Below are positions 1 to 64,000 of a stretch of 64,000 nt of DNA, piece after piece. The stretch spans positions 9,346,526 through 9,410,525 of the forward strand of contig NC_132881.1 in assembly GCF_030463535.1 (NCBI RefSeq), given 5' to 3'. The stretch is from Salminus brasiliensis. Its lineage: Eukaryota; Chordata; Actinopteri; Characiformes; Bryconidae. A model generated the notes under the pieces. That model did no database searches. It saw only the letters and a program-made list of their open reading frames with translations, and had not been told where the DNA came from. The translations under genes were made by a program, and so were the position numbers. Positions within the stretch are counted from its first letter, which is position 1. The number at the start of each line of letters is the position of its first letter.

Positions 1-2109
1 ATTATTCAGTTTCTATACATGTATTGACTTTCTTTTTTTGTCTTAACGTTCTTTCGGACCGCATGAACCAAGGGTCTGTGCATCTGCCACTGTGTGTGAC
101 TCGCTACTATCTTTCTGCAAGTGTGTAACAGGTAGGTGATCATTCAGTTTCTATACATGTATTGACTTTCTTTTTTTGTCTTACAGGTTTTTCGGACCGC
201 ATGAACCAAGGATCTGTGCAACTGCAACTGTGTGTGGCTCGCTACTATCTGTTTGCAAGTGTGTAACAGGTAGGTGATCCTTTAGTTTCTATACATGTAT
301 TGACTTTCTTTTTTTGTCTTACAGGTCTTTCGGACCACATGAACCAAGGGTCTGTGCATCTGCAACTGTTTGTGACTCGCTACTATCTGTCTGCAAGTGT
401 GTAACAGGTAGGTGATCATTCAGTTTCTATACATGTATTGCCTTATCGTTGTCTTACAGGATTTCAGGACCAATGGCTCCCCCCTTCTTGATAGTGTATA
501 CAGCCAACAAGGGTCTTTCTATTTCCACTGTGTGTGTGGATCGCTATCAATCTGTCTGCATATGTGTAACAGGTAGGTGATCATTCAGTTTCTATACATG
601 TATTGACTTTATTTTTTGTCTTAAAGGTCTTTCGGACCACATGAACCAAGGGTCTGTGCATCTGCAACTGTGTGTTTCTTACTACTATCTGTCTGCAAGT
701 GTGTAACAGGTAGGTGATCATTCATTTTCTATACATGTATTGACTTTCTTTTTTGTCTTAAAGGTTTTTCGGACTGCATGAACCAAGGGTCTTTGCATCT
801 GCAACTGTGTGTGACTCGCTACTCTCTGTCTGCAAGTGTGTAACAGGTAGGTGATCATTCAGTTTCTATACATGTATTGACTTTATTTTTTTTTCTAAAA
901 GGTCTTTCGGACCACATGAACCAAGGGTCTGTGCATCTGCAACTGTGTGTGACTCGCTACTATCTGTCTGCAAGTGTGTAACAGGTAGGTGATCACTCAG
1001 TTTCTATTCATGTTTTGACTTTCTTTTTTTGTGTTACAGGTTTTTCTGACCGCATGAACCAAGCGTCTTTCCATTGCCACTGTGTGTGTGGCTCGCTATA
1101 AATCTGTCTGTAAGTGTGTAACAGATAGGTGATCATTCAGTTTCTATACATGTATTGACTCTTTTTTTTGTCTTACAGGTTTTTCAGACAGCATGATCCC
1201 CTCCCTCGCTTCCTGATGGTGGATCTGTCCTTCAAGGGTCTGTGCATCTGCAACTGTGTGTGACTCTCTACTATCTGTCTGCAAGTGTGTAACAGGTAGG
1301 TGACCATTCAGTTTGTATACATGTATTGCCTTTTTGTTGTTTTACAGGCTTTCAGGACCAATGGCTCCCCCCTTCCTGATGGTGCATACAGCCAACAAGG
1401 GTCTTTCCATTGCCACTGTGTGTGTGGCTCGCTATCAATCTTTCTGCAAGTGTGTAATAGGTAGGTGATCATTCAGTTTCTATACATGTATTGACTTTCT
1501 TTTTTTGTCTTAAAGGTCTTTCGGACCACATGAACCAAGGATCTGTGCATCTGCAACTGTGTGTGGCTCGCTATCAATCTGTCTGCAAGTGTTTAACAGG
1601 TAGGTGATCATTCAGTTTGTATGCATGTATTGACTTTCTTTTTTGTCTTAAAGTTCTTTCGGACCACATGAACTAAGGGTCTGTGCGTCTGCAACTGTGT
1701 GTGACTCGCTACTATCTGTCTGCAAGTGTGTAACAGATAGGTGATCATTCAGTTTCTATACATGTATTGATTTTCTTTTTTGTCTTAAAGGTTTTTCAGA
1801 CAGCATGATCCCCTCCCTCGCTTCCTGATGGTGGATCTGTCCTTCAAGGGTCTGTGCATCTGCAACTGTGTGTGACTCTCTACTATCTTTCTGAAAGTGT
1901 GTAACAGGTAGGTAATCATTCAGTTTGTATACATGTATTGCCTTTTTGTTGTCTTACAGGCTTTCAGGACCAATGGCTCCCCCCTTCCTGATGGTGCATA
2001 CAGCCAACAAGGGTCTGTCCATTGCAACTGTGTGTGTGGCTCGCTATCTATCTGTCTGCAAGTGTGTAACAGGTAGGTGATCATTCAGTTTCTATACATG
2101 TATTATATG
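1..2109 (+). repeat. 137/138-bp splice-signal tandem array, block A
   Basis: About 15 head-to-tail units. A typical unit reads as an exon-like block of about 83 nt, from GTTTTTCGGACC to TGTGTAACAG. It is followed by a 55-nt intron-like block that starts GTAGGTGATC and contains TACATGTA, then TTGAC, a T-rich tract and TTACAG. A longer exon class of about 113 nt, containing TTTCAGGACCAATGGCTCC, occurs near 460, 1349 and 1960. Donors and acceptors are mostly conserved, with variants such as TTAAAG. All units have the same orientation. The block begins before the window and stops at about 2109, where a LINE is inserted. The function is unknown. It could be a satellite that fortuitously carries splice signals, or tandemly amplified mini-exons. 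Confidence 0.93.
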
Positions 2110-2396
2110 TTGAGCATCAGCATCAGGGTATGTCTGACGACTCCGGCAGGTCTGATTATCACAGCATAATTAAAAGGAGAGAGCCAAAAGGTAACACGGA
2201 CACGGACGCACCCTGAGAACACCAGCATCTATCTGCTCCACCCTCAACAAACCTGAGTGATCGCGTGTAAGCAGCGAGACGACAGCTCCAGCATTTCAGT
2301 GTACTACAATTCCCTGGGTCCGCGAACCCCTGGACCTGCAGCCCTTATTTAAGAAACATTAATTACCAAAAGCTAAACTAAACATATTTTCAGTTT

Positions 2397-5331
2397 TCAG
2401 CTTAGATTTAAAGATTGAGACTGTGTCTGAGTCCCAAACATTATCTGGAAGGTTATTTCAGAGTTGGGGGGCTTTATAAGAAAAGGCTCTTCCCCCTGCT
2501 GAGGTTTTCTGAATTTTGGGAACGAGTAAGAGGCCAGCACCCTGAGTAGTCTTGATGGTTCGTAATATACAATAAGATCCTGCAGGTACTCAGGAGCGAG
2601 GCCATGTAGGGCCTTATATGTTAATAGAAGAATTTTGTATTCGATACGGAATTTAACTGGGAGCCAATGAAGTGCTGATAGAACTGGACTGATATGGTCA
2701 AATTTTCTAGTTTTAGTAAGGACCCTGGCTACAGCATTTTGCACCAGCTAAAGTTTATTGAGGTTCCTGCTGGAACAACCTGACAGTAGTGCATTACAGT
2801 AATCTAGCCTTGAGGTAATAAAAGCATGTACTAGCTTTTCTGTGTCTTGTAGTGATAAGGAGTTTCTTAGTTTGGAGATGTTCCTAAGCTGCATAAAGGC
2901 TGTTCTACTAATATTAGCTATATGTTGCTCAAATGATAAATCTGAGTCGAATGTGACGCCAAGATTTTTAGCTGCTAAACCAGGAATGATGGAAGCATCG
3001 GCCAAGTCTAACATTAAGTCTGATAGTTTATTTCTAGAGTCTTTTGGACCTAAAAGGAGAACTTCGGTTTTGTCACTGTTGAGGAGGAGGAAGTTATGTG
3101 ACATCCAGAGTTTTATATCCTTTACACAGTCCTCCATTTTCTGTAGTCTAAATTTATTGTCAGGTTTGGCTGATATATAGAGCTGTGTGTCATCTGCATA
3201 GAAATGGAAATTAACGCCATGTCTGCTTATAACTGAGCCCAGTGGTAACATGTATAATGTAAATAATAGCGGTCCTAAAATTGAGCCTTGCGGAACTCCA
3301 TATCTTACTTCTGCGTAGTTTGAAGATAAATCTTTTATCTTTACAAATTGATAGCGTCCTGTTAGATATGATTGGAACCATGATAGGGGGGTCCCTGTGA
3401 TTCCAACCATTTTCTCTAATCTTTCTAGTAATATAGTATGATCTATTGTATCAAAGGCTGCACTAAGGTCTAGTAGGACTAATAAAGATACATAGCCTTG
3501 ATCAGAGGCAAGAAGGAGATAATTCGTAATCTTCACTAGGGCTGTCTCTGTGCTGTGATTGGGTCTAAATCCAGACTGGAATTTCTCATACATGTAATTT
3601 TTACTCAGGTATAAGCAGAGTTGTTGGGCCACAGCTTTTTCTAATATCTTATATACAAATGTTAAGTTTGAGATGGGTCTATAATTAGATAATACGCTAG
3701 GATCAAGATTTGGTTTCTTGATTAAAGGTTTTATAACTGTTTTTTTTAAGGGTTTGGGGTACATGCCCAAGGCTAAGGGATGAATTTACAATTGTTAAAA
3801 GAGGTCTGATTATAATTGGGAGAATTTCTTTTAGCAATTTAGAGGGAATTGGGTCGAGTGTACAGGTTGTACAATTAGCTGAGGAAATAATTTTTTCTAG
3901 TTCAGGCTGTGGAAGTGGGTAGAAGGCTTCCAGCCTTTGTTCTACAACTAAGTTATGTTCTAAAGCAACTACATCAGGTGACGGCCATGTTTGATTTAAT
4001 AAGCAGGGTTGGATTTGTTGTCTAATATTTTCTATTTTATTATTAAAATAGTCCATAAAAACATGACTGGTTAAAGATGTTGGGATCTGGGGTTGAGAAT
4101 CTGCCTGGCTTTTAGTAAGTTTAGAGATCTCATTAAAAAGAATTCTGGGATTGTTTTTGTTTTTCTCGATCAGCGAGGCCAAATACACTGAGCGAGCTTT
4201 AATGAGTGCCTTTCTATATTGACTAAGGCTGTCCTTCCACGCAGAGTGGAACACCTCTAGTTTGGTCGTCCGCCATTTACGCTCTAGTTTCCGCACTGTT
4301 TGTTTTAAGGTACGAGTATGATCACTGTACCTCGGTGCGAGCCTTTTTTGCTTCATCATTTTATTTTTAAACGGTGCTACTTTGTCTAAGGTTGATCGAA
4401 GGGTATTTTCTAGATCGTTTGTTAATTTAACAAGCTCCGTTTGATCTGACGGAGTGTAAGCTAAGGTGGATAGGGGTGGGAGATTTTTAGTAAACTGTAC
4501 AGCTGTCATTGGTGTTATTGTGCGCTTTAGACAGTGTTGGGAAGACAAATTAACATTTTGCCTTAGATGTAGCTCAAAGGAGATTAGATAATGATCCAAT
4601 ATTACTGAGCTTTGAGGTAGAATATTTAGCTGATCAATGCTAACACCCAGGGTCAGGACTAAATCTAGGGTATGATTACAGTAATGTGTGGGTCCAGTTA
4701 CGTTTTGTATAATGCCAATAGAATCAAAAATTAATTGTAAAATTGATACAAACGCCTTTGTTAATGGATCGTCTGCTTTTTCAAAGTGAATATTAAAATC
4801 TCCTACTATTATAACTTTGTTGCAGCACACTGCCAAGTCTGCAGCAAAATCACTAAATTCTTTTAAAAATTCAGAGTAGGGCCCTGGAGGCCTATAAATA
4901 TTAATCAGTGAGAAAACATTTTTATTTGTGGCTGGATTTGATATATTAATGTAGATAAGCTGAAAAGAAGTGAAGGTGTTACAGTGTTTTTGAATAATCT
5001 CTAGTGTATTCTGATAGATTATACATACTCCACCTCCTCTGCCTGATAATCTAGGGATATGTACATATTTATAGCCTGTGGGGGTGGCTTCATTTAGTGC
5101 TAAATATTGATCAGGTCTAATCCAGGTTTCGGTTAGGCAGAAAACATCTAGTTTCTGATCACATATCATTTCATTTACGATCACTGCTTTTGAGGATAGT
5201 GATCTAATGTTAAGTAGACCAAGCTTTAGGTCTGAGGTGCTGCTGTTATCGTTGAAATGAGAGATTTTAACACTGATTAAATTATTAAAACGGGCTGATC
5301 TGGATTTGGGTTTAATTCGGGGCACAGACAC
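2397..5331 (-). pseudogene. LINE ORF2: endonuclease plus reverse transcriptase, broken
   Basis: The first open segment (5331-3703) carries the apurinic-endonuclease domain: LNIRSL near residue 40, CLTETW with a candidate catalytic Glu near residue 68, GDFNIH near residue 175, and a LDHYLISFEL-type C-terminal motif. A one-base change in an eight-base homopolymer (3740-3747) shifts the frame. The second segment (3770-2748) carries the [34 protein letters not shown], and YADD at about residues 191-194. An in-frame TAG at 2748-2750 separates the last segment (2744-2397), which holds the conserved LHWLPVKFRI-type C-terminal region and then loses the family frame. No ATG is visible at the 5331 end, so the true start is uncertain. 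In life this protein would nick DNA and reverse-transcribe the element's RNA. Confidence 0.88.
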
Positions 5332-5464
5332 AGTCTTAATACAGTGAAACCTGGGTGACGGCTTAAAGCAGCTCGCAGACGGTCGGTTTAGCCGGTCTGT
5401 CTGCGGCCTGGTCCCGGCTCTGGATTGTCAGCAGTTTTTTAGACTCTTCTGCCGACTAACTAGC

Positions 5465-6376
5465 AGACTATGAGCTATGCTGCACGAAAGTAAAGCGGCA
5501 CCCTCCCGCGTGGGGTGGACACCATCCCTACCTAAAAAAAACAGGCTTGCCCTCAAACTTTAACCAATTATCTATGAAGCCCACATGATTTTCGGAACAC
5601 CACTTGGACATCCAGCGGTTCAGCGCTCTGAGCCGGCTGTAGGACTCAGCGCCGCGCCTCATTGGGATGGGACCAGAGCAAATTACGGCATCGGACATCG
5701 TCTGGGCCAGTTTAACCACCTCTTTAATATTATCCTTCGTAACTTCTGACTGCCGTAGACGAATATCATTGGCCCCTACATGAATCACTATCCTCGAATA
5801 TCTCCTGTTTGCTAGCCGCTTAAGGTTGCCGCTAATGACCGGCGCTCTGGCTCCCGGTAAACAGCTAATGGTTACTGCTGGAGCCCCTTAAGGACGAGCT
5901 CTCTTCACGTGTGGAGCAATAGAGTCTCCTCTGACCAGAGTACTTTGAACAGGCTCCTCAGCGGGTGTTTCGCTGAGTGGGGCAAACCTGTTTGACACGC
6001 GAATCGGGGGGAGCGTGGTGTTCCGGTGGGCTAGCTTCGGCCTTAGCGCTAGCTTTAGCCTTAGCTTTCCGGCTATGCCGCCGAGACGTCACCCATTTGC
6101 CCCGCTGTGAGGGCTCTAATGCCAGAGTGTGGGAGGGGGGGTGCAACGGGGGCTCCCTGAGGCAACAGGGCCTGCTACCAGTGACTCTTGCTCTCTATCT
6201 TTCAGTAACCCCATAATGCACACCTCTAACTGGTCCACCTTTTCCACCAGAGAGCTAACTAGCTCACATTTAGTACAAACACTATCATTATCACTAGCGG
6301 TGGGAAAAGAGTCTAGACTAAACATGCCACACTTCTCACACTCAAAAAGTCCAGCAACAGCCATAATAAAATACAA
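5465..6376 (-). pseudogene. LINE ORF1 with Cys motif, coiled-coil start and GDSL esterase, broken
   Basis: The N-terminal segment (6376-6116) begins near MAVAGLFECEKCGMF and has paired CxxC motifs (CEKC, CTKC) followed by a short heptad-like stretch (LVSSLVEKVDQLE). A basic, low-complexity Lys/Ala/Ser linker follows at about 6146-5958 in another frame. The esterase part lies at about 5940-5465. It has the block-I GDS motif (LVRGDSI), then a TAA at about 5888-5890, then IHVGANDIRLRQ (the G-x-N-D block), and finally DGVHPTREG, which carries the Asp/His pair, beyond a run of eight A residues. Such ORF1 proteins bind element RNA in L2/CR1 LINEs. Several frame breaks make this copy non-functional. 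Confidence 0.75.
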
Positions 6377-6631
6377 ACGTACCGCTTTCAGCTGATTTAG
6401 GCACCAAAATAAAGGTTGTTGTAGGGGTACTCCGCTTTTTGTTTTGTCTTTTTGATAAACCTGTGGACTGTAAACACAATCTAAAAGCAGTTACGACAAA
6501 AAGCGCTAGAAAGTGATAGAAAGCAGAAAGAACAAGCTAAACACGGAGACAGTGATTCCTCCAAGGACCTAAAAAGAGTCCTATTGAGTCTTCAGATGAG
6601 CTTCAAGTGTTCATAAGTGGAGGACAGAGCA

Positions 6632-8242
6632 TTGAGGGGAAGCACTGACGCATTCTGCAACTCTGTAACAGGTAAGTGATTCATTCAGTTTCTATAAATG
6701 TATTGACTTTCTTTTTTGTGTTACAGGTTCTCAAGAAGTCCATCAACCTCTTCTTCTCCCTGAAGGTGTATCCTTCTAACAAATATATTTTCATCTGCAA
6801 CTGTGTGTGGTTCGCTACTATCTGTCTGCAAGTGTGTAACAGGTAGGTGATCATTCAGTTTCCATACATGTATTGCCTTTTTGTTGTCTTACAGGCTGTC
6901 AGGACCAATGGCTCCCCCCTTCCTGATGGTGCATACAGCCAACAAGGGTCTGTCCATTGCAACTGTGTGTGTGGCTCGCTATCTATCTGTCTGCAAGTGT
7001 GTAACAGGTAGGTGATCATTCAGTTTCTATACATGTATTGACTTTCTTTTTTTGTCTCACAGGTTTTTCGGACAGCATGACCACCTCCCTCCATTCCTGA
7101 TGGTGGATCTGTCCTTCAAGGGTCTGTGCATCTGCAACTGTGTGTGACTCGCTACTATCTGTCTGCAAGTGTGTAACAGGTAGGTGATCATTCAGTTTCT
7201 AAACAAGTAGCGACTTTTCTTTTTGTGTTACAGGTTCTCAAGAAATCCATCAACCTCTTCTTCTCCTTGAAGCTGTATCCTTATAACAAATATGTTTTTA
7301 TCTTCAACTGTGTGTGGTTCGCTACTTTCTGTCTGATCATTCAGTTTCTACACATGTATTGACTTTCTTTTTTTTTGTCTTACAGGTTTTTCGGACCGCA
7401 TGAACCAAGGGTCTGTGCATCTGCAACTGTGTGTGTGGCTCGCTATCTATCTTTCTGCAAGTGTGTAACAGGTAGGTGATCATTCAGTTTCTATACATGT
7501 ATTGACTTTCTTTTTTTTGTCTTACAGGTTATACGGATCGAATGACCCCCTCCCTTCCTGATGGTGGATCTGTCCTTCAAGGGTCTGTGCATCTGCAACT
7601 GTGTGTGACTTGCTATCTGTCTGCAAGTGTGTAACAGGTTGGTGATCATTCATTTCCATACATGTATTGACTTTCTTTTTTGTGTTACAGGTTCTCAAGA
7701 AGTCCATCAAGCTCTTCTTCTCCCTGAAGGTGTATCCTTCTAACAAATCTGCAACTGTGTGTGGTTCACTGTGCATCATTCTGCAACTCTGTAATAGGTA
7801 TTTGATCATTCAGTTTCTATACATGTATTGCCTTTTTGTTGTCTTACAGGCTTTCAGGACCAATGGCTCCCCCCTTCTTGATGGTGCATACAGCCAATAA
7901 GGATCTGTCCATTGCAACTTTGTGTGTGGCTCGCTATCTGTGTCTGCAAGTGTGTAACAGGTAGGTGATCATTCAGTTTCTATACATGTATTGACTTTCT
8001 TTTTTTGTCTTACAGGTTTTTCGAACCGCATGAACCAAGGGTCTGTCCATTGCAACTGTGTGTGTGGCTCGCTATCTTTGTGTCTGCAAGTGTGTAACAG
8101 GTAGGTGATCATTCACTTTGTATACATGTATTGCCTTTTTGTTGTCTTACAGGCTTTCAGGACCAATGGCTCCCCCTTCCTGATGGTGCATACAGCCAAC
8201 AAGGGTCTTTCCATTGCAACTGTGTGTGTGGCTCGCTATCTA
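6632..8242 (+). repeat. 137/138-bp splice-signal tandem array, block B
   Basis: The array resumes after the LINE with about 11-12 units that are more heterogeneous than in the other large blocks. Three exon classes are interleaved: the GTTTTTCGGACC class, the 113-nt CTTTCAGGACCAATGGC class (near 6894, 7851 and 8152), and a class beginning GTTCTCAAGAAGTCCATC (near 6727, 7234 and 7691). The intron-like part keeps the GTAGGTGATCATTCAG start, TACATGTATTG and TTACAG end in most units. The block is cut at a TA dinucleotide (8241-8242) by a Tc1-like transposon. Confidence 0.9.
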
Positions 8243-9784
8243 CAGTGCCCACCATAATTATTGGCACCCCTGGTTAAGATGTGTTCTTCTAATAGCTTCT
8301 AATAAATTGAGGTTTTTTTTCTAAATAATATAGGACCACGATAGAAAAAAAGAGTAAAATCCAACCTTTAACTCAAGTGAATTTTAAGGGAAAAAAAAAT
8401 CCCTGACTAAGAAATAATTATTCTTTATAAAATCACCTGTTCCACAATTATTGGCCCCCCTAACATTTCTTAGCAAATAAATGTAATTGAAGTATTTCTG
8501 TCAATTCTACAGTAGTTTACAAAGTTGATCAGTGTATGTGGGAACATTTAATTAGTGAAACTTCCAGTTTCCCTGGGATATAAATATGATGTGACACAGA
8601 GGCCATTTCTCTTCAACATGTGAAAGACAAAGGAACATACCATTCTAGTAAGGCAGATGTGTGTTGACCTCCACAAGTCAGGCAATGGCTACAAGAAAAT
8701 AGCCACTCACCTCCACCTGTCCATATCTACTGTCAGAGGAATTATTAAGAAGTTTAAAACAACTGGAACAGTGGTGAACAAGCCTGGACGAGGACGCAAG
8801 TTTATTTTGCCACCACGCACAGTGAGGAGGATGATAAGAGAAATAAAAAGGTCTCTAAAGCTCACTGTTACAGAATTGTAACAAATGGTAGCTTCTTGGG
8901 GTCACAAAGTCTCCAAAACAACCATCAGGCGCTATCTGCATGCCAACAAGCTGTTTGGAAGGCATGCACGGAAAAAACCTTTTCTCACTCACAATCATAA
9001 ACGCAAATATTTGGAGTTTGCTAAGCAGTACTGGAACTTCAACTGGGACCGTGTGCTTTGGTCAGATGAGCTTTTTGGCAAGGATCAGTGATGCTGTGGG
9101 CCTGTTTCTCTTCCAAAGGCCCTGGAAACCTTGTTAGGGTGCATGGCATCATGAATGCTTTGAAATACCAGGACATTTTAAAATAAAATCTGGTGGCTTC
9201 TGCCCAAAAGCTGAAGATGGGTCGTCACTGGGTCTTTCAGCAAGATAATGACCCAAAACATATGGCCAAATCTACACAGAAATGGTTCACCACACACAGA
9301 ATCAAGCTCCTCCCATGGCCATCTCAGTCCCCAGACCTCAACCCCATTGACAACCTGTGGGGTGAGCTGAAGAGGACAGTGCAGAGGAGAGAACCCAGGT
9401 CGCTGGATGATTTAGAGAGATTGTGCAAAGAGGAATGGTCAAAGATCCCTCTATCTGTATTCTCCCATCTTGTGAAACATTATAAGAGAAGATTAGGTAC
9501 TGTTTTGTTGGCAAAAGGGGGTTGTACAAAGTATTAACATCAGGGGTGCCAATAATTGTGGCACACATGATTTGATGTTAAAAATTTCTTTTTTCCTACT
9601 GAATAAATTCACTTGAGTTAAAGGTTGGATTTTTTTTTTTTTTTTCCATCGTGGTCCTATATTATTTAGAAAAAAACTCTTATTACTTACTACTATTATT
9701 GTTACTTAACTATTACTTACTCTTATTATTAGAAGCTAAAGAACACATCTTAACCAGGGGTGCCAATAATTATGGAGGGCACTG
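8243..9784 (+). mobile_element. Tc1-like DNA transposon, decayed, inserted in the array
   Basis: The terminal inverted repeats begin CAGTGCCCACCATAATTATT and, at the other end, are their imperfect reverse complement ending GGGCACTG. Similarity continues into subterminal sequence (TAGGACCACGATAGAAAAAA at 8330 versus its complement near 9645), so the TIRs are long, about 150-180 bp. The insertion follows TA on the left. The right flank reads CA, a probable mutation of the duplicated TA. Array sequence flanks both sides (CGCTATC before, TCTGTCTGC after), so insertion postdates array formation. It encodes a broken transposase. Confidence 0.93.
8619..9537 (+). pseudogene. Tc1-like transposase pseudogene
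   Basis: Three fragments of one transposase are visible. The first (8657-8881) is the paired-type helix-turn-helix DNA-binding region, with a GRGRK basic linker motif. The second (8885-9091) holds SKTTIRRYLHANKL and the first catalytic Asp in WSDE. The third (9193-9537) holds the second Asp in QQDNDPKH and the DLNPI-NLW motif. The third catalytic residue, normally Glu after NPI, is Asp here, 34 residues after the second Asp. Stops separate the fragments, and the segment between the first and second catalytic motifs appears deleted near 9090-9190. The family cuts and pastes DNA at TA sites. This copy cannot encode an active enzyme. Confidence 0.9.
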
Positions 9785-11040
9785 CATCTGTCTGCAAGTG
9801 TGTAACAGGTAGTTGATCATTCAGTTTCTATACATGTATTGCCTTTTTGTTGTCTTACCCACTTTCAGGACCAATAGCTCCCCCGTTCCTGATGGTGCAT
9901 ACACCCAACAAGGGTCTGTCCATTGCAACTGTGTGTGTGGCTCGCTATCAATCTGTCTGCAAGTGTGTAACAGGTTGGTGATCATTCAGTTTCTATACAT
10001 GTATTGACTTTCTTTTTTGTGTTACAGGTTCTCAGGAAGTCCATCAACCTCTTCTTCTCCCTGAAGGTGTATTCTTCTAACAAATATATTTTCATCTGCA
10101 ACTGTATGTGGTTCGCTGTCCATCATTTTGCAACTCTGTAACAGGTAGGTGATCATTCAGTTTCTATACATGTATTGCCTTTTTGTTGTCTTACAGGCTT
10201 TCAGGACCCAATGCTCCTCCATTCCTGATGGTGGATGTTTTCTTCAAGTCACCTGTGTGTGGCTCGCTATCTATCTGTCTGCAAGTGTGTAAGAGGTAGG
10301 TGATCATTCAGTTTCTATACATGTATTTTCTTTTTTTGTCTTACAGGTTCATGACTCCATGAGCCCCTCCCTCCCTGACCATGCATCCAGCCACCACAGT
10401 CTGTCCATCTGTAGCTGTCTTGCTCGCTGTCTATTGTTCTGCAACTGTGTTAAAGGTAAGTGATCTTTCAGTTTCAAAACCTGTATTGACTTTATTTGTT
10501 GTCTTACAGGTTCTGAGGATGTCCTTATCCCCTCCCTGCCTGATGGTGGATCTGTCCATCAAGGGTCCATCCATCTGCATCTGTGTATGGCTCACTGTCT
10601 ATCTGTCTGCAACTGTCTAACAGGTAGGTGATCATTCAGTTTCTATACATGTATTGACTTTCTTTGTTTGTCCTACAGGTTCTGATGGTGGATCTGGTGG
10701 ACAAGGGTCTGTCCATGTGCAACTGTGTGTGTGACTCGCTATCTATCTTTCTGCAAGTGTGAAAGGTTAGTGACCATTCCATTTTAAAACTTGTCGGCTT
10801 TCCTTTTTTTGTCTTATAGGTTTTCAGGACCCCTTCCTGATGGTAGATATGGCCAACAAGGGTCTGTCCTTCTGCAACTGTGTTTTTTGCTTCATATCGG
10901 TCTGCTTCTGTGTAACACATAGGTGATCATAAAGTTTCTAGATATGTATTGTCTTTTTTTATGTCTTACAGGTTTATAGGACCCCATGACCCTCCCCCCT
11001 CGTAATGGTGGCTCTGGGCAACAAGGTTCTGTCCATCTGA
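9785..11040 (+). repeat. 137/138-bp splice-signal array, block C (divergent edge)
   Basis: About nine units, increasingly divergent from left to right. Near 10348, 10510 and 10679 the exon-like blocks differ strongly from the consensus but keep the CAG|GTAGGTGATC donor context and a TTACAG or CTACAG acceptor. The last unit (about 10900-11040) runs from an exon-like CCCCATGACCC block into TTTTCTTTTTGTGCTTC, a different acceptor that serves the terminal exon-like sequence at 11068. One unit near 9860 has lost its acceptor (TTACCC). The divergence suggests that this is the old edge of the array. Confidence 0.85.
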
Positions 11041-11067
11041 ATTTTCTTTTTGTGCTTCTTGATTCAG

Positions 11068-11393
11068 ACTGTTGTCAGTCCACCCACTGCTCCTGACTCA
11101 GTCCCAGTGACGAGCTCCACTGGTAGAGAGACCTCACTTCTGGTTCTGTGGTGGACCCTCTGCTCAGAACTCCATAAGGACATCTCCATCCCTACAGCCT
11201 GCAGCTAGGCAGAGAAATTAAGCAGCGCCTGTGGGAGGAGTGCCACTGTCCCGCTCGGAGTATGGAGGTCCAGATCGCAGAGGTCTTCAGCTCACCAACT
11301 GGGACAAGCTTCGCCCCTCACTTTGAACTGGACACAAGCAGAGAGCCACTGCCTAAGCATCCCAAGAGGAAAAGGAGGAGGCGAAGACACTGA
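11068..11393 (+). pseudogene. Terminal exon-like sequence of an unrecognised multicopy gene, copy 1
   Basis: A strong acceptor (T-rich tract then CTTCTTGATTCAG) precedes 11068. One frame opens with VSPPTAPDSVPVTSSTGRE. After a frame change, another frame runs YSLQLGREIKQRLW, then EVFSSPTGTSF, and ends in the basic tail PKRKRRRRRH before TGA at 11391-11393. The same two segments occur in the minus-strand copies at 22.5-22.8 and 29.1-29.4 kb, which shows that they belong to one exon. The two halves lie in different frames here, so this copy is probably broken, unless an unseen intron joins them. I do not recognise the family. The basic tail could be a nuclear localisation signal (inference). 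The exon lies directly downstream of, and in the same direction as, the mini-intron array. Confidence 0.6.
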
Positions 11394-11454
11394 GATCAGG
11401 AAAAGCAGCAAACATGACTTTTAACTCATTTTTACTATTTTAACTACTTTTCTT

Positions 11455-11485
<31 letters not shown>

Positions 11486-12062
11486 TTATTATTATTATTA
11501 TTATTAAAATGTACTTTTTTCCCTCTCATAACTGATGTACTGTCATGAACTTTGGCACAGAAATGTGCAATTGTGAAATATAAGCTTAATAATAGAACTG
11601 TAAATTTTACATTAGGGTTCACACCCTAATCTATAAACCTATTCTAAAGAAAAGTTCTTTAGAACTGAGCTTCTAAATTTCACTGAACCAAACTGGATTT
11701 AACTTCAACAAAGTATGGATACATAACATGCTTACCATTTGCACTATGATTATTTGCACAGCTGTACAGATGTTATGTTTCTGTAGATGTTTATCATATC
11801 TGTACATAATAGTTTGTATATAGATGTCTACTCGGGCTACATATTGATGTACAGTATTCATACCTGTACAAGTACAGATTTCTGACTACAGATTTTTTTA
11901 CAGCTCTTTGTTACTTTTTTAACTTATTATTTATTCGATTTATTGTTTCGTGTATTTTTCTCTTTTAGTATAATACTTGTTAACGGTCTGTTTTTTTGTT
12001 ACTTGTCATACTTGTGTTGCTCTCACCAAGTAAAATTGTAACATAGTTGGCGGAATAAAGAG
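11394..12062 (+). other. 3' flank of copy 1 with a polyadenylation signal
   Basis: AT-rich sequence follows the stop codon. It contains a (TTC)n tract passing into (TTA)n at about 11446-11505 and an AATAAAG polyadenylation-type hexamer at about 12054. This would fit the 3' UTR of a transcript using the exon at 11068-11393. No protein-coding signal is seen. Confidence 0.45.
11446..11505. repeat. Compound microsatellite (TTC)n(TTA)n
   Basis: An uninterrupted run of TTC triplets passes directly into TTA triplets. Confidence 0.95.
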
Positions 12063-12823
12063 ATTCTGAGATTTGGGGTTTACTGTGTAAAGTGGTCTGT
12101 TTTCATCTATTTCCAGAGATAAAAAGTAACATTCCCACTTCTTTTATTACAGTAGTTTTAATAAAGTATGAGGATATCACATATTTGGGCCTAGGTCATC
12201 TTCATTCATCTTTAATAAAAGGCTATTAATCATCAGCTGCCAACGATGCCTCCCAAAACCTGTTAAAAATCTCTACTTTTCCAAACTGAGGATTACATCT
12301 TCATCTAAAATGGTTTAAACTGGTTTGCTGGTGTATGCTGTTTTTTTCTAGAAGGGCAGTTTCTCAAAGGTTTATAGTCTTTGTGATGCTCTTATACTGT
12401 AACACCTGCTGGTGCAAGGTGCGTTCCACTGATGTCTGTGTGCATTTTTCACCACTTAAATAGTAAATAAGCCTGTTAAAGAATTGATTGTCCATAAAAT
12501 ACTCTTATGAATTATTCACACAGGATTATGAATTCTTTCTAGAAAACAAGCAGTACATTCTTATACACCAAATACAATAATAATTAATAAATACAATAAA
12601 TGAAAGTCTAAATGAACTAAAATGACAATCACTTGTTAGTGTTACCTTTATGGTAATAGAAGGGAAGTGGTATTTTGAGGAACCAATATTCTGTAGACAA
12701 CAGTAAACAATTATTTAAATATACTTTTGGTATTATATTATAAATGGATTATTCTAATATATATTTTCATTATGTAATATAACATAATTATAATATTATT
12801 TTTAAAGCACAGTCTATACTTAC
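12063..12823. other. AT-rich sequence, partly duplicated elsewhere
   Basis: No gene is seen. The part from about 12580 resembles 24900-24970 (AATGAACTAAAAT followed by a GACAATCACTTGTTAGTG-like stretch), so it belongs to the duplicated unit that also contains the 5'-exon-like sequence next to it. Confidence 0.5.
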
Positions 12824-12917
12824 CTGACATCGAGAGTCTCTACACCCAACTGAATGACAGGTGGAAGAAGCGCCATGTAGCGATTATTATTATGTCAGTA
12901 ACAGCTTCCTTGTATAA
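12824..12917 (-). other. 5'-exon-like sequence with a strong donor, copy a
   Basis: On the minus strand a conserved block ending CTCTCGATGTCAG is followed by GTAAGTATAG, a near-perfect donor. It contains CATTCAGTTGGGTGTAGAG and matches 25723-25816 closely, where the donor is CAG|GTGAGT. Conservation of the exon-like block and of donor function in two copies suggests a 5' exon of the minus-strand multicopy family. No exon of that family lies downstream of it on the same strand, so this copy looks orphaned. No coding frame is claimed. Confidence 0.45.
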
Positions 12918-14624
12918 AGACTCAGCGCTTCTAGGTGTAAGTAGGTCAGACAGGCCGGTGCCGTGACACATCTACCCCCCGACTGTCCCATTGGTTAAAA
13001 TATTGCACATCTTCACACAGCTGTCATACTTATATGCCAGATTAAAATTTATGGAAAGATATTTATTGATCATTACTGAGACGTTTTTATCTGAATAAAG
13101 TTTTGCTTTTATCTTTATATATATATACATACATACATACATATGTATATATTATATATAAATTTATCTTTATTAATCAAATGTTAAACACTAGCATGTT
13201 AAACTGATGTAATACTGTTGTTGCTACTCTAGCATTTAAAACTGATAATAACAGGTAAAGCTAGTGTGACCCATACTAAGGGTATTACAGTAGGAGAAGA
13301 GCAAGTACACCTTTCTAATTGTTTGCTCCAGTTATCGTTTGGTTCATTGCCAGGGACATGTGCAGGTAGCAGGAGGAGAGCTCTCGTTAAAGTTTAGCAC
13401 AGCTTGGAATTCTTCATTTGGACGGTTTGGAGGATGTGGAGGAGTGAACTGCTGTACAGGTCAGGGAGTCCGGTATGCAGCATTGAAGGCCAGATGCAGG
13501 TATTTGCTGTGTGTTGGTTTTAGTAGTTGATGCTGTAACGGAGTCACAGTATCTGCTGCTGTTCAGCTTGTGTGAAAGCAGGTGTCTGTTGGTTCTAGTG
13601 TGCAGCAGCTTGGACTGCAGTTTTAGTGAGGCTTTGAGGGCTTCATTTAAAATGGATGGTGTCTGTGGCATTGAACCCGGTCTGCAACAGTGAGGCCTAG
13701 ATACAGGTCCCTACTGTTTGTGTCCAAGTTAGCACGTAGCAAATGTAGAGTCTGCTCGCTAATGCACTTGTCTTTAAAGCAAACTCTTACTGACTGCAGC
13801 GTGTAGCAGTGCCTGGGGTTTGGGACTGAGTCTGGGTTAGTGAGCAGAGAGCAGAGCTCTAAGGCAGATGCACTAAACCTTTGGTTACAGGTGTGTAAAT
13901 GTATGTAATTGACTGGGGGTTTTGGTGGAAGCTGCAGAGCATTAATGTAGTGTGTTTCCCCTTACAGGAGTCGGATCCCTGCTAGTTTAAATGAATCACT
14001 GCTCTTTCCTTCCCCTTTACATGCTTTTATAAATAAGAGTCTTAATCTCATTGTTTTATTGAGTGCCAATATTTTAGACCAGTGTTATCTTTAGATTAGT
14101 TGTTTCAATGTACAACAATTAGTAAATGAAAAGTAGTAACTCCTTTTTTTCTTTACTGTAACATCATACATCAAAGTGAGTAACAAGCTTTGGGTCGTTG
14201 TGGAATGTATAATTCACATGTATTTATAATTTGGTGGTTTTGTAGTGAAGTTTGTAGTGTTCACTTATTTATTGAATTAATTAATTTATTTTATTTTATT
14301 TGCGCTCTTTAAGTTCTTGTATCTCATTGTGTTTGTTTCATGGTTGTGCTCCTGACTTCCTATATGTCCAGTTAAATGGATAATTGGTACTTGAGGTTGT
14401 AATACGACACTGTCTTATTTTTACTCATTTTTATGTGCAATAATTTTACACTAGTTATCGTGCACTTGCTATCCGCTATCGAGCTAACCTTGTGCAAGAT
14501 CATCAGATAATTGGGATCCAAATAAAATAATAAAGCAATAAAAAACAACTACCACTAGATAAAACACACTGTGTGGGGGGGACTCGGCTGGCTAAGCTGT
14601 AGCATGCTAGCTAATACAATCCAA
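12918..14624. other. No gene recognised
   Basis: AT-rich intergenic sequence. Short open frames at 13340-13690 occur on both strands without recognisable domains, and I regard them as chance. A TA/CATA microsatellite lies at 13118-13160. Confidence 0.5.
13118..13160. repeat. Microsatellite (TA)n(CATA)n
   Basis: TATATATATATA followed by repeated CATA and an imperfect TATATAT continuation. Confidence 0.9.
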
Positions 14625-15362
14625 GAGAACTTGTAGTGACGAGAAATATCAGAGACCCCCCTACTGAGGACATTATATGACCTATACTATTAGACATTAT
14701 TCTAAATGGATGAACCACTTGATTATGCCTTCCGTTTTGTTCGGACCCTAGAGGGCGCTCAACCACAAGTCCAAAATGAATGGGTCCATACAGAGCTTTT
14801 GTACAAAAGTAATAATGATTTTGATATAGATAACTGCTCACATTCTCCACACAATACATCATAAAACAACTCAACACACATTTTAATCAATTATAAGACA
14901 TCATTTAAGATGTCAGTGAGTCTGACCAGCCAATAAGCAGTTCAGTTCACCAGTCAATCAGCACTCAGCAGCCAGAATGGGAGCGGTTTCTGCTCTACAT
15001 CTGTTTCCTGTAGGGCAGGACGTGTGTGCTGTTACATTTTTTTTCTTATTAATTTATGTAAGGATTTCTTCTGCTTTAGTAATTAAAGATTAAAGATGAT
15101 TCCTGCCTGAAAGACCAGAAAAAACATTCAAACATTTTTAACCACTGAAACCACTGAAGTCTTATAATTGTTGGTTAAAAGTGTGTTGAGTTGTTTTCCT
15201 CTGTTCTGTGTTACAGTGAGAGCTGTTATCTGTATAAAAATGATGAATCATTTATAAATTACAATTTTGAACAGCTTCATATAGACCCATTGTTTTGAAC
15301 TCCAAAGCGTCTGAACAAAAGACATCTACAATACGAGAGGGTCTCTGGTAATTCTTGTTCCT
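14625..15362. mobile_element. Imperfect inverted-repeat element (MITE-like)
   Basis: The left part carries AGAGACCCCCCTACTGAGG, CGGACCCTAGAGG and AATGGGTCCATACAGAG. The right part, read in reverse complement, has CCAGAGACCCTCTCGTA, GTTCAGACGC and AATGGGTCTATATGAAG in the same order. This long imperfect inverted repeat without a coding frame suggests a non-autonomous DNA transposon. Its exact ends and superfamily are not resolved. Confidence 0.5.
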
Positions 15363-16270
15363 CCAGCAGCAGCAGCAGAGTCACTGGGTCAAACAAAACG
15401 AGCCTCGTCATTTCTTTTATGATTGATACAGTCAGTTACAGATTCTGGCCGCTAGACGGAGACAAAGCGCCAATTACACGGGTGTTACTCCAGTAAGGGC
15501 AGACATATGTTTGTCGTAGCATCTCTGTTTCTGGTAAACGTGTTATTTATAACTGTATATTCAGTGCCAGCATTTAATAATTTATAATTATAATTTAATA
15601 ATTTAATAATGTTATCTGGTGGTGTCCAGCACTTTTCTGATACAATCAACGAAAAAAATCACCAATTTAATTTAATTTAATTTAATTTAATTACATTTAA
15701 TTAAATTTAATTTAAAAACATATGTTAAAAGCCACCACTGTTAACACTTTTAAATTCATGTAAAATCATTGATTGAATAATTCAATATCAGTATAATTTA
15801 AAAATGTTAAAAATGATAAACGCTGTGAGGGGAAAATACAGCGCTGATGTAATGTGGTTAAGTGACCAGCAGATGGCAAATATCCAGTTTAATATCAGAC
15901 TGAGTTAAACCTGTGTTAAAAGACCAGCAGCTGGAAAGCTCCAGTAGGAATCCTGATTTAATGATCATATAGATGATCAGGACAGACGAAGAGGTTCGTT
16001 AAGCAGGGTGACCAGACGCCCTCTTTTTACCGGACATGTTCTCTTTTTGGGATGGGAAAAATGTGTGCGCATTTATTTCACATCTGTGTCTCTTTCTACA
16101 GTCACTACTCAGTCTGTGTGCGGATTTATACACTGGAGTTTAATATTAGAGAACAACACACAATTTCCTAAAGGTCAAGGTCAGGAGTGAGCAGTATTTT
16201 AAACATACTTCATGAGTTGCATATATTCTAATGCACAGTATAAAAACGTAAATGAGGTATTTGAAAAAGA
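15363..16270. other. No gene recognised; AT-rich with an AATTT microsatellite
   Basis: Intergenic AT-rich sequence. An AATTT pentanucleotide repeat spans about 15661-15715. A short open frame at 16008-16190 has no recognisable motif. Confidence 0.5.
15661..15715. repeat. Pentanucleotide microsatellite (AATTT)n
   Basis: Repeated TTTAA units with a few substitutions towards the right end. Confidence 0.92.
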
Positions 16271-17638
16271 ACACTGATCAAAATTAGAGAACACTCTCAG
16301 ACACCTGCAAATTGTTGGTGTTAATCTGGCACGTGGTGCTAATTTCCTTAATTATCTGACAAACCCTATTTAACTGGCAGCATAACTTTCCTGTTTTCAC
16401 TGACTTTGCGAGATGGAAAGCCGTTCCAAAGTGACTGAAACCCTCCGTCAGCAGGTTGTCAAGATGAAGGCCAAAAGGGTGACCCTATCAGCCATAGCAA
16501 GAGAAGTTGGTCGTATCCCAAGTCTGTGATTTCTAGAATACTGCATCTTCACAACACCACAAACTCATTCAAGTCCCCCAAGAAGGCTGGTCGTCCACGA
16601 AAGACAAATGCAAGAGAGGACAGGATAATGCGGAGAATCTCCATGGGCAGTCGGTTCAACACTGCAGCTGGAATTGCTCACCAGTTCAACGTTTACAAGC
16701 ATTTGGACTGAAATCCCACTCTGCAGTGACCAAACCTCTCATTAGCAGAAAGAATCAAAAGGCTAGATTAACCTTTGCTGAGGAGCATGTTGTGTGGACA
16801 GAGGAAAAGTGTTCCAGAGTTCACTTTAGTGATGAAAGCAAGTTTCATTTATTTGGGTCTGATAGGAAACATTATGTTCGTCGACAAGCTGGGGAAAGAC
16901 TGAACCCAAAGTGTGTAAAGAAGTCAGTAAAAGGTGGAGGAGGAAATGTCATGGGTTGGGGAATGTTTTCAGCAGCAGGAGTTGGGCCTCTCATACAGCT
17001 ACACGGCAGAGTGAATGCAAGTGTGTATCAGAACCTTCTTCAACAACACGTGGTTCCTTCCTTGCATTTGTCACTCAATCAGCCAGCAATTTTCATGCAT
17101 GACAATGCCCCCTGTCACACAGCAAAACGGGTAAAGCAGTTCCTTGAAACTGAAAACATTGAAACAATGAAATGGCCAGCTCAGAATCCTGATCTAAACC
17201 CAATAGAAAACATCTGGAAAATCCTTGGTGATAAAGTTATGGCCAAGAAACCAAACTGTGGAAGAAACTGCATGAAGAGTGGACCAAAATCACACCAGAG
17301 CAATGTGAGAGACTAGTGATGTCCTGTGGCCGCAGATGTGCTGAAGTCATTCAAAGCACATGCCTGTACACTTCCTACTGACTGGTGACTGTTGTAACCT
17401 TCAGAAAAGTTAGTTGTAATCTTTCTCTGTGCTACAGTCATTGCTGTTCTCTAATTTATATTGTGTTTTTTGTGAAATAAAGATTTGTTGTTGAATACTT
17501 TGGTTATTTTGTTAAACACTGTTTTGTTAAACACTCACAAGGATTTGAAATCCTTCAAATGTTGACCAATGAAGATTGCATTATTTCTGCAAAAATCAAG
17601 TGTTTATACATTGTTCTCTAATTTTGATTTCCAGTGTA
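16271..17638 (+). mobile_element. Tc1-like DNA transposon (DD34E), decayed
   Basis: The left end reads CACTGATCAAAATTAGAGAA and the right end is its imperfect inverse, CTCTAATTTTGATTTCCAGT, giving terminal inverted repeats of about 25 bp. Between them is one transposase with frameshifts. The family moves by cut-and-paste into TA dinucleotides. A TA follows the right end and the left TA is mutated. Confidence 0.92.
16413..17381 (+). pseudogene. Tc1-like transposase pseudogene
   Basis: ATG at 16413 opens a frame MESRSKVTETLRQQVVKMKA, the start of the helix-turn-helix domain. A frameshift near 16520 breaks it, and the frame continues as ISRILHLHNTTNSF with a GRPRKT basic AT-hook-like linker. 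A second break lies near 16695-16710. The catalytic part (to 17316) is well preserved: HFSDESKF, GGGGNVMGWGMFS, MHDNAPCH and NPDLNPIENIW. There are 34 residues between the second Asp and the Glu, as expected for DD34E Tc1 enzymes. A last frameshift near 17255 precedes the C-terminus, whose family frame ends at TGA 17379-17381. Only a few lesions separate this copy from an open frame, so it is relatively young or recently active. Confidence 0.92.
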
Positions 17639-18689
17639 CAGCTTTAAACATGCCTGTTGAAGCCCCGCCTTCTCACCGACACGATTAGTCTACATGTACA
17701 GGGGTCTACAGCAACCATTGGTCAAACTGCTTCTCACCACAGTAGATTGGCCACAGCCTAAAACACAAATGTAAATAAACACAAATGAGCTCGTCTGTAT
17801 CTGAGTTTTTTATTTTATTTAGGAATTTGTTTATATATTTTACATTGACATGAATCTGAAAAACTTAAGTAAACGGTGGTAAAAGTAAAACTTTGTTTTT
17901 AATTATTTTACTTGACACTCAAGTTGGACTGAAAGGAGATGATTTGGCCCTGTAAGCAGAGTAAGGCTATTTATTAATTTTGTTAAATGAGTAAATGTAC
18001 GTGCTTTAATGTTCATAAACAAACTTGCTTGAGATATTAAACATTACATATTAATGTCCTTCTCTTACTAAAATGACACTCAGTGGAGTAATAGTCATAC
18101 TGTTCAGTAATGACAAACACTTCAATTAAAATAAAACCTTTATTCATTTTTAAGCTTCTCAGGCTGCAGCAGATTAGGGCTATTTTTACAATCGAATAAT
18201 CTGACAATTATTGTAATAAATAACTGATTTAGCTCGAGGTAGTTTAAGGTATTTGCTAAGTAACAATTAAGTTCATAAAAAATTTATAACTTAGACAGAA
18301 ATTCACTGTGTTAATGAATTACGCTGCTAATATAAAAGTTATATAATATAAAAGATTAATAAAACTCCAATACCTTTTCTCTTTTAAATTTTAAACCCAA
18401 GGATTAGTAATGTAGCAGCAATAAAATATAACAAAAATAGATCAGTTTTCCCTTAATCAGTTTTCATATACATTTTTGGATGAACAACAAAATAAAAGTG
18501 GAAGTGGGAATTAATGTAAGACAGTAATTTTCTCAGTCAAAAAGTATTTTATGTTGCAGATTCATTTGTATTAGTCACTTTTATTTTGTGGGGTCTGGCC
18601 AGAGCCACAAAGTAGTCGAGAGACTTTAGCTCGTTACCGGAGAGCGGGACTTAATCTGTAAGCAGCAACCTGATTGGTTGTTTTTGTTG
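17639..18689. other. AT-rich intergenic sequence, nothing recognised
   Basis: No coding signal, inverted repeat or RNA gene was recognised here. Confidence 0.45.
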
Positions 18690-20140
18690 AAGGGCGGGAC
18701 ATAAAGTAGCTGAAAGCATTGTTTAGAAGGGGTGTCCACAAATATTTGGACTTAGACACTGCTTAATTTACCAGCCTAGGACTGGAGGACTGGAGAGTGA
18801 TCCATATTGAGGCCATGGAACAGCAGGGAGGCTCTCCACCAATGAAGCTCGTCTCTGGGACTGAATCAGGAGCAGTGGGTGTTCTGAAGGCAGTCTGAAT
18901 CAAGAAGCACAACAAGAAGATTCAGAACCTGATTTCTGAACATCTTCAGTTGAGTCATGTATGATTGTTCCTGATCTGTTTCTTCAACTAGTTGTTTTTG
19001 GACCTAAATCTACATCTACAGAGGAGCTTCCATCTACTACCTCTGCTCTGAAGGAGGAGTATATTAAATGAGGGAGGATCATAGATGAAGGGTTTCTAGG
19101 TTGAGCTGGTGTGTGGTTTACCTGCTGAGGAGTACTGATAGATGTGGAGATGCAGACTAGGGCTGCAACTAACGATTATTTTAATAATCAATTAATCTGT
19201 CGAAAAAAAATACATTTCCATGTCTTTATTTAAAAATAGAACATTGAATAACAGAGCAAATAAGTGTGTACAATAATTCAATAATAATAGATTACATTAT
19301 TAAATAAATTAAAAATAAAATAAATGAAATAATAAAGAAAAATAAGTGCATTGCTGATGCAAACACTGCACTGTATTGGAGTGAGGAGTGAGACAGGATG
19401 AATTGCCTTTAGTTTGTATGTTTTTTTTTTTTTTACTTTTATAAAGCACATTTAAACACTGCTTAAGCGAATTACACAGATAATAAAAGTAACACACACA
19501 CACACTTACACACTCTATCATTGTCATTGTCCAGTTAAGCAAAAAACAGCATGTGCCGTGTTACACCGGTTCACATAGTGTGAGTGCACCGTTACGTTTC
19601 CTCACTTCAAAACAGAACTAACTGGGGTTATTGCAGTGACTGTGCTCCCACATTGGTGAGGATTTAAGCTGAACTTCTGTTCTGCGTCATTCATGTTTAA
19701 TTTTTTGGAATATTTTTACTTCTTGATGTTAAATTTATTTTAAAGATTACGCCTCCGCTCTGACTCGCTTCGCTCATCTCCCTCTTATTTATAAATTTTT
19801 TCCAGAGTAGACAAAGCGCCACAGGTAACGTAAGCGGAGATGAGCTGATATGACAAGGCGAGTAACACATACATCGTGCGACACAACAAATCCATAATGA
19901 AATTCGTTGCCAACACTTTTAATAATCGATTATTATCAATTTTATAGATTCAGTGTAGCAGCTCTAATGCAGACATTTCCTCCAAGTCAGCCGTTTTGTA
20001 GATACTAGTGTCCTTCTGAAGCCGTACTGGTCTGCAGAGGAATGATTCCTTGAATTCTGAAACAAAAATACGAATGTTTAATTATTATTATTAATTATTT
20101 TGCACAGTTTAAAATATTACTATTTTTTACATATAAATGT
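18690..20140 (-). pseudogene. Degenerate copy 2 of the multicopy gene family
   Basis: Read on the minus strand, an exon-2-like block (20057-19975 plus 19157-19126, split by a hAT element and internally deleted) precedes a last-exon fragment (18894-18760). The last exon follows the conserved acceptor CTTCTTGATTCAG and encodes APDSV-type and ETSFIGGEPP motifs, with a one-base deletion relative to copy 6. Its 3' flank (18700-18760) retains the end of the MITE found next to the other copies. No intact frame remains. Confidence 0.6.
19158..19966. mobile_element. hAT-type MITE with 8-bp target duplication
   Basis: The element begins TAGGGCTGCAACTAACGATT and ends GTAGCAGCTCTA, so the termini are inverted (TAGGGCTGCAAC versus TAGAGCTGCTAC). 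It is flanked on both sides by ATGCAGAC (19150-19157 and 19967-19974), the 8-bp duplication expected of hAT transposons. It has no transposase and is non-autonomous. It sits in the exon-2-like block of pseudogene copy 2. Confidence 0.93.
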
Positions 20141-20499
20141 ACCATTTCTGTACAAGATGTTAAGGTTGTATAGAGGCCAAACCTTAATCCACTGCATTCA
20201 ACCGATACTCACTTCGTAATCAATGCTAAACGAGTCTGCTTTCACTAAAGCTTTCTCTTCTTTTAAGCATATCATGAGTTTTAACTCTTTAAACAGTTTA
20301 AGAACTAGAGCTCAAGCTGTACGCACCTCTCCTCTGCCGTGCCGCAGAAGACTGGTGTTCTGCCGATTTCTACCCATCCAAATGTGACCTGTGCAAGCGC
20401 GGACCCACAACCCACCAACAAATGCTTTCATGTGTTTTTTTTTTTATGATAAATCTGTTTTTCTCACGTGCAAAATACAATCTCAGCAGACATGTAGAA
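20141..20499. other. Duplicated upstream segment of the gene family
   Basis: The region around 20330-20480 (TTTCATGTG followed by a T-run and ATGATAAATCTG) matches 26000-26160. It appears to be the upstream or intergenic part of the duplicated unit. No gene is seen in it. Confidence 0.45.
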
Positions 20500-21030
20500 A
20501 GTACTAGAGACCCAGACTTGAGTAAAAGTACAAGTGCTCTATCAAAAAAGTGACTTGAGTAGAAGTAGAAGTGTCTTTAAGCTCCAGACTTAAGTGGAAG
20601 TACTTAAGTATTGCATGTAGTTACTTAAGTACTGAAAGTAAAAGTACAGTATTGTGTTCTGTAGTTCTTACAGAAAGCAGTCAAAAGTCTGAGTATCAGT
20701 GTTTCTATTATTTCAAATGCTCAGACTTAAGTACTGTCACAGTTCCTCTGGCTGTAGTAGAAGGACAGAACTGTAGAAGACTGAGTTCATGAACATGAAC
20801 CATTCGGCCACATACGAGTATATAATAAACTACAGAGCTCTAGCGTTAGTGTCCTCACTGCAGCTGCAGCACATAAACATCTAACGGAGTAAAAATATTA
20901 AACTCATCCAAAATATGTAGTGAAGTAAAAGTGGAAGTAGGAGATAAAATAATCCTCCAGTAGATACAGATACAGTATTTTAGTACTTAAGTACAGTACT
21001 GAAGTAGTTCTACTTCATTACTATATATCT
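20500..21030. repeat. Dispersed repeat rich in AAGTA/ACTTAAGTA motifs
   Basis: Dense, irregular repetition of AAGTAC, ACTTAAGTA and AAAAGTA motifs at both ends, with AAACTCATCC-type sequence between. This resembles a fish non-autonomous DNA repeat family whose ends are rich in AAGTACTT. I could not define exact termini or a target duplication. Confidence 0.6.
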
Positions 21031-21794
21031 CTGAATCTGAGGATTTACTTGGGTGTTAATATATATAAATATATAAAAATGATTTCTTATTACCATTATT
21101 AGCTTATATTTACACTGACATGGTGATTTACACTCTCCTGCTGGGAGCGTTCTCTCATATAATGATTTTAGTCTATCATCATTTCCTACTTACTGGTGTA
21201 TTTAGGCAGCTTTATCTGTAAATATACACTATGGTAACATTGACAGAAAACGTGATCCATGCACAAACCGTTCCTGGTTAGTGCGAGAAACATGAGTGAT
21301 GACATCAACTAATTTTTTTATTTAACTAAATTTAAAACTAATCTTAGTTGTTGCACCCAGACCTTGCAGAATAGTGTAAAATAGTGTGTATTTATGTGTA
21401 TAGATTCTGGATTTGAATTTGTGTATCATATACTATATAATAAAAGTCACTTGACTTGATTTAGGTAAGCAGCCACTGAATCTGGATCATGATAATATTG
21501 TTAATGGTGATAATTCTGCAGATGATGCAGATCATTTGTCAGCCTGATAATGTCTCTGTCTGTCTGTCTGTCAGTCAGTACACACAGTGGCGGGGAAGGT
21601 GCAGGGACCCTGTCAACAGATCAGTGAAATGTGAGTACACACACACACAGACTAGCTTTCATCGAGCGTACCATCATCACCATCTCAGTGTATGTTCAAC
21701 AGGGTAAAGTTAGTTAAAGGTTTTGGATTGGAATTAGGTTTATGAGTAGTGTTATGCTTTATTTTATAGGTGTTTGAGGTGTAGGATAAGTGAG
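21031..21794. other. Intergenic segment duplicated at 26.3-28.2 kb
   Basis: No gene is seen. The order of landmarks (CTGCTGGGAGC, GTGATCCATG, GTTGTTGCACCC, TAGTGTAAAATAGTGT, then CCTGATAATGTCTCTGTCTG) recurs at 26300-28170 with a LINE inserted in the second copy. The GTTGCACCC motif suggests an old hAT terminus. A short (GTCT)n run lies at 21556-21580. Confidence 0.55.
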
Positions 21795-22312
21795 ACTCAT
21801 GCACTACATGGACAGATGTATTGGGACACCTGCTCATTCATTCTTGATGCTGTTTTATTGGATTGACTGTCTCTAGTGTCTAGGGAAGGCTGGAGACAGC
21901 TTACTAGATTTTGGAGCATTGCTGTGAGGATTTGATTGCATTCAGCAAGAAGAGCATTGGTAAGGTCAGGATGTTAAATAATCACCACCCCAACTTATTC
22001 CAAAAATATTGGATGAAACACCATTAATCACTCCAGAGAATGTGTTTGAGCTGTGGCGCAGTGGAACATTCCACAGTTCCACTGTGCCACAGCTCAATAC
22101 TGGGGGGCTTTATACCCCTCTGCCCCACGACTGGCATTAGGCAGCATGGTGCCAATAGATGAATGCTCCAGAGAGTCCTATTCTGTTGGCACTACTTCTC
22201 TACAAAGACTAAAGTGTGTGCATTTGCATATATGTGCAATGGGTGCAATTTAAAGTAGCTGAATGCATTTATTAGAAGGGGTGTCCACAAACATTTGGGC
22301 ATATAGTGTGGG
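21795..22312. mobile_element. Non-autonomous DNA transposon in the 3' flank of copy 3
   Basis: The ends read CACTACATGGACAGATGTAT and, in reverse complement, ACTATATGCCCAAATGTTTG, which are inverted relative to each other. This is the fish-type element whose ends read like ACACTATATGGACAAAAGTA. No coding frame is present. Related fragments lie at 18700-18760, 23110-23325 and 28750-29040, always on the same side of the pseudogene last exons. The element therefore probably predates the duplications. Confidence 0.7.
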
Positions 22313-22379
22313 TTAAGTGAAAGGGTTTGCAAGTAGTTTTAGACAACCCAAATTTTACAAATATTTTTACAGTAAAATG

Positions 22380-22790
22380 TTACAATATCTGCAGTTTATT
22401 GAACAATTCTTCATGCAGCTCATGATTAAACATGAGAGAAAAAGTACATTTATTTACAAGAGAAGTGATCATTAAAGTGCAGTGGTTGAATGCAGCACCA
22501 CAGTCTTCACCTCTTCTTCTTGTCCTGCTCAGGCATCCACTTGCATGTTCCAGAGGGTGACCTGAAGACCTAAGTGATGCGGACCTAAATTTCCACACTT
22601 AATTAGTGTTGGACAGCGGACCTCCTCTTACAGACACTGCTAGATTTTTTTGGCCCAGCTGCAGACTGTAGGACTGGAGATGTCCTACCACATTCTGGTA
22701 GTCCCTCACACTGAGGTCATGGACCAGCCCGTCCGGGGGGCAGCCCGTCTCTGTGACTGAATCAGGAGCAGTAGGTGGTCGGCAGGCAGT
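22380..22790 (-). pseudogene. Last exon of the multicopy family, copy 3
   Basis: The acceptor CTTCTTGATTCAG lies immediately 5' of 22790 on the minus strand. The frame then reads through PPTAPDSVTETGCPPDG, LVHDLSVRDYQNVVGHL, SYSLQLGQK and VRGGPL to TAA near 22599. This is the most intact version of the first half of the exon. The second half, in another frame, has VFRSPSG and a basic end but contains stops. Comparison with copy 1 (GHLHPYSLQLGREIK) shows common ancestry. An AATAAA hexamer lies downstream on the minus strand at about 22392. The family is unrecognised, and a decayed duplicate is the most likely status. Confidence 0.6.
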
Positions 22791-22859
22791 CTGAATCAAG
22801 AAGCACAACAAGAAGATTCAGAACCTGATTATTGAACATCTTCAGTTGAGTCATGTATG

Positions 22860-23100
22860 ATTTTTCCTGATCTGTTTCTTAAACTGGTTGCTTTTGGAAG
22901 TAAATCTACATCTACCTCTGAAGGAAGAGTCTGTTCATGAGGTCAGTATGGTCCAGCCTGGAGCTCAGCACCTGTATTGGAAAATAGGTACACCAGCACA
23001 ACCTAGAAACCCTTCATCAATTCTCATTGATTTAATAGACTCCTCCTTCAGAGCAGAGGTAGTAAAGCTCCTCTGTAGATGTAGATTTAGGTCCTAAAAC
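22860..23100. repeat. Short inverted duplication
   Basis: TAAATCTACATCTACCTCTG at the left is repeated in inverse near 23060-23095 (CAGAGGAGCTTTACTACCTC when read on the other strand, next to AAATCTACATCTAC). The two halves are parts of the multicopy-family intron/exon region placed head-to-head, so a local inversion has happened within copy 3. Confidence 0.6.
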
Positions 23101-23109
23101 AACCTGTTT

Positions 23110-23325
23110 TTGTTGGATGTCTTCAGTGTCCAGGGAAAAAAGACTCTCTACTAGATTTTGAAGCATTCAGCCACAAGAGCATTAGTGAGGTCAGGATGTT
23201 GGATGATGAACACCCCACAGTTCCACAGTTTGCACATATGTGTCAAAAGTGTGTGCAACATAAAGTAGATGAATGCATTTCTAAGAAGGGGTCTCCACAA
23301 ACATTTGGACATAAAGTGTAAGTTA
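23110..23325. mobile_element. Internally deleted copy of the 21.8-kb MITE
   Basis: It shares TCTACTAGATTTTG, CAAGAGCATTAGTGAGGTCA, AAAGTAGATGAATGCATTT and the terminal CACAAACATTTGGACATA with the 21795-22312 element, and lacks the middle part. Confidence 0.65.
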
Positions 23326-23344
23326 ACTGAAACGCTTGGTTTTA

Positions 23345-23630
23345 GGGGCAGCGGTGTCTCAGCGGTTAGAGCGTCTGGCTATCGATAACAGGGTTGTGGG
23401 TTCAATTCCTGGGCTTGGCAAGCTGCCAATGTTGGGCCCTTGAGCAAGGCCCTTTAACCTCTCTGCTCCCTGGGTCGCTGGAGTTGGCTGCCCACCGCTC
23501 GGGGTGTGTGTGTACTCCCTGCCCCTAGATCACTAGTGTGTGTGTGTTCACTACCACAGATCGGTTAAATGCGGAGGACACATTTCGCTGTGCAGTGACA
23601 AATACATGCACCTTTACCTTTTTCTTTTTT
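23345..23630 (+). mobile_element. tRNA-derived SINE
   Basis: The head (GGGGCAGCGGTGTCTCAGCG) contains an A-box-like GTCTCAGCGGTTAGAGC. About 40 bp later a B box, GGTTCAATTCC, follows. After this tRNA-like part comes the common fish SINE body (GCCCTTGAGCAAGGCCCTTT, then CTCTCTGCTCC) and a T/A-rich 3' end. RNA polymerase III would start at the head. It lies within the duplicated pseudogene unit, between the MITE and the 3' flank of copy 4. Confidence 0.9.
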
Positions 23631-23639
23631 GGTAGGTCT

Positions 23640-24131
23640 GAAAGTAGGTTAGTTTTAAACAACTGAAAAGGAGAAATTTGAAAAAGATCTTTTTACAATA
23701 AAATTTAACAATATCTGCATTTCATTGTACAATTCTTCATGCAGCTCATGATTAAACATCTGTTCTGAGAGAAAAAGTACATTTATTTACAAGAGAAGTG
23801 ATCATTAAAGTGCAGTGGTTGAATGTTCTTCACCTCATCTACAGAGGAGCTTTACTACCTCTGATCTGAAGGAGTCTATTAAATGAGGGAGGATCATGGT
23901 TGAAGGGGTTCTAGGTTGTGCTGGTGTGTGATTTACCTGCTGAGGAGTACTTACAGACTTGGAGATGCAGCTGTAAGTGTGGACCAGCCTGGAGCTCAAC
24001 ACCTGTATTGAGATCTCTGGAGCTTTGGCCTTAGAAAGTCTACTTTTTAGCTGCAAGTACTTCAGCCGTCTAGTAGGTACTAGTTTCCTCCTGAGGCCGT
24101 ACTGACCTGCAGAGGAACGATTCCTCAAATC
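23640..24131 (-). pseudogene. Multicopy gene family, copy 4: intact-looking 195-bp exon joined to 3' flank
   Basis: On the minus strand TTTAGTTTCAG precedes 24131 and a CAG|GTAAATCA donor follows 23937. This bounds a 195-bp exon that is in phase 0 at both ends and fully open. It starts DLRNRSSAGQYGLRRKLV, continues PTRRLKYLQLKSRLS, and ends SCISKSVSTPQQ. It is rich in Arg/Lys and Ser, with no membrane segment or familiar motif. Downstream, the sequence jumps directly to the family's 3' flank (23835-23640, matching 22500-22320), so the last exon is deleted in this copy. I do not recognise the protein. Preservation of splice sites and phase suggests that the ancestral gene coded for protein. 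Confidence 0.5.
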
Positions 24132-24539
24132 CTGAAACTAAAATATGTATATTTAATAATTACACACAGTAACAATAATTTGTCTAATTTAATAAAAATA
24201 CACCTCAGAAGATAAATGTACCATTTCTGTAGGAAACAAATCTTGCTGTTGTTAAAACAACCCTTGAGGAGCAGATCTGTGATACTCATCACACTGGTTC
24301 CTACAACAGCTTGCACTGCTAATGACAGAAAGAACAGAAAAACCAGAGGAAGCTGAAGGTGTGGAAGGCGATGCCAAGGCCCAGCTCATTTGTGTGACTA
24401 CTTGATTTCAGATCCCCTGAGGTGGTGTACTGAAGCTAAATTACACACATTCAGTCACTGTCCAATTACTTGTGACCCTGATTGTATTTAAATCAGCCCA
24501 ACATTTTAAGCTCTAATGTTTATCTAATGTTGGTCTTGT
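24132..24539. other. Intron-like flank of copy 4
   Basis: AT-rich sequence. The part at 24205-24290 (AAATGTACCATTTCTGTAGG, TGAGGAGCAGAT) is shared with 28550-28640. No gene is seen. Confidence 0.5.
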
Positions 24540-24898
24540 CCATGGTTAGGTTTGGAGTCTGACTGTTTGAGGCTGTGGACAGGTGTCTTTTATACAGATA
24601 ACAAGGTCAAACAGGTGGCATTAATACAGGTAACAGGTGGAGGACAGAATAGCTTCCTAAAGAAGAAGTTACAGGCCTGTGAGAGCCAGAAATCTTGCTT
24701 GTTTGTGGGTGACCAAATACTTATTTTCCAACATAATTTACAAATAAATTCTTTAAAAATTCTACCATCTGATTTCCTGGATTTGTTTTCCTCATTGTCC
24801 TCCCTTGTCTTTCATAGTTTCACACACCTCTTATTGTTCTAAGTAGGAGAACTTGCACAATCAGTGGCTGACTAAATACTTTTTTTTGTCTCACTATA
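24540..24898. mobile_element. 3' remnant of a Tc1-like transposon
   Basis: Recognisable by GTGGACAGGTGTCTTTTATA, AAGAAGAAGTTACAGGCCTG, GACCAAATACTTATTTTCCA and the terminal part GGCTGACTAAATACTTTTTT, which are typical of a widespread fish Tc1-like family. The transposase region and the other end are missing. Confidence 0.85.
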
Positions 24899-24969
24899 AA
24901 TGATTATTAAATACAACAAATGAAAATCAAAATAAATGAACTAAAATAAAGAATGACGTTCACCTGTTA

Positions 24970-25630
24970 ATGTTATTGTCATGGCGTGTACGGCCAGACC
25001 TGAAGGGATGAACACTCGCAGAAATGGAAATCGAAGCAAGATACTTTATTAACCAAATACAAAACAATGGGATCCAAAAAGCAAAGTGCAGCAACATGGG
25101 CAAAACCATGAACAGAACCAAAACGCAACAAGTCAGATGGCAAACAAAACAAACCTGGGACTGGGAGGAGCAGGGAGCTAAACGAGAGTGAAACGAGGGG
25201 GAAAACTAAAGGGGTATAAACACAAAGCCACAAACCTCGCTTGGGCAGAGAGGGGAGATACTAAGGACAGAGCCGAGCTCTGTGTACAAACAAAGGTAGC
25301 GGGGGAACCAGCTGCCAGACCAGAAAGCAAGGCCGACCTAACCTGAACCTGTAGAGTACTGCCTAGAACTTGGTTCACCATGGAACCTGAGCAGGAAGCG
25401 AACGTACCTGGCTTGCCTCCGAGTCGGACAGAGAATCTCTCCTAAACATGGGCCGCAAAACTAGAGCTGACCTGAACACGGCGGTAACGTGTGAGGAATC
25501 CCAGAGCGTCACAGGGATTCCAGTAGAGTCAATTCACGGCAGTGAACAAAGGGAACTACGCTCCTTTAGTACTCCCAGTCCCAGGTGAAACACATGAACA
25601 ATGAATCAACACAAATGAACAGAAACGAAC
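24970..25630. mobile_element. Unclassified non-autonomous element, copy 1
   Basis: This block interrupts sequence that is continuous at 12580-12820. It starts near GTCATGGCGTG and ends near CCCAGGTGAAACACATGAAC. Another block with the same layout (GGAACACTCGCAG, a TTTAATGACCAAA-type stretch, and a final CAGGTGAAACAAAT) lies at 47560-48075. No coding frame is convincing. It could be a solo LTR or a non-autonomous DNA element. Confidence 0.5.
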
Positions 25631-25722
25631 AGGAAGTCCTTATTATTATTACTATTATTATTTAATATCTTTTAATTATAATAATATTATTTTTGAACAT
25701 CCAGTGAACAGTTTAAACTCAC

Positions 25723-25816
25723 CTGGCATATCGAGAATCTCTACACCCAACTGAATGACGTGTGGAAGAAACGCCATCTAGCGATCATTATATGTCAGTA
25801 ACAGCTTCCTTGTATA
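25723..25816 (-). other. 5'-exon-like sequence with donor, copy b
   Basis: On the minus strand, CATTCAGTTGGGTGTAGAGA leads to CAG|GTGAGTTTAAAC. It matches the block at 12824-12917. The phase-0 exon at 24131-23937 lies about 1.6 kb downstream on the same strand, so it may be the first exon of copies 3/4. No coding sequence is claimed. Confidence 0.45.
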
Positions 25817-26875
25817 AATATAAAGTGGTATGAGGAGTTTAATTGAACCCTACGCCACTGTTTCCTTAAACTAGAAGCTGAGTGAATATTTACTGCTGGA
25901 AGGTCTAATTTACACTGGAGAGTGATATCATTTTTCTTTATGCTTTAAAAATTAAATTCTTTAGAAATTTTTATTCAGTTTTTATTACACACTGTGCTGT
26001 AATGGCTCCCGCAAGCTTAAGACTCTCCACAGGGGGTGCCATTAGTGCACAACTAGCTCTGTTTGAGTCGATTCTGCGCATGCGTGGACCAATTATTTTT
26101 ACAGTTTTCATGTGTTTTTCATGATAATTCTGTTTTTCTCGTTGCTTCATGCAATCTCTGCTTACCGTTAATATTTGCTAGAGTGAAAAAGTGTAAACTG
26201 TGATTAAAAAAATAAAAGTAATAAAAAACGATTTCTTATCACCTCTGTTACCTCATAATTATTACTCTCATATAGTCACTAACACTATATCTCTCATATA
26301 CGTCTGCTGGGAGCATTCTCTGATATGATGCTTTTAGCCTGTAGAAATATCCCACCTACTGGTTCATTTAGGCACATTTACCTTCATAAAGAAACACATG
26401 GCTGCACAACTCGACCGGACCGCCATCGTCTGCATAGCAATTATCAAACAGGTACAAACTACATCCTCTCCTTATTAGAAGTACTTGAGCAGCTTTGGTG
26501 TAGAGATGGTTATTGAGAAGCTTTTCAGAGTATTAACACAGTTCAGTGCTGTTGAAGCATTTGACTCCTGACTCCATGCTGCCATCTAGCGTCTAGTTTC
26601 ATTTCCTACAATGACTGTTTCTGTCCTTTAATACAACGTAAATGTCAATTTGATATTTTCTAAATTAAATTAATATACCACTGATATAATTCTCATTCTT
26701 ATTAACAACCGATAAAGATAATAAAATAAACTTTATTTTACCTAAAAATGTCTCTCTCTATTTTCTTTTTTTACACACTTTCACACACTCTGGAAAGTGG
26801 GCGTCAGAGTGACTGCATTCAACCCATATTTACTTCCTAATCAATGCTAAACGAGTCTGTGTGTGTCTGTTGGGA
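25817..26875. other. Duplicated intergenic segment, no gene
   Basis: Portions at 26000-26160 and 26290-26390 match 20330-20480 and 21120-21220. Nothing else is recognised. Confidence 0.5.
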
Positions 26876-26879
26876 TTGT

Positions 26880-27560
26880 TGGGCCCTCATCTGTTTAGAC
26901 GCATGCTATCCTAATTGCTGCTGCCCTAACATTGCATTTAAACCACTCCCATTTGTTCAGAGGTGAAATTTCCAGTAGTGAAATATCTTCAATTAAGTAA
27001 AAGGTTACTATTAAATTTCCAAATTGAATTCAAAGGTGATTTACATTTGTTCCCAAGAGAGGAACAAGGTAACTGAACAGTGATCAGTTAAAGGAGATGC
27101 TGAAATTTCACAGCTTAAAATACTATCCGTCACATTGTGAGGGATTAACCAGTAGTGTAGCCTTGAACACTGACCTTTATTGGAAGCATTAAACCAGGTG
27201 TACTGTCTGGCATTGGGGTTTCCTGTCCTCCAACAGTCTGTCAGATTAGTATTGGAGACTAAGTTATTGAAAATATAATCAAAAAGATGATGCTGCCCTC
27301 TAGAGGGAAGACGGTCAACTGAGCCATCTGGAACTACATTAAAGTCTTCTCCTATAACAACCTGATCTGTCGAGTATTTTACCTTCCATTACTTTATCTT
27401 CCTACAAAGGTCTGCTTCAAATATTTGGTTAATCGCAATACTGTTAATCGCATATACACAAACTAAAATGAATTTTGCTCCATCAGTATTCACAACTACC
27501 AATGACTAATAACATCTGTATCACATACATGGTCCAATAAATCTACACTATGGTAGCTTG
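26880..27560 (-). pseudogene. L1/Tx1-like LINE endonuclease fragment
   Basis: Translation of the minus strand from about 27365 to 27115 gives VVIGEDFNVVPDGSVDR, then LTDCWRTGNPNARQYTWFN and SRLHYWLIP. This is the order of motifs in the C-terminal half of L1/Tx1-clade apurinic endonucleases (GDFN, D-WR, YTW, SR-DYWLI), followed by a LTDHCSVTLF-like motif towards 27060. The upstream half has stops. The fragment interrupts the intergenic segment duplicated from 21 kb, so it inserted after that duplication. Confidence 0.75.
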
Positions 27561-28130
27561 CTTTGACAAGTAAGTGAAACTCACCAGAACATGTGATCCA
27601 TGTACAAACGGTCCGAGTTAGCACAAGAAATATGCGTGGTGACGTCAACAACTAATCGTCTATTAAATACTAATGAACTAATTGGGTCGTCGATTTTTGT
27701 AGACTATGTCGATTAGCTGTTGCACCCCTACAGCAGATATTCTGTCTGGTTTGTTCTGTAAAGTAATGAAATTAAAAAACAGTAATATTACTAATATTAG
27801 AATCTAAACAGTTGGTAATTATGTGGAATATTATATGGAAATTATATAAACATCAGGGAAAATATGTAAAATTGGTATATTTGGAATAGTACAATAATAT
27901 ATGTTGTTTATATCCTGTAATATAACCTTATTTTCTACTACAGACTCACTCACTATAAGAGCTTATATGTAAATATGTTTATTTGGAACAGATCGTGCAT
28001 AATAGTGTAAAATAGTGTATATGTTTATATATTCTGTATTTGAATGTGAATATTGTATACTTGGTCACTATAAAAGATTTTTAAATATAAATATAAAAGA
28101 CTATAAAAGATTTTAGGGAAGCACTCATTT
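27561..28130. other. Duplicated intergenic segment with hAT-like end
   Basis: It matches 21230-21480. The motif GATTAGCTGTTGCACCCCTA at about 27709-27728 looks like a hAT terminus, but I did not find its partner end. No gene is seen. Confidence 0.45.
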
Positions 28131-28134
28131 GTTA

Positions 28135-28640
28135 GCCTGATAATGTCTCTGTCTGTCTGTGTCTGTCTCTCAGTAAAGGCTGAAGAGGCCATGGACCAGC
28201 ACAGAGGTCCCTCCACCAGTGGAGCTTGTCTCGGACTGAGTCAGAAATAGTGGGTGGACTAACGGAAGTCTAAATCAAGTGTGATTCAGAACCTGATTTC
28301 TGAACATCTTCAGTTGAGTCATGTATGAATGCTGCTGATCTGTTTCTTAAACTGGTTGTTTTTGGAACTAAATCTACATCCACAGAGGAGCTTTACTAAA
28401 GGAGAAGTGTATTCAATGAGGGAGGAGCATAGTAATGAGGCCGCCCTGACCTGCAGACAAACGATTTCTCAAACCCTGAAACTAAAATATGAATATTTAA
28501 TCATTATGTACATTTAAAAATATTTATCTAAATTTCATAAAAATATACCTCAGAAGATAAATGTACCATTTCTGTAGGAGATGTTCCCAAATAAATCTTG
28601 CTGTTGGTAAAACAACCATTGAGGAGCAGATTGTGGTACT
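28135..28640 (-). pseudogene. Degenerate copy 5 of the multicopy family
   Basis: A last-exon fragment (28269-28178) follows a mutated acceptor (CTTGATTTAG). An exon-2-like remnant at about 28400-28480, with an internal deletion, lies upstream on the minus strand and is preceded by a TTTCAG acceptor. The 28540-28640 flank matches 24205-24300. No open frame survives. Confidence 0.55.
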
Positions 28641-28749
28641 CATCATCCATAAGGAGCTGAAGGTCTGGACAGCGATGCCAAGGTTCCTATTTTCCTGTTA
28701 TTTAAACAATTATTTTTTAAACCAGATATGAACCAATTATGGTTACCTG

Positions 28750-29040
28750 GTGGATTTGATTGCATTCTGCGACAACAGCTTTAGTGAGGTCAGTATATTG
28801 GTTGATCACCCCACCTAATCATCCCCAACTCTCCAACCCATCTCTAAAATTTTGTATGGAGCACCATCCATCATTTCAGAAAACACAGTTCCACTGCTCC
28901 ACAGCTCAATCTAACCTACAGGGGCTAGACAAGCTGTGTGTGTGTGCATTTGCACATCTGTGTCAGCAATGGGTGCAACATAAAGTAGCTGAAAGCATTG
29001 TTTAGAAAGGTTGTCCACAAATATTTGGACTTATTGTGTA
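28750..29040. mobile_element. Partial copy of the 21.8-kb MITE in the 3' flank of copy 6
   Basis: It shares GATTTGATTGCATTCTGC, CAGTTCCACTGCTCCACAGC, AAAGTAGCTGAAAGCATTG and the end CACAAATATTTGGACTTA with 21795-22312. The left terminus is missing. Confidence 0.65.
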
Positions 29041-29099
29041 AGTTAAGTGAAACGCTTGGTAGGTTTGAAAGTAGGTTACTCTCAGACAACCCTGAAAAA

Positions 29100-29385
29100 A
29101 GTGCAGTGGTTGAATGTTCTTCACCTCAGGCATCAGCTCTCCACTGGTGTCCAGTTCAATATGGAGGGTGAAGCTTGTTCCGGTGGCCTCAGTGATACAG
29201 ACCAGAACTTCCACACTCTGTTGGACAGCGGATCTCCTCCCATAGACACTGCTTGATTTACCAGCCTAGGACCAGAGGACCGGAAAGTGATCCATACTGA
29301 GGCCATGGAACAGCAGGGATGTCTCTCCACCAATGAAGCTCGTCTCTGGGACTGAATCAGGAGCAGTGGGTGTTCTGAAGGCAGT
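29100..29385 (-). pseudogene. Last exon of the multicopy family, copy 6
   Basis: CTTCTTGATTCAG lies just 5' of 29385 on the minus strand. One frame gives PTAPDSVPETSFIGGETSLL, then FHGLSMDHFPV, before a stop. A second frame gives MEVLVCITEATGTSFTLHIE and LDTSGELMPEVKN. The second half aligns with MEVQIAEVFSSPTGTSF and FELDTSREPLPK of copy 1, which ties the + and - strand copies to one family. The Arg/Lys-rich tail of copy 1 is absent here. The product is unrecognised, and frame breaks indicate a pseudogene. Confidence 0.6.
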
Positions 29386-29452
29386 CTGAATCAAGAAGCA
29401 CAACAAGAAGATTCAGAACCTGATTTCTGAACATCTTCAGTTGAGTCATGTA

Positions 29453-29630
29453 CAGGTGCTGGTCATAAAATTAGAATATTTTGAAAAAGATGATTTATTT
29501 CAATTCCATTCAAAAAGGTAAACTTGTATATTATATTAATTCATTACACACAGACTGATATATTTCAAGTGTTTATTTATTTTAATTTTGATGGTTATAA
29601 CTGACAACTAATGAAACCCCAAATTCAATA
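29453..29630. mobile_element. Tc1-like transposon end (truncated)
   Basis: It starts CAGGTGCTGGTCATAAAATT after a TA and continues GATTTATTTCAATTCCATTC, CATTACACACAGACTGATAT and TTTTGATGGTTATAACTGAC. This is the terminal region of a widespread fish Tc1-like family. It ends before an AT microsatellite, and no transposase is present. Confidence 0.85.
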
Positions 29631-29646
29631 TTTATATTATATCTAT

Positions 29647-29647
<1 letters not shown>

Positions 29648-29681
<34 letters not shown>
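29648..29681. repeat. (AT)n microsatellite
   Basis: An uninterrupted AT dinucleotide run. Confidence 0.95.
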
Positions 29682-29684
<3 letters not shown>

Positions 29685-30080
29685 AAACTCAGTTGTTTCT
29701 GATGTGGACATGAAGAGGACTTACTGAGAAGCAATGCACTGTAAAAAGTGGGACTGGGGTTCATTAATATTTACTAAATAATTAAAAGTTACCAACACAT
29801 AATAAAATAAGAATATATGTAGTTTAAAATCAAATCGAGTTTTTAATGTTTTCATTAATTGTATGTAACACAAATATTGCTTTAATAATAAAATTAGCTG
29901 AGTAGAATTTACTTAACGGCAATATTATATATATATAAGATGCTAGTACTCGGACATCACGAAGCGCTGTTGATTCTGATTGGGTTGTTAAAATTGATTT
30001 TTGAACGTCTATGATTATCTGCAAGACTAAGCACACACCAAAGCTCTGCATACTGTTAGTCATAGTCTGACGCCAATAAA
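29682..30080. other. AT-rich spacer, no gene
   Basis: Nothing recognised before the tRNA array. The last part (from about 30010) already shows the tRNA-unit spacer (AAAGCTCTGCATACTGTTAG). Confidence 0.5.
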
Positions 30081-30135
30081 AAAGGGTTGATTTACTCATT
30101 GTAGCAGTTACTGATTAAAGATTACCCAAGGAAAA

Positions 30136-30208
30136 TGCACTGCTGGGATTCAAACCCAGGATCTCCTGTGTACTAGACAGGCACTACAACCAACTAAACC
30201 ACTGCGCC
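30136..30208 (-). tRNA. tRNA-Thr(AGT)-like copy 1, decayed
   Basis: A cloverleaf is recognisable, with anticodon loop CTAGTAC (AGT). The acceptor stem has two mismatches (first pair G-A and a central A-A), and several stem bases differ from the canonical copy at 35601. It is probably a pseudogene at the array edge. Confidence 0.75.
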
Positions 30209-30704
30209 CTACCTGAAAGGTAATCTATATCAATACAATATAGCTTCAGGCAAATTCAAAAACATTCTCTTGCATACAAACTTCACACAGACAGAAAAAA
30301 CAACTTCCCTGAATGGGAACCTCTGCATTTTCCAGAAACAAAAAACATCACATGTACATATACATGTACAGTGTAGGAGACCTGGTCACACAGAATGTAC
30401 ACACAAAAGCTTAGCATCTTTTGTTTACCCTTCAGGTTCCATTTAAACATCTTTTAATGGATCAGCAAACATCATTCTGATTCAGAAAAGGCTAAAATCC
30501 AAAATTTCAAACTGCTTCATCTCACTTTTCACAAATACATGCAGAATCTTCTGCAGCACAAATATGTTCCAATACCCCAACATCAAACAGAATATTTCTG
30601 AAAGTTTGAAATTGCTATTAATTAGGTAAAAAGACTAGACCAAATCTTGCAAATAAAAGTACAAAAAGGTAGTAGACAGAGCTATAAAGAAGAGGAAACA
30701 CTCT

Positions 30705-30795
30705 CGACTCTGGTGGGACTCAAACCCACAACCTTTGAATTGCTCCAGCTAGTCATTTAGAAGTCCAATGTGCTATCCATTGCATCACAGAGGCC
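30705..30795 (-). tRNA. tRNA-Arg(TCT)-like copy 1 with intron, decayed
   Basis: Anticodon TCT is followed by an intron-like insert after ACTTCTA. One extra base in the acceptor region (GGCCTCTG) and changes in the D arm and T loop make function doubtful. Confidence 0.7.
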
Positions 30796-31032
30796 AGTTT
30801 ATGAAATGGGTTCCTTGGCCAACCTTCCTATAAAATAACAGTAGTGCTGCTAATATTTGAGGCAAATAATGAATTTACTATGCATATGTAAATCCCAGTG
30901 GTCTGATGATTATCTGCAGGTCTAAGCAAACACCAATGCTCTGCATACTGTTAGTCATAGTCTGACGTCAATAAAAAAAAGGGTTGATTTACTCATTGTA
31001 GCAGTTACTGATTAAAGATTACCCAAGGAAAA

Positions 31033-31105
31033 AGCACCGCTGGGATTCAAACGCAGAACCTCCTGTTTACTAGACAGGCGCTATAACCAACTAAGCCGCG
31101 GCGCC
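31033..31105 (-). tRNA. tRNA-Thr(AGT)-like copy 2, decayed
   Basis: The acceptor 5' strand and anticodon arm are kept (CTAGTAA). The T stem carries a mismatch (CTGCG against CCCAG), and the 3' end has a changed last pair. Probably a pseudogene. Confidence 0.75.
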
Positions 31106-31628
31106 GTACCTGACTGGTCTTCTATATCAATACAATATAGCTTCAGGCAAACTCAAAAACATTCTCTTACACATAAACTTCACACAGACAGCAATTACAA
31201 CTTCCCTGATTAGGAACCTCTGCATTTTCCAGAAACAAATAACATCAACTCTGAAAGCTTGTCTCAATTGCTTAAACCTATCATATACATGTACAGAGTA
31301 CTAGACCTTGTCACGCAGAATGTACACACAAAACTTAGCATCTTTTGTTTACCCTTCAGGTTCCATTTTAACATCTTTTAATGGATCAGCAAACATCATT
31401 CTGATTCAGAAAAGGCTAAAATCCAACATTTCAAACTGCTTCATCTCACTTTTCACAAATACATGCAGAATCTTCTGCAGCACAAATATGTTCCAATACC
31501 CCAACATCAAACAGAATATTTCTGAAAGTTTGAAATTGCTATTAATTAGGTAAAAAGACTGGAGAAAATCTTGCAAATAAAAGTACAAAAAGGTAGTAGA
31601 CAGAGCTATAAAGAAGAGGAAACACTCT

Positions 31629-31718
31629 CAACTCCGGTGGGACTCGAACCCACAACCATTGAATTGCCCCAGCTATTCATCTAGAAGTCCAATGCGCTAT
31701 CCATTGCACCACAGAGCA
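31629..31718 (-). tRNA. tRNA-Arg(TCT) copy 2 with 17-nt intron
   Basis: 90 nt including the intron. The T arm GTTCGAGTC and anticodon TCT are intact. The acceptor stem is weakened at its outer pairs (it starts TGCTCTG). Possibly functional, probably decaying. Confidence 0.75.
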
Positions 31719-31956
31719 CAGGTGAAGAAGTTGGTTCCTTGGCCAACCTTCCTATAAAATAACAGTAGTGCTGCTAATATTTGAGGCAAACAATGAATTT
31801 CCTATGCATATGTAAATCCCAGTGGTCTGATGATTATTTGCAAGTCTAAGCACACACCAAAGCTCTGCATACTGTTAGTCATAGTCTGACGCCAATAAAA
31901 AAAAGTGTTGATTTACTTATTGTAGCAGTTACTGATTAAAGATTACCCAAGGAAAA

Positions 31957-32029
31957 GGTACCGCTGGGATTCAAACCCAGGATCTCCTATTTACTAGACA
32001 GGCTCTATAACCAACTAAGCCACGGCGCC
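31957..32029 (-). tRNA. tRNA-Thr(AGT) copy 3
   Basis: Close to canonical. There is one acceptor mismatch (C3-A70) and a G-T pair in the anticodon stem; the T loop reads TTTGAAT. A TTTTCC run follows the 3' end and could act as a polymerase III terminator. Confidence 0.8.
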
Positions 32030-32552
32030 CTACCTGACTGTTTTTCTATATCAATACAATATAGCTTGAGGCAAACTCAAAAACATTCTCTTCCATACAA
32101 ACTTCACACAGCCAGCAAAAACAACTTCCCTGATTAGGAACCTCTGCATTTTCCAGAAACAAATAACATCAACTCTGAAAGCTTGTCTCAATTGCTTAAA
32201 CCTATCATATACATGTACATAGTACTAGACCTTGTCACACAGAATGTACACACAAAACTTAGCATCTTTTGTTTACCCTTCAGGTTCCGTTTAAACATCT
32301 TTTAATGGATCAGCAAACATCATTCTGATTCAGAAAAGGCTAAAATCCAACATTTCAAACTGCTTCATCTCACTTTTCACAAATACATGCAGAATCTTCT
32401 GCAGCACAAATATGTTCCAATACCCCAACATCAAACAGAATATTTCTGAAAGTTTGAAATTCCTATTAATTAGGTAAAAAGACTAGAGAAAATCTTGCAA
32501 ATAAAAGTACAAAAAGGTTGTAGGCAGGGCTATAAAGAAGAGGAAACACTCC

Positions 32553-32643
32553 TGACTCTGGTGGGACTCGAATCCGTAACCGTTGCATTGCTTCAACTAT
32601 GCATCTAAAAGTCCAACGCACTATCCATTGCGCCACAGAGGCC
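32553..32643 (-). tRNA. tRNA-Arg-like copy 3, anticodon changed to TTT
   Basis: The tRNA-Arg backbone and intron are retained, but the anticodon loop reads CTTTTA instead of CTTCTA. That changes the anticodon from TCT to TTT, formally a lysine anticodon. The T stem (GGTTACGGATTCGAGTC) and the acceptor (one extra base, GGCCTCTG) are also altered. A decayed gene is more likely than an altered-specificity tRNA. Confidence 0.7.
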
Positions 32644-32879
32644 AGGTGAAGAAACTGGTTCCTTGGCCAACCTTCCTATAAAATAACAGTAGTGCTGCTA
32701 ATATTTGAGGCAAATAATGAATTTACTATGCATATGTAAATCCCAGTGGTCTGATGATTATCTGCAAGTCTAAGCACACACCAAAGCTCTGCATACTGTT
32801 AGTCATAGTCTGACTCCAATAAAAAAAGGGTTGATTTACTCATTGTAGCAGTTACTGAATAAAGATTACCCAAGGTAAA

Positions 32880-32952
32880 GGCACCGCTGGGATTTGAACC
32901 CAGGATCTCCTCTTTACTAGACAGGCGCTATAACCAACTAAGCCACGGCACC
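32880..32952 (-). tRNA. tRNA-Thr(AGT) copy 4
   Basis: The acceptor stem is paired (GGTGCCG with CGGTGCC). The anticodon is AGT, with one G-G mismatch in the anticodon stem. The T loop reads TTCAAAT. Confidence 0.8.
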
Positions 32953-33476
32953 CTACCTGACTGGTCTTCAAAATCAATACAATATAGCTTCAGGCAAACT
33001 CAAAAACATTCTCTTGCATACAAACTTCACACAGACAGCAAAAACAACTTCCCTGATTAGGAACCTCTGCATTTTCCAGAAACAAATAACATCAACTCTG
33101 AAAGCTTGTCTCAATTGCTTAAACCTATCATATACATGTACAGAGTACTAGACCTTGTCACACAGAATGTACACACAAAACTTAGCATCTTTTGTTTACC
33201 CATCAGGTTCATTTTAAACATCTTTTAATGGATCAGCAAACATCATTCTGATTCAGAAAAGGCTAAAATCCAACATTTCAAACTGCTTAATCTCACTTTT
33301 CACAAATACATGCAGAATCTTCTGCAGCACAAATATGTTCCAAGACCCCAACATCAAACAGAATATTTCTGAAAGTTTGAAATTGCTATTAATTAGGTAA
33401 AAAAGACTAGAGAAAATCTTGCAAATAAAAGTACAAAATGGTAGTAGACAGTGCTATAAAGAAGAAGAAACACTCC

Positions 33477-33566
33477 CGACTCTGGTGAGGCTCGAACCCA
33501 CAACCTTTGAATTGCTCCAGCTATGCATCTTGAAGGCCAATGCGCTACCCATTACAACACTGAGCC
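33477..33566 (-). tRNA. tRNA-Arg-like copy 4, anticodon changed to TCA
   Basis: The intron-containing Arg backbone is kept, but the loop reads CTTCAA, giving anticodon TCA, which would read UGA. The acceptor (GGCTCAG) has a mismatch, and the D arm is altered (TTGTAATGGG). A pseudogene is most likely. Confidence 0.7.
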
Positions 33567-33803
33567 CAGGTGAAGAAACTGGTTCCTTGGCCAACCTTCC
33601 TATAAAATAACAGTAGTGCTGCTAATATTTGAGGCAAATAATAAATTTACTATGCATATGTAAATCCCAGTGGTCTGATGATTATCTGCAAGTCTAAGCA
33701 CACACCAAAGCTCTGCATACTGTTAGCCATAGTCTGACTCCAATAAAAAAAGGGTTGATTTACTCATTGTAGCAGTTACTGATTAAAGATTACCCAAGGA
33801 AAA

Positions 33804-33876
33804 GGCACCGCTGGGATTCCAACCCAGGATCTACTGTTTACTAGACAGGCGCTATAACCAACTAAGACACGGCACC
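33804..33876 (-). tRNA. tRNA-Thr(AGT)-like copy 5, T-loop defect
   Basis: The anticodon is AGT and the acceptor is paired. The T loop reads TTGGAAT instead of TTCGAAT, losing the conserved C56 and damaging the internal B-box promoter. Position 10 is also changed. Probably a pseudogene. Confidence 0.78.
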
Positions 33877-34399
33877 CTAACTGACTGGTTTTCTATATCA
33901 ACACAATATAGCTTCAGGCAAACTCAAAAACATTCTCTTGCATACAAACTTTACACAGACAGCAAAAACAACTTCCCTGATTAGGAACCTCTGCATTTTC
34001 CAGAAACAAATAACATCAACTCTGAAAGCTTGTCTCAATTGCTTAAACCTATCATATACATGTACAGAGTACTAGACCTTGTCACGCAGAATGTACACAC
34101 AAAACTTAGCATCTTTTGTTTACCCTTCAGGTTCCGTTTAAACATCTTTTAATGGATCAGTAAACATCATTCTGATTCAGAAAAGGCTAAAATCCAACAT
34201 TTCAAACTGCTTCATCTCACTTTTCACAAATACATGCAGAATCTTCTGCAGCACAAATATGTTCCAATACCCCAACATCAAACAGAATATTTCTGAAAGT
34301 TTGAAATTGCTATTAATTAGGTAAAAAGACTGGAGAAAATCTTGCAAATAAAAGTACAAAAAGGTAGTAGACAGAGCTATAAAGAAGAGGAAACACTCT

Positions 34400-34489
34400 C
34401 GACTCTAGTGGGACTCGAACCCACAACCTTTGAATTGCTCCAGCTATTTATCTAGAAGTCCAATGCGCTATCCACTGCTACACAGAGCA
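34400..34489 (-). tRNA. tRNA-Arg(TCT) copy 5 with intron
   Basis: Anticodon TCT with the 17-nt intron and an intact T arm. The D-arm start is altered (TGTAGCAGTGG) and the outer acceptor pair is mismatched. Doubtful function. Confidence 0.75.
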
Positions 34490-34726
34490 CATGTGAAGAA
34501 ACTGGTTCCTTGGCCAACCTTCCTATAAAATAACAGTAGTGCTGCTAATATTTGAGGCAAATAATAAATTTACTATGCATATGTAAATCCCAGTGGTCTG
34601 ATGATTATCTGCAAGTCTAAGCACACACCAAAGCTCTGCATACTGTTAGTCATAGTCTGACACCAATAAAAAAAGGGTTGATTTACTCATTGTAGCAGTT
34701 ACTGATTAAAGATTACCCAAGGAAAA

Positions 34727-34799
34727 GGCACCGCTGGGATTCCAAGCCAGGATCTCCTGTTTACTAGACAGGCGCTATAACCAACTAAGCCACGGCACC
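34727..34799 (-). tRNA. tRNA-Thr(AGT)-like copy 6, T-arm defect
   Basis: The T arm reads CTGGCTTGGAAT, with both a stem mismatch and the C56 change. The same lesion is present in copy 8, so these two units share a recent ancestor. Probably a pseudogene. Confidence 0.78.
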
Positions 34800-35273
34800 C
34801 TACCTGACTGCTTTTCTATATCAACACAATATAGCTTCAGGCAAACTCAAAAACATTCTCTTGCATACAAACTTCACATAGACAGCAAAAACAACTTCCC
34901 TGATTAGGAACCTCTGCATTTTCCAGAAACAAATAACATCAACTCTGAAAGCTTGTCACGCAGAATGTACACACAAAACTTAGCATCTTTTGTTTACCCT
35001 TCAGGTTCCGTTTAAACATCTTTTAATGGATCAGTAAACATCATTCTGACTCAGAAAAGGCTAAAATCCAACATTTCAAACTGCTTCATCTCACTTTTCA
35101 CAAATACATGCAGAATCTTCTGCAGCACAAATATGTTCCAATACCCCAACATCAAACAGAATATTTCTGAAAGTTTGAAATTGCTATTAATTAGGTAAAA
35201 AGACTAGAGAAAATCTTGCAAATAAAAGTACAAAAAGGTAGTAGACAGAGCTTTAAAGAAGAGGAAACACTCT

Positions 35274-35363
35274 CGACTCTGGTGGGACTCGAACCCACAA
35301 CCTTTGAATTGCTCCAGCTATTTATCTAGAAGTCCAATGCGCTATCCATTGCGCCACAGAGCC
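35274..35363 (-). tRNA. tRNA-Arg(TCT), canonical, with 17-nt intron
   Basis: All stems pair: acceptor GGCTCTG with CAGAGTC, D arm GCGCAATGGATAGC, anticodon stem TTGGA/TTCAA around CTTCTAA, and T arm GGTTCGAGTCC. A 17-nt intron (GATAAATAGCTGGAGCA) lies one base 3' of the anticodon, the usual position in vertebrate tRNA-Arg(TCT). This tRNA decodes AGA codons. It is the only fully canonical Arg copy in the array and is transcribed from the minus strand through internal A and B boxes. Confidence 0.95.
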
Positions 35364-35600
35364 CAGGTGAAGAAACGGGTTCCTTGGCCAACCTTCCTAT
35401 AAAATAACAGTAGTGCTGCTAATATTTGAGGCAAATAATAAATTTACTATGCATATGTAAATCCCAGTGGTCTGATGATTATCTGCAAGTCTAAGCACAC
35501 ACCAAAGCTCTGCATACTGTTAGTCATAGTCTGACGCCAATAAAAAAAGGGTTGATTTACTCATTGTAGCAGTTACTGATTAAAGATTACCCAAGGAAAA

Positions 35601-35673
35601 GGCACCGCTGGGATTCGAACCCAGGATCTCCTGTTTACTAGACAGGCGCTATAACCAACTAAGCCACGGCGCC
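35601..35673 (-). tRNA. tRNA-Thr(AGT), canonical
   Basis: 73 nt with a perfect acceptor stem (GGCGCCG/CGGTGCC, one G-T pair), D arm GCTTAGTTGGTTATAGC, anticodon loop CTAGTAA and T arm TTCGAAT. A TTTT run follows immediately downstream as terminator. The anticodon AGT would be modified to IGT and read ACU/ACC/ACA. This is the only fully canonical Thr copy of the eight. Confidence 0.96.
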
Positions 35674-36189
35674 CTACATGACTGGTTTTCTATATCAATA
35701 CAATGTAGCTTCAGGCAAACTCAAAAACATTCTCTTGCATACAAACTTTACACAGACAGCAAAAACAACTTCCCTGATTAGGAACCTCTGCATTTTCCAG
35801 AAACAAATAACATCAACTCTGAAAGCTTGTCTCAATTGCTTAAACCTATCATATACATGTACAGAGTACTAGACCTTGTCACGCAGAATGTACACACAAA
35901 ACTTAGCATCTTTTGTTTACCCTTCAGGTTCTGTTTAAACATCTTTTAATGGATCAGCAAACATCATTCTGATTCAGAAAAGGCTAAAATCCTACATTTC
36001 AAACTGCTTCATCTCACTTTTCACAAATACATGCAGAATCTTCTGCAGCACAAATATGTTCCAAGACCCCAACATCAAACAGAATATTTCTGAAAGTTTG
36101 AAATTGCTATTAATTAGGTAAAAAGACTAGAGAAAATCTTGCAAATAAAAGTACAAAAAGGTAGTAGACAGAGCTATAAAGAAGAGGAA

Positions 36190-36279
36190 ACACTCTGGTG
36201 GGACTCAAACCCACAACCTTTGAATTGCTCCAGCTATTTATCTAGAAGTCCAATGCGCTATCCATTGCGCCACAGAGCC
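36190..36279 (-). tRNA. tRNA-Arg(TCT)-like copy 7, 3' end damaged
   Basis: A short deletion in the 3' flank changes the last acceptor bases, so G1 no longer pairs. The T loop reads TTTGAG with C56 lost. The anticodon TCT and intron are intact. Probably a pseudogene. Confidence 0.72.
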
Positions 36280-36525
36280 CAGGCGAAGAAGTTGGTTCCT
36301 TGGCCAACCTTCCTATAAAATAACAGTAGTGCTGCTAATATTTGAGGCAAATAATAAATTTACTATGCATATGTAAATCCCAGTGGTCTGATGATTATCT
36401 GCAAGTCAAAGCACACACCAAAGCTCTGCATACTGTTAGTCATAGTCTGACACCAATAAAAAATTGTTTGATTGGGTTGATTTACTCATTGTAGCAGTTA
36501 CTGATTAAAGATTACCAAAGGAAAA

Positions 36526-36575
36526 GGCACCGCTGGGATTCCAAGCCAGGATCTCCTGTTTACTAGACAGGCGCT
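36526..36575 (-). pseudogene. tRNA-Thr(AGT) copy 8, cut by an LTR retrotransposon
   Basis: Only the 3' 50 nt (anticodon and T arms) remain. The gene stops at GCGCT, where the LTR (TGTTGTG) begins. The missing 5' half is not found beyond the far LTR at 41030. Confidence 0.9.
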
Positions 36576-36780
36576 TGTTGTGTTGACTTGTCGTTCAGAG
36601 TCAGACATTAACCACACACGATTATGGAACAGAGAGCTTACTATTTTGTTTATTCTTCCCCTCCTTTCCTCTCTTCTTTCTCTTACCTCAAACAGTCCAC
36701 TAGTGTTCCCCAGTGTCCTAAATCTGTAACAACGAATTTGTTTAATATATGCATTAAACACATTGCATATGGACACAACA
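36576..36780 (-). repeat. 3' LTR of the Gypsy element
   Basis: It starts TGTTGTGTTGACTTG and ends GGACACAACA. It differs from the other LTR by only a few substitutions and one- or two-base indels. This indicates a fairly recent insertion. Confidence 0.95.
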
Positions 36781-36894
36781 TCTTCCCTCTTGAACAAAGA
36801 ATACCTTCTTGTAACTCAGAAGAACCTGACAGTATTATTAATGTAACAGTAATGCTTTAACTAAAACCTGAATATTGTAAATCACATTTTATGA

Positions 36895-39800
36895 TCATTC
36901 CATAACAAAATCTTTAGTCCAGCTAGGTGCATTTCTAATTCTGACAGGTCTGGACTGGCTAACCGAGTCAGAGTTAGTTATTTGGTCAGTCCCTGTATCA
37001 GTACAGTCCATTGCCCTATCAGAATCCACATCTGTGCTCAAGTTGGGAAGTACGGACAGATGTGAGGAGTTCCAGGTTCTTCCATCATCCAACAAGTATG
37101 TATCCGGTCCTTTCTTTGTCACGATAGTTCTAGGTTTAGAAAACTTCAGTTCTCCTTTCTTCACTTTCCATGGTTTCCTCACCCTCACTTTGTCACCAGG
37201 CCGGAAGTTGGAAGACTTGGCATGTCTTTGCTGATCGGTGTACGCTTTCATTTTCTGTTGTTTACTCCCCACTCTTTCTCGCATCGCTTTCTTCTCTGTT
37301 AGTGGGGCAGGCATATCGATCACCTGTAGCTTTGTTCTCATTCGCCGGCCATGGAGCAGTTCTGATGGGGATACTCCAGTGGTTGAATGAGGAGTTGCTC
37401 TGTAGTCCCTCAGGTAAGTTCTCAGGAATGACTTCCAGGGTTCTCCTTGAATGGATGCAGTCTGTAAGCAGTCCTTAACGCTTCTGTTGAATCTCTCAAC
37501 TTCTCCATTAGCTCTTGGGTAGTACACTGAAGATCTCAGGTGTTGTATTCCACTCTCTTTGAGAAAGTCAGCAAACTCAGCAGAGAGAAATTGAGGACCA
37601 TTGTCACTTATCAGCATCTTTGGGATTCCTTCTCGAGAGAAAAGGGCAGTCAGGAACTGTATAATAGTAGCTGTGTCAACGCGGTGAGCAAGCGCTACTT
37701 CAGGCCATTTACTAAAGTAATCTACCAGTGATATGGCAAATCTACAATCAGGAGGAGCTTTCTCAAATGGGCCTATGATGTCTACGGACACCTTTACCCA
37801 AGCAGCAGCTGGTAGGGGAACTGGTTGCAGTGGAGCATCATGGGTGACAGTTGTCTTGTCATTCTGTTGGCAGGTTGAGCAGTTCTTAATGCATATTTCT
37901 ATCTGAGAGTCCATTTTGGGCCACCAGTACAACTCTCTAAGGCGTTGTTTGGTACGCACAATACCCTGGTGGGTTTCATGGGCTTTTCATGAGACCCTCT
38001 GACTATGCATTCATTCATGACAGCAAGTTCATGGCGAATTGGAAAGTATGGCTGTATGTTAAGATCGAGTGTAGACTTCCGTGATGGCCAGCCTCTCTGT
38101 ATCTGTGCACGGAGTTTAGTGAGCACTGGACAGTCATTACATTCTGAACGGAAGTCTTCCTCAGACACAGCACTCAGGTCAGTGAGTATGGCAGCCACTG
38201 ACTCAATCTCTTCTGCGTATGCAGTGTCAGTTTCAGGCAGTGGGAGTCTCGACAGGCAGTCAGCAACATGGTTCAGGGACCCTGTTCTGTATTCAACGTC
38301 GTAGTCAAACTCTAGGAGACGAGCAGACCATCGGGTAATGCGGAGACCAGCACGGTTATTGCCTTTGGTAGTCAGCAGCGTGGTAAGTGCTTGGTGATCA
38401 GTGCGTAACAGGAATCTCCTTCCCCACAGCCATGTCCGCCATTTCTCGGCAGCCCAGACGCAAGCTAGCGCTTCCTTCTCGACTATAGAGTATTTCCTCT
38501 CTGCCTCAGAAAGACTGCGAGATGCAAAAGCAACAGTCTCCTCTGCCCTGTTACTGTCCATCTGAGTCAAGACTGCACCTACCCCATAGTCTGAGGCATC
38601 TGTTGAAACAATGGTTGACTTACTGGGGTCAAACATCACCAGTGCAGTGCTATGCACAATCAACTGCTTGACTTGCTTAAATGCTGCTTGAGCTGTCTTG
38701 TTCCAGTGAAATGAACAATCTTTTCAAAGAAGAGCTCTCATGGGCCCAACGACAGTTGCGTAATTTGGCACAAACTTGCTGTACCATGCACTCAGGCCAA
38801 GGAAAGAGCGCAAGGTTGCAGGATCGGAAGGGGACGGTGCATTCAGAATAGCAGCAACGTGAGAGTCATCTGGCAGCAGACCCTCTGGTCCAATCTTTTG
38901 ACCAAGGAAGCTTAGTGTGGTTTGCCGGAGTTGGCATTTGTTAACATTGAGCTTCAGTCCAGCATCGTTGATTTTGCGCAACACCGCACTCAGGTTGGCG
39001 TCATGCTCCGCCTCTGACGATCCATATGTAATGACGTCATCAAGGTAGCATTGCACCCCCTTCATGCCACTGAGAATCTGCATCATCATCTTTTGGAAAG
39101 CTGCTGGGGCTGAACACAGTCCATATGGGACTCTGCAGTACCGGTACAGTCCTTCATGTGTAATGAAAGCAGTGAGCCCCCTACTCTCTTCATGCAGCGT
39201 CAGTTGATGGTAAGCAGATTTCAAATCCAGAGTTGAGAAAATCACGGCGCCACGCAGTTCTGACAGAATGTCCTCAATCAGTGGCAATGGATGGCTATCC
39301 CTAATCACAGCCTTGTTAAGTTCCCTCAGGTCAACACACATGCGTATGCCACCAGTTCTCTTTTTTGGTGACCACATTTGGAGAGACCCATTCAGACGCA
39401 TCAATTTTCTCAATTATGCCGTGTTTTTCCAGGTCCTTGAGTTCCTCGGAGACAGCATCGCGAACTGAGAGAGGTAAGTGTCGGAGGTTCTGTCGTACAG
39501 GCTTCACATCAGGCCGGAGCTTCACTTTGTGCACGAAGTTTCTCGCACATCCGAACGTGGCAGGTGACCCACCATCATGTTCAAAGTGAGTAGATGGAGC
39601 TTTGGCTTGGTGGAGCGTTGCACAGATTTCCGACGCCTGTGTTAGTAACTGTCCTCCTTTAATCTGCAGCTGGAGAGCAGTAACCAGGTCCATGCCCAGT
39701 ACAGGTGTCCCTGTCTTCACTATGTAAAAGTCAGTAGAGGCAGTACTACCATTGTGAGTAACGTCAGCTCTAAGACATCCTATCACATTCAGTTTTTCCT

Positions 39801-40263
39801 TAGAATACGTCACAAGCTGCACTTTTGGATTATGCAGTTTAACTGAGCTAAAATTAGCATTGTAAATACTATTAGGTAGTATAGAAACGCCAGATCCTGT
39901 ATCAACTAGCAATTTTACATTACATGCAGCAGTAGTATTTGGTAGAGTGATGGTAACAGGGCACATTAGTTTAATTGCATCAACAGTGAAATTATTTTCA
40001 ACACTTAAAACACACATTTCAGGCACAGTCACTTCATTAACTGGCTTTCGAGAGGACTTGCATACTCTTGAGAAGTGTCCCAATTTTCCACATGAGTTGC
40101 ATTTAGAGTTTGTTGCAGGGCACGACTTGTCATTTGCTTTGTGCTCAGCAGCACCACACCGGTAGCATGACGTAGCACCATCAGTTTTACGAGCAGGTTT
40201 TTGTTTTGGGTTACGTGTCTTCTTTTGCACTTGCACAGCAGCAACGGGCTTTGTATCAGTCAC
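36895..40263 (-). pseudogene. Gypsy nucleocapsid-protease-RT-RNase H-integrase (pol), broken
   Basis: Segment 40263-39331 has two Cys-His zinc knuckles (CYRCGAAEH... and CNSCGKLGHFSRVC) and the aspartic protease site VDTGSG. A frameshift in an A-run near 39365 leads to segment 39413-38724 with reverse transcriptase motifs (DLKSAYHQ, YLDDV). An in-frame TGA at 38724-38726 precedes segment 38663-37899 with RNase H (STDASDYGVGA, RTDHQAL). A further frame break near 37970-38000 precedes the integrase segment (37959-36895) with its zinc-binding CSTC, VDIIGPF, ISDNGPQF and the catalytic Glu in GEVERFNRS. These lesions prevent a full polyprotein. Confidence 0.93.
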
Positions 40264-40867
40264 AGAAATCGCTAACAGCTATAGCGGCTTCAGTACGCCT
40301 GGCTACATCCAGAGTTTTATCCAGTGTCAAACCTTCTTCCATTAAAAGTCTTTCACGGATGCGGGAACTGTTTGTTTTCTCTACAATTTGATCCCGAAGC
40401 ATCTCATCCTCCATAGCTCCAAACTGACATTTTTTTACCAGTTCACGCAATGCTGCGACATAGTGATCAATTGACTCACCTACAGCTTGTGCTCTTTGCC
40501 TAAAGCGGTATCTTTCTGCGACAATGTTTAGTTTTGGACTGAAGTGCTTCTCCAAAGCCTTTACTGAGCCCTCATAGTCATCTTTTTCGAGTGGTAAGGT
40601 GCTGTAGATTCGGTTACCCTCCGTTCCCAAGCAGTGAATAAGCAAGGCTCTCTTCCTCTCGGCAGGAAACTCGCCTCCCCCGACAGCAAGCAGATAGTTA
40701 TCGAATAGCATTTTCCAAGTAGCAAATGGAATTGTCGGGTTGCCTGGGCAGTCCAGGAACACAGCAGGAGGTTGCAAGGAGAGCAGAGCCATGTCTGTAT
40801 CTTCACTCCTTCTCTCGTCGCCACTTTGTTGTGTTGCTTGTCGTTCAGAGTCAGACATTAACCACAC
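40256..40867 (-). CDS. Gypsy gag
   Basis: An open frame of 203 codons. The first codons lie within the LTR, so the real start is more likely the internal Met at about 40792 (MALLSLQP). It contains a retrotransposon capsid-like region, with an aromatic/Leu-rich stretch (TWKMLFDNYLLAVG) followed by FRQRAQAVGESIDHYVAALR, as in Gypsy capsid proteins. It ends at a TGA that overlaps the start of the next frame by a few bases. The nucleocapsid zinc knuckles lie in that next frame. The protein would form element particles. Confidence 0.85.
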   Translation of the reverse strand: MWLMSDSERQATQQSGDERRSEDTDMALLSLQPPAVFLDCPGNPTIPFATWKMLFDNYLLAVGGGEFPAERKRALLIHCLGTEGNRIYSTLPLEKDDYEGSVKALEKHFSPKLNIVAERYRFRQRAQAVGESIDHYVAALRELVKKCQFGAMEDEMLRDQIVEKTNSSRIRERLLMEEGLTLDKTLDVARRTEAAIAVSDFCD

Positions 40868-41029
40868 ACGATTATGGAACAGAGAGCTTACTATTTTGTT
40901 TATTCTTCTCCTCCTTTCCTCTCTTCTTTTTCTTACCTCAAACAGTCCACTAGTGCCCCCAGTGTCCTAAATCCGTAACAACGAATTTGTTTAATATATG
41001 CATTAAACACATTGCATATGGACACAACA
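40827..41029 (-). repeat. 5' LTR of the Gypsy element
   Basis: It starts TGTTGTGTTGCTTG and ends GGACACAACA on the + strand. Transcription of the element would begin here and run towards lower coordinates. Confidence 0.95.
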
Positions 41030-43430
41030 AAGTTACAGCAGCTTCAAGAAAAATGACATTCACTGGCCTGATGGTGGCGTTACAACAAAGCATTAAGCGG
41101 TTTTATTCAATAGCATCTGGTCTGTAGCATCTGTGTCCTACACACAAAATTCTTTTTTTTTTTTTTTTTGGGGGGGGGGGGGGGGGGGTAATTTCTTGAT
41201 CCTTTCTACTTCAAGAATTTTTTTGCCAATCCTCACACATCTGGTAGCAAAATACCTGCAATATTTATAATTAATAATAATTATAAGGAATAACTTGTAC
41301 CTTTTGAACACTTTGACTTTGAACAAGCCCATTTTAACAAAATCTGTTCAGCACATTATTTTGAGGGGGTATGTCAAGTTTGGTGGACATTTGTCACAAG
41401 AAAGCGAGGCCAATAGTACATAACTCTTAGAAACCATTCATCCAGTCAACCTACAATTTTACATGCTGCATCTTTAGCCTGTTCTATAATAGTCTGACCA
41501 GAGGACTTGATATGTCAATTATTGTGGTTGGTATTAGCCAATCACATTCAAGCATACATTTGACATGCTAAACATTCACCAATCAGGGTGCAACTTAAGG
41601 GGATTTATCAATGTAGGCATATTCTATTAACCAGTGAAGTTGCCAGAAATGCCTTACAATAATGCTGTCATATGCTGTTTCCTATATGTTACATTTACAG
41701 ATACACCATACATAATCAATACCAATACATAAACTTATTGATCGATACACAGTACCGATCCAATACCATTGTTAAATAAATCAACTGTATACCTCACCAT
41801 GTGGGAGAGATTTAAAGCATCAGGATTGATGTAAACATTATCTCACTAACTTTGTAAAATAGTTATAAATGTATTAAATTGCTATTTATTTGTCACTAAA
41901 ATAAGAAACAATTGTGCAGGACCTTGGCACAGCATTCACCTTACAATGTGTTCATTTATTTATAAGTATTTATAGGACACAGTCACACATGCCAGATTTA
42001 GTTCTTTTCAAAGGATACAAAAGTCTTCATATGAGATATGACTATTAACAGAATGTTTTTTTAGTTGAAAATGCAGTAATTTTGATGATTGGTTATGTGT
42101 ATTGATTTGTAATGATCATTATCATTGGGCCTGTTGTGCTGGTTCTTTAGGTCTCATTGGGCCTGTTGTGGTTGAAACTTTAAGCCACTTGCCTATTGTC
42201 TATTTTCTATATTGGCATAAAAAAAATCCTAAAACTTAGGCCTACTTGAAGCCATAGCTGACACTCGTGTGACTCCAGTGTTGTGACTGTTTTTTTTCAT
42301 GGTAATTCCTACTCCATCCACTATGTGGCAGTATATTAGAAGTAGGCCAGGTTACAAGCCAAAAGGGAGGGAACTATGAAGCAGCAAGGTGGTTTAGATG
42401 TGGCTTCATGAGGTTTTGTGCTGTTGTGCTTTTGCAGAAAGCTTCACTTTTGTCTTGTTTTCTGTTTGTTTGTTTCTCTATTTGCAGTCCTTACAACTAA
42501 CTTGCTCTTCTTATGGACATTGGGATAAACTTTACACACAGAAGACAAATGTATCACTCCTGAATTGACTCTCAGCTACTCCAACCAGGGATTTCCATGC
42601 TTCAGACTTTCCTTTCACAAGGAAACATCCAGGATTATAAACTGTTATCAGAAAGAAAGATGTCTGAAATACCAACTCCTATGTTTTGGATTGTTTCTAT
42701 GGACTTCAAGTAAGTACCGTTAATAAGAGGGTGAGTACAGACAAAATTTTACCTACCTTCAAGCACTAGTGAGCAGTCCACAAGAAATCTGCAGGCTCTC
42801 TTAAGTACTTTGTTTATAAATTGTAATCTGGCTATTCTAAGGGTAGTAGTATATTTCAGATGTCTCTCTACACTACAGCTGATTTTGGATTTATATGCTT
42901 TATGGATGTTTAACTGGAACTATATTACATTAAAAATGGTTAAAATAGGCATATTGTACCACAGTGTCACAGTAGTGATTTATTCATTATGAAAATGCAC
43001 TACATGCATGTTTAGAACCTCTAAAGTGCTAAAAGTGCACATTTTATTTTTGTCTTTTACCATCAACAGCACCTGTTGCAGGAATTCTGGTTATTCTGAT
43101 TAAATATCCTTGTCAAAATGGATAGACTGGAAATATGAGTGTAGTTTCTCTGTTCTCCATTGTTTTTTTTTTAAGTCATGTTTGAGATTTTAGGACATTG
43201 TTTGTGAGTGAGAGGAGGGGCAAAGTGAATATCTAATGATCCAATATCAAACTAAGTTGGCTGAGCTTTCCAAACTCAAGGTTCTTAAAATGTGCTTGGA
43301 TGTACAAACAAGTGACTGTGTTTTTTAGCTCAATAGTAAGACAGCCCGATTCATGTGAAGTTTCATTTACTAGTGTTTGCAAATGAAGCTTCTCTTAGTC
43401 TGAGAAATATGTGGAAATAGTACCACCAGT
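41030..43430. other. AT-rich sequence, no gene recognised
   Basis: Nothing with coding or structural support was found beyond the homopolymer tract at 41151. Short open frames lack recognisable motifs. Confidence 0.5.
41151..41189. repeat. Compound homopolymer T-run then G-run
   Basis: About 19 T followed by about 18 G. Such a junction is difficult to sequence and may be of uncertain length. Confidence 0.9.
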
Positions 43431-43439
43431 TAAAGTGAT

Positions 43440-43570
43440 GAAATTGGGTATGACGTCCAGTCCTCTATCACAGAGAAAGGCTTCACCTCTGCTGCCTGGA
43501 ATCTGTTGTGCTCTCCGGAAACATTGAGAAGGTGCTACACCAAGACCTTACCCAGTCACACCAGTCAGGT
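43440..43570 (+). other. Exon-like block with donor, copy x
   Basis: The sequence around TCCTCTATCACAGAGAAAGG and CACCTCTGCTGCCTG, ending GTCAG|GTAAGTGATGG, is shared with 48920-48995 (CTACCACCGAGAAAGG, CTGTGCTGCCTG, GTCAG|GTAAGTGATGA). Both are followed within a few hundred bases by L2/CR1-like LINE fragments. This is either a 5' non-coding exon of an unknown duplicated transcript or part of a repeat. Confidence 0.4.
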
Positions 43571-43619
43571 AAGTGATGGTTTACTTTATTCAAATCTTTA
43601 TTCAGTCAAATGATTTTTA

Positions 43620-45546
43620 GTTGCTGGACCAGGAATAAAAATAGTTTATTCTCTAGTGTCTTTTGGACCTAAAAGGAGAACTTCTGTTTTGTTACTGTTA
43701 AGAAGAAAGAAGTTATGTGACATCCAGAGTTTTATATCCTTTACACAGTCCTCCATTTTCTTTAATCTAAATTTATCAACATGTTGGGCTGATATATACA
43801 GCTGTGTGTCATCTGCAATGGCAATGGAAATTATAACTGCCCAGTGGTAACATGTATAATGTAAATAATAGCAGTCCTAAAATAGAGTATTGTGGAACTC
43901 CATATCTTACTTGTGTAATTTGATGATAAATCTTTTATCTTTATAAACTGATAGTGTTCCCTTAAATATGATTTGAACCACGGTAGGGCTGTTCCTGTGA
44001 TTCCAACCATTTTCTCTAATCTTTCTAGAAGAATAGTGTGAACTATTGTATCAAAGGCTGCACTGCGGTCTAGTAGGGCTAATAAAGAATACGTAGCCTT
44101 GATCAGAGGAAGAAAGAGTTCTTTGTAATCTTCACTAGGGCTGTCTCTGTGCTACGATGGGGTCTGAATCCAGATAGGAATTTCTTATTCATGGATGGAC
44201 TAGGAGATTTGGTTTCTTAATTAAAGGTTTCATGACTGCTAATTTAAGGGTTTTGGGTACATGCCCTAAGCTAAGGGATGAATTTACTATTGTTAAAAGA
44301 GGTCTGATTATAATTGGGAGTATTTATTTTAGTATTTTAGAGGGAATTGGGTCAAGTGTACAGGTTGTGCAATTTGCTGAGGAAATCATTTTTTCTAGTT
44401 CTGGCTGTGGAAGTGGGTAGAAGGCTTCCAGCCTTTATTCTATAACCAAGTTATGTTCTAAAGGAGCTACACCAGGCAATTTTGATTTAAAGTCAAATGT
44501 TTGATTTAATAAGGAGTGTTGAATTTGTTGTTTAATGCTTTCTATTTTATTATTAAAATAGTCCATAAAAACATTACTGGTTAAAGAAGCTGGAATCTGG
44601 AGTTGAGTATCTGCCTGGCTTTAGAGATCTCACTAAAAATACTCTGGGATTGTTTTTGTAATTATCGATCAGTGAGGCCAAATACGCTGAGAGAGATTTA
44701 ATGAGTCCCTTTCTATATTGACTAAGGCTGTCCTTCCAGGCAGAGTGGAACACTCTAGTTGGGTCGTCCACCATTTTCACTCTAGTTTCTGCGCTGTTTG
44801 TTTTAAGGTACGAGTTTGATCACTGTACCACTGTGCGAGCGGAGCCACTTTGTCTAAGATTAATTGAAGGGTATTTTAAAGACCGTTTGTTAATCTATCT
44901 AGCTATGTTTAATCTGACGGAGTGTAAGCTAAGGTCGGTAGGTCTGGGAGGTTTTTAGTAAACTGTACAGCGGTCATTGGGTTATTGCATGCTTTAGAAA
45001 GTGGCAAGGGGCCAAATTAACATTTTGCCTAAGATGTAGCTCATAGGAGATTAGATAATGGTCTGATGTTACTAAGCTTGAGGTAGAATATTTAGATTAT
45101 CAATGCTAACACCCAGGGTCAGGACTAAATCTAGGGTATGATTACAGTAATGTGTGGGTCCAGTTACAGTTATCTAAGATCGATGCAAGGGCCTTTGTTA
45201 ATGGATCGTCTGCTTTTTCAAAATGAATATTAAAGTCTCCTACTATTATAACTTGTTGCACACTGCCAGCAAAACCACTCAATTCTTTTAAAAATTCAGA
45301 GTGTGATGCTGGAGGCCTACAAATAATAGTGTGAATGTATTTTTATTTGTGGCTGGATTTGATATATTAATGTAAAGAATCTCAAACAAAGTGAATTTGA
45401 TAGTGTTTTTGAATATCAAGCGTTTTCTGGTAGATTATGCATACTCCACCTCCTCTGCCTGATAATCTAGGGCTATGTACATATTTATAACCTGTGGGGG
45501 TGGCTTCATTTAGTGCTGAATATTGATCAGGTCTAATACAGGTTTT
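43620..45546 (-). mobile_element. Truncated L2/CR1-like LINE copy
   Basis: It aligns base by base with 2965-5130 of the element in the first array (for example TCTTTTGGACCTAAAAGGAG, GGAAGTGGGTAGAAGGCTTC and CCACCTCCTCTGCCTGATAA). It has many indels and lacks both the 3' end and the ORF1 region. Only scraps of the endonuclease and RT can be translated. An old, inactive copy. Confidence 0.9.
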
Positions 45547-45554
45547 CAGACATC

Positions 45555-47220
45555 TGTAGTAGAGATGTGTTCATTCTCCATCTTCCTCTTCTAAGCTTGT
45601 CTGAATGTATATTCACACAAAGCTAAACAGGTGCATGGTCCGACAGGGAAATAGCATTGATAGTGCTATCAATGATATTATTGGTTAGACTCTGGGAGAT
45701 CAAAATCAAGGTCAAGTCTTGGGTAGGAATTATGGCAGTGGTAGTAAAATGTGCATTCCTGGTTTCTAGGATTGAATCAGGTCATTGTCCACCATCAGCA
45801 TGTGAATGGCAGCTCTATCCTTCGGCGTTGAGGTACCTGATTATTTACTTTTATCTAATATCCCATTTAAGACCTAATTGAAGTCCTGCCAAAAGCATTT
45901 GTCCTTGGGCATTTCCCAATTTATTAACTCCATGAAAGAAAGATGGATCTCCATAAGAACCATTAATATTCCAGGAAACTACCTTAACATAAGCACTATT
46001 TGCCATTCATATGATAAGATAACAAAACTGAAATAAAAGATTGGCATAGCAATCGTTCCATGCCATCTGACCTTCCTAATTTCAAAATATAGGCTACTGC
46101 TTTTGTACCAGTGAACATTATTAGGATACCTGTAATTCTAAATAGAACCAACATAGCCAAATAGGCCAACAAAAATCTTGAACAGAACAGAAAAATGTCT
46201 CCAGTAGCCAGATGAGGATTCTCTTCTTGTTAAATTCATGTCCACAAAACTAACAACAAAGAGAAAAAAGGAAGAAAAAAAAGAAGAGAACTTAACTTAG
46301 GTCAGTGGAATGTCTGAGATGTCTACTAGGTTATAGCCTAAACAGCTACACAAAGCTATCCAGACCAATCATAACTCTCGGTCTCCTTGTGCTAGTGGAT
46401 GTTTTATAGTTTATTCTCCATCAGTAACTTGCTTCTTGATGAACTTGACAGCTTCTGTTGTGACGTCAAACTTTGTTTCTCCTCTTCCACACAAACTGGA
46501 GCGCTGCAGGAAAGACTAAAGGAAACCTCACTTTCTTGTCACGCAGCAGCTGTTTCGCCAATCAGAACGTTTTCCTCCTCTCAACCAGCTTCTTCGACAT
46601 GTATGGAAACAAGGAAATGTTGCTTCCGCTCCACACTACACCTCCTTTCTCCCTCGCAGCTTTTAAGACATTATCTCTTGTGGTTGAACGCAGAGAGGAT
46701 CAATCTCTGAGGCTGGTCTTCATGCAGACGAGATCTGGAGATCAGGGCTCTTTCAATTTCGAATTTGTTGTTAATGTGCATGTGCAGGCCCTCTGACAGG
46801 ATCTTTTCAATGCATACAATCAAGTTCTCCCCTTCAATGCCCTCTTTTAATCAATCTGACATTATTGTGGCGGCTCCTATTTTTCAGATCTTCCACACGC
46901 CTCTCCAAAGTATCTATGCGCTTGCCATGCAGCTCATGGCCATTCACCAGTTGTTGAGTGGCGTCTTCCAAGTTGGAGATTGCCTTTCCTCCTCTGCTAG
47001 TAGCCCCTGCATGCCGTTTTTCATTTATTCTGTAGTCTCCTTAATCATTGACGCATCATAAGCAACTGCAGCGTCAAGCTCATTCTACTCACTTCGGCTA
47101 GGATGTGTTCCAAATTAGCATTCTGTCCCGTTTCAGGCTAGCATCACCTGGTTCGGTAGCAGCTGCCCCTTCCCTCATGAAGGCTTAAAATATTTTGAAG
47201 ATGAAGACATGTTCTTATGG
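45555..47220 (-). mobile_element. Degenerate L1/Tx1-like LINE 5' portion
   Basis: Two parts can be translated on the minus strand. At 46000-45600 an endonuclease relic begins with VVSWNING and ends with ISLSDHAPV, matching the N- and C-terminal motifs of L1-type endonucleases, with a deletion between. At 47220-46400 an ORF1 relic shows a coiled-coil-like stretch, then EGIEGENLIVCIEKIL and EIERALIS, as in L1 ORF1 RNA-binding proteins. Many stops are present. Confidence 0.7.
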
Positions 47221-47559
47221 ATTTTTGGTAATGAAATACGTAACAGACAAATAGCTGAAAATGAGAAATATGCAGATTAGTTAGGATTTAAGTTAATGTG
47301 GCTTAGGACAACCTTACTGCTTGTCGATCTCACGTGACTCCCTCCTAGTCATTTCTTTTATATTAGCTTTGGCTTGTTTATCATAGTTTTAATCCTTGTG
47401 CTGTCTGCTATGTGTCTTACCTTACATTATTTTGCTTTACTAACTAACTTCTGTGTTTACTTTCGAGGAATATGGTGGCCATGGAGAGGCACTGGGAGCA
47501 TTAGCGTGACCAGGGCCAGCCCAAGACTTTATGGGGCCCCCATACCACTACCTTAGCAC
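47221..47559. other. No gene recognised
   Basis: AT-rich sequence, then a GC-rich stretch (GGGCCAGCCCAAGACTTTAT) that may be a fragment of an unclassified repeat. Confidence 0.4.
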
Positions 47560-48075
47560 CGTCATGCTGGCTAGGCGAGACAAGGGAACACTCGCAGGGA
47601 CAGAGCAATGCAGAGAAAGTCTTTAATGACCAAACCAAAATGAACAAACACAAACAAAACGAGGCAGCAAAGTACAGGGTCCAATAAACAGAAACAGAAA
47701 ACAAACAGGTGACAACTGAAAGGGGATAAACCTGGAAAACCACCTGAGGCTGGAAAGCAGCCCGGGAGCAAAGCGAGAGGGGACAAATCAAACCCCGCGC
47801 TCGTCAGGCGCTGATGAACTTACTCGACTCAGTTGCTAGGGAACCGGACGGCAAATCACCCTGGCGACCAACCGGTGAACCAGACAGCGAACTCCTGAAC
47901 GTGAAACCGCTCCGATAGAGCATATACTACTTGAACTCGTAGAATTCCCTAGAAGTCTCCAGACCATGAAGCCAACCTTACAGCTTGGCATCGCAAGAGT
48001 AATTCTCGGCGCCGAGGCATCTGCGTTTGCTCCCTTTGTACCCCAGCACTCAGGTGAAACAAATCAGACATAAAC
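47560..48075. mobile_element. Unclassified non-autonomous element, copy 2
   Basis: Same layout as 24970-25630: GTCATGCTGGC near the left end, GGGAACACTCGCAGGGAC, a TTTAATGACCAAACC stretch, and CACTCAGGTGAAACAAATC at the right end. No convincing coding frame. Confidence 0.5.
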
Positions 48076-48915
48076 AGAAAACATGGCGTCTTACTGCGAC
48101 CGCTGTCAACATAAAAGTCCTTAGTGAGAAAACCCACGGGAGGAACAGAAAGTATGTGAACATAGAAATTAACCCAACGTTGACTGAAAAGTTCCGAGGA
48201 GCCTGTGGACCGCGGCCCGAAGCCGCCCCTGGGGGGGGCGCAGCGCCGCAGGGCTGACAAGCACCAGATGCTTCATCATTCCGTATGCTGCACTGTGTGT
48301 ATTGTACCCATTAGCATTATTTGTAATTAGCTTACATCAAACACAAAAATGTTCTAATTAATTTTCACTTTTAAATACAGAGTGATGTATACATGTTCAG
48401 TATCATTAGCAGACAATACACTGTATTTACAGTAAACAAGTTAATGAGTTAATTTTCTTAATTTTTTCTTCAACAGATGTAGAAAAGTGTGAGAAAGGCA
48501 CCTATTATTGACAGGTCCCCTAACTCTGCATATTGCGCAATTTCCTTTTTCTCTCTGGGCCAGAAAAAAGAAAAACAAAAAAAAAGTGGAAGGCCTAAGG
48601 TGGGAGCTGATGTATATTTATTTTTTTCTTTGAGCGATTTGCTGAGAGAGATATTGTTCAACGCTGAAGCGACTGGGTCTTTATCAACTTTGTCTATGGC
48701 TCTGCATGCTCCAGCAGAGAGGGCAACTACTCCAGACAGTGTTCTCATTGATGGAGATTTTATTGTAAGACCCTATTAATTATCGTGCCCAAAGAGTAAT
48801 GCTGCGGTACCTGTGGCCTGGAAGACCTCTAGTACACTAAATTCCAGACACCGTTTGGAAGAAAACAGACGGCAGGATCGAGGAAGCAAGCCATTCAGCT
48901 GACTCTTCGCGCTCC
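48076..48915. other. No gene recognised
   Basis: Open frames at 48489-48779 on both strands overlap each other and show no domain. A GC-rich patch lies at 48200-48250. Confidence 0.4.
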
Positions 48916-48996
48916 ACTGCTGACTGCAGGTTTGACGTTCTGTCCTCTACCACCGAGAAAGGCTACACCTGTGCTGCCTGAGATCTGTCAGGTAAG
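48916..48996 (+). other. Exon-like block with donor, copy y
   Basis: It matches 43450-43570 and ends GTCAG|GTAAGTGATGA, a strong donor. It is followed by an L2/CR1-like fragment in the opposite orientation to the one after copy x. Confidence 0.4.
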
Positions 48997-49189
48997 TGAT
49001 GATTTACTATATTCAAACCATTTGTTCTTCCCTTTCTCTGCTTGTATTAAAAAAGTAATATTAGTATCACTTGCTCACATTTAAACAAACCCTGCAGTAT
49101 CGAGCATATATTGAGAACAGAAAATTGGTTTTAACAATCTTAGGGGGAAAAAAAGGAAACCTACGTATTTGCTATTAAGGAGTGTTGGA

Positions 49190-50362
49190 TTTGTTGTCAC
49201 CTGGTGTAGCTGATTTAGAACATGAGTTAAAATGTTAGTTGTAGAACAAAGACTGGAAGTCTTCTACTCACTTCCACAGCCAGAACTAACAAAAAACTAT
49301 TTCCTCAGTAAATTTTACAACCTGTACACTCGACCCGATTCCCTTTAAAATACTGACAGAATTACTCCCAATTATAATCAGACCTCTTTTAACAATAGTA
49401 AATTCATCCCTTACCTAAGGCCATGTACCCAAATCCCTTTAATTTGCAGTTTTAAAACCTTTAATTAAGAAACTACATCTTGGTCCTGGTGTACTGTCAA
49501 TTACAGACCCATCTTAAGCCTGACATTTCTGTCCAAGATATTAGAAAATGCTGTGGCTCAACAACTCTGCTTATACCAGAGTAAAAATGAAATGTATGAG
49601 AAATTCCAATCTGGATTCAGACAGCCCAAGTAAAGATTACAAACGATCTCTTCTTGCCTCTGATCAAGGCTACGTAGCCCTACTCGCCCTCAGTTTAGCC
49701 TTTGACACTATAGATAACACTATTCTCTTTGAAAGATTAGAGAACATGGTTGAAATCAGAGAAACAGCCCTATTGTGGTTCAAATCATATCTAAACGAAC
49801 CCTATCAGTCCGTATTTCTAAATTACACAGATGTCCGATATGGAGTTCCACAATGCTCTATTTAAGGGCATCTGTTATTTACATTATAGATGTTACCACA
49901 GGGCAGTTATAAGCAGACAGGATGTTAACTTACAGATGCAGATGACACTGCTCTATATATCAGCCAAACCTGATAGTCCTCAATTTTCTTTAATTACTGA
50001 GTTACTGTGTGAAGGATGTACTCTGGATGCCACATGACTTCGTTCTCCTTAACAGTAACAAAACATAGGTTCTCTTTTTAGGTCTGAAAAACACTAGAAG
50101 TAAACTCAGACTAAATGTTAGACTTGGCTGTTGTTTTGCATTATTCTGGGTCCAGCAGCTAAAAATCTTGGTGTCTTATTTGATTAGGATCTATCATTTC
50201 AGCAACATATAGCTAAATAACTAGGACAGCCTACATTGCCAAACTAAGAAATTCCTTTTCTACAGGATGCAGAAAAGCTAGTACACACTTAACCTCACGG
50301 TTAGATTATTGCAACACACTTTTGTCAGGCTGTTCGAGCAGGTACCTCAATAAACTTTGTCG
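49190..50362 (+). mobile_element. Truncated L2/CR1-like LINE copy, + strand
   Basis: Recognisable on the + strand by [50 protein letters not shown] and YISAKPD, all RT-region sequence matching the element at 2110-6631 in opposite orientation. It carries numerous frameshifts, a stop after GVPQCSI and several deletions. It starts just before the RT and ends near the CTCAATAAACTTTG site. Confidence 0.9.
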
Positions 50363-50780
50363 GGGTTCTTCTACTTCTTCTTCAGAGGACTTCTTTTGAA
50401 AGGAGACTCGTGACCACCGTCTTTCAATTGTAACAATGAAACATTTTATTCCAATCAAAAGTACAATGTGGAGAGAGTCTGCCAATTCTGGGTGCCCTTC
50501 TTCTCTCTTTCCCAGACAAAGGAATACCTTATGTTTTATACCCTACTATACGTCATATGTTGTTAGACTGTTCTCATATGCAGGATGTCTGCAGCACGTA
50601 GACCATGTAAGTAATGGTGGGGGCTAATGATGATTCCTTATGGATGAAATGCAGACACAGCTGGACCCCTTAACATCTCTTTTACGTTATGTTTGTTCAG
50701 TTCATGTACAGTTTCTCACATTAGGTCTGGGAACAGATTCCACTCTCCTTTCCAAGACTACCACATGGGCCTCACTATAT
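50363..50780. other. Unclassified sequence between LINE and array
   Basis: No gene or repeat recognised. The array begins mid-intron-unit at 50781. Confidence 0.45.
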
Positions 50781-52852
50781 TCAGTTTCTATACATGTATT
50801 GACTTTCTTTTTTGTGTTACAGGTTCTCAGGTACCCCATCAACCCAACAAATGTATTTTCATCGGCAACTGTGTGGCTCACTGTCTGAACTGTGTGTTCT
50901 GCAACTCTGTAACATATGAGTGATCATTCATTTCCATACATGTATTGACTTTCTTTATTGTCTTACACGCTTTCTGGACCAATGGCTCCCCCCTTCCTGA
51001 TGGTGTATACAGCCAACAATAGTCTGTCCATTGCAACTGTGTGTGGCTCAGGTAAGTGTGGTAACAGGTAAGGGATCATTCAGTTTCTATACATGTATTT
51101 TTTTTGTCTTACAGGTTTTTCGGACTGCATGTACCAAGGGTCTGTGCATCTGCAACTATTTGTGTCTCGCTACTATCTGTCTGCAAGTGTGTAACAGGTT
51201 GGTGATCATTCAGTTTCTATACATGTATTGACTTTCTTTTTTTGTCTTACAGATTTTTCGGACCACATGAACCAAGGGTCTGTGCATCTCCAACTGTGTG
51301 TGACTCACTATCTGTCTGCAAGTGTGTAACAGGTAGGTGATCATTCAGTTTCTATACATGTATTGACCTTCTTTTTTTGTCTTAAAGGTCTTTCGGACCT
51401 CATGAACCAAGGGTATGTGCATCTGCAACTCGCTACTATCTGCCTGCAAGTGTGTAACAGGTAAGTGATCATTCAGTTTCTATACATGTATTGACCTTCT
51501 TTTTTTGTCTTACAGGTTTTTCGAACCGCATTAACCAAGGGTCTGTGCATCTGCAACTGTGTGTGAGTCGCTACTATCTGTCTGCAAGTGTGTAACAGGT
51601 AAGTGATCATTCCGTTTCTATACATGTATTGCCTTTTTTTTTTTTGTCTTACAAGTTTTTCGAACCGCATTAACCAAGGGTCTGTGCATCTGCAACTGTG
51701 TGTGAGTCGCTACTATCTGTCTGCAAGTGTGTAACAGGTAGGTGATCATTCAGTTTCTATACATGTATTGACCTTTTTTGTCTTACAGGTTTTTCGGACC
51801 GCATTAACCAAGGGTCTTTCCGTTGCAACTGTGTGTGTGGCTCGCTATCAATCTGTCTGCAAGTGTGTAACAGGTAGGTGATCATTCAGTTTCTATACAT
51901 GTATTGACTTTCTTTTTTTGTCTTGCAGGTTTTTCGGACCGCATGAACCAAGGGTCTTTCCATTGCCACTGTGATTGAGTTGCTACTATCTGTCTGCAAG
52001 TGTGTAACAGGTAGGTGATCATTCAGTTTCTATACATGTATTGACTTTCTTTTTTTGTCTTACAGGTTTTTCGGACCGCATTAACCAAGGGTCTGTGCAT
52101 CTGCAACTGTGTCTGACTTGCTACTATCTGTCTGCAAGTGTGTAACAGGTAGGTGATCATTCAGTTTCTATACATGTATTGACTTTCTTTTTTTGTCTTA
52201 CAGGTTTTTCGGACCACATGAACCAAGGGTCTGTGCATCTGCAACTGTGTGTGACTCGCTATCTGTCTGCAAGTGTGTAACAGGTAGGTGATCATTCAGT
52301 TTCTATACATGTGTTGACCTTCTTTTTTTTTTCTTACAGGTTTTTCGGACCGTATGAACCAAGGGTCTTTCCATTGCCACTGTTAGTGAGTTGCTACTAT
52401 CTGTCTGCAAGTGTGTAACAGGTAGGTGATCATTCAGTTTCTATACATGTATTGACTTTCTTTTTTTGTCTTACAGGTTTTTCGGACCACATGAACCAAG
52501 GGTCTGTGCATCTGCAACTGTGTGTGACTCGCTATCTGTCTGCAAGTGTGTAACAGGTAGGTGAGCATTCAGTTTCTATACATGTATTGACCTTCTTTTT
52601 TTGTCTTACAGGTTTTTCGGACCGCATTAACCAAGGGTCTGTGCATCTGCAACTGTGTCTGACTCGCTACTATCTGTCTGCAAGTGTGTAACAGGGAAGT
52701 GATCATTCAGTTTCTATACATGTTTTGACTTTCTTTTTTTGTCTTACAGGTTTTTCGGACCGCATGAACCAAGGGTCTTTCCATTGCCACTGTGAGTGAG
52801 TTGCTACTATCTGTCTGCAAGTGTGTAACAGGTAGGTGATCATTCAGTTTCT
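50781..52852 (+). repeat. 137/138-bp splice-signal tandem array, block D
   Basis: About 15 units in the same orientation as the blocks 40 kb away. The first units are divergent and include the GTTCTCAGG exon class (50822) and a variant with GGCTCAGGTAAGTGTGGTAA (about 51045) that recurs at about 58490. Later units are uniform. Donor (CAG|GTAGGT or GTAAGT) and acceptor (TTACAG, TTAAAG, TTGCAG) motifs are kept. The block is interrupted by an L1 insertion. Confidence 0.93.
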
Positions 52853-53835
52853 TTTTTTTTTTAAATACTTTATTTTAGTTTTTGTTTCTTTGTTGTATAA
52901 TCAGTACAAACAGACAAACAAACAAGCAACAACAAAAAAAAATACATATCAAACAAACCCTACCCCCTCCCGTCGAGCACATTCAAGAAAGAAATAAAAT
53001 AATAATAATAATAATAGTAATAATAACAACAACAACAATAATATTGTGATAGAAAATAAAAATAACAGCAACAATGACAGTAACATCTGCAGTAGCAGCA
53101 TAGAAGGAAAAAATAAATAAATAAATAAACGAGAGAAGAAAAAAAAAAAAAGGAGAGAAAAAAAAAAAAAAGGGCCAACAAATGATGGTCTTACAGTTAC
53201 TTACATTTATGGTCTTACATTTACTTGAAATAAGTAATTATTGGATTCCAAATCTGGTTAATGTACTTCTGTGCACTTGGTCCACGGCCACATGCACGCT
53301 CCACAGAGGCAAAATTAAGCATCTCAGCTAGCCAATGCTTGAACGATGGAGCGAAAGGCGATTTCCAATTCAAAAGGAGCAGCTTCTTAGCCACAATCAT
53401 AGCAGCCATCACCACCCGTTGTATCTTGTAAGGAAAGGTAAATAATAATGCAGAACACCCACAAATTATGATTATGGGATCAAAGTCTAATTTTATTTCA
53501 AGAGTTTTGGAAAGCCAATCAAAAATTCTTGACCAGAAGGTCTGTAGCACAGGGCAGGTTATAAACAGATGAGTCAAAGAGCCCTCCTCAATTTTGCATC
53601 TTTCACAAAGAGGTGAGATGGATTCAAAAATCTTATGTAATTTAGTCCTGGAGTAATGCAGCCGGTGAAGCACCTTAAACTGAATCAGCCTGTATCGAGA
53701 GTTTACAGAGCAGCTTAATACACGAGACAAACTCTCCACCCACACTTCTTCTGTAATTTCGCTATCTATCTCTCTCGCCCAAGCCTCTCTAAATTTAGTT
53801 GTGTCTGGAGTAGCTCTCAAAACTGTAATAAAAAT
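52853..53835 (-). mobile_element. 5'-truncated L1/Tx1-like LINE with 17-bp target duplication
   Basis: The array sequence GTGATCATTCAGTTTCT occurs directly on both sides (52836-52852 and 53836-53852). A T-rich tract (poly-A tail of a minus-strand insertion) follows the left copy. The insert holds the 3' part of an L1-type ORF2 and an A-rich, low-complexity 3' UTR. This is target-primed reverse transcription into an array unit, so the array existed before it. Confidence 0.95.
53221..53820 (-). pseudogene. C-terminal part of L1/Tx1-like ORF2
   Basis: 199 open codons that end at TAA. Near the middle is CERCKIEEGSLTHLFITC, the C-terminal Cys-His zinc-knuckle-like motif of L1/Tx1-clade ORF2 proteins, preceded by RYRLIQFKVLHRLHYSRTKL and followed by FWSRIFDWLSK. 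The RT and endonuclease domains are absent because of 5' truncation. The uninterrupted frame suggests a recent insertion. It cannot encode an active protein. Confidence 0.88.
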
Positions 53836-54119
53836 GTGATCATTCAGTTTCTATACATGTATTGACTTTCTTTTTTTGTGTTACAGGTTTTTCGGACCGC
53901 ATTATCCAAGGGTCTGTGCATCTGCAACTATGTGTGACTCGCTATCTGTCTGCAAGTGTGTAACAGGTAGGTGATCATTCAGTTTCTATACATGTTTTGA
54001 CTTTCTTTTTTTGTCTTACAGGTTTTTCGGACCGCATGAACCAAGGGTCTGTGCATTTGCAACTGTGTGTGACTCGCTACTATCTGTCTGCAAGTGTGTA
54101 ACAGGTAGGTGATCATTCA

Positions 54120-57100
54120 GTTTCTATACATGTATTGACTTTCTTTTTTTGTCTTACAGGTTTTTCGGACCGCATGAACCAAGGGTCTTACCATTGCCAC
54201 TGTGAGTGAGTTGCTACTATCTGTCTGCAAGTGTGTAACAGGTAAGTGATCATTCAGTTTCTATACATATATTGACCTCATTTTTTTGTCTTGCAGGTTT
54301 TTCGGACCGCATGAACCAAGGGTCTTTCCATTGCCACTGTGTGTGTGACTCGCTACTATCTGTCTGCAAGTGTGTAACAGGTAGGTGATCATTCAGTTTC
54401 GATACATGTATTGACTTTCTTTTTTTGTCTTAAAGGTCTTTCGGACCACATAAACCAAGGGTCTGTGCATCTGCAACTGTTTGTGACTCGCTACTATCTG
54501 TTTGCATGTGTGTTACAGGTAGGTGATCATTCAGTTTCTATACATGTATTGACCTTTTTTTGTCTTGCAGGTTTTTCGGACCGCATGAACCAAGGGTCTT
54601 TCCATTGCCATTGTGTGTGTGGCTCGCTATCAATCTTTCTGCAAGTGTGTAACAGGTAGGTGATCAATTAGTTTCTATACATGTATTGACTTTCTTTTTT
54701 TGTCTTACTGGTTTTTCGGACCACATAAACCAAGGGTCTGTGCATCTGCAACTGTTTGTGACTCGCTACTATCTGTTTGCATGTGTGTTACAGGTAGGTG
54801 ATCATTCAGTTTCTATACATGTATTGACCTTTTTTTGTCTTGCAGGTTTTTCGGACCACATGAACCAAGGGTCTTTCCATTGCCACTGTGTGTGTGGCTC
54901 GCTATCAATCTGTCTGCAAGTGTGTAACAGGTAGGTGATCATTCAGTTTCTATACATGTATTGACTTTCTTTTTTTGTCTTACAGGTTTTTCGGACTGCA
55001 TTAACCAAGGGTCTGTGCATCTGCATCTATGTGTGACTCGCTATCTGTCTGCAAGTGTGTAACAGGTAGGTGATCATTCCGTTTCTATACATGTATTGAC
55101 TTTCTTTTTTTGTCTTAAAGGTCTTTTGGACCACATGAACCAAGGGTCTGTGCATCTGCAACTGTGTGTGACTCGCTACTATCTGTCTGCAAGTGTGTAA
55201 CAGGTAAGTGATCATTCAGTTTCTATACATGTATTCACTTTCTTTTTTTGTCTTGCAGGTTTTTCGGACCGCATGAACCAAGGGTCTTTCCATTGCCACT
55301 GTGAGTGAGTTGCTACTATCTGTCTGCAAGTGTGTAACAGGTAGGTGATCATTCAGTTTCTATACATGTATTGACTTTCTTTTTTTGTCTTGCAGGTTTT
55401 TCGGACCGCATGAACCAAGGGTCTTTCCATTGCCACTGTGAGTGAGTTGCTACTATCTGTCTGCAAGTGTGTAACAGGTAGGTGATCATTCAGTTTCTAT
55501 ACATGTATTGACTTTCTTTTTTTGTCTTAAAGGTCTTTCGGACCACATGAACCAAGGGTCTGTGCATCTGCAACTGTGTCTGACTTGCTACTATCTGTCT
55601 GCAAGTGTGTAACAGGTAGGTGATCATTCAGTTTCTATACATGTATTGACTTAATTTTTTTGTCTTACAGGTTTTTCGGACCGCATGAACCAAGGGTCTT
55701 ACCATTGCCACTGTGAGTGAGTTGCTACTATCTGTCTGCAAGTGTGTAACAGGTAAGTGATCATTCAGTTTCTATACATATATTGACCTCATTTTTTTGT
55801 CTTGCAGGTTTTTCGGACCGCATGAACCAAGGGTCTTTCCATTGCCACTGTGTGTGACTCGCTACTATCTGTCTGCAAGTGTGTAACAGGTAGGTGATCA
55901 TTCAGTTTCGATACATGTATTGACTTTCTTTTTTTGTCTTAAAGGTCTTTCGGACCACATAAACCAAGGGTCTGTGCATCTGCAACTGTTTGTGACTCGC
56001 TACTATCTGTTTGCATGTGTGTTACAGGTAGGTGATCATTCAGTTTCTATACATGTATTGACCTTTTTTTGTCTTGCAGGTTTTTCGGACCGCATGAACC
56101 AAGGGTCTTTCCATTGCCATTGTGTGTGTGGCTCGCTATCAATCTTTCTGCAAGTGTGTAACAGGTAGGTGATCAATTAGTTTCTATACATGTATTGACT
56201 TTCTTTTTTTGTCTTACTGGTTTTTCGGACCACATAAACCAAGGGTCTGTGCATCTGCAACTGTTTGTGACTCGCTACTATCTGTTTGCATGTGTGTTAC
56301 AGGTAGGTGATCATTCAGTTTCTATACATGTATTGACCTTTTTTTGTCTTGCAGGTTTTTCGGACCACATGAACCAAGGGTCTTTCCATTGCCACTGTGT
56401 GTGTGGCTCGCTATCAATCTGTCTGCAAGTGTGTAACAGGTAGGTGATCATTCAGTTTCTATACATGTATTGACTTTCTTTTTTTGTCTTACAGGTTTTT
56501 CGGACTGCATTAACCAAGGGTCTGTGCATCTGCATCTATGTGTGACTCGCTATCTGTCTGCAAGTGTGTAACAGGTAGGTGATCATTCCGTTTCTATACA
56601 TGTATTGACTTTCTTTTTTTGTCTTAAAGGTCTTTTGGACCACATGAACCAAGGGTCTGTGCATCTGCAACTGTGTGTGACTCGCTACTATCTGTCTGCA
56701 AGTGTGTAACAGGTAAGTGATCATTCAGTTTCTATACATGTATTCACTTTCTTTTTTTGTCTTGCAGGTTTTTCGGACCGCATGAACCAAGGGTCTTTCC
56801 ATTGCCACTGTGAGTGAGTTGCTACTATCTGTCTGCAAGTGTGTAACAGGTAGGTGATCATTCAGTTTCTATACATGTATTGACTTTCTTTTTTTGTCTT
56901 GCAGGTTTTTCGGACCGCATGAACCAAGGGTCTTTCCATTGCCACTGTGAGTGAGTTGCTACTATCTGTCTGCAAGTGTGTAACAGGTAGGTGATCATTC
57001 AGTTTCTATACATGTATTGACTTTCTTTTTTTGTCTTAAAGGTCTTTCGGACCACATGAACCAAGGGTCTGTGCATCTGCAACTGTGTCTGACTTGCTAC

Positions 57101-57150
57101 TATCTGTCTGCAAGTGTGTAACAGGTAGGTGATCATTCAGTTTCTATACA
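54120..57150 (+). repeat. Higher-order duplication of about 1.51 kb (11 units)
   Basis: The series of unit variants in the first half (54120-55640) recurs in the second half in the same order with offset 1509-1511 bp. The 2-bp difference comes from a GTGTGTGTG versus GTGTGTG change near 54340/55850. Confidence 0.9.
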
Positions 57151-58224
57151 TGTATTGACCTTCTTTTTTTGTCTTACAGGTCTTTTGGACCACATGAACC
57201 AAGGGTCTGTGCATCTGCAACTGTGTCTGACTCGCTACTATCTGTCTGCAAGTGTGTAACAGGGAAGTGATCATTCAGTTTCTATACATGTTTTGACTTT
57301 CTTTTTTTGTCTTACAGGTTTTTCGGACCGCATGAACCAAGGGTCTTTCCATTGCCACTGTGAGTGAGTTGCTACTATCTGTCTGCAAGTGTGTAACAGG
57401 TAGGTGATCATTCCGTTTCTATACATGTATTGACTTTCTTTTTTTGTCTTAAAGGTCTTTTGGACCACATGAACCAAGGGTCTGTGCATCTGCAACTGTG
57501 TGTGACTCGCTACTATCTGTCTGCAAGTGTGTAACAGGTAAGTGATCATTCAGTTTCTATACATGTATTCACTTTCTTTTTTTGTCTTGCAGGTTTTTCG
57601 GACCGCATGAACCAAGGGTCTTTCCATTGCCACTGTGAGTGAGTTGCTACTATCTGTCTGCAAGTGTGTAACAGGTAGGTGATCATTCAGTTTCTATACA
57701 TGTATTGACTTTCTTTTTTTGTCTTGCAGGTTTTTCGGACCGCATGAACCAAGGGTCTTTCCATTGCCACTGTGAGTGAGTTGCTACTATCTGTCTGCAA
57801 GTGTGTAACAGGTAGGTGATCATTCAGTTTCTATACATGTATTGACTTTCTTTTTTTGTCTTAAAGGTCTTTCGGACCACATGAACCAAGGGTCTGTGCA
57901 TCTGCAACTGTGTCTGACTTGCTACTATCTGTCTGCAAGTGTGTAACAGGTAGGTGATCATTCAGTTTCTATACATGTATTGACCTTCTTTTTTTGTCTT
58001 ACAGGTCTTTTGGACCACATGAACCAAGGGTCTGTGCATCTGCAACTGTGTCTGACTCGCTACTATCTGTCTGCAAGTGTGTAACAGGGAAGTGATCATT
58101 CAGTTTCTATACATGTTTTGACTTTCTTTTTTTGTCTTACAGGTTTTTCGGACCGCATGAACCAAGGGTCTTTCCATTGCCACTGTGAGTGAGTTGCTAC
58201 TATCTGTCTGCAAGTGTGTAACAG
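56575..58224 (+). repeat. Tandem higher-order duplication of 825 bp (6 units)
   Basis: 56575-57399 and 57400-58224 show the same series of variants, including the rare TACATGTATTCAC branch region (56744 and 57569) and the AACAGGGAAG donor mutation (57261 and 58086), at a constant 825-bp offset. Confidence 0.92.
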
Positions 58225-61200
58225 GTAGGTGATCATTCAGTTTCTATACATGTATTGACTTTCTTTTTTTGTGTTACAGGTTTTTCGGACCGCATGAACC
58301 AAGGGTCTGTGCATCTGCAACTGTGTGTGACTCGCTATCTGTCTGCAAGTGTGTAACAGGTAGGTGATCATTCAGTTTCTATACATGTATTGCCTTTTTT
58401 TTTGTCTTACACGCTTTCTGGACCAATGGCTCCCCCCTTTCTGATTGTGTATACAGCCAACAATAGTCTGTCCATTGCAACTGTGTGTGGCTCAGGTAAG
58501 TGTGGTAACAGGTAAGGTAAGTGTGTGAAAGGTAAGGGATCATTCAGTTTCTATACATGTATTGACTTAATTTTTTTGTCTTACAGGTTTTTCGGACTGC
58601 ATGTACCAAGGGTCTGTGCATCTGCAACTGTTTGTGTCTCGCTACTGTCTGTCTGCAAGTGTGTAACAGGTAAGTGATCATTCACTTTCTATACATGTAT
58701 TGACTTTCTTTTTTTGTCTTACAGGTTTTTCGGACTGCATGAACCAAGGGTCTGTGCATCTGCAACTGTGTCTGACTCGCTACTATCTGTCTGCAAGTGT
58801 GTAACAGGTAAGTGATCATTCACTTTCTATACATGTATTGACTTTCTTTTTTTGTCTTACAGGTTTTTCGGACCACATAAACCAAGGGTCTGTGCATCTG
58901 CAACTGTTTGTGACTCGCTACTATCTGTTTGCAAGTGTGTTACAGGTAGGTGATCATTCAGTTTCTATACATCTATTGACTTTCTTTTTTTGTCTTACAG
59001 GTTTTTCGGACCACATGAACCAAGGGTCCTTCCATTGCCACTGTGTGTGTGGCTCGCTATCAATCTGTCTGCAAGTGTGTAACAGGTCAGTGGTCATTCA
59101 GTTTCTATACGTGTATCGACTTTCTTTTTTTGTCTTAAAGGTCTTTCGGACCACATAAACCAAGGGTCTGTGCATCTGCAACTGTTTGTGACTCGCTACT
59201 ATCTGTTTGCAAGTGTGTTACAGGTAGGTGATCATTCAGTTTCTATACATGTATTGACTTTCTTTTTTTGTCTTACAGGTTTTTCGGACCGCATGAACCA
59301 AGGGTCTGTGCATCTGCAACTGTGTCTAACTCGCTACTATCTGTCTGCAAGTGTGTAACAGGTAAGTGATCATTCACTTTCTATACATGTATTGACTTTC
59401 TTTTTTTGTCTTACAGGTTTTTCGGACCACATGAACCAAGGGTCTGTGCGTCTGCAACTGTGTGTGACTCGCTATCTGTCTGCAAGTGTGTAACAGGTAA
59501 GTGATCATTCAGTTTCTATACATATATTGACCTCATTTTTTTGTCTTGCAGGTTTTTCGGACCGCATGAACCAAGGGTCTTTCCATTGCCACTGTGTGTG
59601 TGACTCGCTACTATCTGTCTGCAAGTGTGTAACAGGTAGGTGATCATTCAGTTTCGATACATGTATTGACTTTCTTTTTTTGTCTTAAAGGTTTTTTGGA
59701 CCACATAAACCAAGGGTCTGTGCATCTGCAACTGTTTGTGACTCGCTACTATCTGTTTGCATGTGTGTTACAGGTAGGTGATCATTCAGTTTCTATACAT
59801 GTATTGACCTTTTTTTGTCTTGCAGGTTTTTCGGACCGCATGAACCAAGGGTCTTTCCATTGCCATTGTGTGTGTGGCTCGCTATCAATCTTTCTGCAAG
59901 TGTGTAACAGGTAGGTGATCAATTAGTTTCTATACATGTATTGACTTTCTTTTTTTGTCTTACTGGTTTTTCGGACCACATAAACCAAGGGTCTGTGCAT
60001 CTGCAACTGTTTGTGACTCGCTACTATCTGTTTGCATGTGTGTTACAGGTAGGTGATCATTCAGTTTCTATACATGTATTGACCTTTTTTTGTCTTGCAG
60101 GTTTTTCGGACCACATGAACCAAGGGTCTTCCCATTGCCACTGTGTGTGTGGCTCGCTATCAATCTTTCTGCAAGTGTGTAAGAGGTAGGTGATCAATTA
60201 GTTTCTATACATGTATTGACTTTCTTTTTTTGTCTTACTGGTTTTTCGGACCGCATGAACCAAGGGTCTGTGCATCTGCAACTGTGTGTGTCTCGCTACT
60301 ATCTGTCTGCAAGTGTGTAACAGGTAAGTGATCATTCAGTTTCTATACATGTATTGACCTCATTTTTTTTGTCTTGCAGGTTTTTCGGACCGCATGAACC
60401 AAGGGTCTGTGAATCTGCAACTGTTTGTGACTCGCTATCTGTCTGCAAGTGTGTAACAGGTTGGTGATCATTCAGTTTCTATACATCTATTGACTTTCTT
60501 TTTTTGTCTTACAGGTTTTTCGGACCACATGAACCAAGGGTCCTTCCATTGCCACTGTGTGTGTGGCTTGCTATCAATCTGTCTGCAAGTGTGTAACAGG
60601 TCGGTGATCATTCAGTTTCTATACATGTATTCACTTTCTTTTTTTGTCTTACAGGTTTTTCGGACCGCATAAACCAAAGTTCTGTGCATCTGCAACTGTG
60701 TGTGACTCGCTACTCTCTGTCTGCAAGTGTGTAACAGGTAGGTGGTCATTCAGTTTCTATAAGTGTATCGACTTTCTTTTTTTGTCTTAAAGGTCTTTCG
60801 GGCCACATGAACCAAGGGTCTGTGCATCTGAAACTGTGTGTGACTCGCTACTCTGTGTCTGCAAGTGTGTAACAGGTTGGTGATCATTCAGTTTCTATAC
60901 ATCTATTGACTTTCTTTTTTTGTCTTACAGGTTTTTCGGACCACATGAACCAAGGGTCCTTCCATTGCCACTGTGTGTGTGGCTCGCTATCAATTTGTCT
61001 GCAAGTGTGTAACAGGTAGGTGATCATTTAGTTTCTATACATGTATTGACTTTCTTTTTTTGTCTTAAAGGTCTTTCGGACCTCATGAACCAAGGGTCTG
61101 TGCATCTGCATCTCGCTACTATCTGCCTGCAAGTGTGTAACAGATAAGTGATCATTCAGTTTCTATACATGTATTGACTTTCTTTTTTTGTCTTAAAGGT

Positions 61201-64000
61201 CTTTCGGACCACATGAACCAAGGGTCTGTGCATCTGCAACTGTGTGTGACTCGCTACTATCTGTCTGCAAGTGTGTAACAGGTAAGTGATCATTCCTTTT
61301 CTATACATGTATTGACTTTCTTTTTTTGTCTTAATGGTCTTTCGGACCGCATGAACTAAGAGTCTTTCCATTGCCACTGTGTGTGTGGCTCGCTATCAAT
61401 CTGTCTGCACGTGTGTAACAGATAGGTGATCAATTAGTTTCTATACATGTATTAACCTTCTTTTTTTGTCTTACAGGTTTTTCGGACTGCATGAACCAAG
61501 AGTCTTTCCATTGCCACTGTGTGTGAGTTGCTACTATCTGTCTGCAAGTGTGTAACAGGTAGGTGATCATTCAGTTTCTATACATGTATTGACTTTCTTT
61601 TTTTGTCTTGCAGGTTTTTCGGACCGCATGAACCAAGGGTCTGTATATCTGCAACTGTGTGTGACTCGCTTTCTGTCTGCAAGTGTGTAACAGGTAGGTG
61701 ATCATTCAGATTCTATACATGTATTGACTTTCTTTTTTTGTCTTACAGGTTTTTTGGACCACATGAACCAAGGGTCTTTCCATTGCCACTGTGTGTGCGG
61801 CTCGCTATCAATCTGTCTGCAAGTGTGTAACAGGTAGGTGATCATTCCGTTGCTATACATGTATTGACTTTCTTTTTTTGTCTTAAAGGTCTTTTGGACC
61901 ACATGAACCAAGGATCTGTGCATCTGCAACTGTGTGTGACTCGCTACTATCTGTCTGCAAGTGTGTAACAGGTAAGTGATCATTCAGTTTCTATACATAT
62001 ATTGACCTCATTTTTTTGTCTTGCAGGTTTTTCGGACCGCATGAACCAAGGGTCTTTCCATTGCCACTGTGTGTGTGACTCGCTACTATCTGTCTGCAAG
62101 TGTGTAACAGGTAGGTGATCATTCAGTTTCGATACATGTATTGACTTTCTTTTTTTGTCTTAAAGGTCTTTCGGACCACATAAACCAAGGGTCTGTGCAT
62201 CTGCAACTGTTTGTGACTCGCTACTATCTGTTTGCATGTGTGTTACAGGTAGGTGATCATTCAGTTTCTATACATGTATTGACCTTTTTTTGTCTTGCAG
62301 GTTTTTCGGACCGCATGAACCAAGGGTCTTTCCATTGCCATTGTGTGTGTGGCTCGCTATCAATCTTTCTGCAAGTGTGTAACAGGTAGGTGATCAATTA
62401 GTTTCTATACATGTATTGACTTTCTTTTTTTGTCTTACAGGTTTTTCGGACTGCATTAACCAAGGGTCTGTGCATCTGCATCTATGTGTGACTCGCTATC
62501 TGTCTGCAAGTGTGTAACAGGTAGGTGATCATTCCGTTTCTATACATGTATTGACTTTCTTTTTTTGTCTTAAAGGTCTTTTGGACCACATGAACCAAGG
62601 GTCTGTGCATCTGCAACTGTGTGTGACTCGCTACTATCTGTCTGCAAGTGTGTAACAGGTAAGTGATCATTCAGTTTCTATACATGTATTCACTTTCTTT
62701 TTTTGTCTTGCAGGTTTTTCGGACCGCATGAACCAAGGGTCTTTCCATTGCCACTGTGAGTGAGTTGCTACTATCTGTCTGCAAGTGTGTAACAGGTAGG
62801 TGATCATTCAGTTTCTATACATGTATTGACTTTCTTTTTTTGTCTTGCAGGTTTTTCGGACCGCATGAACCAAGGGTCTTTCCATTGCCACTGTGAGTGA
62901 GTTGCTACTATCTGTCTGCAAGTGTGTAACAGGTAAGTGATCATTCAGTTTCTATACATATATTGACCTCATTTTTTTGTCTTGCAGGTTTTTCGGACCG
63001 CATGAACCAAGGGTCTTTCCATTGCCACTGTGTGTGTGACTCGCTATCAATCTTTCTGCAAGTGTGTAACAGGTAGGTGATCAATTAGTTTCTATACATG
63101 TATTGACTTTCTTTTTTTGTCTTACTGGTTTTTCGGACCACATAAACCAAGGGTCTGTGCATCTGCAACTGTTTGTGACTCGCTACTATCTGTTTGCAAG
63201 TGTGTAACAGGTAGGTGATCATTCAGTTTCGATACATGTATTGACTTTCTTTTTTTGTCTTAAAGGTCTTTCGGACCACATAAACCAAGGGTCTGTGCAT
63301 CTGCAACTGTTTGTGACTCGCTACTATCTGTTTGCATGTGTGTTACAGGTAGGTGATCATTCAGTTTCTATACATGTATTGACCTTTTTTTGTCTTGCAG
63401 GTTTTTCGGACCGCATGAACCAAGGGTCTTTCCATTGCCATTGTGTGTGTGGCTCGCTATCAATCTTTCTGCAAGTGTGTAACAGGTAGGGGATCAATTA
63501 GTTTCTATACATGTATTGACTTTCTTTTTTTGTCTTACTGGTTTTTCGGACCACATAAACCAAGGGTCTGTGCATCTGCAACTGTTTGTGACTCGCTACT
63601 ATCTGTTTGCATGTGTGTTACAGGTAGGTGATCATTCAGTTTCTATACATGTATTGACCTTTTTTTGTCTTGCAGGTTTTTCGGACCACATGAACCAAGG
63701 GTCTTTCCATTGCCACTGTGTGTGTGGCTCGCTATCAATCTGTCTGCAAGTGTGTAACAGGTAGGTGATCATTCAGTTTCTATACATGTATTGACTTTCT
63801 TTTTTTGTCTTACAGGTTTTTCGGACTGCATTAACCAAGGGTCTGTGCATCTGCATCTATGTGTGACTCGCTATCTGTCTGCAAGTGTGTAACAGGTAGG
63901 TGATCATTCCGTTTCTATACATGTATTGACTTTCTTTTTTTGTCTTAAAGGTCTTTTGGACCACATGAACCAAGGGTCTGTGCATCTGCAACTGTGTGTG

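What the first reader, a model, noticed from the sequence alone, without database searches (positions are those of the whole stretch)
53836..64000. Tandem repeat in which every unit carries a full set of splice signals
A 137-138-bp unit is repeated about 120 times over five blocks. Each unit has a donor (CAG|GTAGGT or GTAAGT), a yUnAy-type branch motif (TTGAC) about 20 nt upstream of a T-rich tract, and an acceptor (ACAG|G). These features are conserved while other positions vary. If transcribed from the + strand, the array could give serial mini-exons, exon-skipped isoforms, circular RNAs, or a sink for splicing factors. The 55-nt spacing is short for a vertebrate intron, so splicing across several units is as likely as within one.
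Basis: partly seen in the sequence, partly recalled or inferred. Interest (0 to 1): 0.9.

Follow-up and report, generated by a model that had tools for sequence, protein, structure and literature searches.

The report
Giant satellite shaped like exon-intron pairs
A repeat whose typical unit looks like a mini-exon plus a very short intron fills long stretches of several chromosomes of this genome, but the units tested show no clear sign of being kept spliceable today, so it reads best as satellite DNA that inherited intron-shaped units.

Summary
The repeat is real: 121 units in five blocks of the window, all + strand; the given coordinates hold only the last block (74). The splice layout is non-random (1 of 20,000 shuffles), but only 73 of 116 parsed window units keep the full set. 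The stated conservation test fails inside the two array types tested: donor, branch and acceptor bases change about as often as matched bases elsewhere (combined P 0.083; 90% power for a halved rate). It is no local oddity: the intron core has 51,825 exact copies genome-wide; a rare variant maps them to C3, C4, C8, C10 and C12 in mostly one-strand blocks, with diverged relatives on C11. Between subfamilies introns are 87-100% identical, exons 29-83%, with edges at the splice boundaries. The C3 exons fail a coding test. Two searches for C4-type exon-exon copies found none confirmed (one of four candidate places opened). Best reading: a multi-chromosome satellite superfamily descended from a spliced exon-intron unit, shuffled by exchange within the shared intron core. 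Splicing today is neither shown nor excluded; RNA data would decide.

The parts
3..2072 (+). array block 1: 14 units, mixed 137-140-bp and longer forms; broken inside an intron at about 2104
6674..8242 (+). array block 2: 10 units, mostly long-exon forms; cut inside an exon by a Tc1-like element (by eye)
9809..11035 (+). array block 3: 8 units, the later ones more diverged; runs at about 11036 into an acceptor-like, exon-like sequence related to copies at 18.8-29.4 kb on the - strand
50779..52831 (+). array block 4: 15 units; interrupted inside an intron at about 52853 by an insert that repeats GTGATCATTCAGTTTCT on both sides (target-site duplication, by eye) and holds a LINE-like open frame
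53835..64000 (+). array block 5 (the finding): 74 units, mostly 135-140 bp; runs off the window end; units are present again in the sampled stretch at C4:9.42 Mb
53967..54021 (+). example intron-like segment, 55 bp: donor GTAGGT, core GATCATTCAGTTTCTATACATG.., branch TTGAC, T-rich tract, TTACAG
   Evidence: 265 of 327 exon-anchored C4 introns have length 55
54022..54104 (+). example exon-like segment, 83 bp; its length is no multiple of 3; the coding test itself was run on the 114-base C3 relatives

Best explanation
A multi-chromosome satellite superfamily whose monomer is an exon-intron module: an intron-shaped segment of about 52-59 bp, nearly constant across subfamilies, plus an exon-shaped spacer that differs by subfamily (mostly 80-172 bases). 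Shown: copy number, spread, mostly one strand per block, subfamilies, failed coding test on one exon type, no significant selection inside two array types. Inferred: (1) it began as a tandemly duplicated exon with its short intron in a spliced transcript; (2) some units amplified into very long arrays by unequal exchange and large duplications; (3) exchange between subfamilies happens in the shared 5' half of the intron, keeping that segment alike while exons diverge by substitution, indel and microinversion; (4) today's splice signals are inherited and decay at about the same rate as the rest.
For: Copies: 23-mer across exon end and intron start 43,058 exact; core 28-mer 51,825 exact, reversed control 0. 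Units held carry the exact 28-mer in 293 of 804 cases, so roughly 1.4e5 units and about 20 Mb (rough; 752 of the 804 are from the C3 stretches, the 10-kb C4 stretches and the window). Spread: a rare variant with 133 copies; of the 100 places listed, C4 26 all +, C8 34 all + at 30.2-31.1 Mb and 29 all - at 32.8-33.7 Mb, C3 4 -, C10 5 -, C12 2 +. Equal spacings of 35,938 bp recur on C8, a sign of large recent duplications. 296 parsed C3 units all -. Nine subfamily consensuses share the intron, and C8 adds another. Inside arrays, changes per site: exon 5.3, core 4.6, critical 4.4 (C4); 4.1, 4.0, 2.6 (C3). Donor GT is kept in 0.87-0.94 of units with 0-2 core mismatches but 0.67 of 52 with 3-4, so it decays with the rest. 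Reassortment: on C4 the tract half of the intron is tied to the exon after it (MI 0.439 against 0.058 shuffled, 0 of 500) but not to the exon before it (0.053 against 0.052, 222 of 500), n = 429.
Against: Critical sites lean towards fewer changes (49 against 69.4 expected, P 0.083), so weak selection is not excluded. The edges of inter-subfamily conservation sit at the splice boundaries, which exchange alone does not predict. On C3 the tract half is linked to both neighbouring exons (0 of 500 for both), so the exchange model is shown on C4 only. Descent from a spliced gene rests on the layout; no parent gene was found. Heterochromatin or centromere position was not tested. Strand coherence has exceptions: one + place at C3:17.55 Mb, and 1,203 reverse copies of the C4-type 31-mer whose places were not listed.
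Confidence: 0.6

Rival explanations
1. The arrays are transcribed and spliced now, giving very long chains of mini-exons, circular RNAs or a sink for splicing factors, with selection acting on the array rather than on each unit.
For: Splice layout beyond chance; intron conserved to its boundaries between subfamilies, with the pyrimidine tract changing its letters (identity 0.59) but staying 0.83-0.88 pyrimidine in units with up to 6 core mismatches; blocks mostly on one strand; the diverged introns of L040 on C11 carry GTRRGT in 4 of 5, TTGAC in 5 of 5 and CAG in 6 of 7 acceptors, and the diverged C12 type carries GTAAGT and TTTCAG in 4 of 4. Intron-like elements in fission-yeast pericentric RNA and HSATIII sequestration of YTHDC1 are reported in a review (PMC10356649, passages seen).
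Against: No significant selection on splice sites inside two array types, power 90% for a halved rate. Donor G1 varies in about 5-15% of units; a donor TTAGGT recurs on C3 and an intron with dead donor and acceptor occurs in 3 of 13 units on C12. No confirmed exon-exon copy. Inserted transposons break the arrays.
Confidence: 0.2
2. The conserved core is a DNA-binding or recombination box (as the CENP-B box is in alpha satellite; recalled), and the intron resemblance is incidental.
For: The most conserved part between the eight main subfamilies is +7 to +28 (mean identity 0.99), which has no known splice role, against 0.89 for the donor. The core holds the palindromes TGATCA and ATACATGTAT (read by eye).
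Against: Conservation resumes after the tract up to ACAG|G and stops there; the full splice set is unlikely by chance; the core is not slower than exons inside arrays (base-matched P 0.57 and 0.67), though an earlier exon-anchored count was lower on C4 (P 0.016; C3 P 0.10); C11 and C12 introns have changed cores with splice signals mostly kept.
Confidence: 0.14
3. A mobile intron (introner) spread the short intron-like segment.
For: Tens of thousands of near-identical short intron-like segments.
Against: The places listed lie in clusters, and the lists of three searches begin on C3, with none on C1 or C2. The lists are capped at 100 and that skips copies that I hold on C3, so this is a partial view.
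Confidence: 0.03
4. A protein-coding gene with repeated exons.
For: 114-base exons are open in one frame in 160 of 190.
Against: In those exons synonymous changes are fewer than expected (357 against 483) and stops more (75 against 43); exon lengths of 83, 113 and 158 are no multiples of 3.
Confidence: 0.02

Closest known systems
Satellite DNA with a conserved box and variable remainder (e.g. alpha satellite with CENP-B box; recalled)
   Same: Head-to-tail, very high copy, several chromosomes, larger duplicated blocks, one conserved segment per monomer
   Different: Here the conserved segment is intron-shaped and the variable part exon-shaped, with edges at AG|GT and AG|G
Pericentric transcripts with intron-like elements in fission yeast, and HSATIII RNA (PMC10356649, passages seen)
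   Same: Repeats whose RNA meets the splicing machinery (there shown, here only possible)
   Different: No transcription shown here; here the typical monomer has an intron-like segment; position relative to the centromere untested
Ultra-short vertebrate introns (HNRNPH1 56-nt intron, SPF45-dependent; PMC8363638, abstract and passages seen)
   Same: Intron length of about 55
   Different: Those are single introns in genes and proven; these are tandem and unproven
Introner elements (recalled)
   Same: Thousands of near-identical short introns
   Different: Listed copies lie in tandem clusters, not as scattered single insertions
Tandemly duplicated exons in genes and repeat-rich lncRNAs such as Firre (recalled)
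   Same: Repeated exon with its intron on one strand
   Different: Copy number far higher, several chromosomes, and introns more alike than exons between subfamilies

Membership tests
Satellite DNA | Head-to-tail tandem arrays of one monomer | tested here: met
Satellite DNA | High copy number on more than one chromosome | tested here: met
   51,825 exact cores; C3, C4, C8, C10, C12 among 100 listed places of a variant; C11 relatives. The large contigs are taken as chromosomes
Satellite DNA | Non-coding monomer | tested here: met
   for the 114-base C3 exons only; other types by lengths that are no multiples of 3
Satellite DNA | Heterochromatic or centromere-near location | not tested
   Sampled surroundings look rich in retrotransposons (by eye); no chromatin or centromere data
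Spliced transcription unit | Complete splice signals in order and spacing | tested here: met
   Consensus yes; 468 of 744 parsed units complete
Spliced transcription unit | Splice-critical bases conserved above others | tested here: not met
   Within two array types P 0.25 and 0.15, combined 0.083; between subfamilies the whole intron is conserved, the donor less than the core
Spliced transcription unit | Spliced RNA or processed copies | tested here: inconclusive
   No processed C4-type junction confirmed (one of the four places was opened; C3 and C8 junctions were not searched genome-wide); RNA not available
Introner elements | Single insertions dispersed through genes | tested here: inconclusive
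   Listed places cluster in arrays, but lists are capped at 100 and not complete
Protein-coding repeated exons | Purifying selection on codons | tested here: not met
   for the C3 114-base exons
CENP-B-box-type satellite | Sequence-specific protein bound to the conserved box | not testable with these tools
   Sequence only

The most novel reading that the evidence does not exclude
The arrays are transcribed and the monomers work as real mini-introns, so that satellite RNA made of hundreds to thousands of non-coding exons loads spliceosomes along megabases of repeat, either feeding silencing of that chromatin or soaking up splicing factors; selection acts on the array as a whole, so single units may decay.
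Probability: 0.15. Interest if true: 0.9.

Novelty: new variant of a known kind. Interest (0 to 1): 0.55.

Why it matters
A satellite of roughly 100,000 monomers (extrapolated), typically shaped as an exon plus a minimal intron, is a natural test bed: does the spliceosome engage satellite RNA, and how small and how numerous can vertebrate introns be? It also shows introns more alike than their exons between subfamilies, the reverse of ordinary duplicated genes (recalled), and suggests a way (exchange inside the shared intron) for a repeat to swap spacers while keeping one constant segment. If it is never spliced, it is a clear warning that a perfect splice layout in repeats need not mean function.

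Tried and rejected
Coding gene: rejected for the C3 exons by the synonymous/nonsense test. Processed (spliced) copies: pattern GTGTGTAACAGGTYTTTCGGAC with up to 1 mismatch, 0 matches; a wider pattern without mismatches gave 4 places, all on C11; the one I opened is a mutated acceptor, not an exon-exon junction, and the other three were not opened; junctions of the C3 114-base and C8 types were not searched genome-wide. Local junction-like hits are one C3 place seen in seven overlapping loci and are an acceptor. Low variability of introns as a sign of selection: the first profile used intron-based detection, so I repeated it anchored on exons (core lower than exon on C4, P 0.016 base-matched, C3 P 0.10) and by counting changes on a tree (no difference, P 0.57 and 0.67); recombination makes that tree approximate. 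A genome-wide count of single-base variants at critical against other sites was planned and never answered. Terminal exon of a parent gene at about 11036-11350: no Pfam family for its two read frames beyond one sub-threshold match; relatives lie at 18.8-29.4 kb on the other strand and in L014, L015 and L024, so the contact with the array may be accidental. The array start at C4:7.703 Mb joins a GT-rich tail of what looks like a dispersed repeat; it gave no parent gene. Literature: word searches for tandem-exon or exon-intron satellites (three to six terms) gave 0 papers, and 1, 8 and 1 papers; by title and start of abstract none of these ten describes this repeat, and only one of them, PMC10356649, was opened, by passages. 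Words of the repeat occur in 1 paper on a human cancer circRNA, not opened. Most subscription papers are not in that library.
Full report
What is there. The window (G000:C4:9346526-9410525; genome 1,066,335,885 bp in 103 contigs, unnamed) holds 121 units of the repeat by nhmmer, all on the + strand, in five blocks of 14, 10, 8, 15 and 74 units; the finding covers the last. Two gaps are clean later insertions: a Tc1-like element (by eye) inside one exon between 8242 and 9788, and an insert at about 52853 with GTGATCATTCAGTTTCT repeated on both sides and a LINE-like open frame. Block 1 breaks inside an intron at about 2104. The surrounding elements look teleost-like (LINE, Tc1, Gypsy; judged by eye and recall from the reading frames).

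Anatomy of the unit. Intron-like part, about 52-59 bp: GTRRGT, then GATCATTCAGTTTCTATACATGTATTGA, a T-rich tract, and TTACAG. Exon-like part: 83 bases in the common C4 type; about 113-118 in other C4 types; 114, 153 and 171 on C3; 149-158 on C8; a mixture on C12, with some of only 29 or 36 bases; about 113 on C11. One of 20,000 dinucleotide shuffles of the C4 unit has a comparable forward set of donor, branch, tract and acceptor. The full set (GTRRGT, TTGAY, tract, AG) is in 73 of 116 parsed window units and 468 of 744 parsed units overall; parsing needs a recognisable next unit and acceptor, so not all hits entered.

How much and where. The 23-mer across the exon end and donor has 37,062 forward and 5,996 reverse exact copies; the 28-mer core 44,663 and 7,162; reversed controls 0. 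In the stretches I held, 293 of 804 units carry the exact 28-mer, so the total is of the order of 1.4e5 units, around 20 Mb; this is rough because the samples are mostly C4 and C3. Of 20 stretches of 10 kb on C4, 7 hold units, between 9.2 and 14 Mb; other C4 copies run from 7.70 Mb to 17.63 Mb. A rare variant with 133 copies served as a map: the 100 listed places are on C3 (4, -), C4 (26, +), C8 (34 + at 30.2-31.1 Mb; 29 - at 32.8-33.7 Mb), C10 (5, -) and C12 (2, +). Blocks keep one strand in these data, with exceptions to tell: one + place at C3:17.55 Mb, 1,203 reverse copies of the C4-type 31-mer whose places were not shown, and five - hits in L017, which seem to come from exons with an internal microinversion between GATAG and CTATC, judged by eye. 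The place lists are capped at 100, and that skips copies I hold.

Is it coding? The C3 114-base exon is open in one frame in 160 of 190, but synonymous changes are fewer than expected (357 against 483) and nonsense changes more (75 against 43). Other exon types were not tested this way; several have lengths that are no multiple of 3.

Are splice sites under selection? Inside the two array types tested, none detectable. On exon-anchored units, changes counted on a tree per site were exon 5.26, core 4.58, tract 5.31, critical 4.43 in 266 C4 units, and 4.09, 4.04, 2.27, 2.57 in 140 C3 units; base-matched P for critical sites 0.25 and 0.15. An earlier profile without a tree gave P 0.12 and 0.16. 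Together 49 changes against 69.4 expected, P 0.083; power is 90% for a halved rate and 46% for a 30% reduction. Donor GT falls from 0.87-0.94 in units with 0-2 core mismatches to 0.67 of 52 units with 3-4. Splice-dead forms are themselves multiplied: TTAGGT donors on C3 and GTTTGG..ACAC introns in 3 of 13 units of L039 on C12.

Between subfamilies the picture differs. Over 36 pairs of nine subfamily consensuses, introns are 87-100% identical and exons 29-83%, with shuffled exons at 27-52% (the low exon values include length differences, and the smallest subfamily has 4 units). Among eight main subfamilies, identity is 0.50 at exon -45 to -21, 0.96 at -6 to -1, 0.89 at the donor, 0.99 at +7 to +28, 0.59 in the tract, 1.0 at -4 to -1, 0.86 at exon +1 to +3 and 0.51 then 0.33 beyond. 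The edges fit splice boundaries, and the tract stays pyrimidine-rich while its letters change, as past splicing would predict. But the best-kept part, +7 to +28, has no known splice role.

A mechanism that fits. On C4 the tract half of the intron is tied to the exon that follows it and independent of the exon before it, so exchange between subfamilies seems to fall in the donor-core half. Such exchange would keep that half alike in all subfamilies while exons drift apart. On C3 both neighbours are linked, which the block-wise order of its subfamilies may explain; the model is therefore shown on C4 only.

Was it ever spliced? The layout and the edges suggest descent from a spliced exon-intron pair. 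No processed copy was confirmed: 0 for the main C4 junction with up to one mismatch; four places for a wider pattern, all on C11, of which the one opened is an intron acceptor. Length is no obstacle: a 56-nt human intron is spliced with SPF45 (PMC8363638, abstract and passages). A review reports intron-like elements spliced in fission-yeast pericentric RNA, and HSATIII RNA possibly sequestering YTHDC1 (PMC10356649, passages), so a working role for introns in pericentric repeats has precedent. No RNA data are held here.

Verdict. Real, large and unusual: a satellite superfamily with exon-intron monomers on at least six contigs. Best explained as satellite DNA with inherited splice layout (0.6); active splicing 0.2; protein-binding box with incidental resemblance 0.14.

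Noticed in passing
window 30134-36280, - strand: Tandem cluster of tRNA genes, Thr(AGT) and Arg(TCT), Thr copies mostly about 923 bp apart: 11 by Rfam, 10 by ARAGORN; two more tRNA matches in L014.
   Followed up: partly
window 11036-11350 (+) and 29417-29125, 22822-22543, 18926-18821, 28279-28195 (-): A second repeated, exon-like sequence starting at an acceptor-like ..CTTGATTCAG, with relatives in L014, L015 and L024; the + copy abuts the end of array block 3.
   Followed up: partly
window 36895-40966, - strand: Gypsy-like retroelement reading frames in pieces (identified by eye).
   Followed up: no
C8:30.18-33.67 Mb: The same subfamily lies + on one side and - on the other side of about 32 Mb, the two blocks facing each other, with recurring spacings of 35,938 bp in the + block; the position of the centromere is unknown.
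   Followed up: partly
L039 positions 28-1798 (C12): Very short 29- and 36-base exons and a recurring splice-dead intron type mixed with intact ones.
   Followed up: no
L035 1-1380 (C4:7.703 Mb): The first C4 block begins at a GT-rich tail of what looks like a dispersed fish repeat ending ..GAGTGTGTAACAG, matching 16 of the last 18 exon bases by eye.
   Followed up: no
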